Of a stretch of 64,000 nt of DNA, positions 1 to 64,000 are shown one piece after another. This DNA comes from Planctomycetota bacterium (GTDB lineage: Bacteria > Planctomycetota > Planctomycetia > Planctomycetales > Planctomycetaceae), in NCBI GenBank assembly GCA_003388505.1, contig QQVO01000005.1:1-64000 (forward strand), in the 5' to 3' direction. The notes under the pieces are model-generated. The model did no database searches, was not told the DNA's origin, and was given only the letters and a program-made list of their open reading frames with translations. Both the position numbers and the translations under genes were made by a program. Within the stretch, counting starts at the first letter, position 1. Every line of letters starts with the position of its first letter.

Positions 1-2
1 GC

Positions 3-911
3 CTAACGTGCCCGGCTCCGCAATACGGGAACCAGGCCCAGCAGCAGCCCGACGACCAACCCGGCCGAGTGCGCGTGGTTCGCCACGCCCCCCACGACCC
101 CCAATGAACAGATGATCATCCAGATCAGAAAGAACACCGCCGTTTGCGGCGGAAAGAAATACGGCGAGCCCAGTTCATACTTGCTGCGCAGCCAGACGTA
201 GCCGAACAGCCCGAAGACGACGCCCGACATCCCCCCGAATAAAGGATTCGATGTCGCGAAATACTGAACGAGATTGGAGATCACCGCGATCGCCAACACA
301 AGCAGCAGCAATCTCCAACTTCCTTGAGTCCGCTCGATCATCCCGCCCAGCATCGCCGTCCAGTACAGATTGAAGACCAGATGCAGGACGCTGAAGTGCA
401 GAAAAATCGGCGTGACCAATCGCCAGATCTGCCCCGATTGCAGTTGCTCGGTGAGTTGGTTGATTCGACCGGCGACGCTGCCTGGATCCATGTACTTCGA
501 GATCAAAAGCAGATGCCCCACCGGGTCGAGTTCCGCGCCGAACCCGAATCCGATCGTCGCCGCCACGCTGAGCGCGATCAGCGCCAGCGTAATCCGCAAC
601 TGGAGAATCGGCGGACGCTCCCAGCGGTCCCGCAGCCGGATCTGCCGCTTCTTCGCGGCAATTTCCGCCTGAATCTTCGCCTCGCGCCGTCGTTCGGCCT
701 GCTTCGCCGCGGCCGTGTACTTCGGGTCGGTCGGAGACTTGAGAAATGCGTCGTATTCGCTGCGGGCCTGTTCGAGGTCGTCTTCTTCATGGACCCACAC
801 GGCCCACTCGTCCCCCGCCGGATCGACCTGGCAGTCAATCTCCTGCGAGTACAGATAATCGCCCAAGACCCGCGCCGACTGCTTGTCAGCCAGCGTTCCG
901 ATGCGCCGCAT
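3..911 (-). CDS. Rhomboid family intramembrane serine protease (GlpG-like)
   Basis: A 302-residue membrane protein expected to cut transmembrane substrates inside the lipid bilayer. The N-terminal ~95 residues are soluble and resemble the cytoplasmic domain of GlpG, followed by a basic, Ala/Lys-rich linker. About six hydrophobic segments follow from residue ~105. The rhomboid signatures are all visible: HxxxN-type HLVFN in the second segment, the catalytic serine in GGMSGVVFG, and the catalytic histidine in NHAHSAGLVVG. The stop lies at the very edge of the window, so the gene is complete. It is transcribed in the same direction as the GTPase upstream (54-bp gap). The substrate cannot be deduced. 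Confidence 0.93.
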   Translation of the reverse strand: MRRIGTLADKQSARVLGDYLYSQEIDCQVDPAGDEWAVWVHEEDDLEQARSEYDAFLKSPTDPKYTAAAKQAERRREAKIQAEIAAKKRQIRLRDRWERPPILQLRITLALIALSVAATIGFGFGAELDPVGHLLLISKYMDPGSVAGRINQLTEQLQSGQIWRLVTPIFLHFSVLHLVFNLYWTAMLGGMIERTQGSWRLLLLVLAIAVISNLVQYFATSNPLFGGMSGVVFGLFGYVWLRSKYELGSPYFFPPQTAVFFLIWMIICSLGVVGGVANHAHSAGLVVGLLLGLVPVLRSRAR

Positions 912-965
912 GAATCATCGACTCCGTTCCGGGGTGGCAAGGTGCGAGACGGCAAGCCGGAGGGT

Positions 966-1955
966 CTACACGTGGAGTTCCACCAGATCCCGGTCGGCCA
1001 GCACATGCTCGCGGCCGACCGTCTGGCCGTCGTGGGCGCTCTCGCCCCACACCTTCGCGTACTTCAGGCCGTCGAGCAGATCGCGATGCACTTTTCCCGC
1101 CAGGTCTTCGACCGTCCCGCCGACGGGAATCGTGAACGGCGCTTCATAGTCGGCCGGTTTGCCCGGCTTCTTCGTATACACCCGAATCACGCCCAGAGCA
1201 TCGTAGATGCTCCGCCGCAACCCTTCCACTGACTCATGGCGATCGAGTTCCACAACGTGTGTCGTGAACGGAATCTCCGCCAGTTCCCGCAGCAGTTCCA
1301 GTCGCGTCTCGACGTCCGGATCGCCGCCCCGCGTCACAACCAGAAACGTCAGCACGTGCGTAATCGAATAATCCTCTTCGTCAAACCCGCTGCGGCTGTC
1401 GAGGATTGTCTTCCGCTGCCGCAATTGCTCAATCACGTCCGCCGTATGCTCCACCCCGTCGTCCGAACTACCGTCCATACACAGTAGAACCAGATCCGCC
1501 CCTCGGACAAACCCGGTCAGATACGACTCGACGTGCTGCTCCGCAATGGGAGGCGTATCGATCAGTTGGACCGTCACATCTTCGAAGGCCATCATTCCGG
1601 GCAAAGGTTCGCGCGTCGTAAACGGGTAGGGCGCAACCTCCGGATTCGCATTGGTCAATTCGGCCAGAATCCGGCTCTTGCCCGCGTTCGGCCCGCCGAT
1701 CAACAGCACCGTGCCCGCGCCCTGACGTGGAATCCGGTAACTCGGCCCCTTCTTCGACGCTTTCTTCTCCGATTGAACTTCCTCCCGCGCCTCCTTGAGC
1801 CGCGACTTCAGATCGGCCTGCAGCTTCTCCGTCCCCTTGTGCTTGGGGATGACCTGCAGCATCTCCTCCAGGCAGCCGACGCGCTCTTCGGGCGTCTGCG
1901 CCTTCCGGTAGGCCTCTTCGGCCTTCGAATACTGCGGTGTCAGATTCGCCGGCAT
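966..1955 (-). CDS. TGS-domain GTPase (Obg/DRG-like)
   Basis: A 329-residue P-loop GTPase-like protein. Residues 1-70 are a charged helical arm. The P-loop GGPNAGKS is at 87-94, the switch region PFTTREP at ~111-117, and the G3 motif LIDTPP at 131-136. The last ~75 residues fit a TGS domain, as in Obg/DRG proteins, which bind RNA or ribosomes. The usual G4 motif NKxD, which reads guanine, is absent: the expected strand reads FLVVTRGGDPD. Either nucleotide specificity is relaxed or the base is recognised differently. The gene is upstream of the rhomboid gene on the same strand. The family call is firm; the cellular role is unknown. Confidence 0.85.
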   Translation of the reverse strand: MPANLTPQYSKAEEAYRKAQTPEERVGCLEEMLQVIPKHKGTEKLQADLKSRLKEAREEVQSEKKASKKGPSYRIPRQGAGTVLLIGGPNAGKSRILAELTNANPEVAPYPFTTREPLPGMMAFEDVTVQLIDTPPIAEQHVESYLTGFVRGADLVLLCMDGSSDDGVEHTADVIEQLRQRKTILDSRSGFDEEDYSITHVLTFLVVTRGGDPDVETRLELLRELAEIPFTTHVVELDRHESVEGLRRSIYDALGVIRVYTKKPGKPADYEAPFTIPVGGTVEDLAGKVHRDLLDGLKYAKVWGESAHDGQTVGREHVLADRDLVELHV

Positions 1956-2023
1956 TCAGAAAATCGCTCACATCGATCGCTGCACGTTGAAACCAAAGCC
2001 CCCGGGCTGCGGTCCCGTGGGCA

Positions 2024-4282
2024 TCATTCCTGCGAATCCCGCAACTCCTCCAACGCCTGCCGGAGCTGTTGAATCCGCCCGATCAGGATCCCCTCCGGCC
2101 GGCGATCAAGAATCCAGTCCACCTCAACCAGCCCCTCCTCCGCGCGTCCGGTCGTGTAGCACAACACGGCCCGGAACAACCGGTCCTGCGCCGATTCCGG
2201 ATCGATCGCCAGCACGGTGTCGGTGTAGCGCAGCGCCGCTTCCGCGTCCTGCGCGTCGTTCGCCACGTTGATCAGATTCCGCAACATGCGGGTGATGATC
2301 TCATCGGCCGTCTGCGGCCGCAGGTATTCCTCGTCCCACGCCAGGCCGCGCCCGGTCGCCTGCGCCACCGCTTCCTCATGCGTCATCTCGCGACCGCGAT
2401 CGAAGACGTCAATCAGTCGCGGCTCACCCTCGTTCGGCGCCCACTGCACGACGAAGTGCCCCGGCAAACCGATCCCCGCCGCCTCAATCCCGACTCTCCG
2501 GGCCAGTTCGATGTACAGCACAGACAACGTGATGGGCAAACCTTCCCGGTCGTCGATGACTTCATTGAGGTAGCTGTTCGACGCCCGGTAATAGTTCGTC
2601 CTCGATCCGTGGAAGCCCTGCTCTTCAAACAGGTACGTATGAAACGCCGCCAGCCGGTCTTCCTCACTGACGTCCTCCGGCAGCGACGCCAGAAATTCCT
2701 GCGCCATGTCGCCGACCGTTTCGAGATACACCGCCACGTCGAGTTCGTCGTTGTCCAGCGCGGCGATCAACAGCGCGGCGTGCAGTAAATCAACCTCGGC
2801 TTCCTCCTCCGACAGGACGGCGGTCAGCTTCTCTCGCACGCGCCCTTCGTGGACCGCCAGCGAGAGTTCCCGCAGACGCTGCGCCTGTTGTTCCAGGTCC
2901 AGGGCCCGCGCTTCCAGAGCCCGGCGGCTGCCCTCGCCCGCGTCGGCAACTTCGTCAATGAGCGACTGCCTCGGCGGCCGAGGCGTCGGAATATCGGCCA
3001 CGAGTTCGTCGATTCGCTCCATCAGTTCCGGAGTCACCCGCAGCGACGGCAACTCGTCTCCCACCGCAAAGCCCTTGAAGGTCGCCGTCGTATGCCGGAA
3101 CTTCGCCAGCCCCACACGCCCCGACGCGTACGTTGAGTCCGACACCTCGAACACCAGTTCATCGTTGCAGTAGCAGGCGAAGTGATCGCCGTCGATGCGG
3201 ACCCTCAACCGGTTCCAGTCGTCTGCCTTGTACGCGGCGTGCCGTTCGTCCCGCAGCACATGCCAGTCGTACACCGTCGGCCCGTCGAACCGGCTGAACC
3301 GCAGCTTGCCGCTGCTGGGATAAAACCCGTAATGCCGGTCCTCGCCGTCCGAGTGAAAAATCAGCCCCGCCGCCCCGTCCTCCTGATCAATACGAACCGT
3401 CACCGCCACCTCGAACGGACTCTCCGGCGCATCGACCGTCGACAGGCACAGCGAGCGACCTCCGAAGCCGCTCCCCTGCCCCTCCGCACGAACCCGTCCC
3501 GCGCGCTGCGTCCAGCGCACTGCGTCGTCCGGCGCTTCCCACCGCCGAGGATTGAGCCTGCCAATCGTCAGCCACTTCGACATCGGAATCGGATTCGGAT
3601 TCTCCAGCAGCGGCTTGAGCGAGTTGATCGTCACCGCGTAGCCCAGATTGTCCGTCACCAGCGACTTGAGCGTCAGCAGTCCGTGCACACGCCCTTCCAG
3701 ATCAACCAGCGGTCCGCCGCTGTTGCCCTGTTCGATCGGGATCGCCAGTTGAATCATCGACATCCCGTCCACGTCCTCGCGCAGACCCGAGACGATCCCC
3801 GCCACCACGCTGTGCTCCAGACCCTGCGGGTTTCCGAACGCCACCACCGGCTGCCCCTGCTCCAGATCGTCCGAGTCCCCGATCTCCAGCGGCTTGAGCC
3901 CTTCCGCGTCCACCTTGAGAATCGCGAGATCCTGCGACCGCTCATGGGCATGAACAGTCGTCACGTCATATTCCGCGCCGTCTAATGTACGAACCGAGAT
4001 CGGCCGCGCTTCGCCGATCACATGCAGGTTGGTCGCAATCAACCCGTCTTCGCTCAGCACGAACCCTGCCCCGATGCCCTGCGGCTTGCCGTCGCGCCCG
4101 GAGAAACTGACGACGACAATCGACGGCTGCACCTGAGCCACAAGATCCTTGAGGCTGGGGAGCGCCAGCAGCGACTCTTCCCCCTCCACGGCGACTGCCG
4201 CATCGTCCGCCCGCAGCAATTGCGAGTGCGGCGTCGAAATCCACAAGCTCGTGACAATCAAGAACAAAAAAAGTCGATTCAT
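2024..4282 (-). CDS. HtrA-like serine protease fused to LamG-like and SirB1/transglutaminase-like domains
   Basis: A 752-residue exported protein with an unusual domain order. A signal peptide (residues ~1-25) precedes a trypsin-like DegP-type domain (~45-230) with catalytic H87 (TNLHVIG), D118 (SQDLAIL) and S188 (EQGNSGGPL). Residues ~245-408 resemble a LamG/3-keto-disaccharide-hydrolase-type beta-sandwich (NRLRVRIDGDHFACYCN, then GRVGLAKFRHTTATFKGF). A charged helical linker leads to a SirB1/Transglut_core2-like region (~540-690; EGLPITLSVLYIELARRVG, then GLPGHFVVQW). The end resembles TPR helices. No PDZ domain is seen. The ATG at 4282 starts a good signal peptide. Likely periplasmic or cell-surface; the substrate is unknown. 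Confidence 0.88.
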   Translation of the reverse strand: MNRLFLFLIVTSLWISTPHSQLLRADDAAVAVEGEESLLALPSLKDLVAQVQPSIVVVSFSGRDGKPQGIGAGFVLSEDGLIATNLHVIGEARPISVRTLDGAEYDVTTVHAHERSQDLAILKVDAEGLKPLEIGDSDDLEQGQPVVAFGNPQGLEHSVVAGIVSGLREDVDGMSMIQLAIPIEQGNSGGPLVDLEGRVHGLLTLKSLVTDNLGYAVTINSLKPLLENPNPIPMSKWLTIGRLNPRRWEAPDDAVRWTQRAGRVRAEGQGSGFGGRSLCLSTVDAPESPFEVAVTVRIDQEDGAAGLIFHSDGEDRHYGFYPSSGKLRFSRFDGPTVYDWHVLRDERHAAYKADDWNRLRVRIDGDHFACYCNDELVFEVSDSTYASGRVGLAKFRHTTATFKGFAVGDELPSLRVTPELMERIDELVADIPTPRPPRQSLIDEVADAGEGSRRALEARALDLEQQAQRLRELSLAVHEGRVREKLTAVLSEEEAEVDLLHAALLIAALDNDELDVAVYLETVGDMAQEFLASLPEDVSEEDRLAAFHTYLFEEQGFHGSRTNYYRASNSYLNEVIDDREGLPITLSVLYIELARRVGIEAAGIGLPGHFVVQWAPNEGEPRLIDVFDRGREMTHEEAVAQATGRGLAWDEEYLRPQTADEIITRMLRNLINVANDAQDAEAALRYTDTVLAIDPESAQDRLFRAVLCYTTGRAEEGLVEVDWILDRRPEGILIGRIQQLRQALEELRDSQE

Positions 4283-4382
4283 GGATCAACACTCAAGACT
4301 ATGATTCAAACAAGCACCGGCTTCATATCCGCAAACGCGAGCAGGCCGGTCGCGTTGAGCACAACCGATCCGTCTGGCAGCG

Positions 4383-5255
4383 TCAGCCACTCTCCTGCTC
4401 TCCCTCCCGTTCACCTCCGTTCTTGACGTAGAACTCCGACAGATCAAAGTCTCCCTTAACGTCCGCCTCCAGCATCGACAGCTTCGCTTCCAACCGCTGA
4501 AACCGCAATTCGACGTGCGGATCGAACAGCGGTCGCGTCCGCCGCGGCTTGGGACGCGGAACACGCGGATATCCCAGATGCCGCTGCAGCGCGGCGAACA
4601 TGTACAGCGGATCCTTCCCCCGGTTCGCTTTCGCAATCCGCCCCTCCTGAACCCCGAACAACACCGGAAACGACGGACGATAGCCCTCGTTTCCCGTCCG
4701 GAAGCGCACCTCGTTCACCCGGTGTTCGGACCGCAGATAGATCAGATCCGCGAAGTCGACCGTGCCCAGTTCACGCCGGATCTTCAGAATCCAGTCCCGC
4801 CAATCGTCGTCGAAGAACGAGTCCGCCGCGATCGCCGACATCCCCGCGTCGTATCCCAACCGGTTCCGCGCGATGCATTCAAACTGGTAGACGAACAGCG
4901 CCTGCGGAGTCGGCGCCTCTCCCGCACGATACTCCGCCTCATGCTCCAGAATCTGCAGAGCGATCCGCATGTCAAACCGCGAATCCTCATCCTCGGCCCG
5001 CTGCACGACAAACGCCTGAAACGGCGTAAAGTAATGCGACAGGCTCGCCATCCCGTCACCCATCCGGCCGTGGAGATTGAGTTCTCCCAGCAGAAAGTCG
5101 ATTACCATCGGCAACCGCGTTGTCGCCAACACCTCCTCCCGCAACCCGGCCAACGCCTCCTGCGCAGGCGTATTCTCCTCCACCCGCTCCCGGCAGACGC
5201 GGAAGAAGTACGCCTGTTCGATATACTCGTCCCGGTTGAGCGATTGATTCGGCAT
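4383..5255 (-). CDS. Conserved-type hypothetical protein
   Basis: A soluble, acidic, mostly helical protein of 290 residues that I do not recognise. It has no signal peptide and no membrane segment. Visible features are a Pro/Arg-rich patch ([12 protein letters not shown]) at about residue 235 and a short C-terminal coiled-coil-like stretch ([19 protein letters not shown]). An in-frame TTG extends it seven codons to 5276, but the ATG at 5255 ([11 protein letters not shown]) is the more conventional start; neither has a strong ribosome binding site. It lies about 100 bp upstream of the HtrA-fusion gene on the same strand and may be cotranscribed with it. Antisense frames here look like shadows. 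Confidence 0.75.
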
Positions 5256-5322
5256 GAGGAGCTGAAAACCTGTCAAGCAGCGGCGACGCGGCCCGGTCGC
5301 GCCTGCCCCCGATTATACGACG

Positions 5323-6654
5323 ATGCCCCACCCACAGCGAGAAACGAAAGCCGCGACAGCCCAACCGCCCGGCCGGATGGCAAATGACCAAAGCCCGCTG
5401 CGCGTCTGCTTCGTCTGCAAGTATGCCCACCCCCTCTTCGACGCGACCGACCACTCTCCCATCGGAGGAGCCGAAACCCACGCCTTCACCCTGGCCCGCA
5501 CACTCACCGACCGATCCGGCTTACAGGTCAGTTTTCTCGTCGAGGCCCCGCGACTCTTTCGCCGGAAGGTCGTCGGCGGCATCACGGTCATCAACAGCGG
5601 CGACGGCTTCGATCGCTGGCGATACGCCGTCTCGCAGCAGGTCGAAGTGATGAGACGTTTTCCCTGGCTCCGCATCAACCACTGGCACTGGTCATTGCTA
5701 TGGCGCTTGCCCATCCTCACTGCTCTGCGGGTGTTTCGCCGCCGCCACATCGACCCCCTGACGCCCTCCCCCTTCGCCTCCCGGGTCAACGCGGACGTCT
5801 ACTGTTGCTTTGGCGTCTCGGCCTACACCGCCGGTGTCATTGCAGCCGCAGTCGCCGATTCACGCAGATCGGTCCTGTTCCTGATGTCCAACAGCGAGTT
5901 GAACCCGGAATATCAACCGAGTTCCGACTACGTGACCCCGCATGGCGAACGGGGCGACGTCTGTCGCTATGTGCTCGACCACGCGGAGCTGATCGTCGCA
6001 CAGCACGAACAGCAGCAGCGAATGCTGCGCGAGACCTTTGGTCGCGAGTCCCTCATCCTGCCCAATCCGATTGACCTGACGGAGTGGGATCGACTCGCAT
6101 CGCGGCCCAGTCCCACGCTCTCCCGGCTTGGTCTGGATCGTTTCGTTCTCTGGATCGGCCGGGCCGATGACTTTCACAAACGCCCCAAACTCGCCTTTCA
6201 ACTGGCGCAAAGGCTGCCGGACATTGACTTCCTGATGCTGCTCAATCCGTGGGACATCGACCTCGCGCGCGAACTGGCTGAATCCCGGCCTCCGAATGTC
6301 ACGATTGTTGAATCGATTCCGTTCTCCGAGATGCCGGCCCTGTTCGCGCGGTCGGCCGCGTACTGCAGCACCGGGTCTGCCGAGTACGAAGGCGCTCCCA
6401 ATGTGTTCATCCAGGCCGCCGCAGCGCGGGCGCCGGTCATTTCGCTCGACGTTTCTGCACCTGTGATTCAAGACGGAGGAGGCGGCTTCGTCGCGCACGG
6501 CAACCTCGACCGACTCGCCGTTCAAGTCGAGAATTGCTGGAATGACCCCGAAGCCGCGCGCCGCATCGGCGACGCGGGACGAAACTACGTAGAACAGCAT
6601 CACACCGCGCCGGCGATCGCAGACCAACTCTTGCGCCGACTTATGCAACCCTGA
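5323..6654 (+). CDS. Glycosyltransferase family 4 protein (first of a tandem pair)
   Basis: A 443-residue GT-B glycosyltransferase, predicted to move a sugar from a nucleotide-sugar donor during surface glycan assembly. The N-terminal domain begins with VCFVCKYAHPLFD and the glycine loop PIGGAETHAF. The C-terminal donor domain has LWIGRADDFHKRPKLAFQLA and EGAPNVFIQAAA. At the usual EX7E position the second glutamate is glutamine. The ATG at 5323 is used; an internal ATG at 5377 (MANDQSPLRVCF) is also plausible because the first 18 residues look unstructured. The next gene is a paralogue starting 12 bp downstream, so they are probably cotranscribed. Acceptor and sugar cannot be told. Confidence 0.9.
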   Translation: MPHPQRETKAATAQPPGRMANDQSPLRVCFVCKYAHPLFDATDHSPIGGAETHAFTLARTLTDRSGLQVSFLVEAPRLFRRKVVGGITVINSGDGFDRWRYAVSQQVEVMRRFPWLRINHWHWSLLWRLPILTALRVFRRRHIDPLTPSPFASRVNADVYCCFGVSAYTAGVIAAAVADSRRSVLFLMSNSELNPEYQPSSDYVTPHGERGDVCRYVLDHAELIVAQHEQQQRMLRETFGRESLILPNPIDLTEWDRLASRPSPTLSRLGLDRFVLWIGRADDFHKRPKLAFQLAQRLPDIDFLMLLNPWDIDLARELAESRPPNVTIVESIPFSEMPALFARSAAYCSTGSAEYEGAPNVFIQAAAARAPVISLDVSAPVIQDGGGGFVAHGNLDRLAVQVENCWNDPEAARRIGDAGRNYVEQHHTAPAIADQLLRRLMQP

Positions 6655-6666
6655 AAGTGTTCCGGT

Positions 6667-7971
6667 TTGACGCCCTCCGAGTCACAAAGGCCGCATGCGC
6701 ATCAAGGAGACCGGATCGACGTCTGTCTCGTCGCCCTCGGCGCGCTCCCGGTCGTTGATCCGAATCTGCAGCGACCGATCGGCGGAACCGAAACCCGCGC
6801 CTGGCAGTTCGCCAAGGGGCTCGCGGCGCGCGACGATGCGTCCGCCAGCCTCGTTGTTCGCACAACTCACTCCCGGCCCGCCTTCGAACGAAATGGGGTG
6901 ACCATTCTCCCCCGCCACGAACGACTGTTTACCCTTTACGAAGCAGTCGGACACTCGCTTGAAAAATCCCCTCGCTTCCCCGGCATCCGCATTCGGCGGC
7001 TCAACCCGAATCTCATCTGGCAACTGCCCGTCGTCGCGCTGCACCGGACGTTCTTGTCCCGCCCGCGCGATCCGAGACGGCCTTGCCCCTTCTTTCAACA
7101 GATTCCTGCGGACGTTTTCGTCGCGTTCGGCGTCCAGTCGACGGCCGCGACCGTCATCGCATCAGCCCACGAAACGAGTCGTCCGGCCGTCCTCGTCCTC
7201 GGCTCCGACAGCGATCTCGACGAGCGCTACAAATCCGGGTCCGCTTTCGTCAGTCCCTACGGCGATCGCGGAGATGTCTGCCACCACATCCTGATGCGCG
7301 CCGATGCAATTGTCGCCCAGACCGAAAAGCAGCAGCGACTCCTCCGAGATCGCTTCGGACGCGAATCGACGCTCATTCAGAATCCCATCGACGCGGCAGA
7401 GTGGGACGAGCGCGCTTCAGCTTCGCTCAATCCGGATGATACCGCCGGACTGGACCGGTTCATTCTGTGGGTCGGCCGAGCCGAGTCAGTGCACAAGCGC
7501 CCGCTCATCTGCCTCGAACTCGCGCGGATGCTACCCGACGTCGACTTCCTGATGATCCTCAATCCCCGCGACCCGGCCGTCCAGCGCGAGGTGTATCACC
7601 ACGCGCCGCCGAACGTGCGCTGTGTCTCGCACGTGCCGTTCGAACGGATCCCGTCGGTCTTTGCGCGGGCGGCCGCACTCGTCAGCACGTCGTCGCTGGA
7701 AGGTTTTCCCAATGTGTTTCTGCAGGCCGCGCTGTCCCGCGTACCGATCGCCTCCCTTGAAGTCGGAGAAGAATTGCTGTCGCGATTCCCGGGCAGCCGC
7801 GTGGCCCATGGAGATCTCTCGGCGCTCAGCGCATTCCTCCGCGACGCGTGGACCGGAAACGGTCCGGATTCAAACACGCTCGACGTCGCGCGAAACGTCG
7901 TGATCAATGAACACGGCCTCGAACGCCAAACCACCCTCCTCGCCGAAGTCCTGTGCGCCGCCCGGTCGTGA
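6667..7971 (+). CDS. Glycosyltransferase family 4 protein (second of a tandem pair)
   Basis: A 434-residue paralogue of the preceding gene with the same landmarks: PIGGTETRAWQFAKGLA in the N-terminal domain, GDRGDVCHHILMRADAIVAQ in mid-protein, FILWVGRAESVHKRPL and EGFPNVFLQAALSR in the donor-binding domain. It again has Gln where the second Glu of EX7E usually sits. The only in-frame start before the conserved N-terminus is TTG at 6667, 12 bp after the upstream stop; an in-frame stop sits at 6652. Expression probably depends on translation of the first gene. The pair looks like a tandem duplication that has diverged to use different acceptors. Confidence 0.9.
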   Translation: MTPSESQRPHAHQGDRIDVCLVALGALPVVDPNLQRPIGGTETRAWQFAKGLAARDDASASLVVRTTHSRPAFERNGVTILPRHERLFTLYEAVGHSLEKSPRFPGIRIRRLNPNLIWQLPVVALHRTFLSRPRDPRRPCPFFQQIPADVFVAFGVQSTAATVIASAHETSRPAVLVLGSDSDLDERYKSGSAFVSPYGDRGDVCHHILMRADAIVAQTEKQQRLLRDRFGRESTLIQNPIDAAEWDERASASLNPDDTAGLDRFILWVGRAESVHKRPLICLELARMLPDVDFLMILNPRDPAVQREVYHHAPPNVRCVSHVPFERIPSVFARAAALVSTSSLEGFPNVFLQAALSRVPIASLEVGEELLSRFPGSRVAHGDLSALSAFLRDAWTGNGPDSNTLDVARNVVINEHGLERQTTLLAEVLCAARS

Positions 7972-7979
7972 ACAAACAC

Positions 7980-7996
7980 GCGAATCCCTGATTCGC
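7980..7996. terminator. Candidate weak bidirectional terminator hairpin
   Basis: A perfect 7-bp inverted repeat (GCGAATC / GATTCGC) with a 3-nt loop lies between the convergent ends of the second glycosyltransferase and the flippase gene. Reading on the minus strand it is followed by a moderately T-rich GTGTTTGTTC. There is no true U-tract on the plus strand. The position between convergent genes is the main support. Confidence 0.35.
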
Positions 7997-8025
7997 CGCA
8001 ACTCAAGTCGGCCCTTTGACACCCT

Positions 8026-9435
8026 CTACCCTTCGTCGCGACTTCTGTGACGAAACCAGTTCCACACCAGCGTCGAGACAGGAAGGTACAAGGCCCCCAC
8101 CGCAATCAGGTAACCCCACGCCTCGCCGGTCACGCTGATCCGCCCCCCCCACCAGACGGCCAGCGCGATCACCACCGACATCACCACGGCCGGCAGCATC
8201 AAGGGATCCTGCTTGTGCGCCTGCACATAGATGTTCTGGCACTTCGGCAGATGAAACAGAACGAGCCCGGAACAGAACAGAGTCGTCGGTCCGATCGGCA
8301 ACAGCCGGTCGGCCAGTTTCTCCGCCAGGGACACGGGAATCGCGTTGAGCAGCACGACCGCTGCGCAAAACAGGACCGACCCGCCGATCAACACTCCCGT
8401 CGAGACCGCTGTGAGTCGCCGGAAGATGCGATCGAACTCCGCGAACTCGCGTTTTGCAGCCAACATCCCGAATCGCGCGGTCCGCGTCTGCATCCAGGCG
8501 AACGCCGCCGCCTCCAGCGCAGTCAATGCGGTCCACGTCATCCCCGTTCGCCCCGCCTCTGCCGCGCCGTGGTAATGAAAAATGATCGGAGTGAACAGAT
8601 TCAGCGCGAAATACCCCACAATCGCCCGCGTCGCCACCCTCCACTGCAACGGCCAGATGTCGGTCCGCCAGTCCAGCCTGTTGCTTTCACCGATGCTTGT
8701 ATTCCTGAGGGATGCAAAGAATGGTCCATGCTTGACGAAGACCAGCCAGACGTCCCAGATTAGCCGCGCCGCCGCCGAGGCAACCAGCGCCCACAACCCG
8801 GCCCCCAGTACGATGCAACTCCAGACGACGACGCTCCCCGTCATCGCCTGCGCCAACCGGACGCCGTGCACAACGGCGACCTGGTTGCATCCCTCCAACA
8901 CCGCCGTCCGCGACCAGAGCCAGACCACTCCCCCGTTCATCACCACCAGCGTCAGCCACGGCGCGGACCAGTTGACGCCATCATCAGGACGTCCGCGAAA
9001 GAGCAGAAATCCGGCGACGCCCGCAACGACCACAAACACCAGCGCAATCAAACCGTAAGTCCGCGTCACAAACCGGACGAGTTGGGCCAGCCGCGTTTTC
9101 GCTCCTTCGTCCCCGGCCGCAGCTCCGTCCGGTTCAAGCGACAGTTGCGCCCACTCGTGACTGGCCACGTTCAGAATCACAACGTGCAGCCCCAGTTCCA
9201 CCAACCCTTGAATCGCAAGCAGGCTCGCAAACGTGTAGTAGTAACCCTGCAACTCCGGACGGAACCAGAGCGCAATCACCACCATCGAAACCGGCCCCGC
9301 AGCAACCTGCCACGCGCGGGCCGAAACTGCATAGAACGTCGCCCGGTCGACCTCGAACCGGTTCACCAGTCGCCGCAGACGGGAGCGACGCGACGTCGAA
9401 CTCTCGTAGTCGGCGGTTCGGTCGCACTCCGGCAT
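8026..9435 (-). CDS. Polytopic membrane protein, polysaccharide flippase-like
   Basis: A 469-residue integral membrane protein with roughly a dozen hydrophobic segments and no large soluble domain. The size, the spacing of segments and the charged loops fit the MOP/PST flippase-like group that moves lipid-linked sugars across the membrane. No diagnostic short motif was found, so this rests on topology and context. Two glycosyltransferases precede it (convergent) and a GT-C-like protein follows (divergent). The ATG at 9435 is preferred to the TTG one codon upstream. The C-terminus is basic (NWFRHRSRDEG), suggesting a cytoplasmic end. A transporter of another kind cannot be excluded. Confidence 0.68.
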   Translation of the reverse strand: MPECDRTADYESSTSRRSRLRRLVNRFEVDRATFYAVSARAWQVAAGPVSMVVIALWFRPELQGYYYTFASLLAIQGLVELGLHVVILNVASHEWAQLSLEPDGAAAGDEGAKTRLAQLVRFVTRTYGLIALVFVVVAGVAGFLLFRGRPDDGVNWSAPWLTLVVMNGGVVWLWSRTAVLEGCNQVAVVHGVRLAQAMTGSVVVWSCIVLGAGLWALVASAAARLIWDVWLVFVKHGPFFASLRNTSIGESNRLDWRTDIWPLQWRVATRAIVGYFALNLFTPIIFHYHGAAEAGRTGMTWTALTALEAAAFAWMQTRTARFGMLAAKREFAEFDRIFRRLTAVSTGVLIGGSVLFCAAVVLLNAIPVSLAEKLADRLLPIGPTTLFCSGLVLFHLPKCQNIYVQAHKQDPLMLPAVVMSVVIALAVWWGGRISVTGEAWGYLIAVGALYLPVSTLVWNWFRHRSRDEG

Positions 9436-9665
9436 CAAGGTCTCACTGAGAACAAAGGCAGGCGAGAGCAGTCCGGGCCCGGTCGCCGCGTGACGGTCAA
9501 TCTCTCAGGGAACTTCACCCGGACAATGTAGCACATGCTCCCGCCGCTCGGCCCCGCGGGAACCCCGGCCTCATCCTCATTGTTGCCGTCACACCGCATG
9601 GCGTAGCATCAAATGACCCGCTGCGTGGCCGCGGGTCGTCTTCACCGCTGTCGCTGCCTGACACC

Positions 9666-11948
9666 ATGATTCGCTCGATGTCGAACAGCGGCCGACTGAC
9701 TCCGTTTCCGCTTGTCGGCTTGCTGACTTTCTTGATGGGAGGCACATGCCTTGCGCTGGCCGCCATTCCCACGGACTCGCTCGCCGAACTGATGATTGTC
9801 GGAGAGGGTCGCACCGTCCGGGAACTCGCGCCGTTGCTTCGAGGCGTTCTGCTCGCTTTCGGCCTGTTCAGCCTGACGATCGCCGGGGTGTCCTGGCGGT
9901 TCGGCTCCCGCGCCGAGCGATGGCTCTCTCGGAGTGCGCTGGCACTCGATAGCGCGCCGGTGCCGCCGGGGCGGGAATGGCGTCGTTGGGTCGTCGTCAT
10001 CGGCGCGTTGGTCCTGCTGCACGACGCCCCCTCGCTGATCTGGGGCTACTTCGCAGCCGACGACTTCTGGCTGCTCAACGACGACCTGCATCTCTCCTGG
10101 CGCGAGTTGCTCACAACAACCCACAATGACCACGTCATCACCCTGCTCAGGCTGGAACTCCGCGCGATGCGCACTTTGTTTGGGGTATGGCCGGCTGCGT
10201 ACAACGCAGCCGTCCTGCTTTCGTTCACCGCGATGCTCCTCTCCGGCGTGATGCTGCTCCGCGAAGCGGGTGTCCGTCGCACGCCGGTCCTGCTCGCAGT
10301 GCTGCTATGCGTCGGTTGGACCCTGTGGGGTCAATTCACGACGGGCGACTATATCCTGCAGAAGTACATGCAGATCGCCACTCTCGGTGCGACCGCGCTC
10401 TGGGCCTGGTGTTGCTGGGTCGGCACCCGTCGCGGCCGCTGGCTCTGGCTTCTCGCCGCCTGCGCAACCGCCGCCTGCTGGATGAATGTCAGCGGATTCT
10501 ACGTCCCGTGCGCCGTCGCGTCCTTTGCACTGTGCGACATGATCGGGAATCGATCCTCCGCCGGAGCGGCGAGGGCGATCAAGCATCCGGGACCACTCGT
10601 CGCACTCGGCGTGGGCGTCATCTCAGCAGCGCTGTTCGACGCCTACGTCTATTCACTTCCGCAAAACACGGGGCTGCTCGAAACAGCCGCCGCGTCCCCC
10701 ACCCCCGCACTGATCGCGGTGCAGCTCTGGTCGTTTCTCGGCACGGTCACGCTCTCTCTGGTCATCCCGTTTCCCCACCATCTTGCGCAATTCGGCCTGC
10801 TGGAGGTCGGCTTCACGGCCTCACTCATCGCCCTGTCCGTATTGATTGCCGCCGCCGCCCGGCGCCTCGACCGACCGCTGCGCTGGCGGCTGTTCGGCCT
10901 GCTCATCACCACCGGAGGCGTGGCCCTGATGATCTGTCTCGGCCGCCCCTCCGCGGAATACGATCTCATCTGGCCTGCCAAATACACCGGTCCTGCCTTC
11001 TTCTGGCTCTGCCTCGTCCTTGCCTGCGTCTGCGACGGCCTCACGCGAAATGGATCCGTTCTGTTACTCAAAATCGTCGTCCTCTTCGTGGCCGCATCCT
11101 GGACGGCCCACATGGGCGGCAATCTCCTCTGTTTCAGCGGCGCGCCGTTCTTCAACGTCGACGCCTCCCGCTGGAGCCTGCTCCGCGAACACCGGCAGGA
11201 GCGGCAAGCCGTCGAAACGCTCCGTCGGGAAATCGTCCAACCGCTGCGGCGCCGGTCAGCCACAGTCACGCTCCCCGACTGCGAGGGCGCGATCCTCTGT
11301 CGCCGCTTTCCGGCGCTGGAGTTTGTCTGGGGCGAACAACCGCCGCTGTCGACGTTCGACGGCGTCCTGGCCGATCGACCCGAACAACTCGACTTCGTCC
11401 AGCATCAGCGCGGCTTGGGTCCGCTGCCGCGCGGAGTGCGGGCGGTCCCTTCCCTCAGGGATGCCGTCAGTCCGGAATTTCTGGAGGAACTCAAGTCGAA
11501 TCAAACTCTACGCGAATTGGTGTTGAGTACTCCCCAGATTCTCGGGACGACGGTGGGGGACGTCCCCGCTGGACACGCGCTCTCACTGGAGCCGATTCCG
11601 AACGCGACGACTGTCAGCCAATCTGAAACTGAACCGGGTGGCTCATCCGACGAGCCGCTTGAGCAGTTCGCCGTCGACGCCCGGTGGTCCCCGGAATCTC
11701 GACCGCTCCTGCTGATCCGACTCACCGCCGACTCCGTCAGCGCCCCCCCCGTGCTGCAATTGCAGTTTATCGGCCGAGACTTCGGCCCCAGTCCGGTGCA
11801 TGAATTGGCCTGGCCGGCAGACCGCCCGCCGGCGGCGCGGTTTGACCTGCTGCAACTCAACGGTTACGCCCTGGAGGGTGAGCTGGAGTCGCTTCAAGTG
11901 CTGGCCGCACCCCCTGGTTCCGTCCATAGCGTCCACCTCCCCCGTTGA
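9666..11948 (+). CDS. Large integral membrane protein, GT-C glycosyltransferase-like
   Basis: A 760-residue protein with about ten or more hydrophobic segments in residues ~10-500 and a soluble C-terminal domain of ~250 residues. After the third segment comes an acidic motif, YFAADDFWLLNDDLHLSW (~128-145), placed where GT-C enzymes that use lipid-linked sugars carry their catalytic aspartates. Together with the neighbouring glycosyltransferases and flippase-like protein this suggests sugar transfer on the outer face of the membrane. The C-terminal part has no recognised domain. It is divergent from the flippase gene across 230 bp. The family is inferred from topology and one motif only. Confidence 0.65.
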   Translation: MIRSMSNSGRLTPFPLVGLLTFLMGGTCLALAAIPTDSLAELMIVGEGRTVRELAPLLRGVLLAFGLFSLTIAGVSWRFGSRAERWLSRSALALDSAPVPPGREWRRWVVVIGALVLLHDAPSLIWGYFAADDFWLLNDDLHLSWRELLTTTHNDHVITLLRLELRAMRTLFGVWPAAYNAAVLLSFTAMLLSGVMLLREAGVRRTPVLLAVLLCVGWTLWGQFTTGDYILQKYMQIATLGATALWAWCCWVGTRRGRWLWLLAACATAACWMNVSGFYVPCAVASFALCDMIGNRSSAGAARAIKHPGPLVALGVGVISAALFDAYVYSLPQNTGLLETAAASPTPALIAVQLWSFLGTVTLSLVIPFPHHLAQFGLLEVGFTASLIALSVLIAAAARRLDRPLRWRLFGLLITTGGVALMICLGRPSAEYDLIWPAKYTGPAFFWLCLVLACVCDGLTRNGSVLLLKIVVLFVAASWTAHMGGNLLCFSGAPFFNVDASRWSLLREHRQERQAVETLRREIVQPLRRRSATVTLPDCEGAILCRRFPALEFVWGEQPPLSTFDGVLADRPEQLDFVQHQRGLGPLPRGVRAVPSLRDAVSPEFLEELKSNQTLRELVLSTPQILGTTVGDVPAGHALSLEPIPNATTVSQSETEPGGSSDEPLEQFAVDARWSPESRPLLLIRLTADSVSAPPVLQLQFIGRDFGPSPVHELAWPADRPPAARFDLLQLNGYALEGELESLQVLAAPPGSVHSVHLPR

Positions 11949-12073
11949 GAGGACGGTCGACGCGGGCGAAATCTTCGGCCGTCGTCGAACGCCCCTTTGA
12001 CTGCTGCGTGCAGGCGGGTACGATGAGAAAACATCGCTCGCGCAACTCCCATTCGCCATCCGGATCGCCTCCC

Positions 12074-13870
12074 ATGGACATTCGCCGCGCCTCACTGCGT
12101 GCTTTTCTGCTTGGGACTCTCATCGTCAGTTGGATGAGACCGGGGCCGGCCGCGGCGGCCGATCAGGCTCAGGTCCAACAGGCGATCACCAAGGGGACGA
12201 ACCTCCTGCGCTCGGAGATCGACAAGAGCGGCGGCGGCCAGAAAAGCTTGATCGCCGTCGCATTGATCAAGGCCAAGGAGCCTCCGGCTTCACCCGCGAT
12301 TCGCGCCGCCGTGGACGCGGTCCTGGCCAAAATTCAGGACGGTGCGTACGAACCTCCCAGCGCGGTGCACATTCAACTGTACGAGGCCGGCGTCGATGCG
12401 ATGCTGTTGGCGGACGCCGTGAAGATTCCTGACCAGAGCGACCCGGCGTACCTGGAGTTCGTTCACCCGTACAAGGAACAACTGGCCGCCATCACACGCT
12501 ATATCCTCAGTTATCAACTCTCCTCCGGCGCATGGGACTATCCCCCGGGACACCCTCGCGGACCGTCGGCCGGCGATACCAGTGTGACCCAGTACGCAAT
12601 GTTGGGCTTGTGGGCGGCCGCGAGGGCCGGCGTGGAAATCGACCCGACAGTCTGGGAACGCACGATCGAATGGCATATCGGCCGTCAGAATCGCGACGGC
12701 GGATTCGCATACGTCCCCGGAACGGACCACGGTTTCGGAGCAGGACGCTCCACATTGAACATGACGATCAATGCGGTCGGCAGCACTTACATCGCCCTCA
12801 TGCACCTCAACCCGGGGAATCTGCCCGACATCACTGATCCGAAAATCGCGCAACCTGCCGGGGCCGCGAAAAAAGACGACGAAAACGTCCGGTTCGGCGT
12901 CTTGGAAAAGGTCGACGTCGCCGAGGTCGACGACACTGACTCGGACGAAAGGCCGCAGGGCAAGATTCCACCGGCCACAGGGCAGTTGCTTGCGGCCGCT
13001 TACAACTGGATCGTCCCCCGCTTCAGACCAGAAAACGACGCCCCAGGCTATGACGCCTACTACTACTACTCACTCGAGCGAATGGCTGCGCTGGCCAGGA
13101 TGCCGAAGATCGGCGAGGCCGACTGGTTCAACGTCTGCGCCGATTACCTCATCCAGACCCAGGAGGATGACGGGGGCTGGGGCTCCTCGGCGCACGTCGG
13201 CGTCGGCGTCAACACCGCCTTCGCCGTCCTGTTCCTCACCCGTTCGACGGCGCAAGTCGTTGGAACTCCCGTCCCGGCGGATCCCATCGGCGGCGGACTG
13301 CAGAAGGGCGGCCGCGGCCTCTCGTTCGATGGGCTGGGCGGCGAGAAGCCGAAACAGCCGCTCGCCGAACTCGACGACCTGCTCGACAAACTCAGCGCCG
13401 CCGGGGACTTCACGATCGAAGAAGTTCAGGAACAGATCGTCAAGCAGGTGCAGATCGGAGACAAGGAAGCGCTCATCGAGCGGAAGGATCTCCTCGTCGA
13501 ATACGTGCAACATCCCGACGCCGAGGTCCGCCGCACCGCCGTCTGGGCGCTCGGCCGCACAAACGACTTGAGCCTCGCCAAACATCTGATCACAGCTCTC
13601 GACGACCAGGACCTCGGAGTGATTATCGAGGCCCGCAACGCGCTCTGCTGGCTGTCGCGCAAACCGACCGGCCTGGGCGAAGCAGCCGACCCCTTCGAGG
13701 ATCTGCCCGAAGACGCCACTGCCGAGCAGCGCAGCAGCGCGATCGCCGCCTGGCACGCTGAATTGATCCGCAAATGGGGCGAGTGGTATCTCGAACACCG
13801 CCCCTACAAGGACCGGGGAGACGAGTTCGAGGCGAATCTCTTGCGGAAGATCGCCGAAGCGGGAGGCTGA
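12074..13870 (+). CDS. Secreted squalene-cyclase-fold (prenyltransferase repeat) protein with C-terminal HEAT-like repeats
   Basis: A 598-residue exported protein. The ATG at 12074 is chosen because it begins a clear signal peptide (RRASLRAFLLGTLIVSW, then AAAADQ); the open frame extends further upstream without a plausible N-terminus. Residues ~30-450 carry the alpha6/alpha6 barrel repeats of squalene cyclases and prenyltransferases, with QW-type turns QLSSGAWDYP, QNRDGGFAYV and QEDDGGWGSS. The acidic DxDD motif of real cyclases is not found. Residues ~490-560 resemble HEAT repeats (VRRTAVWALGRTNDLSLAKHL). Such proteins are frequent in planctomycetes without known activity. A scaffold or binding role is more likely than terpene cyclisation. 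Confidence 0.82.
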   Translation: MDIRRASLRAFLLGTLIVSWMRPGPAAAADQAQVQQAITKGTNLLRSEIDKSGGGQKSLIAVALIKAKEPPASPAIRAAVDAVLAKIQDGAYEPPSAVHIQLYEAGVDAMLLADAVKIPDQSDPAYLEFVHPYKEQLAAITRYILSYQLSSGAWDYPPGHPRGPSAGDTSVTQYAMLGLWAAARAGVEIDPTVWERTIEWHIGRQNRDGGFAYVPGTDHGFGAGRSTLNMTINAVGSTYIALMHLNPGNLPDITDPKIAQPAGAAKKDDENVRFGVLEKVDVAEVDDTDSDERPQGKIPPATGQLLAAAYNWIVPRFRPENDAPGYDAYYYYSLERMAALARMPKIGEADWFNVCADYLIQTQEDDGGWGSSAHVGVGVNTAFAVLFLTRSTAQVVGTPVPADPIGGGLQKGGRGLSFDGLGGEKPKQPLAELDDLLDKLSAAGDFTIEEVQEQIVKQVQIGDKEALIERKDLLVEYVQHPDAEVRRTAVWALGRTNDLSLAKHLITALDDQDLGVIIEARNALCWLSRKPTGLGEAADPFEDLPEDATAEQRSSAIAAWHAELIRKWGEWYLEHRPYKDRGDEFEANLLRKIAEAGG

Positions 13871-13944
13871 CCGTTTCGCCGCGACAAGCAGGGGAGCGTT
13901 CCACCGGCACAACCGCGAGATTCACGTTGTGGCTCCGCGCCGCC

Positions 13945-14367
13945 TCAGCGACCGACCTGAGACTGCGAACGGAACCCCCGTGCCCGTTGCAGCAACTGGT
14001 CCTGATCGTCCAGTGCCGGATGCCGCGGCTGCAACTGATACGTGAAGTCCCGCCGATCCGTCACACGAAACGGCAACAGGTTGTCCGAGACGAACTCCAG
14101 CGGGAAGATCTGATACCACGGCGCACGCACCGGTTGCTGAACCGTCAAGGTTTCGTAGCCCGGCATCGACAGTTTGACCTCGCGCGTGCCGTAATACGTG
14201 AAGTCCGTCGAAAACGGCGTTTGCCCCACTTGCCGGCCGTCCAACTCGACCAATGCCCCCGGAGGGTTGGACCGAATCACCAACCGGCGGCTCACGCACC
14301 CCGTCCCGGCGCACAAGAGCAGCGCCGCCGTCAACAGGCGAGTCAATACAACACGAGACGGAGTCAT
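13945..14367 (-). CDS. PEGA-domain lipoprotein
   Basis: A 140-residue lipoprotein. The signal peptide ends in a lipobox LCAGTGC (Cys ~24), followed by RLVIRSNPPGALVELDGRQV and GQTPFSTDFTYYGTREVKL, the pattern of a PEGA domain, a small beta-sandwich found on surface proteins. The rest (~75-140) is of unknown fold, with VQQPVRAPWYQIFPLEF typical of planctomycete PEGA lipoproteins. The gene is convergent with the squalene-cyclase-fold gene (74-bp gap). Directly upstream of its ATG lies a very stable hairpin (14380-14397), and no ribosome binding site is obvious. Confidence 0.88.
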   Translation of the reverse strand: MTPSRVVLTRLLTAALLLCAGTGCVSRRLVIRSNPPGALVELDGRQVGQTPFSTDFTYYGTREVKLSMPGYETLTVQQPVRAPWYQIFPLEFVSDNLLPFRVTDRRDFTYQLQPRHPALDDQDQLLQRARGFRSQSQVGR

Positions 14368-14379
14368 GCTCTAGCAGAC

Positions 14380-14397
14380 GCCCGTGTTCGCACGGGC
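14380..14397 (-). promoter_or_regulatory. Stable hairpin in the 5' leader of the PEGA lipoprotein gene
   Basis: A perfect 7-bp GC-rich stem (GCCCGTG / CACGGGC) closes a 4-nt loop (CGAA on the minus strand). It ends 12 nt before the ATG of the PEGA gene, where a ribosome binding site would normally be. It could modulate translation or mark the start of a leader RNA. Structure is seen; function is inferred. Confidence 0.4.
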
Positions 14398-14736
14398 CTC
14401 CTGTCGAAGTGATGGTGAGAGTGTTGGGGAAGACGACCGGAATCGGTCTGAGAATCGGATCGCATTCTAAGGGGGCTCGCGAATCCCGCCAAGACGGCTT
14501 TCCACGCGCACACGCTCCACTCAACTTCCGCAAACTTCCTGTCTTCGCATGCATGCTGTCGATTCCGATGACGATCGGATAATCTACTGGTGCGTCAGTT
14601 CAGGCTCCTGCGGTTGAGCAGTTCTCGCGGGAGCACGAATCGTGCAGCGGTTCGTGCGGATTCGCGGTTCAGCAAACGGGAAAACAAAGCCTGGCAGGCC
14701 ACTCCGAGCCCTGTCAGTGACCCACAACTCGGGTGG

Positions 14737-14986
14737 GGCCCGGTGCCGAGGAACCGGGCCGAGGGGATTCTCGAATAGGACACGGATTTCCGCGGATTTG
14801 GCGGATCAGCACGGATTTCGCGGAGAATTCCTCAAGAGGCGGCAGCGCCGAGAGCGCATCGATTCAGCCGCGTATGGCGGCAACATACAATACTGCAATC
14901 AGTGAAAATCGGTCCCATCCGTGGCCATCCGCGTTCCATTCGAATCTCGCGGAGAGTCACTCGAATGGGGATCGAGAGATGTGTGT
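14737..14986 (+). repeat. Dispersed intergenic repeat, copy A
   Basis: About 245 bp that recurs, reverse-complemented and with roughly 80-85% visible identity, at 55926-56172. Landmarks shared by both are GGGGATTCTCGAA, GGATCAGCACGGATTTCGCG, CCTCAAGAGGCGGCAGCG, GAAAATCGGTCC, CATCCGCGTTCCATTCGAAT and GAGAGATGTGTGT. Copy A opens with an 8-bp stem hairpin (14737-14744 / 14753-14760). Both copies have CCTGTCAGTGAC nearby. No transposase is linked to it. It is probably a non-autonomous repeat family of this genome. Confidence 0.85.
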
Positions 14987-15026
14987 AAACGACAGATTCT
15001 CCCGCAACGAAAGCGGAGACGAAGCA

Positions 15027-16100
15027 ATGAACCCTCAGCACTTCGCTGCGACCGCATGCCTTGCCGTCACAACGACCCTGAACTCGCTCTGTGCCGCCGA
15101 GCCTGCGCCAACCGAGCCGGTGACGCTTTCGAATGTCGTCGATCCCGGTGCGAATGAGGCGACCGAACCGATCGCCGACGAGTTCTCGATGAACCGGGCC
15201 GTGCACTTTCTCGACTCGGCTTCGCTCAACTGGCAGAAAGAGCGGCAGTGCTTCACCTGCCATACCAACTACTCCTACCTCTACGCCCGTCCGCTGGTGT
15301 CGGCCGACGACGAATCCCACGAGACGGTCCGCAGTTTCGCCGAGGAGCTTGTCGCCACGCGTTGGCCCGAAAAGGGGCCTCGCTGGGATGCGGAAGTCGT
15401 CGCCACAGCCGCAGCCCTCGCATTCAACGACGCGCATACGACCGGGCAACTCGATCCGCTCACGCGCACCGCTCTGGACCGCATGTGGACGCTGCAACGC
15501 GAAGACGGAGGCTGGTCCTGGCTCGATTGTGACTGGCCGCCCATGGAGTCCGACGATGACTATGGAGTCACTCTGGCGGCCCTCGCCGTCGCCGTGGCGC
15601 CGGACGACTACGCGAAAACGGAGCAGGCCCGGCGAGGTCTGGCCGGCATTCAGAAGTATCTGGCTGGCAATCCTCCCCCGACGCTCCACCACCAGGCGAT
15701 GCTTCTCTGGGCCGGCAGCTATCTCCCGGAGTTGTTCTCCGAGGAGGATCGCAACCAGTGCGTCCGGCAGCTCTCCGCATTGCAGCACGCAGACGGCGGT
15801 TGGAGCCTCTCGTCGCTCGGAGACTGGCAGCGGGAGGATGGAACCCCCCAGAATGTTGACCAGAGTGACGGCTATGGCACCGGATTCGTGCTTTACATCC
15901 TCCGCCGCGCCGGTGTTGAGCCCGACGACGAGCGGATCCTGCGGGGGATCGCCTGGCTGAAACAGAACCAGCGCGAAAGCGGTCGCTGGTTCACCCGTTC
16001 GCTGAAAACTGACAGCGAGCACTTCATCACGCACGCCGGCACCGCGTTCGCCGTCATGGCGCTCATCGATTGCGCGCCTCAAGTCGCCCATGACGAGTGA
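15027..16100 (+). CDS. Secreted squalene-cyclase-fold protein with CXXCH haem-type motif
   Basis: A 357-residue exported protein. The start is placed at ATG 15027 because it begins a signal peptide (FAATACLAVTTTLNSLCAAE) after a GGAG ribosome binding site; the longer open frame upstream is repeat DNA. After cleavage comes MNRAVHFLDSASLNWQKERQ and then CFTCH at residues 75-79, a CXXCH motif typical of covalent c-type haem attachment. The remainder consists of squalene-cyclase/prenyltransferase barrel repeats with turns QREDGGWSWLDCDW, QHADGGWSLSS and QRESGRWFTRS. Single-haem binding would suggest a periplasmic redox role, but no distal axial ligand can be assigned. The catalytic DxDD motif of true cyclases is not seen. 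Confidence 0.82.
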   Translation: MNPQHFAATACLAVTTTLNSLCAAEPAPTEPVTLSNVVDPGANEATEPIADEFSMNRAVHFLDSASLNWQKERQCFTCHTNYSYLYARPLVSADDESHETVRSFAEELVATRWPEKGPRWDAEVVATAAALAFNDAHTTGQLDPLTRTALDRMWTLQREDGGWSWLDCDWPPMESDDDYGVTLAALAVAVAPDDYAKTEQARRGLAGIQKYLAGNPPPTLHHQAMLLWAGSYLPELFSEEDRNQCVRQLSALQHADGGWSLSSLGDWQREDGTPQNVDQSDGYGTGFVLYILRRAGVEPDDERILRGIAWLKQNQRESGRWFTRSLKTDSEHFITHAGTAFAVMALIDCAPQVAHDE

Positions 16101-16808
16101 TTGACGCGGCGAGTCGCATCGCGGGTTTTTAGATTTCGACCAAGACGTCGTGATCTCGCGAGACCAGGAGCCAGCGGTTTGGCCACAACACACTCGCGTC
16201 GAACAAGTTGCGACAAATCAACATTCGCGATTAGAACGGGCGGTCGCCGACCGGTCTCTGCGTGTGTACCATGCCTGAGGATCGCCTGAGCGGAACAGTT
16301 TCACGGTCCTCGCAAGGGGGGGCTCCCGGACGGCGATGACAACTGGCCGGACGCGCCATCGCGAGAATGCGTGCGATCCGGTCCGCTCACCGCGCCGCAA
16401 CTTGATTCCGCTCAAGGACCGTCTTAAAGTGAAGGGCTATCGCGAATTGCGTACCTTCCGTCAATTCAGGTGTTTGGGGTCGAGCGGTTCTCATGGAAAC
16501 ATGAAGCCCACTGGGTTTCGTGCGAACGTGCCGTGCAGCCAACCCGACAACAAAGTCCTGACAGGGCACTCGGGGAACTGAGCCTGCTGCCTCATTTCCC
16601 CCAACAGACGGAGTCCCGTTCGCGTAAGTGGTTCGTTCATCAAAGGTTCGTACCTGGCAAGCGCTGTTTTCTTGCCGGTCGTTTCGTATTGGCGTTCTTG
16701 TTCACCGGTTCATTCTGTTTTCCGCAGTTCCACCTCAACTCGCAGACACCGTGACCGGATTCCGTCTGCAAGCAGAGGCGGTGCGCAGCCAGCCGCTCAG
16801 GGGGTTCG
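16101..16808. other. 708-bp intergenic region, no gene recognised
   Basis: Short open frames on both strands here have no recognisable sequence and no ribosome binding site. The last 200 bp are visibly richer in A and T than the coding DNA around them and probably hold the promoter of the ABC operon at 16809, but I see no clean -35/-10 pair. No tRNA-like cloverleaf or strong terminator was recognised. Confidence 0.5.
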
Positions 16809-17723
16809 ATGACAGCCGAGTCCGTCATTCAGGTCAGGAATCTTTCCAAGGTCTATCGCGATTTCTGGGGTCGAAAAAAAGTTCAGGCGCTCAACTCGTT
16901 GAGCCTCGATGTCCGAAAAGGGGAGGTCTTTGGTCTGCTCGGGCCGAACGGCTCCGGAAAAACAACAACGCTCAAACTGCTGCTCGGACTCCTCTTCCCC
17001 ACGGAGGGAGAAGTGACCGTGCTCGGCGAACCCGCCCATGACGTCGGCAAGAATGAGCGAATCGGTTACCTGCCCGAGGAATCGTATCTCTACCGGTTTC
17101 TGAATGCCGACGAGACGCTCGATTTCTACGGCAAGCTCTTTGACATGCCGGCCGCCCAGAGGAAGGAACGGCGGGACGCTCTCATCAAGCAGGTCGGCCT
17201 CGAAAACGCCCGCCGGCGCCAGCTCAAGGAGTATTCCAAGGGCATGACGCGCCGCATCGGCCTCGCCCAGGCGCTCATCAACAACCCCGAACTCGTCCTG
17301 CTGGACGAACCGACGAGCGGCCTCGACCCCCTCGGCACGCGGGACATGAAGGACATGATCCTCAAGCTCCGCGAGGAGGGTAAGACCGTCGTCATGTGCA
17401 GCCACCTCCTCGCCGACGTTCAGGATGTCTGCGATCGCATCGCGATTCTCTACGCCGGCGAATTGAAGGTCATCGGCAACGTCAGTGAACTCTTGCAGAG
17501 CAACGAAGAGACCCAGTTGCTCACCTCGACCTTGAAAGACGATGCGGTCAAGGAAATCGAGGAGGTTCTCAAGAAACACGGCGCGCAACTGAAGAACGTG
17601 TCGCATCCCACGACCACGCTCGAGGAACTCTTCCTGAAGACAGTCAAGGAGAGCCGCGAACGCCCGGGACGTCGATTCGCCCCCGGAGAAGCGCCCGGAC
17701 AGGACAAGTCCGGCGCGGTGTAA
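16809..17723 (+). CDS. ABC transporter ATP-binding protein
   Basis: A 304-residue ATPase subunit that powers an ABC transporter of the ABC-2 type. Walker A GPNGSGKT is at 45-52, the signature is [16 protein letters not shown] (a YSKGM variant typical of exporters), Walker B is [13 protein letters not shown], and the switch histidine is in [12 protein letters not shown] ~75-residue C-terminal extension after the ATPase core ends in a basic, Pro/Gly-rich tail ([20 protein letters not shown]). It is followed after 82 bp by a permease gene and then a third gene in ATGA overlap, so all three are probably one operon and one complex. The exported substrate is unknown. Confidence 0.95.
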
Positions 17724-17805
17724 ACGGCGATCGGCGAACTGCGTTCGTTCGATTCCCAACAACGACTGATTTCTTTTCCTCGTGTTCACGGGACGTTGAC
17801 AGATC

Positions 17806-19479
17806 ATGGACTACGAAAGCCAGCCATATCATGTGACCGCGGCGCTTGTCGAGTGGCTGCTCGTCATCGGCGCCGCCGCGTTGATCGCGCTGTTTGTGGG
17901 AGGGGTCGTCGCGCTGTTTCTCGCCGGTCGCCGGGCCCCGGCGCTCGTCTTCGCCGCTCTCAAACGCGGTTTCAGCGACTTGACAAGCCTGTCCGTCCGG
18001 CGGATCGGCGCCCTGGCCAGACTCACGATCCAGGAGTCGCTGTCTCGGCGCACCCTGTTGGTGCTGTTCGTTTTCGTTTCGCTCTTCGCCGCGGGCAATC
18101 TCTTCTTGCAGTCCCCCGGCCAGGACATGCCGGCGAAACCGTTCGTCAGCTTTGTCATGACCTCGATTCGCTGGGTGCTCATTCCGGTCGCCCTTCTCCT
18201 CTCCTGCTGGGGACTGCCGGCCGACATCAAGAGCCGTTCTCTGCACACGGTCGTCACCAAACCGGTCCATCGCAGCGAGATCGTCATCGGCCGGATGCTC
18301 GGCTACTCGCTGCTCACCTCGTTCATCCTGTTCGTGGTCGCTTTGCTCGGATTGATCTGGATCCAGCGAGTTGTGCCCGAACGATCAAAACCTCAATTGA
18401 CCGCCCGTGTTCCGGTCTACTGCGACCTCGAAGATTTCTTCTTCCTCGATCGGAACGGACAGACCGGCAAGGGACTCAACGTCGGCGACATGTGGGAGCA
18501 TCGTGGATTCATCGAGGGACAGACCAAGTCGCGCGCCGTCTGGATCTTCGAAGGAGTCGACGAATCCTACCTCAACGACGAGGGAGAACTGCGGATGGAA
18601 TACAGTTTCGAGGCCTTTCGCTCGCACAAGGGCCGCATCGACGAAGGAGTCCGCTTCCGCCTCCATCTCGTCAATGAGGAAAAAGGCCTGGACGTCCCGT
18701 ATCCGCAACGGGGAGCCGGACTCGAAGTGCAGGAATTCAGCGGCGAACGGGCCGCCCGAAAAGATCAGGAGAAGCCGATCATCGACATCCCTCGCGAACT
18801 TTCGCGGACGGTCGGCCTCGATGAAGACGGTTCAAAAGTCGACCTCTTCGATGATCTTGTGGAGGACGGCAAGCTCAGAATCGAACTCAGTTGTGAAGAC
18901 GACGGACAGTACATCGGTGCGGCCAATACCGACCTGTTCATCCGGCTCGCGGACAAACCGTTCGCCGTCGGATACTTCAAGGCCATCTTCGGGTTGTGGT
19001 TGATGGTTGTTCTCGTCTGCATCATCGGGACCACCGCCAGTTGCTTCCTCAAAGGCCCCGTCGCAACCCTGCTGACATTCGGACTCGTCATCCTCGGACA
19101 TCCGATGCGTTCCTACATGGAAAACCAGCTACAGCAACTGGACGAAAAAGGCAGAGTGCTGGGCGGAGGAATGCTGGAAGCCTGCTATCGGCTCGTGACA
19201 CAAATGAACGTCCAGTCGCCGCTTCCCGAAAACGACGCCACCCGCGTCATCCAGTATCTCGACACCCACATCTTCAACGGCCTGAAGATCGCTGAGTTTA
19301 TCATTCCCAACTTCAAACATTTCGACATGACCGTCTTCGTGGCGAACGGATTCGACGTGCCGTGGATGGACGCAGGGGCCGCCATCGTCCCCGCCATCCT
19401 CACGGTCCTCGGTTATCTCATTCCCTGTGTTATTCTCGGATATTTCAGTCTGCAACTGCGAGAGCTGGAGGCAAAATGA
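17806..19479 (+). CDS. ABC-2 type transporter permease
   Basis: A 557-residue membrane subunit. Residues 15-45 form one hydrophobic segment, then a basic loop leads to IGALARLTIQESLSRRTLLV, typical of ABC-2 permeases, and several more segments to ~195. A soluble, acidic domain of ~190 residues (~200-385) follows, probably outside the cytoplasm, and then the last segments, including LWLMVVLVCIIGTTASCFL and VLGYLIPCVILGYFSLQL. The large extracytoplasmic domain is unusual for a plain ABC-2 permease and may contact the third operon protein. Its stop codon overlaps the next start (ATGA). Confidence 0.9.
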   Translation: MDYESQPYHVTAALVEWLLVIGAAALIALFVGGVVALFLAGRRAPALVFAALKRGFSDLTSLSVRRIGALARLTIQESLSRRTLLVLFVFVSLFAAGNLFLQSPGQDMPAKPFVSFVMTSIRWVLIPVALLLSCWGLPADIKSRSLHTVVTKPVHRSEIVIGRMLGYSLLTSFILFVVALLGLIWIQRVVPERSKPQLTARVPVYCDLEDFFFLDRNGQTGKGLNVGDMWEHRGFIEGQTKSRAVWIFEGVDESYLNDEGELRMEYSFEAFRSHKGRIDEGVRFRLHLVNEEKGLDVPYPQRGAGLEVQEFSGERAARKDQEKPIIDIPRELSRTVGLDEDGSKVDLFDDLVEDGKLRIELSCEDDGQYIGAANTDLFIRLADKPFAVGYFKAIFGLWLMVVLVCIIGTTASCFLKGPVATLLTFGLVILGHPMRSYMENQLQQLDEKGRVLGGGMLEACYRLVTQMNVQSPLPENDATRVIQYLDTHIFNGLKIAEFIIPNFKHFDMTVFVANGFDVPWMDAGAAIVPAILTVLGYLIPCVILGYFSLQLRELEAK

Positions 19480-20849
19480 ACAATCTCACTTCATCACAAC
19501 GCAAGCTCGTTTACTTTGTCGGCATCGCCATTCTCGCCGTCCCGATCGTCTTTCTCGGACGACCCGCCGCCGAAGGCGGCCAGGGCGGGGGGATGATTGC
19601 GCAGTCCCGCCAGAAATACCGGTTGGGGGAAGTCAGCTTCGGCGAAGTCGACCCCGCCAGCGCGACAATGAATCTCGTTCTGCTCGGACTGCGCGGCGTC
19701 GCCGCCAATCTGCTCTGGATGGAGGCCGATGAACTGAAAGAAAAGAAACGCTGGTCGGAACTCAATTCGACCGTCGAATCGATCATCCGCCTGCAGCCGC
19801 ACTTCCAGTCCGTCTGGAAGTTCCAGGCCTGGAACCTGAGCTACAATGTCTCCGCCGAATGCGATGCGGTGGAAGACCGCTACTTCTGGGTCAAGAAGGG
19901 CATCAAGTTCCTGGAACGCGGCGTCGCGCGGAACGAGCGCGTGCCCGAGATGCGGCACGACCTCGGCGACTTCTATGGAAAGAAACTCGGTCGGTCCGAC
20001 GAAAGAAGGGAATTCCGCGAATTCTTCCTTGTCGACCCCGACACCGAACGCTGGGAAGGCGGACCCGACACCGAGATCAATCCCGACCGGCTCGACAACT
20101 ACCTCGTCGCCAAACAGAAGTACGAAGCAGCCAACGAGGTCTACCGCTTGCCCGGCGTCGAGCAGCACAAAATGGGCGAACCGCTTTTCGTCATGTATCC
20201 CTATCGTTCACAGATGGATTACGCCTCGGCCCGTCAGGACGAGAACAAGTTCGGCGACGTCACCCGCGAGGCGTGGGCCGAAAGTTACCGAGGGTGGACG
20301 CAGGAGTACGGGCAAACCGATTTTCCGACGCCCGGCGGCGTCATCCGGTTTGAATGGACCCACGACGAGTTGGAGAGAAAAGGCGAAGAGGAGGGTTACA
20401 GCCTCGACTTCAAAATCTACTGGCAGGGCCGCTACGAGGACATGGTCAACTATCGCTACTGGAAACTTCGCGCTAGCGTCGAACGCACGCCCGAACTGGC
20501 CGCCGCACGGAAAGCCTTTGCGGACGGCAGAGTCCAGTTCCGTGAAGAGCAGGACATGTTCGCGGCCCGCGACACGTTTTATGACGGCCTCGAAAAGCTC
20601 CAGACCGTGATCGACAACCCCGAATATCGCCGTGAGGACGGTTCCAGCAGACTTCTCTCCGACGAAGCCGATCTCGTCGAAGACGCCCTCAAGGCCATTA
20701 TTATCTGGCGCCACATCCTCCAGGACGTTCTCGGCCAACCGATTCCAGACGAGTTTCCGATGGATGAAGTCTGGGTCGACCCCCAGTATGAAGGCCTTCG
20801 CGCCAGCTTGCTCGAAGAATTCCAGCGGTGGCAGGGTTCGGGCATTTGA
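19476..20849 (+). CDS. Membrane-anchored protein of the ABC operon, helical-repeat-like
   Basis: A 457-residue protein starting at ATG 19476, which overlaps the permease stop by 4 bp and follows a GGAGG ribosome binding site. One N-terminal hydrophobic segment (VYFVGIAILAVPIVFLGRP) anchors a large soluble domain rich in Trp, Tyr and charged residues. Residues ~70-160 look like TPR-type helices (SIIRLQPHFQSVWKFQAWNL). I do not recognise a named family. Tight translational coupling to the permease implies it is a stoichiometric partner of the transporter, perhaps a periplasmic adaptor. Function is inferred from position only. Confidence 0.82.
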   Translation: MNNLTSSQRKLVYFVGIAILAVPIVFLGRPAAEGGQGGGMIAQSRQKYRLGEVSFGEVDPASATMNLVLLGLRGVAANLLWMEADELKEKKRWSELNSTVESIIRLQPHFQSVWKFQAWNLSYNVSAECDAVEDRYFWVKKGIKFLERGVARNERVPEMRHDLGDFYGKKLGRSDERREFREFFLVDPDTERWEGGPDTEINPDRLDNYLVAKQKYEAANEVYRLPGVEQHKMGEPLFVMYPYRSQMDYASARQDENKFGDVTREAWAESYRGWTQEYGQTDFPTPGGVIRFEWTHDELERKGEEEGYSLDFKIYWQGRYEDMVNYRYWKLRASVERTPELAAARKAFADGRVQFREEQDMFAARDTFYDGLEKLQTVIDNPEYRREDGSSRLLSDEADLVEDALKAIIIWRHILQDVLGQPIPDEFPMDEVWVDPQYEGLRASLLEEFQRWQGSGI

Positions 20850-21028
20850 CCGGCTGACACAGAGCGGCGCGGACCGATTCAACAGTCGCACTGCGCGCCC
20901 CGCAACCGTTGGCATCGAGCCAACGTTGAGCTGCGGCCGCGCCACTATCTCCACTCGAGCCGCGCAAGCCCCGTAAGGGGAATGAGTTGCGAGCACAATC
21001 CGCGGTGAGAACCACCGCCGGACCCTTA

Positions 21029-21058
21029 TTGACTCTCCGTCGATCTCGCCCCTATAAT
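21029..21058 (+). promoter_or_regulatory. Sigma70-type promoter for the LptD-like gene
   Basis: The -35 box TTGACT (21029-21034) and a perfect -10 box TATAAT (21053-21058) are separated by 18 nt. Transcription would start near 21065, giving a leader of about 265 nt before the GTG at 21330. This is the clearest promoter in the window. Confidence 0.7.
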
Positions 21059-21284
21059 CCGCCCCCTTTCGCGAATCGGCCGCCCGGATTCGTTCTCCGC
21101 TGCGGTCCTCCGGTCCGTCTCGACGTATCGGCCCGGCCCCATCCTTCGCGACGCAACATCAAGCACACCTTGCCGTTTTGTCAGCTTCACCGCCCCTGAA
21201 CTCATCAGGGTCCGCGGCCGCTCGTCGTACCACGTTCCCCTCCAAGACATTCCCACGCCATTGACCGCCTTGAGGCGCAAACGG

Positions 21285-21309
21285 AGCCGCTGACGCCCGT
21301 CAGCCGGCT
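21285..21309 (+). promoter_or_regulatory. Hairpin just upstream of the LptD-like start codon
   Basis: A 10-bp stem with one bulged base (AGCC-GCTGAC / GTCAGC-C-GGCT) and loop GCCC sits 20 nt before the GTG start and just ahead of the purine-rich GAGAGAG that would serve as ribosome binding site. It is not followed by a T-tract, so it is not a terminator. A role in translation control is possible but unproven. Confidence 0.35.
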
Positions 21310-21329
21310 TCCCGATTGAGAGAGACTGA

Positions 21330-24300
21330 GTGTCGCTTCCGAAGTCCACGCGCTTTCGAGTGACGCGGATCGGAGTGTTGGTTTGCCTGTTCGCGGCGAC
21401 CACACGACCGACGTGCGCCCAGTTGCGCGTTGTCGACGATCCTCCCTTGACGGTCGCGCAGGATGAATCGCTGCCGGTCGAAACCGCCGCCCCGGCCGAA
21501 ACCGACCCGATCGCCGTCTCCGCCCAGTTTGTCCAGAAGTGGCAGGCGGATGACGGCGTCGAAACTCTCTTGCTGAGAGGCCGTTGCAGCGTCCTCCAGG
21601 GAGACATGACGCTGACGGCTCGGCAGATGGTCATCTGGCGCTCCCCTCCCGTACAGGCCGGCCGCACCGAGCGCTTGACGGTCTACATGGAGGGAGAGGC
21701 CCGCATCGCGTGGCCGTATCGCAGCGATCAGCAGCACTCGATGTTTCTCAAGCTGGAAACCGCCTCGGGCGTCAGCCTGCCTGAGACCTCCCGGCAGATC
21801 TCAGGGGCAAGCGATCCCCTCTTTCTGCGGGCCGCAGCAAGACAGCAGGAAACGCACCGCACGGCGCTCCAGCCCACACAGTACATCGTGCCTGCCCAGT
21901 CCGAGGGCCCGCTCCTCACGCCCACCCCGGGGCTCCAGCCCATTCCGTTGCAGCGGCACGTCTCAGTCAACCCCCGCTACCTCGGCCAACGCCTGACGGT
22001 CGATACCAGCGTCTCCGACTCCGTCCCCCCCGAACTGATTATCACCCTCACCCGAGGCGTCAACATCGTCGTCGACAATGTCCCCGTCATGGTCAACGGG
22101 GCGACCGTGCTGACGACGATCGACCTCACCGCCGACAGCGCCGTGATCTGGACCGACGCACAGCGGGTCGACGACTTCGCAACCGGCCTCAACTTCAACG
22201 TCGACGCGAATACGCCGCTCCAGGTCTATCTGGAGGGAAACATCATCGTCCGCCAGGGACTCAGCGAGGCCCGCGCCACGCACGCGTTCTACAACGTGGG
22301 GGAACGTCGCGGACTCCTCATGAACGCCGAAGTCCGCGCATTCGTGCCGCAGCTCCAGTCCTTCCTGCGGGTCCGCGCGCAACAGGTGCGGCAATTGTCG
22401 GAATCAAGCCTGCACGCCCGCAACGCCTGGGTCACAACCAGCCAACTGGGGCAACCCGGCTTCCGCCTCGAAGCCAGCGACATCTATCTTGAAGAACGCC
22501 CCCGCCCGGACGGACCGGCGTTCAACCCCTTCACGGGCCAGGCCGAAGCCAGCGACCTGTGGGTCACCAGCCTCAACAACCGCCTCTACATTGAGAACAC
22601 CCCGGTCTTCTACGCCCCCTACCTCTCCGCCCCCGCCGAGGATCCGCAGGTTCCGCTCCGCAGGCTGAAATTCGGTTACGACGGCATCTTCGGCCTCTCC
22701 GTCCAGTCAATCTGGAACCTCGAAGGACTCTTCGGTCTCGAACTCCCGCAGGGCGTCGACTGGAATCTGCAACTCGACGGGTTCTCCGAGCGCGGCCCCG
22801 CCGTCGGAACGCTCGTCGACTACGACTTCGAAGCCGCCCTCATCGGCGCGCCGGCTCATCACGAAGGATTCGGAAACCTTTACTACCTCCACGACGGCGG
22901 ACGCGACAATCTCGGCCTCGGCCGCAGAAATCTCGCCGTTCCCGACGAAAACCGGGGCCGAGCGCTCTGGAGGCATCGGACCGACGTCGCCAACGGGAGT
23001 TGGCTCACCGCCGAACTCGGATTCCTCAGCGACCGCAACTTCCTGGAACAGTACTACGAACGCGATTGGGACACCGGAAAAGACTACGAAACGCTCGTCG
23101 GACTCAACCACCAGTACGACAACCTGACGATCTCCGGCCTCGTCCGTGGACGGCTGAACGACTTCTCCAACCAGACCAACTGGCTTCCCAAGCTCGATCT
23201 CACCATTCTCGGCGAACCTCTCCTCAACAACTGGCTCACGTGGAGTTCCCACTCATCGATCGGTTATGGACACATCCGGCCGGCCGAACCGCCCTCCGAC
23301 CCGTCCGATCCCTTCACGCCGATTATCGATCCCAACAGCGGCTTGCCGATCTTCCCCAACGTCAACGGCACGGTCGCCATGACTCGCCACGAACTCAACC
23401 TGCCGCTCAACGTCGGTCCCGTCAACATCGTCCCCTACGTGCTCGGAGAAGCCGCGCACTGGCAGGAGGACATCACCGGCGGAGAACTCACCCGCCTGTA
23501 CGGGAGCGCCGGCGTCAAAGGCAGCGTGATGGCGTGGACCGTCCGCCCCGACATCCGCAATTCGATTCTCGGGCTGAACGGACTCGCCCACAAGATGATC
23601 TTCGACTTCGACTACTACTACGCCAACTCCGACGAACCTCTCTCCACGATCGCGCAGTACAACGAGTTCGACGACAACGCCCAGGAAAGGTTCCGGGAGC
23701 GTTTCATTCTGCTCGAGTACGGGGGCGTTCTCCCCGCGATGTTCGACCCCCGCTTCTACGCCGTCCGCTCGGGAGCGGGCCGAAACGTCACCGCACCGTA
23801 TCACGAACTCGTCGACGACATGCAGGTTCTCAATCTCGGCTGGCGGCACCGGTGGCAGACCAAAGTCGGGCCGCCCGCCCGGCCGCGCATCAAGGACTGG
23901 ATGACGCTCGATCTCGAAGCCAGCTTTTTCCCCGACGCCGATCGAGACAACTTCGGAGAGGACTTCGGACTGCTCGGCGGCCGATACAACTGGTACGTCG
24001 GAGAACGCACCGTCCTTCTCGCCGATGCCCTGTACGACGTCTTCAACGGAGGCCAGGAACTGTGGAGCGTCGGCATCCTCAGCCAGCGCAGCACCCGCGG
24101 CAGCATCTACCTCGGATTCCGGCAGATCAGTGTGGGACCGATCGACAGCCAGTTGATCGCCGCCAGTTACAGCTACGCCATGAGTCCCAAATGGGTCTCC
24201 ACGTTTGGAACGTCCTTCGACGTTGCCGAAGGCCGGGATCGCGGCCAGTCGTTCACCATCTCCAGGATCGGCGAATACGCGCTGCTTCACTTCGGCTTCG

Positions 24301-24410
24301 GATACGACCACAGCCGGAACAACGTCGGGATCGGCCTCTCCATCGAGCCGCGCCTCGGCGGATACGGCCCCGGTTCAACCCAACTCAGCTCCCTCCTGGG
24401 AATCCAATAG
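21330..24410 (+). CDS. LptD/OstA-like outer-membrane protein
   Basis: A 1026-residue exported protein starting at GTG 21330, with a signal peptide (RIGVLVCLFAATTRPTCAQ). The N-terminal half contains OstA/LptA-like beta-jellyroll segments (LLLRGRCSVLQGDMTLTARQ and QVYLEGNIIVRQGLSEARAT). Residues from ~400 to the end have the alternating pattern of a large outer-membrane barrel (RLKFGYDGIFGLSVQSIWNL, NWYVGERTVLLADALYDVFN). This fits LptD, which inserts lipopolysaccharide into the outer leaflet, but it is longer than the usual ~780 residues and carries an extra N-terminal region. No paired LptE gene is next to it. It has its own promoter, and a diacylglycerol-kinase-like gene follows 70 bp later. 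Confidence 0.8.
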   Translation: MSLPKSTRFRVTRIGVLVCLFAATTRPTCAQLRVVDDPPLTVAQDESLPVETAAPAETDPIAVSAQFVQKWQADDGVETLLLRGRCSVLQGDMTLTARQMVIWRSPPVQAGRTERLTVYMEGEARIAWPYRSDQQHSMFLKLETASGVSLPETSRQISGASDPLFLRAAARQQETHRTALQPTQYIVPAQSEGPLLTPTPGLQPIPLQRHVSVNPRYLGQRLTVDTSVSDSVPPELIITLTRGVNIVVDNVPVMVNGATVLTTIDLTADSAVIWTDAQRVDDFATGLNFNVDANTPLQVYLEGNIIVRQGLSEARATHAFYNVGERRGLLMNAEVRAFVPQLQSFLRVRAQQVRQLSESSLHARNAWVTTSQLGQPGFRLEASDIYLEERPRPDGPAFNPFTGQAEASDLWVTSLNNRLYIENTPVFYAPYLSAPAEDPQVPLRRLKFGYDGIFGLSVQSIWNLEGLFGLELPQGVDWNLQLDGFSERGPAVGTLVDYDFEAALIGAPAHHEGFGNLYYLHDGGRDNLGLGRRNLAVPDENRGRALWRHRTDVANGSWLTAELGFLSDRNFLEQYYERDWDTGKDYETLVGLNHQYDNLTISGLVRGRLNDFSNQTNWLPKLDLTILGEPLLNNWLTWSSHSSIGYGHIRPAEPPSDPSDPFTPIIDPNSGLPIFPNVNGTVAMTRHELNLPLNVGPVNIVPYVLGEAAHWQEDITGGELTRLYGSAGVKGSVMAWTVRPDIRNSILGLNGLAHKMIFDFDYYYANSDEPLSTIAQYNEFDDNAQERFRERFILLEYGGVLPAMFDPRFYAVRSGAGRNVTAPYHELVDDMQVLNLGWRHRWQTKVGPPARPRIKDWMTLDLEASFFPDADRDNFGEDFGLLGGRYNWYVGERTVLLADALYDVFNGGQELWSVGILSQRSTRGSIYLGFRQISVGPIDSQLIAASYSYAMSPKWVSTFGTSFDVAEGRDRGQSFTISRIGEYALLHFGFGYDHSRNNVGIGLSIEPRLGGYGPGSTQLSSLLGIQ

Positions 24411-24480
24411 CAGCCTGACGTCGCCCTACTCTTCGCAACTGCTTCCCCTCCAACCCAGGACAATTTGAGGACGCACCCGA

Positions 24481-24948
24481 GTGGCCTCGACGACACAACA
24501 ACACGAACCCCCAGTCACCGCCTCGCGAACGATCGACCGCCCCCGCGTTCCCGCGGACACCGCACGGGCGCGCGAGTCCTCCGCGCGTCGCTCGGCCTGG
24601 CGCGAAAGACTCGTCGAAGCCGAAGGCGGATTGCGGCTCGGCATCCGCGCTGACGGAACGCTGTTTGTCCATCTCTTTATCGTCTGCGGCATCGTCGCCG
24701 CCGGCCTGGTCCTGGGCCTGAACGTGACCCAGTGGGCGATCACCATCCTCGCAATCACCGTCGTCCTCTCCGCCGAGATCTTCAACCAGATGCTCCGCGT
24801 CCTCTGTGGTCAATTCGGCCGGCATTTGCCGTCCGAACTGCGCGACACCGCCAAGATCGGCACCACGGCCGTCGTCACCGCCAGCATCGGCGCCGTCGTG
24901 GCGTTGACCCTCGTCTTCGGTCAATGCGTCGCGCGCCTCATCGGCTGA
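24481..24948 (+). CDS. Diacylglycerol kinase-like membrane protein (DgkA family)
   Basis: A 155-residue protein starting at GTG. Residues 1-65 are a hydrophilic Arg-rich extension; then come three hydrophobic segments. The core LSAEIFNQMLRVLCGQFGRH aligns with the prokaryotic diacylglycerol/undecaprenol kinase signature (Glu-x-x-Asn in the second segment), and LRDTAKIGTTAVVTASIGAV matches the third segment. The conserved Asp of typical DgkA proteins in the first part of the signature is not evident, so activity is uncertain. The family recycles diacylglycerol or phosphorylates undecaprenol for envelope glycan synthesis. It follows the LptD-like gene, in keeping with an envelope role. Confidence 0.72.
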   Translation: MASTTQQHEPPVTASRTIDRPRVPADTARARESSARRSAWRERLVEAEGGLRLGIRADGTLFVHLFIVCGIVAAGLVLGLNVTQWAITILAITVVLSAEIFNQMLRVLCGQFGRHLPSELRDTAKIGTTAVVTASIGAVVALTLVFGQCVARLIG

Positions 24949-25318
24949 GGTGAGCGCCGGCGAAATCGCATCATCGCCTCCCGAAACGCGGCGCCCCCGT
25001 GCTACTAACGTGCAGAATCTTGTTGTCCTGCGCAAATTCTTGCGTTTGCCCGTAGCGTACGCTGCCAGCGTGCGTCAACCACCTCTGCGATCAACGGGAC
25101 GCACGCAAGGCTGCGTGCGCTACGGGGTTGGGTTGCGGGCGACGCCTGCGCTGGGCTCTCACACACCTGCCGCTCGTAACTGGTTGGGCTGAGGCAAGAC
25201 TGCGCGCGTCATATGGGAGTGCAACAGACACCCCCGTGTCGCTAAGATCAGAAGGAGACCCGCAAGCAATCCCGACGCACACAGCGTCGTCCACCCCGCA
25301 CCGTTTCAGGAGCACGGC
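24949..25318. other. 370-bp intergenic region holding a REP-like repeat
   Basis: No gene is recognised. The central 144 bp (25005-25148) are copy A of the double-hairpin repeat. A purine-rich TTTCAGGAGCACGGC just before 25319 is the ribosome binding site of the MoxR gene. No promoter could be assigned. Confidence 0.5.
25005..25148 (+). repeat. REP-like double-hairpin repeat, copy A
   Basis: A 144-bp unit that recurs in reverse complement at 50788-50931. Its core (25051-25124) starts CGTAGCG and ends CGCTACG, which can pair. Inside are two hairpins: one around CGCTGCCAGCG (copy B and the 36.56-kb fragment have the fuller CGCACGCTGCCAGCGTGCG form) and GCACGC-AAGGCT-GCGTGC. The outer pairing gives a three-way junction. 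Flanks shared by both copies are AACGTGCAG, CTGCGCAA and TTGGGTTGCGGGCGACGCCT. No RAYT-type transposase is in the window. Confidence 0.85.
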
Positions 25319-26389
25319 GTGACCGATCCGACCACGAATCCCGAGCAGACGGAGATCGACGTCGAGTCGGTCCAGCGTCTGCAGGAAGCCGGTCAACGGA
25401 TCGCGACGGAATTGCACCAGGTCATCGTCGGACAGGACGCCGTCGTCCGGGAACTCGTCATCTCGCTGCTGACGGGCGGCCACTGCCTGCTGGTCGGCGT
25501 CCCCGGTCTCGCCAAGACGCTCATGGTCCGCTCACTGGCCGACACGCTCGGGCTCACATTCAGCCGCGTCCAGTTTACCCCCGATCTGATGCCGGCCGAC
25601 ATCATCGGCACCGAGGTGATTCAGGAGGACCGCTCGACCGGCGTCCGCGAACTCAAATTCCTGAAAGGCCCCGTCTTCGCCAACGTCGTCCTCGCTGACG
25701 AGATCAACCGCACTCCGCCGAAAACGCAGGCCGCCCTGCTCGAAGCGATGCAGGAGCATCAGATCACCGTGGGCGGACAGAGGCACCTGCTGCCCAAACC
25801 GTTCTTCGTGCTGGCCACCCAGAATCCGATCGAACAGGAGGGAACCTATCCGCTCCCCGAGGCGCAGCAGGACCGGTTCATGCTCCAGGTGCGGATCGAC
25901 TACCCCACCGAAGACGAAGAATTCCAGATCGTCCGTCAGACAACCACCGGGGCCCGCACCCAGGTCCGCCAGGTCGTCTCACAAGACGAATTGCTCGATC
26001 AACAGCGCACGGTCCGCGCCATCCCGGCGGCCGATCATGTCATCCGGTATGCGCTCGCCGTCGTCCGCTTGACCCGCAAAGACCAGGGCGACATCCCCGA
26101 CTTTGTGGAACAGTACGTCAGTTGGGGCGCCGGCCCGAGGGCCAGCCAGAATCTGATCTTGGGCGCCAAAGCCAACGCCGCCCTCGAAGGCCGTGAGTTC
26201 GCCTCAACCGATGACGTCCGCCAGGTCGCGCCGGCTGTCCTCCGACATCGCATCATTACCAACTTCAACGCCGAGGCCGACGGCGTCTCCCCCGACGAGA
26301 TCGTCCGCCGGCTTATCGAAACCGTCCCCCCCGACGGTTCGGAGGCGGCCCACTCAGGCAGGCTGTCCCGCATGTTCAGGTCAGCCTGA
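25319..26389 (+). CDS. MoxR family AAA+ ATPase
   Basis: A 356-residue AAA+ protein starting at GTG 25319 behind an AGGAG ribosome binding site. Walker A is GVPGLAKT, Walker B is NVVLADEINRTPPKTQAALL, and sensor 1 is LATQNPIEQEGTYPLPEAQQ, all typical of MoxR. MoxR proteins act as chaperones that mature or activate partner complexes, usually with von Willebrand factor A proteins. The DUF58 gene 62 bp downstream is the standard partner. The other members often found with it (VWA membrane proteins, transglutaminase) are absent here, so this is a minimal two-gene module. Confidence 0.95.
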   Translation: MTDPTTNPEQTEIDVESVQRLQEAGQRIATELHQVIVGQDAVVRELVISLLTGGHCLLVGVPGLAKTLMVRSLADTLGLTFSRVQFTPDLMPADIIGTEVIQEDRSTGVRELKFLKGPVFANVVLADEINRTPPKTQAALLEAMQEHQITVGGQRHLLPKPFFVLATQNPIEQEGTYPLPEAQQDRFMLQVRIDYPTEDEEFQIVRQTTTGARTQVRQVVSQDELLDQQRTVRAIPAADHVIRYALAVVRLTRKDQGDIPDFVEQYVSWGAGPRASQNLILGAKANAALEGREFASTDDVRQVAPAVLRHRIITNFNAEADGVSPDEIVRRLIETVPPDGSEAAHSGRLSRMFRSA

Positions 26390-26451
26390 ATCGCGTTCCC
26401 GGACCCCGTCTCTCTCCCAACCGGCCCGCCCCGGGTCTCTGACACTCCCGC

Positions 26452-27408
26452 ATGCCCGCCGATAACTTTCTCCTTCCCGAAACGCTCGCACGACTGGCCG
26501 GTCTGGAAGTCAAGGCGCGCGGGATCGTGGAGGGCTACCTCTCCGGCCTGCATCACAGCCCACACCGCGGATTCTCCGTCGAATTCGCCGAGCATCGCGA
26601 GTACGTCCCCGGAGACGACCTCCGTTACGTCGACTGGAAAGTCTACGGCAAGAGCGATCGCTACTATCTCAAACAATTCGAACAGGAGACGAATTTCGTC
26701 TGTCATCTCCTGCTCGACGTCAGCGACTCGATGCGGTACCGATCCGAGGGCACGCCGCTCTCCAAACTGGACTACGCGCGGCATGTCGCCGCCGCCCTCG
26801 CGTACCTAGTCCTCAACCAGCAGGACGCCGTCGGACTGACGACATTTGACTCCGTCGTCGATCAGGTCGTCCGCCCCGCCGGTCAACCCGGCCACATCAA
26901 ACAGATCATCCACCTCCTCGAATCGCTTGAGGTCGAGTCTTCAGCGCCAATGCCCGCCGATTCCGAATCTCAGCCGCCGGGAGACTCCATCGACGTCGGT
27001 CGACCCCTCCACGAATTCGCGGAACGGATCCGGCATCGCTCACTGATCGTCGTTCTCAGCGACTTCTTCTCCGAGCGTTCCTCGCTCGAAAAGGCCCTCA
27101 AGCACCTGCGACACCGCAAGCACGATGTCAGCGTCCTGCAGGTGGTCGACCCGGCCGAGCAGGATTTTCCCTTTGAAGAACCGACCATCTTTCACGGACT
27201 GGAAATCCCGCGCGCCGAATTCGTCGATGCGCGAACGGTCGCCGCAGCCTATCGCCGGGAATTCGAATCATTTCGGAGAGACCTCCAGAGACGCTGCGGC
27301 GACCTCGCCGTCGACTATCGCACCCTGCGAACCGACGCGCCCCTCGACGCCGCGCTCTCAGCCTACCTCGCGCAGCGCAGCCGGAAATCACATTCGACCG
27401 GCGCGTGA
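26452..27408 (+). CDS. DUF58 domain protein (MoxR partner)
   Basis: A 318-residue protein without signal peptide. The DUF58 core PGDDLRYVDWKVYGKSDRYY lies at ~54-73, followed by a von Willebrand factor A-like domain with the metal-ion motif DVSDS in LLLDVSDSMRYRS and a further acidic loop LIVVLSDFFSE. Unlike many DUF58 proteins it has no N-terminal membrane segments. It ends in a convergent junction with suhB. It follows the MoxR gene and is presumably its substrate or co-chaperone. Confidence 0.93.
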   Translation: MPADNFLLPETLARLAGLEVKARGIVEGYLSGLHHSPHRGFSVEFAEHREYVPGDDLRYVDWKVYGKSDRYYLKQFEQETNFVCHLLLDVSDSMRYRSEGTPLSKLDYARHVAAALAYLVLNQQDAVGLTTFDSVVDQVVRPAGQPGHIKQIIHLLESLEVESSAPMPADSESQPPGDSIDVGRPLHEFAERIRHRSLIVVLSDFFSERSSLEKALKHLRHRKHDVSVLQVVDPAEQDFPFEEPTIFHGLEIPRAEFVDARTVAAAYRREFESFRRDLQRRCGDLAVDYRTLRTDAPLDAALSAYLAQRSRKSHSTGA

Positions 27409-27449
27409 ACAGAATCCTGCCTACGCGCCTTGTGTGGCGCCTTGTTCAC
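27405..27449. terminator. Bipartite inverted repeat between convergent genes
   Basis: An outer 7-bp stem (GTGAACA 27405-27411 / TGTTCAC 27443-27449) encloses an inner 5-bp stem (GCGCC 27425-27429 / GGCGC 27436-27440). The stop codons of the DUF58 and inositol phosphatase genes lie inside the two outer arms. It may end transcription from both sides, although no U-run follows. Confidence 0.35.
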
Positions 27450-28237
27450 GGTAAGTGACGCCTGACGATCTCGAGCACCGAGTCGTGCAACGCTCCGTTG
27501 GTCGCCAGCAGATGCGTCTTCTCCACCGGCAATGGCTCGCCGGCGCAAGTCGAGACTTTGCCGCCCGCCTCTTCAACGAACAACCGTCCGGCGGCGAAGT
27601 CCCACGGCGACAGCTCGTACTCGAAAAACGCGCCATAGTAGCCCGACCCGACATGGCACAAATCGAGGGACGCCGTCCCGAACCGGCGGATTCCGTGGAT
27701 GTTCTGCCGAAACAGGTCGGCAACGGCGGCCAGCGTCGCCTCCATCATCGCGCCCCGGTCGTAGTAGAACCCGACGCCCACCAGCGCCTCGTCCAGTTGC
27801 GTGTTCGAAGCGACTTGCACCGATTCTCCGTTGCGGAGAGCGCCCGCCCCCCGCTGCGCTTCAAACAGGTCATCGCGAATCGGATTCCACACCACGCCGC
27901 ATTCCGGAACGCCCTGCCGATAGAAAGCGACCGACACGGCGAAATGGGGAATCCCGTGTGCATAGTTGGTTGTCCCGTCCAGCGGATCGACGATCCACAG
28001 ATGCTCCGCCTCCGAAGTCTCTGCGAGGGATTCCTCCGCCAGCACTGCATGATCCGGGCACGCCCGGCGGATGACGTCAACGATCGCCTTCTCTGCGTCA
28101 ACATCGGCGTCGGTCACCAGGTCCACGCTCGCCGACTTGCTGCGCACCGACGCACCGCGGCCGAAGCATCTCGAGAGAACGTCCCCGCCGGCTCGCGCCG
28201 CCTGTCGAGCAACGTTCAATTCGTGCGAATCGCGCAT
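27446..28237 (-). CDS. Inositol monophosphatase family protein
   Basis: A 263-residue enzyme of the Mg-dependent FIG/IMPase superfamily, which removes phosphate from inositol-1-phosphate or related small sugar phosphates. All metal-site motifs are present: the glutamates of AVLAEESLAE, the signature LWIVDPLDGTTNYAHG, and SPWDFAAGRLFVEEAGG near the C-terminus. The length is normal. The start is ATG 28237. It is divergent from the FHA gene. Substrate choice among inositol phosphate, histidinol phosphate and fructose bisphosphate cannot be read from sequence. Confidence 0.94.
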   Translation of the reverse strand: MRDSHELNVARQAARAGGDVLSRCFGRGASVRSKSASVDLVTDADVDAEKAIVDVIRRACPDHAVLAEESLAETSEAEHLWIVDPLDGTTNYAHGIPHFAVSVAFYRQGVPECGVVWNPIRDDLFEAQRGAGALRNGESVQVASNTQLDEALVGVGFYYDRGAMMEATLAAVADLFRQNIHGIRRFGTASLDLCHVGSGYYGAFFEYELSPWDFAAGRLFVEEAGGKVSTCAGEPLPVEKTHLLATNGALHDSVLEIVRRHLP

Positions 28238-28469
28238 TCACTTATCCGTGTCGACTCAATCACCGTTCCGGCGATCACGAAGCCATCAGCCCCATCCGCC
28301 ACGCCTACATCAGGAAACGGACTCGAGAACGGTTCCCGCTGCACATTCGTCTCAGGCGGGCAAATCGGCCGCGTTTTCCGATGTATATCATCTGCAACAG
28401 TGATAACATAGGTGCATCCGGTCGGCCGGGGCCGCATGCGCTCTCACTCTCCTCAACAAGGCTCGCAGC

Positions 28470-29024
28470 ATGAAAATGATGCTTACGCCGCTCAGCAGCG
28501 GTGAGCCGATTGCGCTCGATAAGGCGATTCTGCTCTTCGGGCGGCACCCCGATTGCGATGTCGTCCTCACCTTCAGCCGCAAGGTCTCCCGCAAGCATTG
28601 CTGCATCGCGCAAATCGACAATTCGTTCGTCGTCCGGGATCTCGGCAGCATGAATGGAATCCGGGTCAACGAAGGCGAACCCCGGAAAGAAGCGACACTC
28701 AAGCCGGGCGACGAAGTCTGGATCGGCGACGTTGGCTACCGCTTGGAAGTCGCCCAACCCGGGCGGGCGCCATCGCCGCCGCAACCGGACTCCGACGACG
28801 CCCCGCATCCCGGCATCCGTCGCGTCTCGCCAGACCTTCTCAGCAGGGAGCAACCGATTGCCATCCCCGAAGAGGGACAGGATTTTGTCGTCGAAGAAAC
28901 CCGGCGCAAGATGAAGGCTCCCGCCAAACCGAGCAACGGCGCCGGCAAAGCAAAGCCCCGGCAACAGGAACCCGACAACTCCGACGAAGTGATCGTTCTC
29001 GGCGACGACGACATCCTCAACTGA
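28470..29024 (+). CDS. FHA domain protein
   Basis: A 184-residue cytoplasmic protein. Residues 1-90 are a forkhead-associated domain, which binds phosphothreonine, with [13 protein letters not shown] (GR at 24-25), SRKVSRKHC (40-43) and [13 protein letters not shown]. The rest is a disordered, Pro/Lys-rich tail with an acidic end ([13 protein letters not shown]). Such a protein usually reads the output of Hanks-type kinases, of which this window holds one large member. The M20 dipeptidase starts 53 bp downstream. Confidence 0.92.
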
Positions 29025-29076
29025 AGAGACGCTCCCCCAGGAGTCTCGTCCCTCCCCGAAATGGATCCCGCCCATC

Positions 29077-30465
29077 ATGGATGTGACAGCTTCGGTTGCC
29101 GCCGTCGAAACGTATCTCACCGAACATGCGGATCGCTTCGTCGATGAACTGATCGACCTGCTGAGCATCCCCAGCGTCAGCGCGCAACCGGCCCACGCCG
29201 GCGACGTGCAACGCGCCGCGGAATGGGTTTGTGACCAGTTCTCATCCGCCGGCCTCGCCGGCGAAATTATCCCGACCGACGGTTACCCCATTGTCTACGC
29301 CGAGTGGACCGGCGCGGAAGGCGCGCCGACCGCCCTCGTCTATGGACACTACGACGTCCAACCTCCCGACCCCCTCGACCAGTGGGTCACGCCCCCCTTC
29401 GAGCCCACCGTCCGCGATGGGCGACTCTACGCCCGCGGCGCGACTGACGACAAAGGGCAGATGTTCACACACGTCAAGGCCGTCGAGGCCTGGCTGAAAA
29501 CGGCCGGTCGTCTGCCCGTAAACGTCAAGTTTGTCATCGAAGGCGAAGAAGAAGTCGGCAGCAATAACCTCGACCGGTTTCTGGAAGACAACCGCGAACG
29601 CTGCCGTTGCGACGTCGCCGTCATCAGCGACACCTCGCAATACGGACCCGACACTCCCGCCATTACCTACGGACTGCGGGGCATCATGGCCTGTGAGGTC
29701 ACTCTCAAGGGGCCGAAACAGGATCTCCACAGCGGCGTCTTCGGCGGCTCGGTGGCGAACCCCGCCAATGCGCTCGCCCGGCTCATCGCGGCCCTCCACG
29801 ATGACGAAGGCCGCGTGCGAATCCCCGGCTTCTACGACGACGTGGTCCCCCTCACCGACGAAGAGCGCCGCAACTTCGCGAACCTCCCCTTCGACGAAGC
29901 GTCCTATCGGGAGAGTCTCGGCGTCAATGAGGTATTCGGTGAGCACGGTTTCACCACGCTCGAACGCCGCTGGGCCCGCCCCACCTGCGACGTCAACGGC
30001 ATGATCAGCGGTTATACCGGAGAAGGCCCCAAGACAATCGTTCCGGCGCAGGCAACCGCGAAAATCACCTGCCGGCTTGTCCCCGACCAGGATCCCAAGG
30101 CATTGACTGGAAGCCTCCGAAGCTTTCTCAAGGAACGCCTGCTGCCCGGACTGACCATCGATTTCGTCGACCAGCACGGCGCACCCGCAGTTGTATGCGA
30201 CCTCCATAGTCCCTACATGCAGGCGGCTCGGCAGGCCATTCAAGCCGGTTTCGGAACTCCCCCCGTCATGATCCGCGAAGGAGGTTCCATCCCCGTCGCC
30301 GGCAGCTTCAAGGAGATTCTGGGAGTCGATACACTCCTCCTCGGCTGGGGCCAGAACAGCGACAACCTTCACAGCCCGAACGAAAGTTTCCGCCTCGTCG
30401 ACTTCCACCACGGCCTCGCCGCCAGCGCCCACCTCTGGGCCGCGCTCGCCGAGCAACAAGCCTGA
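29077..30465 (+). CDS. M20 family dipeptidase/metallopeptidase
   Basis: A 462-residue zinc peptidase of the M20 family. The metal ligands are visible in order: [15 protein letters not shown] (His and Asp), [17 protein letters not shown] (bridging Asp), [11 protein letters not shown] (catalytic Glu and ligand Glu), [16 protein letters not shown] (Asp) and a final His in the C-terminal [12 protein letters not shown] dimerisation domain is inserted at ~190-350. The closest known type is the cytosolic dipeptidase group (DapE/ArgE/carnosinase relatives). No signal peptide is present. serS follows about 65 bp downstream. Confidence 0.93.
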
Positions 30466-30531
30466 ATCACCAATCGACTTCCTCCACAGAGCCTGCCGTC
30501 GTTGATTGCGGCGCACTTCTTCTCAACCAAC

Positions 30532-31815
30532 ATGCTCGACCTTCAATTCATCTGCGAAAACCGGGACGCCGTCGAGGCCAACTGCAACAACCGCGGCGTC
30601 GACGTCAATCTCGATCGTCTCATCGAACTCTCCGACCAGCGCCGCCGGTTGATCGTCGATGGCGATGACCTCCGACATGAACAAAAAGAGGTCTCGGGCG
30701 GCATTCCCAAGGCGAGCAACGACGAACGGCCGCAACTTGTCGCACGCGGCAAACAACTCAAGCAAGAGATCGCCGACAACGAGAACAGGCTCAAGGAAGT
30801 CGAGAGCGAACTTCGCGACATCCAGTCGACCATCCCGAATCTCACGCATCCCGACGCGCCCGTCGGCGGCGAAGAGGATCTCACCGTCCTCAGAACATGG
30901 GGCGAACCGACCACCTTCGATTTCAAACCGCTCGATCACGTCGAACTGGCGACGAAGCTCGACCTGCTCGACCTCGAAGCCGGCGCCAAAGTCGCCGGCA
31001 GCGGTTTCTACTTTCTCAAGAACGAAGCCGCGCTCCTCGAACTGGCCCTCACCCAGTACGCCGTCGACAAACTCCGCCGGGCCGGTTTCACCATCTTCAC
31101 CACTCCCGACGTCGCCCGCGACGACGTCCTCGCCGGCACAGGCTACCTACCCCGCGGACCTGAGACCCAGATCTACTCCATCGAAAACACAGACCTCTCG
31201 CTCGTCGCCACCGCGGAGATCACCCTCGGCGGCATGCTCAAGGACGAAATCCTTGCGGAGACTGATCTGCCGCTCAAGTGCGCCGGAATCTCCCATTGCT
31301 TCCGAACCGAGGCCGGCGGGCACGGCAAGGCCGTTCGCGGAATTTACCGCGTCCACCAGTTCACCAAAGTGGAGATGTTCGCCTTCACTCCGCCCGACCT
31401 CGACGCCTCGGGCCGGATGCTCGATGCGATCGTCGCCCTGGAGGAGGACATCTTCCAGAGTCTGGGGATTCCCTACCGCGTGATCGACACCCCGACCGGC
31501 GACCTCGGCGGACCCGCCTATCGCAAGTTCGATCTGGAAGCCTGGATGCCCGCCCGCGGCGATGGCGGGGAATACGGCGAAGTCACCTCCGCCTCGAACT
31601 GCACCGACTTCCAGGCGCGGCGACTCGGTATCCGCTGCCGGTCCAAAGACCGCAAAGGCACCCGCTTCGTCCACACGCTCAACGGCACGGCCGTTGCCGT
31701 CACTCGGGCGATCATTGCAATCCTCGAGAACTTCCAGCAGCCCGACGGCAGCGTCGTTATTCCTGAAGCCCTCCGGAAGTGGATGGGCGTCGACCGCATC
31801 ACCCCGCAAGCCTGA
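30532..31815 (+). CDS. serS: Seryl-tRNA synthetase
   Basis: A 427-residue class II aminoacyl-tRNA synthetase that charges tRNA-Ser with serine. The start is ATG 30532 (MLDLQFICENRDAVEANC), the conserved SerRS N-terminus; an upstream in-frame start would add ten residues. The long helical arm spans ~25-110. Motif 2 is FRTEAGGHGKAVRGIYRVHQF and is followed by the active-site ETTE-like VEMFAF. Motif 3 is EVTSASNCTDFQARRLGIR, where most bacterial enzymes have SCSNC. Length is typical. It is essential and likely single copy. Confidence 0.97.
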   Translation: MLDLQFICENRDAVEANCNNRGVDVNLDRLIELSDQRRRLIVDGDDLRHEQKEVSGGIPKASNDERPQLVARGKQLKQEIADNENRLKEVESELRDIQSTIPNLTHPDAPVGGEEDLTVLRTWGEPTTFDFKPLDHVELATKLDLLDLEAGAKVAGSGFYFLKNEAALLELALTQYAVDKLRRAGFTIFTTPDVARDDVLAGTGYLPRGPETQIYSIENTDLSLVATAEITLGGMLKDEILAETDLPLKCAGISHCFRTEAGGHGKAVRGIYRVHQFTKVEMFAFTPPDLDASGRMLDAIVALEEDIFQSLGIPYRVIDTPTGDLGGPAYRKFDLEAWMPARGDGGEYGEVTSASNCTDFQARRLGIRCRSKDRKGTRFVHTLNGTAVAVTRAIIAILENFQQPDGSVVIPEALRKWMGVDRITPQA

Positions 31816-31956
31816 CCAGCCCCCCGCCGCAACGGCATATCTCGCCGGTCACACCCGTCTTACGGCCGGTCCCTCTTGTGAATTCGCTCGCCGATCGCGT
31901 AAATCGCCCTCCACGGGCGCGGGGCATCCCGCGCGCACATCGCATGGAGGCGATTG

Positions 31957-33315
31957 ATGAAGACTATCCAGCGGTTGCTTTCTGCAACCCTGATCATTTC
32001 GTGCGCGGCGGGATGCGCGCAGTGGCGGGACAGATTCGCTGCAGAAAAAAGCGCTCCAACCCAAGCAGCACCGCCGCTCGTCGCCGAGGCGGAAACCGCG
32101 CCGGCCGACGAACCGAAATCGCGCGGATTCGATCCCGACGATGCATCGCCGCAACCGGCCGGCGGACCTGCCGAGAACAGACCGTTCACGCACGTCCGCG
32201 TGTTCTACGGTACCGACCGGGAACCGGAAGCCGGCGTCAATCCCGGTCGCGACCCCAACGACTACTATTCCGGCATCCCCGGTGACCTGGAGTACGGCTT
32301 CTGCGACGTCAGCATCCCGGTTACGCACCAATACGGCGAATTGGAGCGGCCCCGCATCTGGCGCTTCGAGTTTGAAGAACGGGCCGACAAGCACATCGTC
32401 CTGCAGAGCATCACGCCCGCGAATGAAAACGCCTTCCTGCTCGCGCTCCAGGACGACGTGCAGGAATCCGAGTCGGGCGACGCTTTCATCTTCGTTCACG
32501 GGTACAATGTCACCTTCGCCGAAGCAGCCAGGCGGACCGCCCAGATGGCCTACGACCTCGAGTTCGACGGGCCGCCCATCTTTTACAGTTGGCCCTCCCG
32601 CGGAGAACTCGTCGGATACGTCGCCGATTCCACCTCCGCTGCCCGCGCGCAACCGCATCTGCTCGATTTCATCACCGCCGTCGCCCGCGACTCCGGCGCT
32701 CGCAGAATCCACCTCATCGCTCACAGCATGGGCAACCAGATTGTCACCGGCGTGTTGAGCCGGATGGCGGAACAGGGTGACGCAAACATCCCGAGGTTCA
32801 ACGAAGTCATCCTCGCTGCCCCCGACGTCGACGCCGACACCTTCAAACGCGACATCGCCCCCCGCATCGCCAACGTCGCCGACCGGGTCACGGTCTACGC
32901 CTCCGACGACGATCAGGCGCTCTTCGCCTCGCAGCAACTCCACCGCGCTCCCAGACTCGGTCAGGGAGGCGAGAACCTCACCGTCCTGCCCGACATCTCA
33001 GTCATCGACATGATCGATACGTCCTCGCTGGAATTCGGCTTCTTCGACCTCGGTCACTCCGCCTACGGAGACCAACTCCTGGCCGACATCCGGCAGGTTT
33101 TCACCGGCACACCGGCCAACGCCCGCGGTCTGCAACCCCACCCCCGTCGGTCTCCCGCCTGGCGGCTGAAAACCGCCGGCGGAGGAACCCGCCTCGTCTC
33201 GCACACCGAGGTCGACGACGATCGGGAGCGAACCGACGCCGGACCTCCCGCCCCCCCCGCCGAGTCCAACTGGGCCCGCTGGTGGGATCGCGCCACAGCC
33301 TGGTGGCCATGGTAG
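31957..33315 (+). CDS. DUF900-type alpha/beta hydrolase lipoprotein
   Basis: A 452-residue lipoprotein starting at ATG 31957, 6 nt after GGAGG. The signal peptide ends in a lipobox ISCAAGC (Cys ~20). Residues ~70-330 are a DUF900 alpha/beta hydrolase domain: FYGTDREPEAGVN at the start, FIFVHGYNVTFAEAARRTAQ, and the nucleophile elbow HLIAHSMGNQIV (A-H-S-M-G instead of GxSxG). The C-terminal ~70 residues are Pro/Arg-rich and low complexity and end in WARWWDRATAWWPW. Likely anchored in the envelope; the substrate is unknown, possibly an ester or lipid. Confidence 0.88.
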   Translation: MKTIQRLLSATLIISCAAGCAQWRDRFAAEKSAPTQAAPPLVAEAETAPADEPKSRGFDPDDASPQPAGGPAENRPFTHVRVFYGTDREPEAGVNPGRDPNDYYSGIPGDLEYGFCDVSIPVTHQYGELERPRIWRFEFEERADKHIVLQSITPANENAFLLALQDDVQESESGDAFIFVHGYNVTFAEAARRTAQMAYDLEFDGPPIFYSWPSRGELVGYVADSTSAARAQPHLLDFITAVARDSGARRIHLIAHSMGNQIVTGVLSRMAEQGDANIPRFNEVILAAPDVDADTFKRDIAPRIANVADRVTVYASDDDQALFASQQLHRAPRLGQGGENLTVLPDISVIDMIDTSSLEFGFFDLGHSAYGDQLLADIRQVFTGTPANARGLQPHPRRSPAWRLKTAGGGTRLVSHTEVDDDRERTDAGPPAPPAESNWARWWDRATAWWPW

Positions 33316-33732
33316 TTCAACTCTTCACACGCGCTGCATCGAATCGAGTGCCTCTGTCGCGACGCACCACGGAACCTGCCGCACTCAGAATCGATTCTGA
33401 GAATTTCCGCTTAACTTCGCGAACCATATCCGTCTCAGCTTCGGCGGCCTTCATCCGTCGAGCCTGTTGACGCCAGGAATCCGTCGTCGCTCTGATGGCG
33501 CGATTCGCGGAATCGATACGCGCCTCCCGAATCACACTCTCGCAGCATTCTCTGCAACTGCAATCAATTCCCGCACTTACGAGCCATCGGTGATTTCTGC
33601 CGGTTTCGGCCTGCCCATTGCGGAATCACTCCTCCATCAGTTTTGCTGTCTGTTGTGTTCTGCACTCGGGTCATGACTCGACCGAATCGACACCAGGCAC
33701 ACCCGATGAACCCGTTTTAAGGAGGAGATCCA
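33316..33732. other. 417-bp intergenic region with an 18-bp palindrome
   Basis: It precedes the RGF-repeat gene. It contains a perfect palindrome CTCAGAATCGATTCTGAG (33384-33401) and, at the end, an excellent ribosome binding site AAGGAGGA (33719-33726). A minus-strand frame of 72 residues (33317-33535, GTG start, charged and helical) crosses the palindrome but has no support beyond being open, so it is not called. No clear promoter was found. Confidence 0.45.
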
Positions 33733-34050
33733 ATGAAAAGGCTCTTAGCGCTTGCCGCTCTCGTCACCGCCGGAACGTTCGCCGCGCCGGAAGCCGCACA
33801 AGCCAACCACTGCTACCCCGGCGGAGGTTTCTACGGAGGCCGTTCGTTCTACGGCTCGCCGTATGGATTCGCCCCCTATCGCCGCGGGACGTACTTCGGC
33901 GTCGGCACCGGAGGTTTTAGCTTCAACTACTACGACATCGATCGCGGGCGCCGAGGCTTTCGCGGCAACCGTGGCTTCTATGGACGTCGTGGTTTCCGCG
34001 GCCACCGGGGCTTCCGCGGTCATCGTGGCTTCCGAGGCCGCCGCTGGTAA
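33733..34050 (+). CDS. Small exported Gly/Arg/Phe-repeat protein
   Basis: A 105-residue protein that I do not recognise as a family. The start at ATG 33733 is fixed by AAGGAGGA seven nt upstream, and by a signal peptide (KRLLALAALVTAGTFAAPEAAQA). The mature part is Gly/Tyr/Phe-rich (CYPGGGFYGGRSFYGSPYGF, then FAPYRRGTYFGVGTGGFSF) and ends in tandem units of RGFRGH/RGFYGR type through residue 105. It is highly basic. The strong ribosome binding site and strong terminator suggest high expression. The repeats resemble cell-wall or nucleic-acid-binding glycine-rich proteins; a role in the envelope is a guess. Confidence 0.85.
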   Translation: MKRLLALAALVTAGTFAAPEAAQANHCYPGGGFYGGRSFYGSPYGFAPYRRGTYFGVGTGGFSFNYYDIDRGRRGFRGNRGFYGRRGFRGHRGFRGHRGFRGRRW

Positions 34051-34088
34051 ACCGACCAGTTCGCGTTGCCAGGTCACCTGAAGAACTT

Positions 34089-34124
34089 GCGTCTCGCCGG
34101 TATCAGGCCGGCGAGACGCTTTTT
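34089..34124 (+). terminator. Rho-independent terminator of the RGF-repeat gene
   Basis: A perfect 12-bp GC-rich stem (GCGTCTCGCCGG 34089-34100 / CCGGCGAGACGC 34108-34119) with a 7-nt loop TATCAGG is followed by TTTTT. It lies 39 bp after the stop of the RGF-repeat gene. It is the best terminator in the window. Confidence 0.9.
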
Positions 34125-34228
34125 CATTTCAAAAGAGAACTCCGGTGGCAGGCAGCCATTTATGAAACGGTCTCAAGGCAACCTCAGCGAAATCCTCCGC
34201 GTCTCCCTTCCGTGGTGAATAACCAGCG

Positions 34229-36196
34229 TTAGGGCTTGTCGCTCACGTCCATCCCCAACTGCCGCATTTTGCGGTACAGATTCGAGCGATGCAGGCCCAG
34301 AATCCGCGCCGCATCGCTCATGTTCCCGCGAACACGTTTCACCGCCCGGCGGATGTACTCCTGCTGAAACCGCGCCGTCGCTTCCGTCAGGCCTACCCCC
34401 TCGGCCAAATCGTCGAATGCGTCCTGCTGCGGACTCAGAATGAACGCGATATCGTTCGCTTCCACCCGTTCCCCCTTCGTCAGAAACGCGACGCGCTCCA
34501 TCAAGTTGCGCAGCTCCCGGACGTTGCCCGGCCACGCGTGCGCTTGCAATCGGCGACGCGCATCGGGAGCAAGCTCGAGCGTCTTCTTGTTCGCCTGCCG
34601 GCAGAACTTTTCCAGAAAGAACTCCGCCAGCGGAATCACGTCTTCCGGCCGCTCCCTCAGCGCCGGGATTTCCACCGTCACCACGCTCAGTCGATAATAC
34701 AGATCCTGCCGAAAACGCTTGCTGCTCACCATCCCCGCCAGGTCGGCGTTCGTCGCGGCGATCACGCGCACATTGATCGGGATCGACTGGGATCCTCCCA
34801 CCCGTGTAATCACCTTCTGCTCCAGCACGCGCAGCAGCTTCGCCTGTCCCCCCACGCTCATATCGCCGATCTCGTCGAGAAACAGCGTCCCGCCGTCCGC
34901 CAGTTCGAATTTCCCCTTCTGCATCTGGTGCGCGTCGGTAAACGCGCCTTTCTCATGCCCGAACAGTTCGCTCTCCAGCAGCGTCTCCGTCAACGCCGCG
35001 CAATTGACTGCGATGAACGGCCGCTCCGCCCGTGACCCGCGATAGTGCAGCGCCTGCGCCGCCACCTCTTTGCCGGTCCCGCTCTCCCCGAGAATCAGCA
35101 CCGGCAGATCGGTCTCCGCCAACCGCTCAATCGTGCCGTGCAACGCCACAATCGCCGCGCTCTCCCCGATGATCGCCGTCCCGCCCGTCACCTGCGCCGT
35201 CAATTCCCGGTTGCTGCGAACAAGCTGTTCCCGCTCTCGCGAATTCTGAATCGAAATCGCCGCCTGCCGCCCGAACTCGACCAGCCCTTCCTCGTCGGCC
35301 GGAGTGAACACGCCGTCGTTCTTGTTGATCAGTTCGAAGGCGCCGATCCTTCGGCCGTTCGCGTCCGACAGGGGAACGCACAACAACGTCCGGGTGTGAT
35401 AGCCGCTCGCCTTGTCAACGCTCTGATCAAACCGCGAGTCGGAATACGCGTCGTCAACCCGGATCAGATCCCCGTTCTGAATCACGTCCCCCACAATCCC
35501 GCGGTTGTCCGGCAACCACAGCGTCCCGCCTTCCACCCCCAGCGCCGGACACGCCATCAACTGCCGCGCTTCCTGATCCCAGATGAAAATGCTCGCCCGG
35601 TCGCAATCGAACAGTCGCGTCGACTCCTCGGCGATCCGCTCCAGCAGCGGCTGCGGCTCGCGCTCCTGCGAGAACGTCTGGGCGATCTCGAGCGTGCTCT
35701 TCAGCCGCGCGACCCGCTGCGCGGAATCATGGCACGATTCAACAACCGACAACCCGGCCGAGACCGCGCGCCCCAGCACGTGCGCCGCAGGCAGCAGGTC
35801 ACTCGTCAGTCCGCGCCCCCAGAAACCGATCACCCGCGCCTTGGTCCCTTCCACGGGAATCAGCAGGCAGGGGCGCTCGTCGCCGCTCACCGCCGACGCA
35901 AAGCAACCGGAACGGCTGTCGTCCACTTCAGACAGCAACTCCCCCGGCAACGAATCAGGCGATTGCCGACCCTGGCTGAAATGAGTCGACCATTCAGGAG
36001 TCCGGCCGAACAGACCGCACCAGTCGGCCCCCAGTTCCGCCAGCGCGTCCGGTATGCAGTTCTTCAGAAAATCCTCACCGCTCCCCGCCGTCCTCGACGT
36101 CGCTACGGCAGTTTCGCAGAACTGCACCAGCCCCCGCTGAGGCTGCGTCCGGGCCATCCAGGGCGTCTCGCGCCAACTCATCCATTCCAAGCTCAC
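34229..36196 (-). CDS. GAF-domain sigma54-dependent transcription activator (NtrC/NifA-like)
   Basis: A 655-residue bacterial enhancer-binding protein. The order is N-terminal sensory region (~1-160), GAF domain (~175-335; FDCDRASIFIWDQEARQLM), AAA+ domain, and a C-terminal Fis-type helix-turn-helix (GNMSDAARILGLHRSNLYRK). In the AAA+ domain Walker A is GESGTGKE and Walker B is GGTLFLDEIGDM. The sigma54 contact loop reads GAFTDA rather than GAFTGA. The GTG at 36196 is preferred because AGGAGG lies 9 nt upstream; an in-frame codon at 36265 would extend it by 23 residues. There is no receiver domain, so the input is probably a small molecule or a partner protein. Targets were not found. Confidence 0.92.
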   Translation of the reverse strand: MSLEWMSWRETPWMARTQPQRGLVQFCETAVATSRTAGSGEDFLKNCIPDALAELGADWCGLFGRTPEWSTHFSQGRQSPDSLPGELLSEVDDSRSGCFASAVSGDERPCLLIPVEGTKARVIGFWGRGLTSDLLPAAHVLGRAVSAGLSVVESCHDSAQRVARLKSTLEIAQTFSQEREPQPLLERIAEESTRLFDCDRASIFIWDQEARQLMACPALGVEGGTLWLPDNRGIVGDVIQNGDLIRVDDAYSDSRFDQSVDKASGYHTRTLLCVPLSDANGRRIGAFELINKNDGVFTPADEEGLVEFGRQAAISIQNSREREQLVRSNRELTAQVTGGTAIIGESAAIVALHGTIERLAETDLPVLILGESGTGKEVAAQALHYRGSRAERPFIAVNCAALTETLLESELFGHEKGAFTDAHQMQKGKFELADGGTLFLDEIGDMSVGGQAKLLRVLEQKVITRVGGSQSIPINVRVIAATNADLAGMVSSKRFRQDLYYRLSVVTVEIPALRERPEDVIPLAEFFLEKFCRQANKKTLELAPDARRRLQAHAWPGNVRELRNLMERVAFLTKGERVEANDIAFILSPQQDAFDDLAEGVGLTEATARFQQEYIRRAVKRVRGNMSDAARILGLHRSNLYRKMRQLGMDVSDKP

Positions 36197-36540
36197 TCCG
36201 TTCTCCCTCCTGACGGCATCCCGGAAACTCCTCGATGCTGCTCCGTGCGCCCCCGGTCCCCACACCGACGCCTATCGAGTCCCCGCAGCGCGCACCCGGA
36301 ATGTAACACACGCTGGCTTCGCATTCCCGGCAGAATAGAGATTTGTTATCAGAGTGACACGCCCCAACCCTCCGCACATGCCAACCGATCCGCGAAAACA
36401 AGGCAAACCCGCCCAGGCGCCCCAACTCGATGACGCTCCGCGCTGTGTCAATCTGTTTACAGGCCGCGAGGCATCCAGCCCCAACCGGGGCCGCTCTGCA
36501 GGCCATCCTCCAGTGACTGAAAATCGCGACACAGTTACAT

Positions 36541-36706
36541 TAGCCCGGATTATTCGTAGCGCACGCTGCCAGCGTGCGTCACCGTTGACCTGGCGTCGGC
36601 GTGTAATGCGTTCGAAAAGCGCGGCGCCTTGGGCAACTTCTCGATAACCTGCTGTTTGGCAAACGCTTATAGTGAACCGGGCCCTCGTCATGAATAATCC
36701 GGGTTA
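36541..36706. mobile_element. MITE-like element with terminal inverted repeats
   Basis: A 166-bp unit bounded by inverted repeats TAGCCCGGATTATTC (36541-36555) and GAATAATCCGGGTTA (36692-36706), 14 of 15 positions matching. There is no coding capacity. It contains a fragment of the REP-like repeat (36555-36585, CGCACGCTGCCAGCGTGCG). Target-site duplication is not obvious. The size and ends are those of a miniature inverted-repeat element, but the mobilising enzyme is not in the window. Confidence 0.5.
36555..36585 (+). repeat. Fragment of the REP-like hairpin repeat
   Basis: This short stretch carries the first hairpin of the repeat seen at 25.0 and 50.8 kb: CGTAGCGCACGCTGCCAGCG continuing into TGCGTCA. 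The second hairpin and flanks are missing. It lies inside the MITE-like element, next to its left end. Confidence 0.75.
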
Positions 36707-36860
36707 GGGTCTGCTGCGCGGACCGGCCTCCAGTGACTGCAAAGTCCCACTCGGGTCCGACTTGCTGGCCAACGATCAGTGACCGCGATTTTTCTGACAG
36801 GCCACGAGTCCCCTGCATCGCAATCCGGCCCGCATTTCACCCCACCGACGAATCGAAAAT

Positions 36861-38222
36861 ATGGCCCGTCAGCAGCACAAGTCGACCGGCGAAAAATCCC
36901 AGCCGGACGCTGCTGCGCCTTCAGCAGACACGGCGCCCCTTCTCGGACGCCGCCGTCTCCTGCGACTCGGCGTCCTCCTCCTGCTGCTCGCTGCACTTAT
37001 CTGGAAACGAGACGCCTGGCTCCCCCAACTGGTCCATCCCCGCGTTCGCGCCGCGCTCGCCGACCGACAACCGGACGTCGCCCTGAAGTGGCTCGATCGA
37101 CTCGACACCGTCGTCGACGGCGACCCCGAATCCGCGTTCCTCCGCGCCAGAGCCTACCGTAAACAGGGAGACATGGAACAGGTCCGCGTCTGGTTGCAAA
37201 AGGCGCTCGACCGCGGCCTCGACCCCGAACGCGTCCGGCGTGAAGAGTGGCTTGCGTATGCGCAGTCCGGGCAGATGCGGCAGGCGGAGCGTCACTTCAC
37301 ACAGCTTATGCTCGACCCCCGAGGGGACTCAGCCGAGATCTGCGAAGCCTTCGTCACAGGTTATCTGCGAACCGGACTCGACGCCGCGGCCCTGGGAGTT
37401 CTTGACACGTGGATCGCCGATCATCCGGAAGATCAACGGCCGCTGATATTGAAGGGTCAACTTCTTCTCCGGGACGGCAGCTATGCCCGCGCCGCGCAAC
37501 AGCTTCGAGCCGCTGCGACGCTCGATCCGGACAATCCTGAACTCGCGATCTCTCTTGGAAAGGCGCTGCTTGCGCGGCAGCAGCACGAGGACGCGATGCA
37601 GCAGTTTCAAATGGCGATGCACGATTCGACCACTGCGGTTGACGCCCGACTCGGCGCAGCCGCAGCGCACATCGCCCTCGGACAGAACGAGCAGGCGTCC
37701 CATCTTTATCAGCAGGTACTCGAGGAAATCCCCAACCAATTTGACGCCCTCGCCGGCTTGGGACAGATCAAACTCGATGCCGGCGAGTCTTCCGAAGCCG
37801 TCCCGCTGCTCAACGCTGCCGTTGCGTTAAACCCACGTTCCACTGACGTTCGATACGCGCTCGCCCAGGCGCTCCAGGCGGAAGGAAGAAACGAGGAGGC
37901 CCGCTCGCAACTCGATTGGGTCGAGTCCGCTCGAAAGGCTGTGGAAGAAATCACCAATCTCCGCGACGACCTTCCCTCCAATCCCGACGATCTGGCAGCG
38001 CGTTACCGCATCGCGACTCTGGAATACGAGTTCGTCTCACCGGACGAGGCCGTCCTGATGTTCGCCAGTATTCTGGCCTACGATCCGGACCACGGTCCGA
38101 CGCACGCGGCGCTCGCCCGGCACTACTTCGAAAAGGCCGAATCCGATCCCGAACTCTTGCCAAAGGCAAGAGAACACGCGAAAAAGGCGCAAACTGCCGG
38201 AATTCGCCTCGACACAGAATAG
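36861..38222 (+). CDS. Membrane-anchored TPR protein
   Basis: A 453-residue protein. A short basic, Ala/Gln-rich N-terminus leads to one membrane segment (LLRLGVLLLLLAALIW, ~33-48). Then come about ten helical-pair repeats of TPR type, e.g. AFLRARAYRKQGDMEQVRVW, LILKGQLLLRDGSYARAAQQ and ALAGLGQIKLDAGESSEAVP. TPR arrays act as protein-binding scaffolds. It is convergent, 24 bp apart, with a second membrane-anchored TPR gene (38247-39461) with a similar plan, suggesting related functions. The ATG at 36861 is the only sensible start. Confidence 0.87.
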   Translation: MARQQHKSTGEKSQPDAAAPSADTAPLLGRRRLLRLGVLLLLLAALIWKRDAWLPQLVHPRVRAALADRQPDVALKWLDRLDTVVDGDPESAFLRARAYRKQGDMEQVRVWLQKALDRGLDPERVRREEWLAYAQSGQMRQAERHFTQLMLDPRGDSAEICEAFVTGYLRTGLDAAALGVLDTWIADHPEDQRPLILKGQLLLRDGSYARAAQQLRAAATLDPDNPELAISLGKALLARQQHEDAMQQFQMAMHDSTTAVDARLGAAAAHIALGQNEQASHLYQQVLEEIPNQFDALAGLGQIKLDAGESSEAVPLLNAAVALNPRSTDVRYALAQALQAEGRNEEARSQLDWVESARKAVEEITNLRDDLPSNPDDLAARYRIATLEYEFVSPDEAVLMFASILAYDPDHGPTHAALARHYFEKAESDPELLPKAREHAKKAQTAGIRLDTE

Positions 38223-38246
38223 CGGCGCCTCGGCCCTCGGCCGGCC

Positions 38247-39461
38247 TTACTCACTCAAAGAGCCCTCCCGATCCGCCCCCATCGCCTGCAATTCCGCCGC
38301 GGCTCGGGCCCACATCTCCGCAAGCTCCGTTTTGCCCAGTTCGCGGCAGACGTTTGCAAGCTCGGTCCGTAGGCCGGCGTTGTACGGCTCCTCGATCGCC
38401 TGGCTGCTCAACCGGGCCAGTCGTAAGACAAGGCCCCGAGACTCCTCCATTCTCTTCAACTCCGATTTCTGTCGCTCCACGTCCCCCAGTGCGGCAAACG
38501 CCTGTGCAAGTTCGTATCGGGCCTCGAAATCGTGTGCATCACTGTCCAAAATTCTTTGAAAGTCATCGATCGCGCCCTCCTCACGACCATCTGCCACAGC
38601 CAGTTCGCCGCGCAGCAGCAACGCATCCCGATGATCAGGCCTCCGCTCAAGAATGTCCCTTAACAGTGCCCGCGCCTCCCGAACCTGTCCCAACGCAACA
38701 AGACAGTTGGCCCGCAGGGCGTCTGCATCCGCCGAGAAAGAAACCGATTCAAGCTGCGACAACGCCTCTTCGTATCGATGGTCTTTCACCAGAGCGCGGG
38801 CGGCCCCAACGGCGATTTCGTCTTCCATTTGCGAAGGAGGATTCAGGTCCAGCGCAGTCGCCAGATGATCGGCAGCGAGTCCATAACGCTCGAAGTCCAG
38901 GTAGATCACCCCCAGCGCGTAGTGTGGGCGATAGTCCTCGGGAGTCTCGCGGACAATGGACTGCATCTCCAGGATTGCCGAGTCCATCGCGCCGATGTCG
39001 TAGTAGATCGCGCCCAACCACCGCCGGGCCTCGAGATTCCCGCCATCGGCCGCAACAATCCGCTGGAACAGTGGTAGTGCTTCCGAAAGCCGGCCGAGGC
39101 GGTACAACGCTTCACCCTGCGCCATCCATGTCGCCGTTCCGCTGGTTCCGTCGATCTGCGCCTGTTCCAGTTCGCGGAGTGCCTCACGCGGTCGATCCTG
39201 CTTCAGAAGCAACAACCCCCGCAACAGAGGAACAGCGCCTGCGGTCTCCGCACTCTCGTCGAGACGGTCGATCAACTCGGCAGCCTCATCGAGGCGTCCG
39301 GCATCAATCGCGGCCGTCGCCTCGGAGATCAGTCCCTCAGGTGCGTCTCGCCGCCAAGGCTGCCACAGCAGTAGCGCGACCCCGCAGGTGGTGAGCAGCA
39401 GAGCGGGGAGCGGCGTAATCCGCACCTGCCGTCCGCGCTCTTCGGAAGGCTGGGCAGTCAT
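38247..39461 (-). CDS. Membrane-anchored TPR protein (second)
   Basis: A 404-residue protein with one N-terminal membrane segment (TPLPALLLTTCGVALLLW) and ~9 TPR-like pairs (AAELIDRLDESAETAGAVPL, LLLLKQDRPREALRELEQAQ, WLGAIYYDIGAMDSAILEMQ). Region ~150-250 most resembles canonical TPRs. The plan matches the convergent neighbour. The next genes on the same strand upstream are the DUF1559 pair; the gap is 50 bp, so transcription could run through all three. Confidence 0.87.
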   Translation of the reverse strand: MTAQPSEERGRQVRITPLPALLLTTCGVALLLWQPWRRDAPEGLISEATAAIDAGRLDEAAELIDRLDESAETAGAVPLLRGLLLLKQDRPREALRELEQAQIDGTSGTATWMAQGEALYRLGRLSEALPLFQRIVAADGGNLEARRWLGAIYYDIGAMDSAILEMQSIVRETPEDYRPHYALGVIYLDFERYGLAADHLATALDLNPPSQMEDEIAVGAARALVKDHRYEEALSQLESVSFSADADALRANCLVALGQVREARALLRDILERRPDHRDALLLRGELAVADGREEGAIDDFQRILDSDAHDFEARYELAQAFAALGDVERQKSELKRMEESRGLVLRLARLSSQAIEEPYNAGLRTELANVCRELGKTELAEMWARAAAELQAMGADREGSLSE

Positions 39462-39511
39462 TGATCATCCCGGAAGCCAATGCCGCCCGCTTCCTGTTCT
39501 GCGGGGCGACG

Positions 39512-40000
39512 TCAGTCGGTAAGTTCGAACTTCAGGTTCTTTGCACCGTCGGCACCGACCGACGCCGTCAATCCGGACGTGGCGGCGTCGGCATATTTCT
39601 CGGGAAGCTCGCTCTTGCCCGCTTCCATCGCATCGTCCGGCTTCGTCGCCCCGGTCAGGTCTTCTGCACTCATTTCGCCACCCGCACCTGCAGTCTTCGT
39701 CACGGTCACCGCGTAATCACCGGGCATCGCCCCCTCGGCGTAGTCGGAGCCGCTGACAAACGTCGAAACCGTAAACTGCCCTTGGCCGTCGGTCGTCCCG
39801 GAGGCCGGCTTTAAGTCCTGAGATCCGGCCGCGGGCTGCAGAGTCACTGTGGCCCCTTCCACCGGGCTCCCGTTGTACATCACCGTCCCGGACACGGGAG
39901 CAGTCTCGGGCATCTCTTTCTCAGTCGGGCCTCCACAACCGACAAGCAGGACGACGCACAGTCCGAGGGCAACACCGCAAAGAGAGGATCCAATCTGCAT
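39512..40000 (-). CDS. Planctomycete lipoprotein with carboxypeptidase-regulatory-like domain
   Basis: A 162-residue lipoprotein. The start is set at ATG 40000, which begins the signal peptide (QIGSSLCGVALGLCVVLLVGC, lipobox LLVGC); the upstream frame would add 52 unlikely residues. The mature part opens with VSGTVMYNGSPVEGATVTLQ and TTDGQGQFTVSTFVSGSDYA, the pattern of a carboxypeptidase-regulatory-like beta-sandwich, as in lipoproteins found next to DUF1559 genes in this phylum. It follows the DUF1559 gene by 170 bp. Likely outer-membrane or inner-membrane attached. Confidence 0.85.
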   Translation of the reverse strand: MQIGSSLCGVALGLCVVLLVGCGGPTEKEMPETAPVSGTVMYNGSPVEGATVTLQPAAGSQDLKPASGTTDGQGQFTVSTFVSGSDYAEGAMPGDYAVTVTKTAGAGGEMSAEDLTGATKPDDAMEAGKSELPEKYADAATSGLTASVGADGAKNLKFELTD

Positions 40001-40170
40001 GATGCGTTTCCACAAAATTGTACTTATTCGTTGCATAGGCCGGCAGGATCGGCTGCCGAGCATCCGAGAAAGGCGATCAGCCCGACCGTTCAGAAGAAAC
40101 GGACCGGGCTGACGCTTGTGCCAAAACGGTAGGTGCAGGGGCAGAAACAAAGACATTCAATCACAACCGC

Positions 40171-41172
40171 TCAGAACTCGCCGACATTCAGGTTGTCGTG
40201 ACGGTCACCCAGCTTCTGATAGGTGATATAGTCGATATTTTCACTCAAGAATCTCACCGATCCGTCGCAAAGCGTCACGTGGCACCCACCCTCATGCTTT
40301 GATTTGAAGCCCTTGGAGGTATTCCATGAGGCCCTGTCATGACAGATCGTCGCCCCGTATCCAGGGTCCACGGGGCACGTGTTGAAATTGATCGGCGGGA
40401 CCGTTCCAAAGAAATGGTTGGCATGACACCAACTGCTGTCAAACAGGTGATCGGAGCAAACGGGACGCACCTCTCCCGCCATGATTGTGTTCGTCGTACC
40501 GTCTGTCACCTCGGAAATCCTGACTGAGTCATTCCGCCCACCGGAAACGCCAGAGACGCAGTTCGTCACGTCAGGACCGAAGTCGTGCCGGGCGACGCCG
40601 CAATTCGTGCCGCCGTTGCCCCACCAGTCTTCGCCGTCGCCGTTGGTGTCTCCGGCACCGACAATCGTCGACAGATTACAAGCCGTGCCCGACTGCATCC
40701 ACAGCGTCCCGGCGCTGGCCTTGTAGTTCGTCATCTGACTGACGCCATTTTTCGTCCGGTCGTCCGATGGACAAATATACGCTTCAATCCTGTGCTGCCG
40801 GAGCGGCTTGCCCTGCACCACAAAATCCTGGAGATGCACAGCGGTCTGCTGAAAATTCAGCCCGTTGTACAAAGCTGCCTGATCAACATAAGGAAGAATC
40901 TGCACGAGTTCGTTTCCGCGGTCCCGCCAATCGCCCGGGACGGGTGTATTCCAGTGGAACTGGCTGCTCGGAAAAATCAGGTGCACGTCGTGGTAATTGT
41001 GGAACGCCAGCCCGATCTGCTTCATGTTGTTTTTGCAGGATGTGCGGCGGGCCGCTTCCCGCGCCTGCTGCACCGCCGGGAGCAGCAGGGCAATCAGAAT
41101 CGCGATGATCGCGATCACCACCAACAGTTCAATCAGCGTAAACGCACGCCGGGCGAGTCGGCGAGATGACAT
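40171..41172 (-). CDS. DUF1559 protein with type IV pilin-like N-terminus
   Basis: A 333-residue protein. The N-terminus [20 protein letters not shown] is a class III pilin-type leader and helix, followed by [20 protein letters not shown], the hallmark of DUF1559. The C-terminal H-X9-DG motif is visible as [20 protein letters not shown]. Planctomycetes carry many such genes, thought to make pseudopilus-like surface structures. The partner lipoprotein follows on the same strand. I see no pilus-assembly genes in the window. Confidence 0.96.
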
Positions 41173-41590
41173 GGCTTTGCTCCATTAAGAGAAAGAAACG
41201 GGCAGACAGACGCGGTCAACAGAAAAATCCACTTTGCCCCACCCTTTGAAGGGATATGAGTTCTACCAAGATTTTCCGAAATTGTCCAGAAAAACGCCCT
41301 CCCGCCTTAACAATTGCCACAACTTGACATCCCGTCCGGGTGGTCGCGGCAGGGTCCGCTCTGCGGACCGGTCACATCGGCACATTCGTGGTTCGCACGG
41401 CGGATCCCGCTGCTTTGGACAAGAACGAGGACGACACGCGTCCACACGCGAGTTGCCCACCAGAGCCAGCCGATCGATGAAGCCGGCCGCCAGTTTCTCT
41501 ATCATCACAGGAGCGGCGTCCGAGAATTTTTCCGCATTCTCGGGCAATCGTTCGCACTTTTTCCCATCCGCGGCACGTAAATCCCTGAAG
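41173..41590. other. 418-bp intergenic region between divergent genes
   Basis: It separates the DUF1559 gene from the CRTAC1 lipoprotein gene. The first ~110 bp are A/T-rich and probably hold the DUF1559 promoter and ribosome binding site, but no -35/-10 pair is convincing. The plus-strand frame upstream of 41591 shows no protein-like sequence. I see nothing else. Confidence 0.45.
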
Positions 41591-43408
41591 ATGGTCCGTC
41601 ACAATCGTCCCAGCCCTCTGCACGGGCGTCTGCTCACCGCCGCGGCCCTCGCGGGCGTCCTCTTGTCGGTTATCGGCTGCCGCGGTTCGAAGCCTCCAGA
41701 CTCCGACGCCGCAAATCCCCCGGCAGGCGAATCGGATTCCGCCGAGCCCTCTTCATCGTTCGACCCGGGTGGCGACGCTGCCGATTCTGTGGAGGGCATC
41801 GCCTTCCACAACGTGACGCGAACCACGGGCGTCGACTTCACCTACCGGAATGACGAGGAGGCGGACTATTTCTCCATCCTGGAGTCGATGGGGGGGGGCG
41901 TCGCGCTCTGGGACTTTGACCGAGACGGGCGCGGCGACCTGTTTTTTCCGGGCGGGGGAGAATTCGCCAAGCCGGACGTCATCGGCCGGACGTCTGCACT
42001 CTATCGCCAGGCGTCGTCGTGGCAATTCGACGACGTGACCACCGCCGGCCGAACCGGCCGCAGCCCCCATTACAGCCACGGAACGGCCGTGGGAGACTAC
42101 GACAACGACGGTTTCCCCGACTTGCTCGTCACCGGTTACGGCGGACTTCTGCTGTTTCGCAACCAGGGGGACGGAACCTTCATCGAAGTCGCAACGGAGT
42201 CGGGACTGACCGACGAGCTGTGGAGCACCAGCGCCGCCTGGGGCGATCTGAACAACGACGGCATCGACGACCTTTACGTCGCGCATTACGTCGACTGGTC
42301 CTGGGACAACAATCCGGTCTGCCCCGGTTCGGGACCGCAGGACCGGGACGTCTGCCCGCCAAGAAAGTTCGACGGACTTCCGGACGCCGTGTACTTCGGC
42401 GACGGCGCCGGTTCATTTACAGAAGAGTCCGAAAGAGCGGAACTCGGCGACGCCGGCAAGGGCATTGGCGTCATCCTCGGAGACATCGAACTCGACGGCG
42501 ACCTGGACATCTACGTCTCCAACGACACCGTACCGAATTTTCTGTACCGCAACTTTGGAGACGGGTCGTTCGAGGAAATCGGTCTCACGTCGGCGACAGC
42601 ACTTGGCGACAGAGGCACGGCCGATGGCAGCATGGGGACCGATCTCGGAGACTTTGATCTCGACGGACTCCCCGATCTGTGGGTGGCCAACTACCAGCAC
42701 GAAACCTTCGCCCTCTATCGCAACCTGGGCGACAACATGTTCCGTCATGTCAGCCGGCTGCGAGGAGTGGCGGCTGTCGGCGGGCAATACGTCGGATGGG
42801 GCACCTTCTTTTTCGACGCCGACCTCGACGGCGACGAAGACCTCTTCGCGGCCAACGGGCATGTCGTCCGATTTCCCGTCGAGTCGACGCTCGCTCAACA
42901 ACCGCTGCTGCTGGAGAATCGCGGCGGAGAACGCCTCGTGAATGTCGCCTCGTCGGCCGGCGAGTACATGGCGAGTCCGCATCGCGGGCGGGGCGCTGCA
43001 ATGGGGGACGTCGACCGGGACGGAGACATCGATCTGGTCGTCTCACATCTCAACGAGCCGGTCGCCCTGCTCCGGAACGAAACCGACGTCGACCACGATT
43101 GGATTGCCGTGCGGCTGATCGGCGCTCATTCCCCCCGCACGGCGGTCGGGGCGGTCGTCACGGTGGAACTGGCCGACGGTCGCCGATTGGTCAAGCAGCG
43201 GACCGGGGGCGGCAGCTATGCCTCCGCCTCCGCGCCCGAGATTCATCTGGGACTGGGCCCGGCCGCGACGATTCAGCGGATCACCGTCGACTGGCCCTCC
43301 GGCCGCCGCGACGAGTTTGACGAGATTTCCGTCCGCCAACGACTCGCCCTCATCGAGGCCGGCCGTGCCGTGAGCCTCTTGCCGAACACCACACCCCCAG
43401 TCCGCTGA
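41591..43408 (+). CDS. CRTAC1-family lipoprotein (FG-GAP/VCBS repeats and ASPIC/UnbV domain)
   Basis: A 605-residue lipoprotein. The ATG at 41591 starts a signal peptide with lipobox VIGC (Cys ~30); the frame is open further upstream but has no sensible N-terminus. The body has FG-GAP/VCBS repeats with calcium-type loops (DFDRDGRGDLFF, DYDNDGFPDLLV, DLNNDGIDDLYV, DIELDGDLDIYV, DFDLDGLPDLWV), forming a seven-bladed propeller. The C-terminal ~110 residues form the ASPIC/UnbV domain (GGSYASASAPEIHLGLGPAA). Such proteins sit on the surface of planctomycetes; binding partners are unknown. Confidence 0.93.
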   Translation: MVRHNRPSPLHGRLLTAAALAGVLLSVIGCRGSKPPDSDAANPPAGESDSAEPSSSFDPGGDAADSVEGIAFHNVTRTTGVDFTYRNDEEADYFSILESMGGGVALWDFDRDGRGDLFFPGGGEFAKPDVIGRTSALYRQASSWQFDDVTTAGRTGRSPHYSHGTAVGDYDNDGFPDLLVTGYGGLLLFRNQGDGTFIEVATESGLTDELWSTSAAWGDLNNDGIDDLYVAHYVDWSWDNNPVCPGSGPQDRDVCPPRKFDGLPDAVYFGDGAGSFTEESERAELGDAGKGIGVILGDIELDGDLDIYVSNDTVPNFLYRNFGDGSFEEIGLTSATALGDRGTADGSMGTDLGDFDLDGLPDLWVANYQHETFALYRNLGDNMFRHVSRLRGVAAVGGQYVGWGTFFFDADLDGDEDLFAANGHVVRFPVESTLAQQPLLLENRGGERLVNVASSAGEYMASPHRGRGAAMGDVDRDGDIDLVVSHLNEPVALLRNETDVDHDWIAVRLIGAHSPRTAVGAVVTVELADGRRLVKQRTGGGSYASASAPEIHLGLGPAATIQRITVDWPSGRRDEFDEISVRQRLALIEAGRAVSLLPNTTPPVR

Positions 43409-43604
43409 CCCCCGCACCGCTCCCTCGTCCCTCAACGCAAACACACTACTGCAGAGCGCTCCGCCCCGCCGGCGTCCTGCTGTACCGGCGCAGGCCGAAG
43501 TTCGGAGCACGTTTCTCTTCACCATAGCCGTTCTGGCGGCGTAAGCACCCGCGCATAAGGGCAGCAACGCAACCAGACGCCGCCACGAGGATGGGCCACT
43601 GGCA

Positions 43605-43985
43605 CTAACTCACCAGACCGCGCGTGATTCGCAATCCGAGCCAGACGGCCGCCAGGCCCACCAGCAGGTTGACCGCGACGTTCAGAAACGCCGTCCGCAC
43701 CTGCTGCCCCTCCAGCAACTCAACCGTCTGATAGCCGAACGTCGAAAACGTCGTCAGCGAGCCGAGGAAACCGGTCACCATCAGCGACTGGGCGCTCCGC
43801 GACAACCAGTCCCGGTCATGCACGATCGCCATGACCGCGCCGATCAGCAGGCAGCCCAGCAGATTGGCGATCAGCGTACCGGCCGGCGCGAAGCCGGGAA
43901 ACACGCGCAACGCCCAGCCGTTCAGGGCGAATCTCGAAAGGGCGCCGAGGGCGCCGCCCAGTGCGATCGCGGCCGCTTGCCACAT
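43605..43985 (-). CDS. crcB: Fluoride-specific ion channel
   Basis: A 126-residue membrane protein of the CrcB/Fluc family, which exports fluoride. Four hydrophobic segments are clear. The family signatures GGALGALSRFALNGWA (Arg and Asn in segment 1), GTLIANLLGCLLIGAV (segment 2) and GFLGSLTTFSTFGYQTVELL (TFST in segment 3, which lines the pore) are all present. The start is ATG 43985, 33 bp after the PQQ-propeller gene, so it may be cotranscribed. Only one gene is present, so the channel should be a homodimer. No fluoride riboswitch was recognised upstream. Confidence 0.95.
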   Translation of the reverse strand: MWQAAAIALGGALGALSRFALNGWALRVFPGFAPAGTLIANLLGCLLIGAVMAIVHDRDWLSRSAQSLMVTGFLGSLTTFSTFGYQTVELLEGQQVRTAFLNVAVNLLVGLAAVWLGLRITRGLVS

Positions 43986-44018
43986 CGATTCAGAATCCCG
44001 CGCTCGTGAGGGATGTCG

Positions 44019-45221
44019 TCAGGGAGCAGCGATCTTCCAGAGGTGGGCGTCGCTGCGGATATACAGGGCGTCGTCAGCCACAGCCGGAGTGGCCAGAATC
44101 GTTTCGCCGAATTCCCGTGTCGAGACGATGCGGCCTGACTCGGCCGGGTCCACGACAAAGGCCGTCCCCTCCTCGTTGAAACAGATCAGGTGCCCGGTGG
44201 CGACAACCGGCGTCGAACTGAAGTTCCCGCTCAGCCGGAGCTTCCACTGCTCCTCTCCCGTCCCGGCCTCCGCGCGAATGAGCACGTTCGGCCGCGAGAG
44301 GACGAACACCGAATCGTCGAATACCAGCGGGCTCGATGTTCCCGGCGAAAGTCCTCCTTCCTGCCAGACGATCTCGGCGACCTCCGGCGTGTTCTGACCC
44401 GGCCGGATCGCCGTCAGGCCGTTCGACGGGACATAGGCGACGCCGTCGCTCGCAACGAGAGAGGGCACGGTCGACGCCCCGTCTCCGTAGCTCCAGCGCG
44501 TCTCTCCCGTCACCGGATCAACGGCCGTCACTCCGGCCGACGATTGCAGCAGAACCAGGTCTTCCCCATCGTGGCTCCAGAGTGCGGGCGACGTCCAGTT
44601 CGCGGCCTGGGGCCGGTCGATTCGCCACAGCTCCTCGCCCGTCCGCGTATCGAGACCGGTCGTGAACGAATCGATGTCGTTTTCGACCATCACCACCAGC
44701 GATCCTCCCACCACCACGGAGGAGGACGACATCCCGAGGCTGTTGCTGGCGTTCGGGTAGTCGTAGGTCAAACCCCGATACCAGAGCAGGTTCCCCTCCA
44801 GGTCGAGGCAGGCGACGTCGTTGCTCGAATACGTCGCGAAAATCCGCTCGCCGTCGCTGGAAGGGGTCGGCGCGGCGACGCATGTTTTCGGATGAGACGA
44901 CGTCCGCCCGGTCGCCCAGAAGGTGCGTTCCCACAGCAACTCTCCCCCCACCGCGGCGAAACACAGCACATGCAACTGACCCTGCCGGTAGCCGCTGCTG
45001 GCCGTGACGACCACCTTGTCCCCCACCACGATCGGACAGGAAAGTCCTCGCCCGGGAAGTTCCGCCGACCAGGCGACGACGTCGTCGGATTCCCAGTCGA
45101 GCGGAATCTGCTCCTCCGGCGCAAGTGAATTCGTCGCGCTGCCGCGAAAACTCCGCCAGTCGGCGTCCGCAGTCAGTGAAACAACCAGTAATGCCGTCAG
45201 GCAAAACGCGACAAGTCGCAT
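44019..45221 (-). CDS. Secreted PQQ-binding-like beta-propeller protein
   Basis: A 400-residue exported protein. The signal peptide (LVAFCLTALLVVSLTADA) precedes an N-terminal DWRSFRGS motif and about seven propeller blades of PQQ type (GELLWERTFWATGRTSSHP, LDLEGNLLWYRGLTYDY, RTGEELWRIDRPQAANWTSP, VTGETRWSYGDGASTVPSLV). The blade Trp motifs are complete. No PQQ-linked catalytic residues or haem motif could be identified, so it is probably not a dehydrogenase. It is one of three genes transcribed together (45278-46450, this gene, crcB). Confidence 0.9.
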   Translation of the reverse strand: MRLVAFCLTALLVVSLTADADWRSFRGSATNSLAPEEQIPLDWESDDVVAWSAELPGRGLSCPIVVGDKVVVTASSGYRQGQLHVLCFAAVGGELLWERTFWATGRTSSHPKTCVAAPTPSSDGERIFATYSSNDVACLDLEGNLLWYRGLTYDYPNASNSLGMSSSSVVVGGSLVVMVENDIDSFTTGLDTRTGEELWRIDRPQAANWTSPALWSHDGEDLVLLQSSAGVTAVDPVTGETRWSYGDGASTVPSLVASDGVAYVPSNGLTAIRPGQNTPEVAEIVWQEGGLSPGTSSPLVFDDSVFVLSRPNVLIRAEAGTGEEQWKLRLSGNFSSTPVVATGHLICFNEEGTAFVVDPAESGRIVSTREFGETILATPAVADDALYIRSDAHLWKIAAP

Positions 45222-45277
45222 GGGAAGACTCTTGGTTAGTCCGTTCTGGAATTGTGACGCCGATCGTGCTTTGCGAA

Positions 45278-46450
45278 TCAGGGAGCGTCGGCCCGCGCGG
45301 TGCGTTGCCCGCTCGTCAGCCCTTTGCCGGACAGGTCACACACGCGGAACTGAAACACCCAGTCCTGCGCCCACGATTCGGTCTGCTCGTTCTGGCACAC
45401 CTTGAGCAGGATCGTGTTCCGACCCGATTTCAACTCGCCGCGAACACTGTACTGATCGAACCGCATTCCGCGATGGTATTCCTCGTGGCCGAAGAGATAC
45501 TCGCCGTTCACCCACAGCTTCCAGGCATTCGGCGTGGCAATGCGGAACTCGACAGGCCGGTCAGTGTCGCTGACAAACTCGGTCGCGGCGTAGGTCACGG
45601 CGCCCTTGTGCGGCTCGGTCAGCGCGGCCAGATCGAACTTGCCGACCTCGCCCACGTCGTACACCTTCCCATCGCAGTCGGCTTCGTACGTCTCCCACCG
45701 GACCTCACCGAGTTGTCCCTCGTAGACCGCGTCAAAATCGAGCTCCTGCTCGGGCGGATAGACGGCTTCAAAGCCGATCTTGTCCCGGTTGTCGAACGGT
45801 CCGATCAGTCGCCATTCCGTGAGGAAGCCGAAGTGGTTCACCAGGTCGACGTCCGTGCCCATACCGTCCAGCGACTTCGCAATCTGCTCGACCTGGTCCC
45901 CGTCCGTTGCCCCGGTGAGGGCCTTCTCATAGGTGCTCTTCGCCTCAGCGGCGTCGCCCGTGTCGGCGAGTTCTTCGGCGGCCGAAATCAGTCGCGCCAC
46001 CGCGTCCCGCCGCATTTCGGGACTCGGATCGTCCAGCATGTTGGGAATAATGCGATCGGGCGCAGACGGGTCCGCCTTCACCAGCCATTCGTAAGCCAGC
46101 CGGCGCGCCCGCCCGCTATGCTCAAGATCGAGCACAAACGCCTCGAGTTCAGTCGCGGGCAAGCCGTCGTCCGACTCCTGGGCCCGAGCGGCGACCGACT
46201 CGAAAGCGCCCCGCAGCCAGTTCACCGCAAGTGGATTGGCGTCGTCCATCGCAGCCAGAATCCGCGTCAGCGTCGATGCATCCGCCTGCGACAACTCACG
46301 CACCGCCTCCGCCGCAGCAGGATTTCCTTCGCCGCGGGGCTCGACGGCTGTCACCGCCTCCAGCAGTTCGTCGATCTCATCGGCCGATGCAGAATCGAAC
46401 CAGGCCAGACAGAAAACCAGGGACGCTCCCAGGCAGAAGTATCGCAGCAT
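45278..46450 (-). CDS. Exported protein with HEAT-like N-terminus and beta-sandwich C-terminus
   Basis: A 390-residue protein with a signal peptide (LGASLVFCLAWFDSASA). Residues ~25-200 form Ala-rich helical pairs like HEAT repeats (NMLDDPSPEMRRDAVARLIS). Residues ~205-375 look like a beta-sandwich of carbohydrate-binding type (FLTEWRLIGPFDNRDKIGF, AWKLWVNGEYLFGHEEYHRG, SGRNTILLKVCQNEQTESW). I do not recognise a named family. The gene lies 56 bp upstream of the PQQ-propeller gene on the same strand. A 16-bp palindrome lies about 100 bp upstream of the start. Confidence 0.8.
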   Translation of the reverse strand: MLRYFCLGASLVFCLAWFDSASADEIDELLEAVTAVEPRGEGNPAAAEAVRELSQADASTLTRILAAMDDANPLAVNWLRGAFESVAARAQESDDGLPATELEAFVLDLEHSGRARRLAYEWLVKADPSAPDRIIPNMLDDPSPEMRRDAVARLISAAEELADTGDAAEAKSTYEKALTGATDGDQVEQIAKSLDGMGTDVDLVNHFGFLTEWRLIGPFDNRDKIGFEAVYPPEQELDFDAVYEGQLGEVRWETYEADCDGKVYDVGEVGKFDLAALTEPHKGAVTYAATEFVSDTDRPVEFRIATPNAWKLWVNGEYLFGHEEYHRGMRFDQYSVRGELKSGRNTILLKVCQNEQTESWAQDWVFQFRVCDLSGKGLTSGQRTARADAP

Positions 46451-46800
46451 AACTCGCTCCGGAGTGTTATTCGGAATATTGGCGGCCGGAAAATCGCTCC
46501 GCCCGGCAGCGCAGTTTAGCGACCGCCTGTTTGGAATTCACGCGGATACTCTGAACGCGCGCGTTCATCGGGAACCCTTTCAGTCGCACTGGCGAGAGTT
46601 GCCCACCACCACGCCAGAGCACACAGCGGCGAAGCCGCGCCTGCATATAGCAGCGGGCGTCAGCCCGCTGTCCGCCGCCAAAAACCAGAATCCGAGCCGC
46701 GAACGCGGCGTCAGCAGGCTCCATGTCTCCCACACGATCCATCGCAGGTACTCAACCGATCACCCCCAGCCCGTGACACTCGTCAATGGCGGAGCGCTCA
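46451..46800. other. 350-bp intergenic region with palindrome and two hairpins
   Basis: Upstream of the exported HEAT-like protein. It contains a perfect 16-bp palindrome TGAACGCGCGCGTTCA (46552-46567). Two GC-rich hairpins follow, GCGGC-GAA-GCCGC (46626-46638) and CAGCGGGC-GTCA-GCCCGCTG (46651-46670). These could be an operator and REP-like or attenuator structures. No gene was found. Confidence 0.45.
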
Positions 46801-48786
46801 TCATTGGTGAAAACGAGAGTCAGCGACAACAACCTCACATTCCGGCAGACTATCGAGGAACACTCTGCCGTACCGCTTTGTGCAGACCCGCGGATCGAGA
46901 ATCGCGACCGTCCCTGTATCGGTTCCACTGCGGATCAGTCTGCCGAACCCCTGCCGCAGCCGAATCGCCGCTTCCGGAACCTGGTAGTCCATAAACGGAT
47001 TGCCCCCGTCTCCCCGAATCTTTTCCAGACGCGCTTCGAGCAACGGGTGATCGGGCACGCTGAACGGCAGCCGCGCCACAATCACCGTCTGCAAGGCGTC
47101 CCCCGGCACGTCGACCCCCTGCCAGAAGCTGTCCGCTCCGAACAGGACGGCGTTCCCTTCCTTGCGAAACCGCTCCACCAGCGCCGTGCGGTCGACGCCG
47201 GCCCCCTGGCACAGCAGCGACCGGTTGCACGACGTCAACCACGGCGCGAGCCGATCGGCGCAGCTCTTCAGCATGCGGTAACTCGTGAACAGAACGAACA
47301 CGCCGCCGCTGGTTTCCTCGACAAGTTCGCGAATCCGCTCGCAGGCTTGCTGCTCGAATTGCGCCGGCGCCCCGGACGGATCGGGCAGATGCGGATTCAG
47401 AACCAGACGCACCTGCCGCCGATAGTCGAACGGACTTCCCAATTTGAGTTCGTTACACGAGGTGAGTCCGACCCGCTGCCGAAAAAACCGGAAGTCGGCC
47501 TCGCCGACGGAGAGCGTGGCGCTCGTCAGGATCACCGTGTCGATCCGGCTGAAGAGTTCCTCCCGCAGCACCGGTCCGACGTCGACCGGAGCGGAGACCA
47601 GCCGCACCACCTGCCCCCTCCGCCCGGTGACTTCCGCCCAGTAGACCGCGTCCGACTCGGTTTGTTTCAGCCAGGCGTCGATTCCGGCAGCGAGACCATC
47701 GAGCCGATCGGCCGCCGCGGTCAATTCGATCTGCTGCTCTTCCGCAGAGAGCCGCGCCGCGTAAGTCCGGATCTTGATCGACAACCGGCGGAGGTCGGGG
47801 CTGACAGGGTTCTCCAGCGAAAGTCGCTCGTGCGCCCGCCCGTTTCCCGGCTGTTGCCGCGTGAGCCAGCCCCGCACCTGCTCAAAGAACTCGTCGGCCA
47901 GATACCGCAAACGCAAAGCGAGTTCCTGCGCGCCCGGAACATCATGGAACAGCAGCAGCCCTTTTTGCTGCCGCTCGTTGTACAGCCGGTTCAGCGTGTA
48001 GTTGATCTGCCCGCTCGTGACCGACAGCCCGAGATGCTCCGCTGCGACCCCCTCGATCTGGTGGGCCTCGTCGAAAATGACAACGTCGTAGTCCGGCAGC
48101 ACGCTCGCCCCCTCGCGGCGCAGCGCAAGATCCGAAAAGAACAGCGCGTGATTGACGACGATCAGGTCCGCGTTCCAGACGCGGCGACGCGCCTTGTAGA
48201 AGAAGCATTCGTCGTAAGTCGGACACTTCCGGCCGAGGCAGTTGCCGTGTTCGCTCTTCACCTCATCCCACAACTCCGGTTCGGGCCGAAAACTCAGGTC
48301 GCTCAGGCTGCCGTCGGTCGTGCTCGTGCTCCACTCTTTCACTCTGGAGAGTTGCTGCAGCGAGGCGGCGGCGGCGAACAACGAACCGGCCCGCTCCCCC
48401 GCGCCTTTCAGTCGTCGCAGACTGATGTAGTTGGAACGCCCCTTGGCCAGAACGGCGGAGAACTCGACGGGCAGCACCGCGTTCAGAAACGGGATGTCGC
48501 GGTGAATCAGTTGTTCCTGCAGACTGATGGTGTGCGTGCTGACGACGATTCGTTTTCGCCCACTCTCCTTCCCGTCCCGCTGAGCCGCTGCCAGGATCGC
48601 CGGCACCAGATACGCAAAACTCTTTCCCACGCCGGTCCCCGCCTCCACGACGAGATGCGAACCCTCCGCGACCGCGCGTTCAACCGCCTCGGCCATCTCG
48701 AGCTGCTGCGGACGGTGCTCGTACGCGTCAAGCCGGCCGGCGATCATCCCGTCGGCGTCGAGGACATCAGCGGGAGTCAGTCGCAC
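46801..48786 (-). CDS. DinG/XPD-family ATP-dependent DNA helicase
   Basis: A 661-residue superfamily 2 helicase that unwinds DNA 5' to 3'. Walker A is VEAGTGVGKSFAYLVPA (48-64), the DEAH box is VIFDEAHQIEG (236-246), and motif VI includes RLRQGFGRLIRSGTDTG near the C-terminus. In the iron-sulfur region three cysteines are seen (C183, C188, C194 in NCLGRKCPTYDEC), but the earlier position, usually Cys after GRxNY, is Ser122 (GRSNYISLRRL). A four-Cys 4Fe-4S cluster is thus questionable. The start is GTG 48786 with AGGTGA upstream. It lies 60 bp downstream of the phosphatase gene on the same strand. Confidence 0.92.
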   Translation of the reverse strand: MRLTPADVLDADGMIAGRLDAYEHRPQQLEMAEAVERAVAEGSHLVVEAGTGVGKSFAYLVPAILAAAQRDGKESGRKRIVVSTHTISLQEQLIHRDIPFLNAVLPVEFSAVLAKGRSNYISLRRLKGAGERAGSLFAAAASLQQLSRVKEWSTSTTDGSLSDLSFRPEPELWDEVKSEHGNCLGRKCPTYDECFFYKARRRVWNADLIVVNHALFFSDLALRREGASVLPDYDVVIFDEAHQIEGVAAEHLGLSVTSGQINYTLNRLYNERQQKGLLLFHDVPGAQELALRLRYLADEFFEQVRGWLTRQQPGNGRAHERLSLENPVSPDLRRLSIKIRTYAARLSAEEQQIELTAAADRLDGLAAGIDAWLKQTESDAVYWAEVTGRRGQVVRLVSAPVDVGPVLREELFSRIDTVILTSATLSVGEADFRFFRQRVGLTSCNELKLGSPFDYRRQVRLVLNPHLPDPSGAPAQFEQQACERIRELVEETSGGVFVLFTSYRMLKSCADRLAPWLTSCNRSLLCQGAGVDRTALVERFRKEGNAVLFGADSFWQGVDVPGDALQTVIVARLPFSVPDHPLLEARLEKIRGDGGNPFMDYQVPEAAIRLRQGFGRLIRSGTDTGTVAILDPRVCTKRYGRVFLDSLPECEVVVADSRFHQ

Positions 48787-48846
48787 GCATCACCTTCCAT
48801 GTCCAGAGAGCGAGGGCCGACGTGTGGGAGCCCGTACAATTCGACC

Positions 48847-50583
48847 TCACGAAACCCGCTGAAGACCGACAATGCACGTGTCGTCCCGCAGCGCGCTTTC
48901 GCCCACGTAGTCTTCCACACTGTTGACGATCGCGTTGACCACGGCGTCGATGTCGCCGTCCGTGTCGGCAATGCACTTCTCCAGGCGGCGGCGACCAAAA
49001 ATTTCGCGCTGCTCGTTCATCGCCTCGGTCACCCCGTCCGTATAGCCGATCAGCGTCTCACCGGATTTGATGGCAAACTGCGACTCCTGATAGTCGAGAT
49101 CCGGCACGATTCCCAAAGGCAGGCCCGACTCGTCGCGCCCCAGTTGCTCGATCTTCCCGTCGGTCCGTCGCAACAGTGGCGCCAGGTGGCCTGCATTGAC
49201 GAGTCGCACCGTATGCTCCGCCGGATCGACCACCAGCACCAGAAACGTGATAAACCGGTGTCCCAGACCGCTCGATGCAATCTCCCGGTTGAGGCCCGCC
49301 ACCGCCTGCGCCGGACTCTCGTTCGCCAGCAACTGATACCGCGCCGAAGAGTACAGCCGCGCCATGAGTAGAGCGGCCGGCATCCCTTTCCCGGCGACGT
49401 CGCCCAGCGTCACCGCCACCTTCCCTTCCGGCAGCATCACGTAGTCGAAGTAATCCCCGCCGATCCGCAAAGCGGCTTCGTAGTAGTCGGCAAAGGCGTA
49501 ATGCTCGACCGTCGGCCGGGACTTCGGCAGAAACCCGAGCTGAACCTGCGTGGCGAAATCGAGGTCGCGGTCCAGTTCTCGCTTGCGCAACAGCGCCTCG
49601 TGAAGCGTGGCGTTCTCAATCGCCATCGCCGCTTGCGTCGCCAGGCTCACCAGCAGGTCAAGATCCTCCTTGTTGAACTCATTATTCTTCCCCCGCGTCA
49701 CCACCTGAATGACTCCGATCGCCTCGTCGTCGTGGCCGACCAGCGGCGCGCACATCACCGACCGGATTTTCAGCCGGTTCAGACTCGTGCTCTGATTCAG
49801 TTTGGGATCATCCGGAACGTTCTGGCTCAGCAAAGCCTGCCGCGTTTCCATCGCCTGACGCACCACGGTCATGCTCACCGCAACCGCGTCCGCCTCCCCC
49901 CCCTGTCGCAACCGCGTCGCCTTCACGTGCAGCTTCCCGGTGTCCGGGTCTTTCAGCAGCACGAACCCCTGGGCCGCCTGCGGAAAGATCTTGAACAGCG
50001 TCGACAGCATCTTCGGCAGAACCGCATCGACCTCCAGTTCGCCGCCCAGCGCCCGGCTGATCTCCAGCACCGCCTGCAGTTTCAACTCCGGCTGGAGCTT
50101 GAACGACTCGTCCGACGACCGCCGCACGTCGATCTTGTCGACCACAGACGACGATTCAAACAACGGAATCTCTTGCGACTCTTCCGTATAGACGCCGCTG
50201 TCCTCAATAATCGGCTGCTCGTCGGTCTTCCGTTCCCCGAAGGCTGTGTCCGCCTGCCGGCCGACCCCGGAACTCGTGTCGCTGATGCTCGACCCGTTCT
50301 GCTCGAACGTGACAACGATGTCGCAGACGCGGATCTGGTCGCCGTCCGTCAATTCCGCGCGGCCTTCCACCGGAACCGCGTTCAGGTACGTCCCGTTGCG
50401 GCTGCGAAGGTCTTCGACGTAATAACTGCCGTGGCTCTCGAGAATCTGGGCGTGGTGCCGGCTGACGGCGCCGTTATCGAGCACGATGTGGCAGTTCGGG
50501 TGACGGCCCATCAGCGTCCGTTCGCCCTCCAACTGGTAGAGGGCGCCGGAGCCGGGTCCGTGCACCACACGCAGAACAGCCAC
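48847..50583 (-). CDS. FHA-GAF-PP2C (SpoIIE) phosphatase
   Basis: A 578-residue signalling protein. The FHA domain (1-95) has LMGRHPNCHIVL (R27), SRHHAQIL and LRSRNGTYLNAV, and binds phosphothreonine. A linker follows, then a GAF domain (~165-330; AVLEISRALGGELEVDAVLP, then VMCAPLVGHDDEAIGVIQVV), and a SpoIIE/PP2C domain to the end (GGDYFDYVMLPEGKVAVTLG, DVAGKGMPAALLMA). The metal-binding aspartates of GGDYFD and GDVAGKG are present, so it should be an active Ser/Thr phosphatase. The start is GTG 50583 with GAGG upstream. It likely opposes a Hanks-type kinase. Confidence 0.94.
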   Translation of the reverse strand: MAVLRVVHGPGSGALYQLEGERTLMGRHPNCHIVLDNGAVSRHHAQILESHGSYYVEDLRSRNGTYLNAVPVEGRAELTDGDQIRVCDIVVTFEQNGSSISDTSSGVGRQADTAFGERKTDEQPIIEDSGVYTEESQEIPLFESSSVVDKIDVRRSSDESFKLQPELKLQAVLEISRALGGELEVDAVLPKMLSTLFKIFPQAAQGFVLLKDPDTGKLHVKATRLRQGGEADAVAVSMTVVRQAMETRQALLSQNVPDDPKLNQSTSLNRLKIRSVMCAPLVGHDDEAIGVIQVVTRGKNNEFNKEDLDLLVSLATQAAMAIENATLHEALLRKRELDRDLDFATQVQLGFLPKSRPTVEHYAFADYYEAALRIGGDYFDYVMLPEGKVAVTLGDVAGKGMPAALLMARLYSSARYQLLANESPAQAVAGLNREIASSGLGHRFITFLVLVVDPAEHTVRLVNAGHLAPLLRRTDGKIEQLGRDESGLPLGIVPDLDYQESQFAIKSGETLIGYTDGVTEAMNEQREIFGRRRLEKCIADTDGDIDAVVNAIVNSVEDYVGESALRDDTCIVGLQRVS

Positions 50584-51095
50584 GGCTGAGATTCCTCGGG
50601 GCGGGACGAAGAGCAGAGAGCACGACTGCCTCGCGATTCTACCGCCGTAACAAATCTCCGGTCAATCGCCCCCCGATTCCCCCTAAGCGACCGCGACCTC
50701 CTGCACTCCCACGAGCCGCAATGACCTCGCTTCCAAACTTCCGTCTGGCAACGCACGCATGCCCCGCCGGAATCGGATCACAGTGAGCAGGCGTCGCCCG
50801 CAACCCAACGACGTAGCGCACGCAGCCTGGCGTGCGTCCCGCTGATCGCAAAGACGGTTGACGCATGCTGGCAGCGTGCGCTATGGGCCAGCGCAAGAAC
50901 TTGCGCAGGATCACAAGGGCCTGCACGTTCGTAATACAAACCGGCCGCTCGCTTCCCCGGGCTCGCACGTGAGCGTCCGCATGGCGACAATGGATCGGCG
51001 AGGAGTCTCGCGGCGGCTGCCTGGCCCGGCGACTCGAGCGAACGATTGCGTGTCTGCCTCTCATGCCGGGGGCGCAGGCCACACACGGGGACGCC
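50584..51095. other. 512-bp intergenic region between divergent genes, holding a REP-like repeat
   Basis: No gene is seen. The middle holds copy B of the double-hairpin repeat (50788-50931). The rest of the spacer shows no recognisable promoter. Short minus-strand frames that read through the repeat also occur in the other copy and are artefacts of the repeat. Confidence 0.5.
50788..50931 (-). repeat. REP-like double-hairpin repeat, copy B
   Basis: Inverted copy of 25005-25148. The core (50812-50885) has the two hairpins with sequence changes that keep pairing in the first (GCAGCCTGGCGTGCG) and mostly in the second (GCATGCTGGCAGCGTGC). Copies differ by scattered substitutions, which argues that they are old and perhaps maintained for structure. 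Confidence 0.85.
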
Positions 51096-52757
51096 ATGAA
51101 GACACAAGCGCTTGAGACGTTTCGCGAAAAACTCGCCGCCGGTCATTCCGTGCACGGGCTCTGGGCGACGCTCGAATCAGCGACCGTCACCGAAATCGCT
51201 GTCGCACTGGGACTCGACTGGGTCGTCGTCGACGCCGAGCACGGACATCTCGACTGGAAGGACGTCAACGAACACGTTCGCGCCGCGCTCCGCAGCGATA
51301 CCGTCCTGCTGGTCCGCCTGGCCGAGCGCAGCACTTCGCTCACCAAACGCGCGCTCGATATCGGCGCCGACGGCGTCGTCATCCCCTGGGTCGAATCGAC
51401 CGAGCAACTTGAAGAAGCAATTCGAGACTGCCGCTATCCGCCGGAAGGCCGCCGCGGAATCGGCGGCGAACGCGCGACCGCCTGGGGGCACTGTCTGGCC
51501 GAGCATACGGCCGAAGCGAACGAACAGGTGCTGGTCGTCCCTGTAATCGAGAGCGTCGCCGCGATTCCTCATATCCCCGCCATGTGCGAACTCGACGGAG
51601 TCGACGTCTTCTTCTTCGGTCCGGCCGATTTCTCGGCCACGGCCGGCTGCCGCGGTCAGTGGGAAGGCCCCGGCGTCGCCGAGCAGATCCTTGAATTGAA
51701 AGACACAATCATCGCCGCCGGCAAACACTGCGGACTCATGACCACGAGCCTCGACGATCTCGAGACTCGGCGCGAGCAGGGATTTCGCATGCTGGGCCTC
51801 GGGTCCGACACCGGGCTGCTCTCGCGTTCGCTGCATCAGGCCCTGCAGAAACTTGGATGCGACCGCATGCCCGCCACGAGCCTCGACCCGGCCGATGGAC
51901 GACCGGTCCGCGTCCCGCTCCCCCAACCCCCTGAACACATGCGGCCAGATCGTCACGAACTGGTCACCCACGTCACCGAGACCGACACCCTGGAACTTCA
52001 ATCAGGCGTCCTCTTCAATCCGCTCGTGGGACAGTTCAACACGGCCCGCGATCTCACCACCGGCGTCGTCGCCTTCAAACCGGAGGCGTCGCTCGATTGT
52101 CACACCCATCCCTGCAGCGAGTCGATCACCGTCCTGGAAGGGCAACTTGAAGTCTTGGTCGAAGGCCGGGCGTATCGCCTCGGTTCGCTCGACAACATCA
52201 CCATCCCCCGGTGGCTGCCGCACGCCGCCAGAAACCCCGACCCTGCAGTCACTGCCCGCTTGCACATCGCACTGGCGATGGACGTTCCCGAGCGGGAACT
52301 TGTCGCGAAGGAGTTCGAACGCATCGAGATGCCGGACGACTCACCGGGACACCCGGGACGAGAACGCGTCACCCGGTTCGCAACGGCCGCCCGCACCTTC
52401 GGCGTCGGCCCCGGCGCGGAGTTCATCGATTTCTTCAACGCAGATCTGATGCCCGGCCTGGAAATGAGCGGCGGGTTCGGCCGCTTCGATCCGGACGGGC
52501 GTCTCCCCGCCCATCTGCACGACTTCGACGAGTCGATCTGTATCATCGACGGCGAAGCCACCTGTCACGTTGAAGGCCGCCGCTACTCCCTCTCCGGTTG
52601 CGCCACCGCGATGGTCCCCCGCGGCCGCGTGCATTACTTCATCAACGAGTCCCCCGGTTCCATGGACATGATCTGGGTCTACGCCGGCCCACTCCCCGAA
52701 CGCATCGTCGTCGACGAGTCGTGCGCCCTGCACCCGCCTGACCGAACGCCCTGTTGA
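51096..52757 (+). CDS. HpcH/HpaI-type aldolase fused to two cupin domains
   Basis: A 553-residue fusion. Residues ~1-255 are an HpcH/HpaI class II aldolase: WVVVDAEHGHLDW (catalytic H49), LLVRLAERS (R74), GADGVVIPWVES, VVPVIESVAAI (E152) and FFGPADFSATAG (D178). These bind metal and pyruvate in 2-keto-3-deoxysugar aldolases. Residues ~300-400 are a first cupin (HTHPCSE: H336, H338, E342; later H376), and ~440-540 a second (HLHDFDE: H473, H475, E479; later H513). Both have HxHx3E...H metal-site patterns. The start is ATG 51096; an in-frame codon at 51063 would add eleven residues. It leads a gene run with a beta-helix protein. The substrate is not known. Confidence 0.88.
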   Translation: MKTQALETFREKLAAGHSVHGLWATLESATVTEIAVALGLDWVVVDAEHGHLDWKDVNEHVRAALRSDTVLLVRLAERSTSLTKRALDIGADGVVIPWVESTEQLEEAIRDCRYPPEGRRGIGGERATAWGHCLAEHTAEANEQVLVVPVIESVAAIPHIPAMCELDGVDVFFFGPADFSATAGCRGQWEGPGVAEQILELKDTIIAAGKHCGLMTTSLDDLETRREQGFRMLGLGSDTGLLSRSLHQALQKLGCDRMPATSLDPADGRPVRVPLPQPPEHMRPDRHELVTHVTETDTLELQSGVLFNPLVGQFNTARDLTTGVVAFKPEASLDCHTHPCSESITVLEGQLEVLVEGRAYRLGSLDNITIPRWLPHAARNPDPAVTARLHIALAMDVPERELVAKEFERIEMPDDSPGHPGRERVTRFATAARTFGVGPGAEFIDFFNADLMPGLEMSGGFGRFDPDGRLPAHLHDFDESICIIDGEATCHVEGRRYSLSGCATAMVPRGRVHYFINESPGSMDMIWVYAGPLPERIVVDESCALHPPDRTPC

Positions 52758-52852
52758 TCGCCTGTAACGTCCCCTGCGCGTTATGATCGCGAGCCAGATT
52801 CTCAACTGTCCGTCTGCGCATTCGCATCGGTTCTCCTGGTAAAGACATTTCC

Positions 52853-54949
52853 ATGAAATTGTGGGCCTCTGAAAATCTGAAACGGTTCGCCCTCATCGTC
52901 GCCCTCGGCGGAATGGGGTCTCTCGTCACCCGCGTGATCGCCGAGGATGAACCATCCGCGTCCCATCCACCGATGCGCGCGCTGCCCACCGCCTCGCAAC
53001 GGCCAATGGAAGACGGACCGTCTTATTTCGTCGATGCAGCCGGCGGCGATGATCAGAACGAGGGCAGCGAGCAGACGCCTTGGAAGACTCTCCGCTACTC
53101 GCTGCGGAAATTGAAACCCGGCGACACGCTGTATCTGCGCGGCGGCGTCTATTACGAAAAGGTCTCTCTCTCACAATCCGGCACGGAAGACGCCCCGATC
53201 ACCATCCGGTCCTACCCCGGCGAAACGGCGATCATCGACGGCGGATTGCGCGAGTTCTTCGACAGCCCCGAAACGAGTTGGGAACCGTATAAGGACGGAG
53301 CCGAAGGCGAGTTCGTTTCAACCCGCACCTACGACGACGCGAATGACCGCCGGGTTCCCTACCAGTTTCTGCCTGCGGCCTGGGAGCCGATGTGGAGCAT
53401 CGAACACGAACGCCCGCTCGCCCTGGGCCACTTCGCCGATTCCATGGTCCCGCTGCACAGCTACCGGGTGGCGGTCGACCTGCGTTCGGAGAACGAACTC
53501 TGGATCGGCGGGAAGTTCGAGATGCGCGACACCGGCGTCTACTGCGGACCGGGACTCTGGTTCAATCGCGAAACCGGCCGCATCCACATCCGCCTGGCCC
53601 ACCACACGCTGGAAGGACTCGGCGACCGCGCCTATCGTGGTGAGACCGACCCGAGGAAACTTCCGCTCATCATCGCAGCCGGTTTCGGCAACGACGTGCT
53701 GCGGGTCAACGGCGTGCAGCACGTTCGCATCCAGGATCTAATTCTTCGCGGGGCCACCGGCAGCCCCATGATTCACGTTTACGGTTCACAGAACGTCGAA
53801 CTCGATCACCTCACTGTCTACGGCGGCTTTCCCGGACTCTTGATCGACGCTTCGCAGAACATTCGCGTCACGCACTCGGCGTTTCGCGGTCTGGCCGCGC
53901 CGTGGACGTCCCGGGCCCACATGAAGTATCGCGGCACCGCGTCGTATCAGATCGTGCTGCGCGACGCCCAGCCGCGCAACGAGAACATCGAACTCGCCTG
54001 GTGCGAGTTCACCGACGACCACGACTTCGCCTTCCTGCGGTTCGTGACCAACCTGCAGTTCCATCACAACTTCGTCGACAACTTCAACGACGACGGTCTG
54101 GAGTGCGGGCCCAAGCTGCGCGACCACACCCTGTTCATCCATCAGAACCGCATCGGCCGTTGTCTGATTCCGATCACGCAGCACGAGATTGAGAAAGACG
54201 AGTCGCCGGCCGATCACGATCCGGAATCGGGCGTCTTCGTCTACCGCAACGTGTTCGACCTGCGGGGCGGCGTCTACAGCGGACCGCCGGCGGAGTCTGA
54301 TCCGAGTGGAGCGTTTCTGAACCGGGAAGGCCATCTCGTCGGCGATCACGGCAGCCCGATCTGGCCCGTGATGCGGGTCTATCACAACACCTTCCTACGC
54401 GAGACGCCCGTGTTTCGCGATTACTTCCTCTTCGGACTCGGCGCGCAGGGACTGCGGGACAACGAGCGCGACGTCTTCAACAACATCTTCGTGCAGATGG
54501 AACGCGTCCCGGGCGTTGGCTTCGCCGGGATCACCGAACCGGGCCGGGTCCGCGAGGGCGGCAATCTCTTGTGGGGCGTCGCCGAAGGTCCGGCTCTCAC
54601 CGCAGACCCGCTCGCAGCGTTCCGAAAAACTCCCCTCTACAAGAAGAGTCGCGACGTCTATCCGCCGGGATGGACAACGCAGGACCAGGTCGCCGACCCC
54701 GGGTTCGTCCACCTGCCGTCTGATTACAAAGCACCCGCCGACCTCAGATTGCAGACCGACAGCCCGGCCGTGGACAGCGGAATCACCCTCCCGGATGCCT
54801 GGCCCGACCCGCTCCGCGACTCAGATTCGGGCGCCCCCGATATTGGCGCCCTCCCCCTCGGCGCCGACCCCTGGTCGATCGGCGTCGACGGCCGCCTGTC
54901 GCTCTTCGGCGACAATTACCAGCAACAAACCACCGATTCGACGAACTGA
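52853..54949 (+). CDS. Exported right-handed beta-helix protein (polysaccharide-lyase-like)
   Basis: A 698-residue protein. A signal peptide (KRFALIVALGGMGSLVTRV, cleaved before AED) is followed by FVDAAGGDDQNEGSEQTPW, the DUF1565/PbH1 start, and KLKPGDTLYLRGGVYYEKVS with SYPGETAIIDGG. The middle (~270-480) has repeated beta-helix turns (GVQHVRIQDLILRGATGSPM, NVELDHLTVYGGFPGLLIDA). This fold is that of pectate lyases and related enzymes. Catalytic residues cannot be identified, so enzymatic or binding function is open. It lies 95 bp after the aldolase-cupin gene and 24 bp before the isochorismatase-family gene. Confidence 0.88.
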   Translation: MKLWASENLKRFALIVALGGMGSLVTRVIAEDEPSASHPPMRALPTASQRPMEDGPSYFVDAAGGDDQNEGSEQTPWKTLRYSLRKLKPGDTLYLRGGVYYEKVSLSQSGTEDAPITIRSYPGETAIIDGGLREFFDSPETSWEPYKDGAEGEFVSTRTYDDANDRRVPYQFLPAAWEPMWSIEHERPLALGHFADSMVPLHSYRVAVDLRSENELWIGGKFEMRDTGVYCGPGLWFNRETGRIHIRLAHHTLEGLGDRAYRGETDPRKLPLIIAAGFGNDVLRVNGVQHVRIQDLILRGATGSPMIHVYGSQNVELDHLTVYGGFPGLLIDASQNIRVTHSAFRGLAAPWTSRAHMKYRGTASYQIVLRDAQPRNENIELAWCEFTDDHDFAFLRFVTNLQFHHNFVDNFNDDGLECGPKLRDHTLFIHQNRIGRCLIPITQHEIEKDESPADHDPESGVFVYRNVFDLRGGVYSGPPAESDPSGAFLNREGHLVGDHGSPIWPVMRVYHNTFLRETPVFRDYFLFGLGAQGLRDNERDVFNNIFVQMERVPGVGFAGITEPGRVREGGNLLWGVAEGPALTADPLAAFRKTPLYKKSRDVYPPGWTTQDQVADPGFVHLPSDYKAPADLRLQTDSPAVDSGITLPDAWPDPLRDSDSGAPDIGALPLGADPWSIGVDGRLSLFGDNYQQQTTDSTN

Positions 54950-54973
54950 AGGCTCGACAAACAGGAGATACGC

Positions 54974-55900
54974 ATGCATTCCCTCACACGCCGCGACGCA
55001 CTCAAGACCATCGGCGCCGGCATGGCGACGGCGACTCTTTCCCGATACGGTCTTGCCGAAGAACCCGCCCCACAGCGAACCATTCCCGCCGTCCCCGGCG
55101 AACTCGCGATTGAGTGGCGACGCCGGGAGGAACTCGGTGGCGAGATCCACGTCATCGAAGAGACCGTTCGCTGGAACGCCTCCGAAACCGCCATCATCAT
55201 CTGCGACATGTGGGCCGACCATCCCTGCAAGATGGCCGCCGTGCGCGTCGACCGCATGGCGCCGCGAATGAACGAGGTCGTCTCGCTCGCCCGCGATCAG
55301 GGTGTGGCCGTCATTCACGCCCCCTCCAGCGGGATGAAGCACTACGAGGACACCCCCTACCGTCAGCGAATGATCGACGCTCCCCACGCTGAACCCCCCG
55401 TCGAGATCCAGAGCTGGTGCTACCACAATCCTGACCGTGAGGGCGAGTGGCCCATTGTGGACGACGTGCCGCGCGACGAAGCGAAGGTCACCGGCTGTGA
55501 CGACCCCGTCGGAGCGCCGCATTACGAGATCGACCGCCATCAGCATCCGGCGATCAAGATCAACGGGTACGACGGCGTCAGCGACAACGGCCAGGAGATT
55601 TACAACTTCCTCGAGCAGGAAGGCCGTAACAACATCGTCCTGATGGGCGTCCACACCAACATGTGCGTCCTCGGCCGGCCGTTCGGCATCCGCCAGCAGA
55701 AGTACCTCGGCAAGAACGTCGTCCTCTGCCGCGACCTGACCGACGCCCTCTACGACCCCCGCGACAAACCGTACGTCAGCCACGCCCGCGGTCTCGAACT
55801 GGTCGTCGAACACATCGAACGCTACTGGTGCCCTTCCATCCTCGGCGAATCCCTCACCAAAACCGTCCCCGGCACCAACGGCCCCGTCTCCACCTCGTAG
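54974..55900 (+). CDS. Tat-exported isochorismatase-family cysteine hydrolase
   Basis: A 308-residue enzyme with a twin-arginine leader (LTRRDALKTIGAGMATATLS). The isochorismatase fold shows the catalytic triad: D78 in IIICDMWADH, K195 in HPAIKINGYDG, and C231 in GVHTNMCVLGRP. Family members hydrolyse amides such as nicotinamide, ureidoacrylate or carbamoylsarcosine. Export is unusual for this family, which is normally cytoplasmic. The start is ATG 54974 with AGGAGA upstream. It is the last gene of the run 51096-55900. The substrate cannot be predicted. Confidence 0.92.
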   Translation: MHSLTRRDALKTIGAGMATATLSRYGLAEEPAPQRTIPAVPGELAIEWRRREELGGEIHVIEETVRWNASETAIIICDMWADHPCKMAAVRVDRMAPRMNEVVSLARDQGVAVIHAPSSGMKHYEDTPYRQRMIDAPHAEPPVEIQSWCYHNPDREGEWPIVDDVPRDEAKVTGCDDPVGAPHYEIDRHQHPAIKINGYDGVSDNGQEIYNFLEQEGRNNIVLMGVHTNMCVLGRPFGIRQQKYLGKNVVLCRDLTDALYDPRDKPYVSHARGLELVVEHIERYWCPSILGESLTKTVPGTNGPVSTS

Positions 55901-55925
55901 GACACGTTTCCAACCCCTGTCAGTG

Positions 55926-56172
55926 ACACACATCTCTCAATCCCCGTTCGAGTGACTCTGCGAGAGATTCGAATGGAACGCGGATGACCACGGATTGGAC
56001 CGATTTTCGCTGATTGCCTTTCTTGCGTGTCGACGCCGTGCGCGCCTGAACCGATGCAGTCTCGCCGCTGCCGCCTCTTGAGGAATACTCCGCGAAATCC
56101 GTGCTGATCCGTCAAATCCGCGAAAATCTGTGTCCTGTTCGAGAATCCCCTGGGCCCAGTTTCTCGGGGACC
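55926..56172 (-). repeat. Dispersed intergenic repeat, copy B
   Basis: Inverted copy of 14737-14986, about 41 kb away. It starts 25 bp after the isochorismatase stop. The shared landmarks are CACACATCTCTC, ATTCGAATGGAACGCGGATG, CCGATTTTCGCTGATTGC and CCGCCTCTTGAGGAAT. It differs by point changes and short indels, with the segment around the CCTCAAGAGGCGGCAGCG block most conserved. Confidence 0.85.
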
Positions 56173-56266
56173 GGTGGAAAGCGAATTGGGTCTCAATGAC
56201 AGCTGCCCCAATCCGTCCTTTGCGTTGAAATCGCCTCGGGCACCCGGCCGCACGCTGCATTCCATA

Positions 56267-56296
56267 TTGAAATCTGCAGATTCTGCCGATTACAAT
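56267..56296 (+). promoter_or_regulatory. Sigma70-type promoter for the DUF1501 gene
   Basis: TTGAAA (56267-56272) and TACAAT (56291-56296) are spaced by 18 nt, giving a leader of about 90 nt before the ATG at 56394. It is just downstream of the dispersed repeat. Both boxes are good matches to the housekeeping consensus. Confidence 0.6.
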
Positions 56297-56393
56297 AGAG
56301 ACAGATCCAAACCGACGCAGACGAGTTGCGCCCGGATCACCCCACCCCACCCTCCCTCCCGCGAACTGGTTCGCACCCGCCGAGGTCACAATC

Positions 56394-57737
56394 ATGACTC
56401 TCTCCACCAACTGCGAAGGCTTCTCTCGACGCAACTGCCTCAAGCTGGGCCTGGGCGCCTGGATCGGCGGCGGTCTGGTCGACGCGCTGCGCCTGCGCGG
56501 TGAGGCCGCAAGGTCCGGCGGTCCCCGCCCGACGGCAACCAACTGCATTCTGATCTGGATGGACGGCGGACCGACGCACTTCGAGACCTTCGATCCCAAG
56601 CCCACCGCGCCGGCCGAGATCCGCGGCGAGTTCAATCCGATCGACACCAGAGTCCCCGGAGTCCACTTCTCCGAGCACATGACCAGACTGGCGGGCAGCC
56701 TCGACTCGTTCGCCATGATCCGCTCCATCCGCCACGACCAGGGCAACCACGGGGCCGGCAACCACTACATGATGACCGGCGCTCCGCCCCGCATTCCGGT
56801 CGGCTGCGGCGCGTTTGTCAGCTTCCATCCCAGTATGGGTTCGGTCGTTGCGAAAGAACTCGGCACCGACAACGGCCTGCCCAACTACTTCAGCATGCCG
56901 CAGATGTCCCGCTCCGGCGGACCGAACTTCCTCGGCGCGAAGTACGCTCCCTTCGTCGTCTCCGACGATCCCAACCGGGACAACTTCCGCGTCCGCGACG
57001 TCGCTCTGCCCAACGGCCTCACGGACGACCGCTTCGGCAGCCGCACCGACCTTCGCCGGCTGGTCGATCGCATTCCCCGCATCGAAGACGAAGCCGCCGG
57101 CGACCCGGTGACCGCCATCGATGAGTACTATCACCAGGGCTACAACCTCGTCACTTCACCCGAAGCGCAGGCCGCGTTCCAAGTGGAGAAAGAAAGCGAC
57201 GAAGTCCGCACCGCCTACGGCCGCGACTCGTTCGGCCAACGCTGCCTGCTCGCCCGCAGGCTCGTCGAGGCCGGTGTCCCCTTCATCACCGTCTACGACG
57301 GAGGCTGGGACCATCACAGCAATATCTTCGGCGCTTGCCGCGATCGTCTCCCCAAATGGGACAACACCGTCGCCACTCTCATCAGTGACCTCAAAGATCG
57401 CGGCCTGCTGGACTCCACCCTCGTCGTCGCTCTCGGCGAATTCGGCCGCACCCCCAAGATCAGCACCCTCTCCGGCCAGTCCACACCCGGCCGCGACCAC
57501 TGGGCCAATGCCATGTCGGTCCTGATGGCGGGCGGCGGCACGCCCGGAGGCATCGTCGTCGGCGCGACCGACCGCAAAGGCTTCTCCGCCGTCGATCGTG
57601 TCCTCTCGCCGGAGAACTTCGTTTCGACCGTCTACACCAAGCTCGGCATCGATCCCGACAAAATCCTCTACACCCCCCAGGGCCGCCCCACCCACCTCGT
57701 CAGCGACCCGACCCCGATTAACGAACTCCTCGGCTGA
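56394..57737 (+). CDS. DUF1501 domain protein
   Basis: A 447-residue protein with a twin-arginine-like start (GFSRRNCLKLGLGAWIGGGL). The DUF1501 signatures are CILIWMDGGPTHFETFDPKP near the N-terminus, VYDGGWDHHSNIFGACRDRL, LVVALGEFGRTPKISTLS, and GRDHWANAMSVLMAGGGTPG. The fold belongs to the alkaline-phosphatase/sulfatase superfamily, but no formylglycine Cys/Ser signature of sulfatases is seen. Planctomycetes have many paralogues, often paired with DUF1549/DUF1553 cytochrome-type genes, which are not next to this one. It has its own promoter and is convergent with the kinase gene (121-bp gap). Confidence 0.95.
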   Translation: MTLSTNCEGFSRRNCLKLGLGAWIGGGLVDALRLRGEAARSGGPRPTATNCILIWMDGGPTHFETFDPKPTAPAEIRGEFNPIDTRVPGVHFSEHMTRLAGSLDSFAMIRSIRHDQGNHGAGNHYMMTGAPPRIPVGCGAFVSFHPSMGSVVAKELGTDNGLPNYFSMPQMSRSGGPNFLGAKYAPFVVSDDPNRDNFRVRDVALPNGLTDDRFGSRTDLRRLVDRIPRIEDEAAGDPVTAIDEYYHQGYNLVTSPEAQAAFQVEKESDEVRTAYGRDSFGQRCLLARRLVEAGVPFITVYDGGWDHHSNIFGACRDRLPKWDNTVATLISDLKDRGLLDSTLVVALGEFGRTPKISTLSGQSTPGRDHWANAMSVLMAGGGTPGGIVVGATDRKGFSAVDRVLSPENFVSTVYTKLGIDPDKILYTPQGRPTHLVSDPTPINELLG

Positions 57738-57858
57738 CCTCTCTTGCATCAGTCCTCTGGTTCGCCTCGATCAGATCGGTCAGATTCAGCCGTCGCAGAC
57801 CCAGGCGTTCCGCCGTCGTCGATGCGCCTCAGGTCTCCGCTCTCCCCCCTCCTCACCG

Positions 57859-60800
57859 CTACTCCGCCGGGTCCGCGGGCAGCGTCACAATGGCCATCGT
57901 CCCATCGTCGCTGGCGCTCACGATTCGCAACTGCTCGAGGCCCGGCAGGCAAACCAAGTTTGTCACGCCGCGCGTATGCGGCCGGAGCGTCCGCACGGCC
58001 TCACCCGTCTTCGCGTCCCACACCCGGATCGACCGGTCATGACTGCCGCTGACGATCCACAAGCCGTCCCGGCTGAAATCGACGCTCGAAACTTCGTGCG
58101 TATGTCCTTGCAGCGTCAGTTTCAGTTCCCCGCTGCGGGCGTCCCACACCTTGACTGTCTGATCCCCGCTGCCGCTCGCGATCCGGCCCCCATCCGGATT
58201 GAACGCGGCACATGAGACAAACCTGGAATGCCCCTTGAGAGTGTGCAGCAGTTCGCCGCTGTCGAAATCCCAGAGATACAGGTCGTTGAATTGACCTCCG
58301 CCGGCAATCGTCCGTCCGTCCGGACTGAATGCGATGCTCGCGATCTCGCCCTGATGACCCGAAAGCGTCTGGACGACCTCTCCCGTCCCGACCTCCCAGA
58401 TCAGGCTCTCGTCCCGAAAGCCGCCTCCCGCGAGCAGACTGCCGTCCTGACTGAACGCGAGGCAACTCATCGATCCATCGTCGAAACTGAGCCGCGTCAG
58501 TATCTCCCCCGTCACAGTGTCCAGAACGGGAATGCCGCCCGACTCAACAGAATCCGGCGTACTCGCCGCAAGCCGCTCACCGTCCGGAGTGACCGCGACC
58601 GCCTGGACCCACTGTAGTTCACCTTCCAGTGTGAGCCTCTCCTGTCCCGTCGCCGGATCCCAGATTGTCACCTGGTCCCTCTGGCCGCTGACCAGCACAG
58701 TCCCGTCCCCGCTCACGGCAAGGGACGCCACGTACCGCGCGGGTCGACGGATCAACGGAAGCTCCGGCCCCTGCGACGCATCCCACAGTTTCATTTCGCG
58801 GGGCATCAAGTAGTCCCCGCTGCCGCTGGCGAGCCGCGAGCCGTCCGGACTGAATGCGATGCAGCGGACGGGGGACGCATGGCCCCGCAATGCGAATGTT
58901 TCGAATCCCGTTTCGGCGTCCCAAAGCCGGATCGTCTCATCATGGCCCGAACTCGCGATCCGCCGACCGTCCGGACTGAAAACCGCGCTCAGCACGTCGC
59001 TCGTGTGCCCCCGCAACGTCAACAACAGTTCCCCGCTCGCCGTATCCCAGATTCGCACCGTCAGGTCCGAACCGGCGCTGACGATTCTGCCTCCGTCGCC
59101 GCTGAAACAAACGTGATTCACGAATGAAGTATGGCCGGTCAATGTCACAAATTCCTCGCCCGTCTCCGCGTTCCAGACCTTAACCGCCTGCTCGGCGCCG
59201 GCGGCAAGCAGCGTCCCGTCCGGACTGAAAGCCGCGCCAGAGAGATTTCGCGTGTGTCCCGAGAGCGTGCGGATCACTTCCCCCGAATCGGCGTCCCACA
59301 ACTTGATGCTGTCCCGATACTCCGACGTGGCGCTGGCGATCACGGCCCCGTCCGGACTGAACGCGACCGACTCGATCTTCCCCGTATGCCCTTCAAACAC
59401 GAGGGTCTCGGCGCCCGTCGCGGCGTCCCACACGCGGACCGTCCCGTCCCAACTCCCGCTGGCGATCTTCTTCCCGTCCGGGCTCACCGCCACCGACGTC
59501 ACCGACTTTTCGTGTCCCCGCAAGCTGTGTCGCTCAGCGCCTGTCGAGAACTCCCAGACCTGGGCGACGCCCGGCGTCGTAAACAACCCGTCGGCCGACC
59601 CGCTGACGACGAACGTCCCGTCCGGGCTGAAAGCGACACTGTTGACGTCGCCCGTCAGTGTCCGGGTCACCGGTCCCTGCGCCGACCGCACCGACCACGC
59701 CTTGACAGTCTGGTCGTCGCTCGCACTCACCACCGTCTCTGCATCGGGACTGAACGCGACCCAGTTGACGTGATCCCGGTGCCCCCGCAGCACGAAATCC
59801 TCGCGGCCGGTGGCGGCGTTCCAGAGTCGAACCGTGCCGTCCCGGCTGGCGCTGGCGATCCGGCGCCCATCATGGCTGAACGCGACGCGCGTGACGTCTT
59901 CCGAATGGCCGGGAAGCGTCAGCAGTTCCTCCCCGCTTGCAGCGTCCCAGACTTTGATCGTGTCGTCCTTGCTGCCGGTGACCAGCCGCGCGCCATCAGG
60001 AGCGACCGCCAGGCTGGAGACCCCGTCCGCATGCCCTCTTGCAATCCACAATTCCTCGCCGCTGGCCGCATCCCAGACTCGCACGGTCCGGTCGGAGGAA
60101 CCGCTGAAGATTTTCGTTCCGTCCGGAGAGAACACCGCCTGCATCACGCCCGCCGTGTGCCCTGTCAGTTTGACCAGTTCCTCTCCCGTCGCCGCATCCC
60201 AGACCTTCACCGACCTGTCGTCGCCGGAACTCACGATTCGAGCGCCGTCGGGACTGTAGGAAACGGTCCACACCCGTCGCTGCCCCGTCTCCCAGGTGCG
60301 GACAGCGGTGAGAGTCTCCACATCCCAGATTGTGACCGTCTGTTTACAGCAACCGACAATGTGGACGCCGTCCGGGCTGAAGGCCAGTCCGTCGACATGA
60401 TCGTTCTGCCGGACCGTCGAACGAAGTTCCTCTCCACTGATCAGGTTCGAGACTTTCACTGTATTGTCATACCCGCCGCTGGCGATTCGCTGTCCGTCCG
60501 GACTCACAGCGACGCAGTTGACCCGATTGTCATGCCCCGCGAACGTCTTCTGATTCTGGTTGAACAGGGAGTACAGATAGTTGAACTCCCAGCCTCGAAA
60601 ATCGCCCCGCGTGGCTTCCAGTTTCTTCCACGCTGCATCCGCGTTGTTCATTTCCCATTCGAGCCGCGCTCCCGCGATCTGGCTGGCATACAGCAGCCAC
60701 TCCGCACGCAGCAGTTGCTCCTCCGTAGCGGCCTGCGCTGCCAGAGCCTGCTCTTTGGCCGCTGCCTCGGCCGTTGCCGCAGCTTCCGCTTGCCCGCGTG

Positions 60801-63138
60801 CTTCCTCGGCCGCCTCCTTCGCCTCGCGCTCCAACTCGGCGGCCCGCTCCGCCCGCTCTTTGGCGGCGGTTTCCGCGACTTGAGCGGCGATCGCCTGCTC
60901 CTTCGCTTCCCGTTCCGCATCAGCAGCCGAGACCGCCGCCCGGCGTTGCTCCACAGCCTCGCGTCGCTGCACCTCCGCGTAGATCCCCAGACTCGAGATG
61001 ATGACGAACGCGGCCAGCACACCACCCGCAATCGCGGCGATCTTCGCCCTGTGTCGCCGTACGTACCGGCCCAGCAGGTACCGCAGTGTCGGAGCTTGCG
61101 CCTGCACCGGATCGCCCCGCTGCCAGCGGGCAAGGTCCTCCGCCAGATCGTGGGCCGAGCCGTATCGCCGCGTCCGGTCCTTGTCCAGACACTTCAGAAC
61201 GATCGCTTCCAGGTCTTCCGGAATCGCCGGGTTGATCCGTCGCGGCGGCTCCGGATCGCTCGACTGGATCTTGAGCATCAACTCCGGCGTCAGCATCTGT
61301 TCCGTCGCGCCGAACAGTGGTTGCAGCGTCAACAACTCCCACAGTGTCGCTCCCAGGCTGTAAACATCAGTCCGCACGTCGACCGGAACCGACAGCACCT
61401 GCTCGGGCGAGGCATAGCGGAGCGTCCCGACAAACTGCCGCGTCCGAGTCAAACGGCCCTCCGACTCGTCCGCAATCTGAGCCAGCCCCAGATCCATCAA
61501 CACCGCCCGGTCACCCTCGGGCGTGACCATGATGTTTCCCGGCTTGATGTCGCGGTGGACCACTCCGGCCTGATGGAGGGCATGCGCAGCCAGGGCCGAT
61601 TGACGGATCGACTCCACAATCCGCTCGATGTAACCCCGCCCGGCGACGGCCGAACCGGCGAGGGTCGTGCCGTTCGGATCGAAGTCACCCGTTGACGTCG
61701 GTGGCAGGTCGTCACTGAGTGGCTTCTCCGCCTGTCGGGCCTCTTCGCAGGCGGAACTGATCGCCTGACGCCAGTCGGCCTGAGTCAGCGACCCGACTTC
61801 GCTGTGACCGAGCCGCTCGCAGACCGCCGCGAGGTCGGCCCCCTCGATCAACTCCATCGTGTAGAACCACTGCTCCGCGTGAGAACCCGACGTGAAGATC
61901 TTGATCAGGTTCTGATGTTCCACGCGTCCCAGCGCGCGAATCTCCCGCGAAAAACGGGCCTCAGCCTTCGGGTCGCCGGATCGCAGCAAAGTCTTGAGCG
62001 CCACCTCGCGTCCCAGCGATGGCTGCCACGCCCGGTACACCGCCCCCATTCCACCCTGACCGATGCGGCTGCGCAGCTCATAGTCACCGAGAGTCCGCGC
62101 CGACGAATCGTCCTCCACCGCCCTGGTCGATTCCTCCGCCTGGGAGCGGGCCGCCCAGTCGCTCACAGCTTCTTCCGTGACTCCCGACCCGAGCAGATCC
62201 GCCAGCAGTTCCCGGTGCTCTCCGACCAGCGACTCCCGTTGGACAGTTTCTCCGGTCGTGTAGCACAGATACTCGGCCCGCGCTCGCCGGCGGCGAGCGT
62301 TCAGGAAGTAGCAATGGCCGACGCCGCCGTCGAACAGCATCAATGGGTGCAGCGACGACGCACTGTTGAGCGCGGCGTCTTCCGACCGCACGAGCAGAAC
62401 GCGGTCAGGGCTTGGCAGCGACGCCTGCCGTTCCCCCGGCAGAGTGAGCGACTCGAGCCGCCGGGGCGTTTCACCGATCAACGCAAACCGCTCAACAAGC
62501 CATTCCCCCGACGATAACCGGCGAACATCCTCGATCGAGATCAGGCGCCGCCCGGCCAGCAGGTCGATCCGTTCCAGAAACTCCATCGCGGCCCCGAGGA
62601 ACGACGTCCCCAGTCGATCGTAAAACTCTGCCGACCGCTGCCCGGCGGCGCCGTGCCCGATCTCCGAGTTGCGGTACTGGACCAGTCGGTCGAACAGGTC
62701 GGAAAGGCGTACGTTCGTTCCGGCCGAACTGGTTCCCTCCAGCGTTTCCTTCAACATGTTGTTGAGGCCCGAACTCCGCGGGAAATCGCCCAGCGACCGG
62801 CCCAGCAACCGCTCCCGCAGAGTCTGAAAGGGGGCGTCTCCCGACTCGGCCAGCACCGGGAGCAACGTCCGGACGAACTCCCACCAGTGTCCCAGAGCGG
62901 GACGCGCAAGCGCCTGCAGCCGCTCCCTCACCTTGGCGTCGTTGTCGTTCAGCCCCGCATACTCCGCGACAGCCACAGCGCCCAGCAGCTTGAGCGACGC
63001 CTCCCACAGATAGTAAGCCGCCAGGTGCCGGTCGAGCGGCGTCTTCGCATTGTGCGCCCGACGCGCAAGCTGAGCCAACGGCAGCGGCAACCGCGGCAGA
63101 AGATCTTCGTTGATAAGCGACGCCAGATCCGATCGCAT
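57859..63138 (-). CDS. Ser/Thr protein kinase with HEPN-like N-terminus and 21 WD40 repeats
   Basis: A 1759-residue protein. The N-terminal ~200 residues are helical and contain RNSEIGH (156-162), matching the R-x(4-6)-H pattern of HEPN domains. The Hanks-type kinase domain (~353-690) has GQGGMGAVYRA, the Lys in EVALKTLL, HRDIKPGNIMV and a DLG in place of DFG. A membrane segment (KIAAIAGGVLAAFVIISSLG) follows, then an Ala/Glu-rich coiled coil. The remainder holds 21 WD40 repeats, most with FSPDG...VWDA...GH, which fit three seven-bladed propellers. The ATG at 63138 is preferred; an in-frame start at 63198 would add 20 residues. It probably senses extracytoplasmic ligands through the propellers. 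Confidence 0.92.
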   Translation of the reverse strand: MRSDLASLINEDLLPRLPLPLAQLARRAHNAKTPLDRHLAAYYLWEASLKLLGAVAVAEYAGLNDNDAKVRERLQALARPALGHWWEFVRTLLPVLAESGDAPFQTLRERLLGRSLGDFPRSSGLNNMLKETLEGTSSAGTNVRLSDLFDRLVQYRNSEIGHGAAGQRSAEFYDRLGTSFLGAAMEFLERIDLLAGRRLISIEDVRRLSSGEWLVERFALIGETPRRLESLTLPGERQASLPSPDRVLLVRSEDAALNSASSLHPLMLFDGGVGHCYFLNARRRRARAEYLCYTTGETVQRESLVGEHRELLADLLGSGVTEEAVSDWAARSQAEESTRAVEDDSSARTLGDYELRSRIGQGGMGAVYRAWQPSLGREVALKTLLRSGDPKAEARFSREIRALGRVEHQNLIKIFTSGSHAEQWFYTMELIEGADLAAVCERLGHSEVGSLTQADWRQAISSACEEARQAEKPLSDDLPPTSTGDFDPNGTTLAGSAVAGRGYIERIVESIRQSALAAHALHQAGVVHRDIKPGNIMVTPEGDRAVLMDLGLAQIADESEGRLTRTRQFVGTLRYASPEQVLSVPVDVRTDVYSLGATLWELLTLQPLFGATEQMLTPELMLKIQSSDPEPPRRINPAIPEDLEAIVLKCLDKDRTRRYGSAHDLAEDLARWQRGDPVQAQAPTLRYLLGRYVRRHRAKIAAIAGGVLAAFVIISSLGIYAEVQRREAVEQRRAAVSAADAEREAKEQAIAAQVAETAAKERAERAAELEREAKEAAEEARGQAEAAATAEAAAKEQALAAQAATEEQLLRAEWLLYASQIAGARLEWEMNNADAAWKKLEATRGDFRGWEFNYLYSLFNQNQKTFAGHDNRVNCVAVSPDGQRIASGGYDNTVKVSNLISGEELRSTVRQNDHVDGLAFSPDGVHIVGCCKQTVTIWDVETLTAVRTWETGQRRVWTVSYSPDGARIVSSGDDRSVKVWDAATGEELVKLTGHTAGVMQAVFSPDGTKIFSGSSDRTVRVWDAASGEELWIARGHADGVSSLAVAPDGARLVTGSKDDTIKVWDAASGEELLTLPGHSEDVTRVAFSHDGRRIASASRDGTVRLWNAATGREDFVLRGHRDHVNWVAFSPDAETVVSASDDQTVKAWSVRSAQGPVTRTLTGDVNSVAFSPDGTFVVSGSADGLFTTPGVAQVWEFSTGAERHSLRGHEKSVTSVAVSPDGKKIASGSWDGTVRVWDAATGAETLVFEGHTGKIESVAFSPDGAVIASATSEYRDSIKLWDADSGEVIRTLSGHTRNLSGAAFSPDGTLLAAGAEQAVKVWNAETGEEFVTLTGHTSFVNHVCFSGDGGRIVSAGSDLTVRIWDTASGELLLTLRGHTSDVLSAVFSPDGRRIASSGHDETIRLWDAETGFETFALRGHASPVRCIAFSPDGSRLASGSGDYLMPREMKLWDASQGPELPLIRRPARYVASLAVSGDGTVLVSGQRDQVTIWDPATGQERLTLEGELQWVQAVAVTPDGERLAASTPDSVESGGIPVLDTVTGEILTRLSFDDGSMSCLAFSQDGSLLAGGGFRDESLIWEVGTGEVVQTLSGHQGEIASIAFSPDGRTIAGGGQFNDLYLWDFDSGELLHTLKGHSRFVSCAAFNPDGGRIASGSGDQTVKVWDARSGELKLTLQGHTHEVSSVDFSRDGLWIVSGSHDRSIRVWDAKTGEAVRTLRPHTRGVTNLVCLPGLEQLRIVSASDDGTMAIVTLPADPAE

Positions 63139-63625
63139 TCCAGCCCTCGAAGTACGACCGCAATATCCGCTGTGGTCCCCCGGCTGAGCAACCGCCAATC
63201 AACATACCACGCCACTCAACCACACCTCAACGACGGCAACCTTGCCTGACCAGCCCGCTCCAGCATTACCCGGCCCCCCAACCCCTCGGCCGTTGACTCT
63301 CCATCTTCACGCCCCCCGCGCAACGCACGCCGATTATGCGCGGGCATGACACGAATCAGAGTTCCAACCAGAATGCTCCCTCACAACTTCACTCTCGACT
63401 CTCAGCTCTCAATTGCCGCACAAACCAAAACAGCGCCTGCCCGCTCTTTTGGTGCGCATCTTTCTTTAAAGAGTTAAAGAGTTGGTCGTTTTTCCGGACA
63501 ATATTGAGGTCAACTCTTTGAAGCGCCCGCCGAAACCCAGACAATTTCGTCCAGCGCGACAACCCGTCGCCTGCCGCACGGCGCAACCGCGCCCCCTCCG
63601 GACCAAAGCGACGATCCTCCCAACT
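63139..63625. other. 487-bp intergenic region between kinase and hisB
   Basis: Kinase and hisB are on the same strand here, with the kinase downstream. The spacer contains an inverted repeat AAAGAGTTG (63476-63484) / CAACTCTTT (63511-63519), next to a tandem AAAGAGTT. No T-tract terminator was recognised. Short frames on both strands are not convincing. Confidence 0.45.
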
Positions 63626-64000
63626 TCAGAGCGTCCCCTTCGACGACGGCACACCCTCTTGCCGCGGATCGATCGCGACCGCCGCGCGGAGCGCGCGGGC
63701 CGTGGCCTTGAAGAGGCCTTCCGCGATGTGGTGGCTGTTTTCGCCGTGGTGCAACACGAGGTGCAGGTTCATCAGCGCGTTCGCAGCGGCGGCCTGCCAG
63801 AAGACTTCAACGAGCTGCGCGTCGAACTCGCCGATCTTCTCCGTGGGAAACCGGAACTTGTCGACGAACCAGAACCGCCCGCTCAGGTCGACGGCGGATG
63901 TGACGAGCGTCTCCTCCATCGGCAACGTGATGCTGCCGTAACGGACGATCCCCCGCTTCTCCCCCAGCGCTTCCGCCAGCGCCTGCCCCAGACAGATGCC
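63626..64000 (-). CDS. hisB: Imidazoleglycerol-phosphate dehydratase, C-terminal part
   Basis: The C-terminal 124 residues of HisB, which dehydrates imidazoleglycerol phosphate in histidine synthesis; the N-terminal part lies beyond the window edge. The frame is open to 64000 and reads [36 protein letters not shown] and [21 protein letters not shown]. The last contains the NSHHIAEG metal-site motif; a HHxxE pattern like this binds the Mn ions of the family. Upstream genes of the histidine pathway are not visible. Confidence 0.93.

Follow-up and report, generated by a model that had tools for sequence, protein, structure and literature searches.

A PDZ-less HtrA-type protease of planctomycetes fused to a CBM66-like beta-sandwich and a pseudoenzyme SirB1 domain

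HtrA proteases, the textbook PDZ-guided enzymes, are recognised as S1C proteases by a chymotrypsin-like domain with a His-Asp-Ser triad and a GNSGG motif, and in the classic Deg/HtrA proteins this domain is followed by one or more C-terminal PDZ domains. In DegS, the PDZ domain holds the protease off until a signal binds, and in both DegS and DegP it is loop L3 that relays the binding of the PDZ ligand.

A second family of relevance, SirB1/Transglut_core2, extends from Escherichia coli to human FBXO21. One section on papain-like folds (PMC10318531) treats Transglut_core2 together with menin, stating the function of the former to be unknown, calling the corresponding domain of FBXO21 inactive and describing menin as a scaffold. 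The same paper has FBXO21, comprised of an F-box, the inactive transglutaminase-like domain and YccV, driving the degradation of EID1, and the title of a cited paper places MLL and JUND peptides in a single pocket of menin. Similarly, a domain legend on the families around the plastid CLP adaptor CLPF (PMC8889267) names SirB1/Transglut_core2 with UVR and YccV, a legend that does not specify which protein carries the SirB1 label.

The window analysed here, a 64,000-nucleotide stretch of a contig (QQVO01000005.1) from a member of the Planctomycetaceae, carries on its minus strand, at 2024-4282, one intact open reading frame with an ATG start that encodes 752 amino acids and combines these two families. 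Its features are as follows.

2024-4282, minus strand: whole gene including the stop codon (2024-2026), from the reading frame and homologues
4208-4282, minus strand: putative N-terminal signal peptide, residues 1 to ~25, a hydrophobic N-terminus read by eye
3587-4153, minus strand: S1C/HtrA serine protease domain, residues 44-232, by Pfam, NCBIfam and structure match
4022-4024, minus strand: catalytic His87, invariant in 52/52 homologues
3929-3931, minus strand: catalytic Asp118, invariant in 52/52
3719-3721, minus strand: catalytic Ser188 in GNSGGP, invariant in 52/52
3056-3574, minus strand: CBM66-like/PF06439 beta-sandwich, residues 237-409, by Pfam, phmmer and structure match
2798-3055, minus strand: helical arm, residues 410-495, from model and alignment
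2258-2797, minus strand: SirB1/Transglut_core2 domain, residues ~496-675, a PF13369 match found in 52/52 homologues
2534-2536, minus strand: Pro583 at the site of the transglutaminase catalytic Cys, Pro in 52/52
2027-2257, minus strand: terminal TPR-like helices, residues 676-752, with TPR_9 in 44/52 homologues and helices in the model

Pfam identifies Trypsin_2 at residues 71-202 (8e-32), 3keto-disac_hyd/PF06439 at 286-396 (2e-7; 31.7 bits, just passing the cut-off of 26.8 bits), Transglut_core2/PF13369 at 519-668 (3e-42; 144.3 bits against a gathering cut-off of 23.5 bits) and, below its cut-off, TPR_9 at 676-740 (1e-4). NCBIfam places HtrA-type models across 63-227 and the SirB1 model PRK10941 across 517-699 (1e-11), all of these falling below the curated equivalog cut-offs. 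The full-length structural model has a mean pLDDT of 88.3 and a pTM of 0.63, and residues 233-752 modelled alone reach 92.5 and 0.79. At the N-terminus, the model has a helix at 3-12 followed by pLDDT < 50 at 16-41; a hydrophobic N-terminus recurs among the homologue sequences listed, the start codons of which were set by rule of thumb, making their N-termini uncertain. On this N-terminal signal, the protein is predicted to be exported by a Sec-type route, probably placing the protease in the periplasm or at the surface.

All three catalytic residues, H87, D118 and S188, are invariant in the 52 homologues, and the chymotrypsin-like domain, the triad and the GNSGG motif of S1C/HtrA proteases are present. 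The modelled protease domain aligns with the catalytic domain of HtrA1 (3tjn_B) at Z 28.8 and rmsd 2.9 over 191 residues, and the RsgI9 structure 7sjy is also among its structure matches. Of the individual NCBIfam models, TIGR02037 scores 133.8 bits against a cut-off of 416.2 and the MarP model 3.7e-23, below its own cut-off. No PDZ family matches the window protein in Pfam at E <= 1, and the 52 homologues, which match 11 families in all at E <= 0.001, likewise yield none, such that the C-terminal PDZ domain of the classic Deg/HtrA proteins is absent; the protein is therefore filed as one with an S1C/HtrA-type protease domain, rather than as a member of DegP, DegQ or DegS.

The loops of the protease were compared by aligning three fused members with E. 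coli DegP and seven HtrA paralogues from the window's genome, in which there are 12 further HtrA-like matches. The LA insert of DegP is absent from the three fused members, the L3 stretch preceding the catalytic motif is shorter in them than in DegP and all seven paralogues, and the TDAAIN found in most of the others is replaced in them by LAxP(I/V)E or something similar. At the level of these alignments, the loss of the PDZ domain and the change in the loop that senses it appear to go together. Matches in PADLOC, considered as a possible sign of a role in defence, fall on generic protease stretches, and a defence role was accordingly rejected; those in PHROG likewise lie in the protease part.

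The module following the protease has the fold of CBM66. It aligns with that of the Bacillus subtilis levanase SacC (4b1m_A) at Z 21.3 and rmsd 2.4 over 155 residues with 23% identity, and the same relationship is recovered by Foldseek (1.2e-9) and phmmer (3.3e-7); PF06439 matches 51 of the 52 homologues at E <= 0.001. Within the CBM66 sequence alignment lie 17 sandwich residues that are invariant in the family, of which, read by eye, five are common to CBM66 and 12 are not. Another CBM66 is described in PMC11002231 as having modified xanthan rather than levan as its ligand. Two cysteines of the sandwich, C279 and C370 (codons within 3056-3574), are present together in 45/52 homologues, which suggests that, the protein being an exported one, a disulfide may join them within the sandwich. 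Beyond it, residues 410-495 are modelled as an arm that includes a long helix at 450-490. The stretch 408-495 is poorly conserved, with a mean identity to the window protein of 31%, yet it measures 86-98 residues in all 52 homologues, as would be expected of a spacer.

Transglut_core2 matches all 52 homologues at E <= 0.001, and TPR helices follow this core as they do in YchA/SirB1, with TPR_9 recognised in 44/52 homologues, a match below cut-off in the window protein and helices in its model. The catalytic Cys required of an active transglutaminase is missing: its site, assigned by counting from the following helix, is Pro583, and is Pro in every homologue. An own-genome protein with GTC at the same distance supports this assignment in an alignment by eye. 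His609 is kept in 50/52 and Asp625, at the site of the catalytic Asp, in 52/52; N569-S570, D578-R579-E580-G581, P583 and D625 form a cleft motif that is invariant in all 52 proteins and is in part common to stand-alone SirB1 proteins. The G-x-P motif is nearly invariant in 26 rows of such stand-alone proteins, E. coli YchA having Ala there. On these residues, the SirB1 domain here is a predicted pseudoenzyme. A possible parallel, the periplasmic transglutaminase homologue HvyA from Caulobacter, was set aside because it is, according to PMC4241560, a BTLCP member that needs its catalytic residues.

The domain readings also bear out a sequence-only reading of this DNA, which had proposed a protease with a complete H87-D118-S188 triad and no following PDZ domain, a LamG-like beta-sandwich and a SirB1 domain with terminal TPR-like helices, in an order unlike that of DegP/DegQ. 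It proved right in all of these parts when set against Pfam and NCBIfam, the 52 homologues and the model, with the closest match of the sandwich now refined to CBM66 by phmmer, Foldseek and structure comparison.

Two other Transglut_core2 proteins were observed in the course of this work. The window's genome lacks an ordinary stand-alone SirB1; a second, weak PF13369 match in it (23.7 bits, with the cut-off at 23.5) lies in a different, 459 aa protein (L039:638-2017, minus strand, contig C66 of genome G000). This Transglut_core2-like protein retains the catalytic Cys (GGTCASMP...RGHLLFRW...TIDW) and has a Cys-rich tail with repeated C-x-C-x2-C-type motifs. Another planctomycete frame (L120:1097-2368, minus strand) encodes a Transglut_core2 domain with a YccV-like domain after it, a pairing also found in human FBXO21.

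When the SirB1 and TPR parts were compared jointly with known structures (model residues 244-511, corresponding to ~476-743 of the protein), 13 of the best 50 matches covered them, and all 13 were menin, at Z 14.2-15.0 and rmsd 4.3-5.2 over 227-243 aligned residues with 9-11% identity. Among these are human menin 7uj4_A (Z 15.0, rmsd 4.6, 234 aligned) and menin with MLL1, 3u85_A (Z 14.7), scores to be read with caution, as chance matches between helical folds can occur around Z 13 in such searches. A list of 50 also leaves room for matches to other folds. The match spans the transglutaminase-like and then the TPR parts in the same order. Menin is absent from the Foldseek top 50, and its family PF05053 is not listed for the window protein in Pfam at E <= 1. 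The best 60 of 231 PDB-sequence matches of the SirB1 profile hold TPR proteins and no menin, which makes this a link by fold alone. A literature search pairing 'menin' with 'SirB1' found nothing.

The distribution of the architecture was surveyed in two draws of genomes. In a draw of 59 relatives, including the window's own genome, where a match meant protease to SirB1 on one frame, 31 of the 58 other genomes matched, comprising 27/36 of the same family and 4/22 of other families of the class; one of the 31 has its N-terminus cut by a contig end, and two further genomes (G005 and G012) hold partial copies cut in the same way. In an even draw of 392 genomes across the phylum, again including its own, residues 205-752 were used as the query: at least 30 genomes have the sandwich and SirB1 on one frame, and two more (G329 and G394) have parts cut by contig ends, giving a total of at least 32/392. 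The fusion is thus a minority trait in the phylum, the remainder of the 247 matching genomes having stand-alone SirB1 or weaker hits among the matches listed. All 29 of the non-own loci from this draw that were read at full length include the protease. By contrast, Pfam finds no protease domain in ten long SirB1-bearing frames of other genomes.

After removal of seven loci repeating genomes, 52 proteins from 52 genomes were aligned. The 51 homologues, all from other genomes, are 39-64% identical to the window protein and, with it, represent eight planctomycete families, five of the same class (f1, f3, f4, f5 and f8) and three of other classes (f56, f73 and f79). The order of domains is identical in every member, Trypsin_2 and Transglut_core2 each matching 52/52 at E <= 0.001, PF06439 51/52 and TPR_9 44/52, and identity to the window protein averages 59% in the protease, 55% in the sandwich, 52% in SirB1 and 41% in the TPR end. 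Because there are 51 homologues in other genomes, a chance or assembly artefact is excluded. The earlier reading had suggested searching other planctomycetes for the same architecture, and it is there, in 52 genomes and eight families; neither a frameshift or assembly artefact nor a lack of the fusion elsewhere, either of which would have counted against that reading, was found.

When 25 stand-alone SirB1 domains, including E. coli YchA, were placed in a tree together with 29 of the 52 fused ones, all 29 of the latter grouped on a single branch supported at 100/100, showing, as far as a sequence tree can, a single origin of the fused domain. The fusion is real and old. Many of the fusion genomes also have a stand-alone SirB1 among the rows listed, such that the fusion did not simply absorb an only copy. 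Beyond the phylum, a contig scan that used one protein as its query picked up a single locus (L070), which is not a fusion, its protein having two DUF1080-like stretches by sequence. Among plasmids, 888 records match and none covers 80% of the query, the ten listed covering 24-27%, in the protease part.

The gene itself is the only one common to all of 21 loci compared (the window and L071-L090; 14-19 kb each, 16 kb in the window). At 3-1955 on the minus strand, the strand of the HtrA-SirB1 gene itself, a TGS-domain GTPase and a rhomboid protease with Rhomboid_N follow on its 3' side, separated by short gaps. Each of these two neighbours recurs on that side and strand in 3/21 loci, too few for the neighbourhood to be taken as a functional clue. 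Directly upstream, 4383-5276 (minus strand) is a 297 aa frame with no Pfam family at E <= 1, and 5323-7971 (plus strand) holds two similar tandem frames (443 and 434 aa) resembling glycosyltransferases by eye; at one locus (L085), a frame similar by sequence to the former lies near the copy and a relative of the latter adjoins it. Elsewhere in the window are a 1779 aa frame, the C-terminal half of which contains many WD40 repeats (57859-63198, minus strand), an FHA, GAF and SpoIIE phosphatase protein (48847-50583, minus strand) and three long plus-strand frames (21330-24410, 46786-49371 and 52853-54949) with no Pfam family at E <= 1e-4, some of which may be shadow frames in GC-rich DNA.

The best explanation, which in our estimation has about an even chance of being correct, is that in an envelope HtrA-type protease the PDZ domain and the loops responding to it have been replaced by two targeting modules. 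The window protein would be an S1C serine protease that is exported by the Sec route and works in the cell envelope of planctomycetes, and its sandwich may dock the enzyme to a glycan, whether in the envelope, in a capsule or in an extracellular polysaccharide. The SirB1-TPR unit, borne on a helical arm of near-constant length, might use the cleft that separates its dead transglutaminase fold from its TPR helices to grip a peptide or protein partner and present it to, or near, the protease active site, as would a PDZ domain in DegP or DegS; clients would then be a restricted envelope set, as opposed to those of general quality control. Predicted export, the triad, module order, the dead SirB1 domain and its single origin are shown at the level of sequence, and the roles of the sandwich and the SirB1-TPR unit are suggested by resemblance of fold. 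The sequence-only reading had likewise proposed that a glycan- or peptide-binding module directs the protease; the fold matches to CBM66 and to menin, a peptide-binding scaffold, make this the favoured view, and the sharing of just five of the 17 sandwich residues with CBM66 tells against it, as does the replacement of H609 of the cleft in 2/52 homologues. The links of SirB1 to degradation elsewhere, in FBXO21, in the CLPF legend and in the SirB1-YccV protein at L120, make a receptor role likelier than a random addition. With a pTM of 0.63, the full model does not fix where the tail lies with respect to the active site, and the PDZ-less HtrA-like proteins MarP and RsgI9, having no such tails, indicate that loss of PDZ alone requires no substitute.

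The tail could instead be a regulator, with SirB1-TPR or the sandwich inhibiting the protease until a signal, either a glycan or a peptide, binds, whereupon a fixed partner would be cut to start a stress response. The changes in the PDZ-ligand-sensing loops mean that regulation must differ from that of classic HtrAs, the near-constant length of the 408-495 arm in all 52 proteins suits a mechanical link, and RsgI9, an anti-sigma factor, joins an S1C protease to a non-PDZ domain; however, no sigma or anti-sigma neighbour is conserved in the 21 loci and the short L3 argues against the known relay; a regulatory tail is on balance unlikely. Somewhat more improbable is that SirB1-TPR and the sandwich are scaffolds alone, tying a housekeeping protease into a complex of the envelope without influencing which clients are cut: modules of the SirB1 and TPR kinds may serve simply as scaffolds, and menin is so called in the paper cited above (PMC10318531), but a cleft motif invariant in 52/52 is more than a tether needs, even with part of it common to stand-alone SirB1. 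Transglutaminase or cysteine protease activity of the SirB1 domain, which would make the protein a bifunctional enzyme, we regard as very improbable; the fold is transglutaminase-like and D625 and His609 persist in 52/52 and 50/52, but the Cys site is Pro throughout, G-x-P is nearly invariant in stand-alone SirB1 as well, and the FBXO21 domain is termed inactive in that same paper (PMC10318531). A frameshift, misassembly or chance read-through joining separate genes has a negligible chance of being the answer, given full-length open frames in 52 genomes, single-contig ones included; the four partial copies all end at contig edges.

A wider conjecture, which should for now be viewed as doubtful, is that menin has its bacterial counterparts in the SirB1/Transglut_core2-TPR proteins, which, as dead transglutaminases, would bind peptides or degrons and hand proteins to a joined degradation machine. 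If so, that machine would be a ubiquitin ligase in the case of FBXO21, YccV/HspQ-linked in others and, in the present protein, an extracytoplasmic HtrA protease, and the planctomycete fusion would have receptor and protease on one chain, allowing the ligand to be read from what the protease cuts. A literature search on SirB1/Transglut_core2, protease, HtrA and planctomycete fusions, covering titles and abstracts outside subscription papers, found no description of the architecture; the domain combination is readily visible in Pfam and databases may list it. A conserved HtrA branch in which PDZ and its sensing loops were swapped for a lectin-type module and a pseudo-transglutaminase would represent another way to aim HtrA proteases. 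For the SirB1 family at large, the fusion yields a testable guess, that of a client receptor for proteolysis, and, because cleavage would report binding, an assay; it may be a route to what the widespread, unexplained SirB1 proteins do.

In comparison with DegP, DegQ, DegS and HtrA1, the window protein shares the protease fold, the triad and the export signal, whereas it lacks PDZ and the LA insert, has a short L3 and LAxPIE in place of TDAAIN, and carries two unrelated modules after the protease. MarP, a membrane protein, and RsgI9 are alike in having S1C-type protease domains without PDZ. Neither has SirB1 or CBM66-like parts, RsgI9 being, from its record titles, an anti-sigma factor with an NTF2-like domain. 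The CBM66 of SacC, a levan binder, has the same beta-sandwich fold, but identity is 23% and 12/17 of the aligned family-invariant residues differ. With SirB1, YchA and Transglut_core2 proteins the C-terminal part has in common the core domain and TPR helices, the cleft motif and the missing catalytic Cys, differing in being putatively exported, fused to a protease and in a clade of its own. FBXO21 resembles it as a protein with an inactive Transglut_core2 domain that sends a client to degradation, according to the same paper (PMC10318531), but is a cytosolic ubiquitin ligase receptor, whereas the window protein has its protease on the same chain and, by prediction, outside the cytoplasm. Menin, finally, matches in fold over both the transglutaminase-like and TPR parts, and the human protein also lacks the catalytic Cys, as that paper has it (PMC10318531); it is, by contrast, eukaryotic, ~10% identical and not joined to a protease.

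Follow-up and report, generated by a model that had tools for sequence, protein, structure and literature searches.

The aldolase-bicupin gene and its neighbours

The window, the whole 64,000-nt stretch of DNA that was analysed, from a Planctomycetota bacterium (contig QQVO01000005.1), carries a gene that joins an HpcH/HpaI class II aldolase to a two-domain cupin, followed on the same strand by genes for two predicted exported proteins.

51096..52757, + strand: fusion gene, 553 aa, HpcH/HpaI class II aldolase plus bicupin (ORF, Pfam, NCBIfam, 45 aligned relatives, AlphaFold)
51096..51845, + strand: aldolase domain, residues 1-250, with H49, R74, E152 and D178 intact (NCBIfam, PDB match, residue conservation)
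51900..52754, + strand: bicupin, residues 269-553 (AlphaFold, fold matches, ligand conservation)
52853..54949, + strand: exported probable beta-helix protein, 698 aa (weak NCBIfam matches)
54974..55900, + strand: exported isochorismatase-family hydrolase, 308 aa (Pfam Isochorismatase)

The aldolase-double-cupin fusion noticed in an earlier sequence-only reading of this DNA is a real open reading frame in which Pfam found both parts, with HpcH_HpaI covering residues 21-243 (E = 6e-31; 107.9 bits against a cut-off of 25) and Cupin_2 matching two stretches (E = 1e-22), giving a domain order of aldolase at residues ~21-250 and two-domain cupin at ~285-540. The start codon at 51096 was preferred over an upstream ATG at 51063 because the relatives share the same MKT beginning. 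An AlphaFold model of the full-length protein (mean pLDDT 87.9, pTM 0.59) was good within the domains and unsure in their packing.

Judged by the Pfam cut-off and the active-site residues, the fusion protein is a member of the HpcH/HpaI class II aldolase superfamily. The four residues that had been called intact, H49, R74, E152 and D178, align with His47, Arg72, Glu151 and Asp177 of AbHpaI, in which Glu151 and Asp177 bind the metal (PMC8560999), and were invariant in 45 relatives. AbHpaI was also the closest PDB match (7et8, E = 1e-37), and AbHpaI and YfaU-type class II aldolases were the best among the solved relatives, with solved HpcH/HpaI aldolases sharing ~30-34% identity. The domain has the fold, domain length, and metal and pyruvate residues of the HpcH/HpaI class II pyruvate aldolases HpaI, GarL and YfaU/RhmA, but differs from them in its C-terminal bicupin and in scoring far under every equivalog cut-off. 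Its NCBIfam matches were to HpaI (E = 2e-49), GarL and KDR aldolase, all below their equivalog cut-offs, and the L-KDR aldolase family (the RhmA/YfaU equivalog) was outscored by both HpaI and GarL, at 128 bits where its cut-off is 441. The strong homology and the intact residues make aldol cleavage of a 2-keto acid a well-supported predicted activity of the N-terminal domain. The other HpcH/HpaI proteins of the window genome were only ~30% identical to it.

The 698-residue neighbour has a Sec-type leader, recognized by eye, and, at its N-terminus, weakly resembles the PelN type of beta-helix protein (E = 6e-9; 35 bits, where the cut-off is 740), and a search for a Pfam family returned none; it is likely a beta-helix protein. 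The leader and the weak matches agree with its earlier description as an exported beta-helix protein, whereas the suggested polysaccharide-lyase character is no more than putative. The next gene, starting 24 bp after the beta-helix gene, encodes the Tat-exported isochorismatase-family hydrolase described in the same reading, with a twin-arginine leader (by eye) and an Isochorismatase match above the Pfam cut-off (E = 2e-8). Linkage of these two genes to the fusion, on which the proposed sugar-acid pathway had drawn, was confined to the window: neither adjoins the fusion in any other genome examined, and no homologue of the beta-helix gene was present in any other fusion locus fetched. The hydrolase family had matches in 297 of 397 Planctomycetia genomes, in varied other neighbourhoods, and its closest homologues in fusion-bearing genomes lay on other contigs, away from the fusion. 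A function derived from the window's own neighbours was rejected, as the beta-helix and hydrolase genes are unlinked to the fusion elsewhere.

Downstream of the hydrolase, positions 56394-57737 encode a DUF1501 protein; further genes of this family turn up repeatedly around fusion loci, on varying strands and often together with Planctomycete cytochrome C/PSD1 genes. A very long open reading frame (57859-63198, up to 1779 aa) then encodes what appears by eye to be a protein kinase with a long series of WD40-type repeats after it.

Metal sites and fold of the bicupin

The C-terminal part, a member of the bicupin superfamily, consists of a pair of beta-barrel cupin domains on a single chain, both bearing a metal motif. 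The two HxHx3E...H patterns pointed out earlier correspond to H336/H338/E342/H376 and H473/H475/E479/H513, each ligand being kept in 44 or 45 of 45 relatives. The AlphaFold model of residues 269-553 was confident (pLDDT 94.9, pTM 0.92) and matched quercetin dioxygenases, oxalate decarboxylases, gentisate dioxygenases and seed globulins over its whole length at similar Z, with quercetin dioxygenase and oxalate decarboxylase on top (Z 23-25). Because different bicupins match at similar Z, the fold establishes a bicupin but names no reaction, and assignment as a quercetinase or an oxalate decarboxylase from the fold was not accepted, given that unrelated bicupins score equally. YxaG (quercetin 2,3-dioxygenase), oxalate decarboxylase and gentisate dioxygenase likewise have two barrels per chain and align with Z 22-25 over ~250 residues, but at only 11-19% identity and with no gene context for those reactions here; unlike them, the planctomycete bicupin is fused to, or encoded beside, an aldolase.

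Distribution and conserved gene neighbourhood

The domain order recurs across Planctomycetia and on a Verrucomicrobia-labelled contig, as a database search for it showed. Scanning species genomes yielded 15 related loci, almost all of them in Planctomycetota and one on a contig labelled Verrucomicrobia. In a 397-genome sample of Planctomycetia, 78 genomes encode the bicupin at E values up to 1e-15, mostly in a reading frame that could accommodate the whole fusion, and the window genome has a single copy. No published description of an aldolase-bicupin fusion or its cluster was found in the literature searched, coverage of which was incomplete.

To describe the neighbourhood, ~80 loci were fetched, their genes called by a codon-usage script, the proteins clustered and duplicates removed, and 47 fused loci were compared. 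A D-2-hydroxyacid dehydrogenase gene lay on the same strand within seven genes of the fusion in 36 of them, usually as the directly next gene, and was missing nearby in ~10 others besides the window's, some on truncated contigs. Less frequent partners were a short-chain dehydrogenase (13/47), a xylose-isomerase-like protein (13/47) with weak matches to 2-oxo-tetronate and hydroxypyruvate isomerases far under the cut-offs, and an SMP-30/gluconolactonase-like protein (9/47), and a GntR/FCD regulator gene stood divergently upstream of the fusion in 13 loci. At one locus (L019) the third gene encodes an aldehyde dehydrogenase. At another (L013:3333-4826), the fusion and the 2-hydroxyacid dehydrogenase gene are separated by a sulfatase gene, a hint that the substrate may be a sulfated sugar.

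In four genomes (L067-L070), the aldolase and the bicupin are encoded by separate adjacent genes in the order of the fusion, with the dehydrogenase, short-chain dehydrogenase and isomerase genes of the fusion loci downstream and a GH78 alpha-L-rhamnosidase gene in three of the four. Since the bicupin tree nests these split forms within the fused ones, next to the fused, RhaT-bearing L113 (98/96), the split is best read as a secondary gene fission. Three genomes with a bicupin gene and no adjacent aldolase encode an aldolase 53-55% identical elsewhere in the genome, and distant bicupins (such as L108) again occur with HpcH/HpaI aldolases, Ldh_2-type 2-hydroxyacid dehydrogenases and isomerase-like proteins. 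The linkage of bicupin, aldolase and 2-hydroxyacid dehydrogenase is robust, because fused, split and distant bicupin loci all show it.

Two further loci were noted. In an operon at L141:4018-8389, genes for an Ldh_2 dehydrogenase and a sodium/solute symporter are accompanied by those for a standalone aldolase, which shares 53% identity with the fusion's aldolase domain, and a short-chain dehydrogenase. The arrangement resembles L108, where a bicupin stands in the aldolase's place; the symporter gene had been suspected from its length to encode a dehydratase, which was ruled out. On one contig, a divergent standalone bicupin gene occurs twice in identical form among sulfatase-like genes (L107:6919-7707 and 12267-13055), possibly a recent duplication or an assembly artefact.

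In the tree, the window protein falls into a clade of 17 members (100/100) with the fused GH78 operons L014, L015, L020, L022, L087 and L088, to whose fusions it is 69-75% identical. In the window genome itself, from an assembly reported as 98.8% complete, we found no GH78 domain, no RhaT and no isomerase orthologue, and the relatives of the D-2-hydroxyacid dehydrogenase were only 36% identical, with no orthologue among them. Because most partner genes are absent from this genome, the role of its fusion is inferred from orthologues only, and it could have shifted.

A possible role in L-rhamnose breakdown

Rhamnose and fucose are abundant in the complex polysaccharides of algae and plants that planctomycetes degrade. 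A GH78 alpha-L-rhamnosidase gene was present at six fused loci and at four split or cupin-only loci. The L113 cluster encodes the rhamnose importer RhaT (504.6 bits against an NCBIfam cut-off of 468), and a member of the same protein cluster lies beside GH78 at L073. At L028, the gene of a standalone aldolase with 62% identity to the aldolase domain of the fusion adjoins that of a RhaM-like mutarotase, which scores above the Pfam cut-off but only 34 against the NCBIfam mutarotase cut-off of 99.6. The rhamnosidase, the transporter and the mutarotase-like neighbour point to a methyl pentose, most likely L-rhamnose, as the substrate. The conserved partners thus indicate a 6-deoxy sugar, and uronate breakdown is therefore probably not the pathway.

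For the substrate, the order of reactions and the cupin reaction, we infer the following scheme. In related genomes, GH78 would free rhamnose and a RhaT-type transporter would import it; a short-chain (or Zn) dehydrogenase would oxidize it to the lactone, which a lactonase-like protein might open in some clusters; and the D-2-hydroxyacid dehydrogenase would handle an acid before or after aldol cleavage. The N-terminal, metal-dependent aldolase is predicted to cleave a 2-keto(-3-deoxy) acid, for example 2-keto-3-deoxy-L-rhamnonate, with L-lactaldehyde and pyruvate, or an analogue of pyruvate, as the products. The bicupin would most likely catalyse the step directly before or after this cleavage, such as isomerization or ring opening of the keto acid, since an adjoining step is the simplest reading of a fusion. 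We give about an even chance to the fusion being a bifunctional enzyme for consecutive steps on a sugar acid that originates from a methyl pentose, L-rhamnose being the likeliest. Consecutive sugar-acid steps had also been the proposal of the sequence-only reading, of which the functional link between aldolase and cupins, fused in most genomes and adjacent in four, has held up together with a setting in the breakdown of sugars or sugar acids, and the uronate version has not.

Several observations argue against the rhamnose scheme. The non-phosphorylated rhamnose route requires a dehydratase (PMC3870299), but none was found near the fusion among the enolase-family or IlvD/EDD matches listed, within 20 kb in 14 genomes. 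In addition, no curated family names the aldolase, the L-KDR aldolase score falls far below its cut-off, the window genome lacks GH78, RhaT and the isomerase orthologue and has only distant dehydrogenase relatives, rhamnose-specific genes are absent from many fusion loci, and the RhaM-like protein is under the NCBIfam mutarotase cut-off.

With the non-phosphorylated L-rhamnose pathway (LRA1-4) of Azotobacter, Sphingomonas and fungi (PMC3870299), the planctomycete cluster shares a keto-acid aldolase and, at some loci, rhamnose-related genes, a short-chain dehydrogenase and a lactonase-like protein, but no dehydratase was found in it, and it adds the bicupin, the D-2-hydroxyacid dehydrogenase and the isomerase-like protein. 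RhaEW, a rhamnulose-1-phosphate aldolase fused to a lactaldehyde dehydrogenase, is likewise a bifunctional fused aldolase of bacterial rhamnose catabolism (PMC3870299), but RhaE belongs to another class II aldolase family (PF00596) and acts on a phosphorylated substrate, and its partner is a short-chain dehydrogenase rather than cupins. The microcompartment route for fucose and rhamnose in Planctomycetes and Verrucomicrobia (PMC8857213) has the phyla, the sugars and the lactaldehyde intermediate in common with our scheme, but it proceeds through phosphorylated intermediates with an AraD-like aldolase inside a protein shell. That a widespread aldolase-bicupin is present in rhamnosidase operons suggests a second route beside this published pathway, at least one step of which would be new to biochemistry, and the fused, adjacent-split and separate gene forms offer natural constructs for assigning the cupin reaction.

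A dehydratase-free variant of the scheme, which we consider unlikely, would have the D-2-hydroxyacid dehydrogenase oxidize L-rhamnonate at C2 to 2-keto-L-rhamnonate, the bicupin adjust this product and the aldolase cleave it to L-lactaldehyde and hydroxypyruvate, with possible further conversion by the isomerase-like protein. L-rhamnonate is R at C2, the configuration preferred by the D-2-hydroxyacid dehydrogenase family, and so suits such an oxidation. The missing dehydratase gene in and near the clusters, among the matches listed, is consistent with this variant, as are the standing of the 2-hydroxyacid dehydrogenase as the most conserved partner, replaced at some bicupin loci by the Ldh_2 type, and the weak matches of the isomerase-like protein to 2-oxo-tetronate and hydroxypyruvate isomerases. 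A precedent for hydroxypyruvate exists in the HpcH/HpaI family, where the aldolase SwHKA accepts it (PMC10099721), so that C2 oxidation of rhamnonate with hydroxypyruvate as a product is chemically possible, if speculative. However, the isomerase matches lie far under the cut-offs, and every genome tested encodes other enolase-family proteins elsewhere (4-20 per genome), which could supply a dehydratase; even the smallest set, that of G570, includes two unassigned sugar-acid dehydratase-like proteins. That the fusion lies at the heart of a so far undescribed L-rhamnose pathway bypassing the dehydratase, through C2 oxidation, a change made by the bicupin and cleavage to L-lactaldehyde and hydroxypyruvate, is a long shot in our estimate.

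The cupins could instead be non-catalytic, sensing or binding a sugar or acid and thereby regulating the aldolase, or only driving assembly. Many catabolic regulators use cupins, and of the two domains here the first is similar to PuuR and the second to AraC-type ligand-binding cupins. We nevertheless regard this explanation as rather improbable: nearly every relative retains the two complete metal sites, and several genomes encode a separate bicupin, sometimes with no adjacent aldolase yet with the same pathway genes.

Uronate breakdown, in which KdgF-like cupins would act on 4,5-unsaturated uronates, the aldolase would split the resulting keto-deoxy acid and the beta-helix neighbour would be the feeding lyase, is very unlikely. 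KdgF does share the HxHx3E...H site, a chain of the isomerase KduI matches across both cupins (E = 1e-4), and the beta-helix neighbour has its weak similarity to the pectate lyase PelN. By contrast, the KdgF catalytic residues Asp, Phe and Arg, taken from BeKdgF as reference (PMC11381880), are matched by no conserved residue at offsets +9 to +20 from the last metal His of either cupin, and the KdgF match is weak and limited to cupin 1 (E = 0.004). KdgF is moreover a single small cupin that forms a dimer, and the chain here holds two cupins, either fused or as a separate two-cupin protein. A KdgF identity, which the sequence-only reading had raised as a possibility, was rejected on the catalytic residues. 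The beta-helix gene is unlinked elsewhere, and the conserved partners are instead a rhamnosidase and RhaT.

Finally, it is extremely improbable that the bicupin acts as a dioxygenase on rhamnosylated plant phenolics, with the rhamnosidase and aldolase treating the sugar part: its best sequence and fold matches are indeed quercetin 2,3-dioxygenases (YxaG, E = 1e-9; Z 25), but oxalate decarboxylase and seed globulins follow at nearly equal Z, which says little about the reaction, the window genome is without GH78, and fusion to a sugar-acid aldolase better fits a sugar intermediate.
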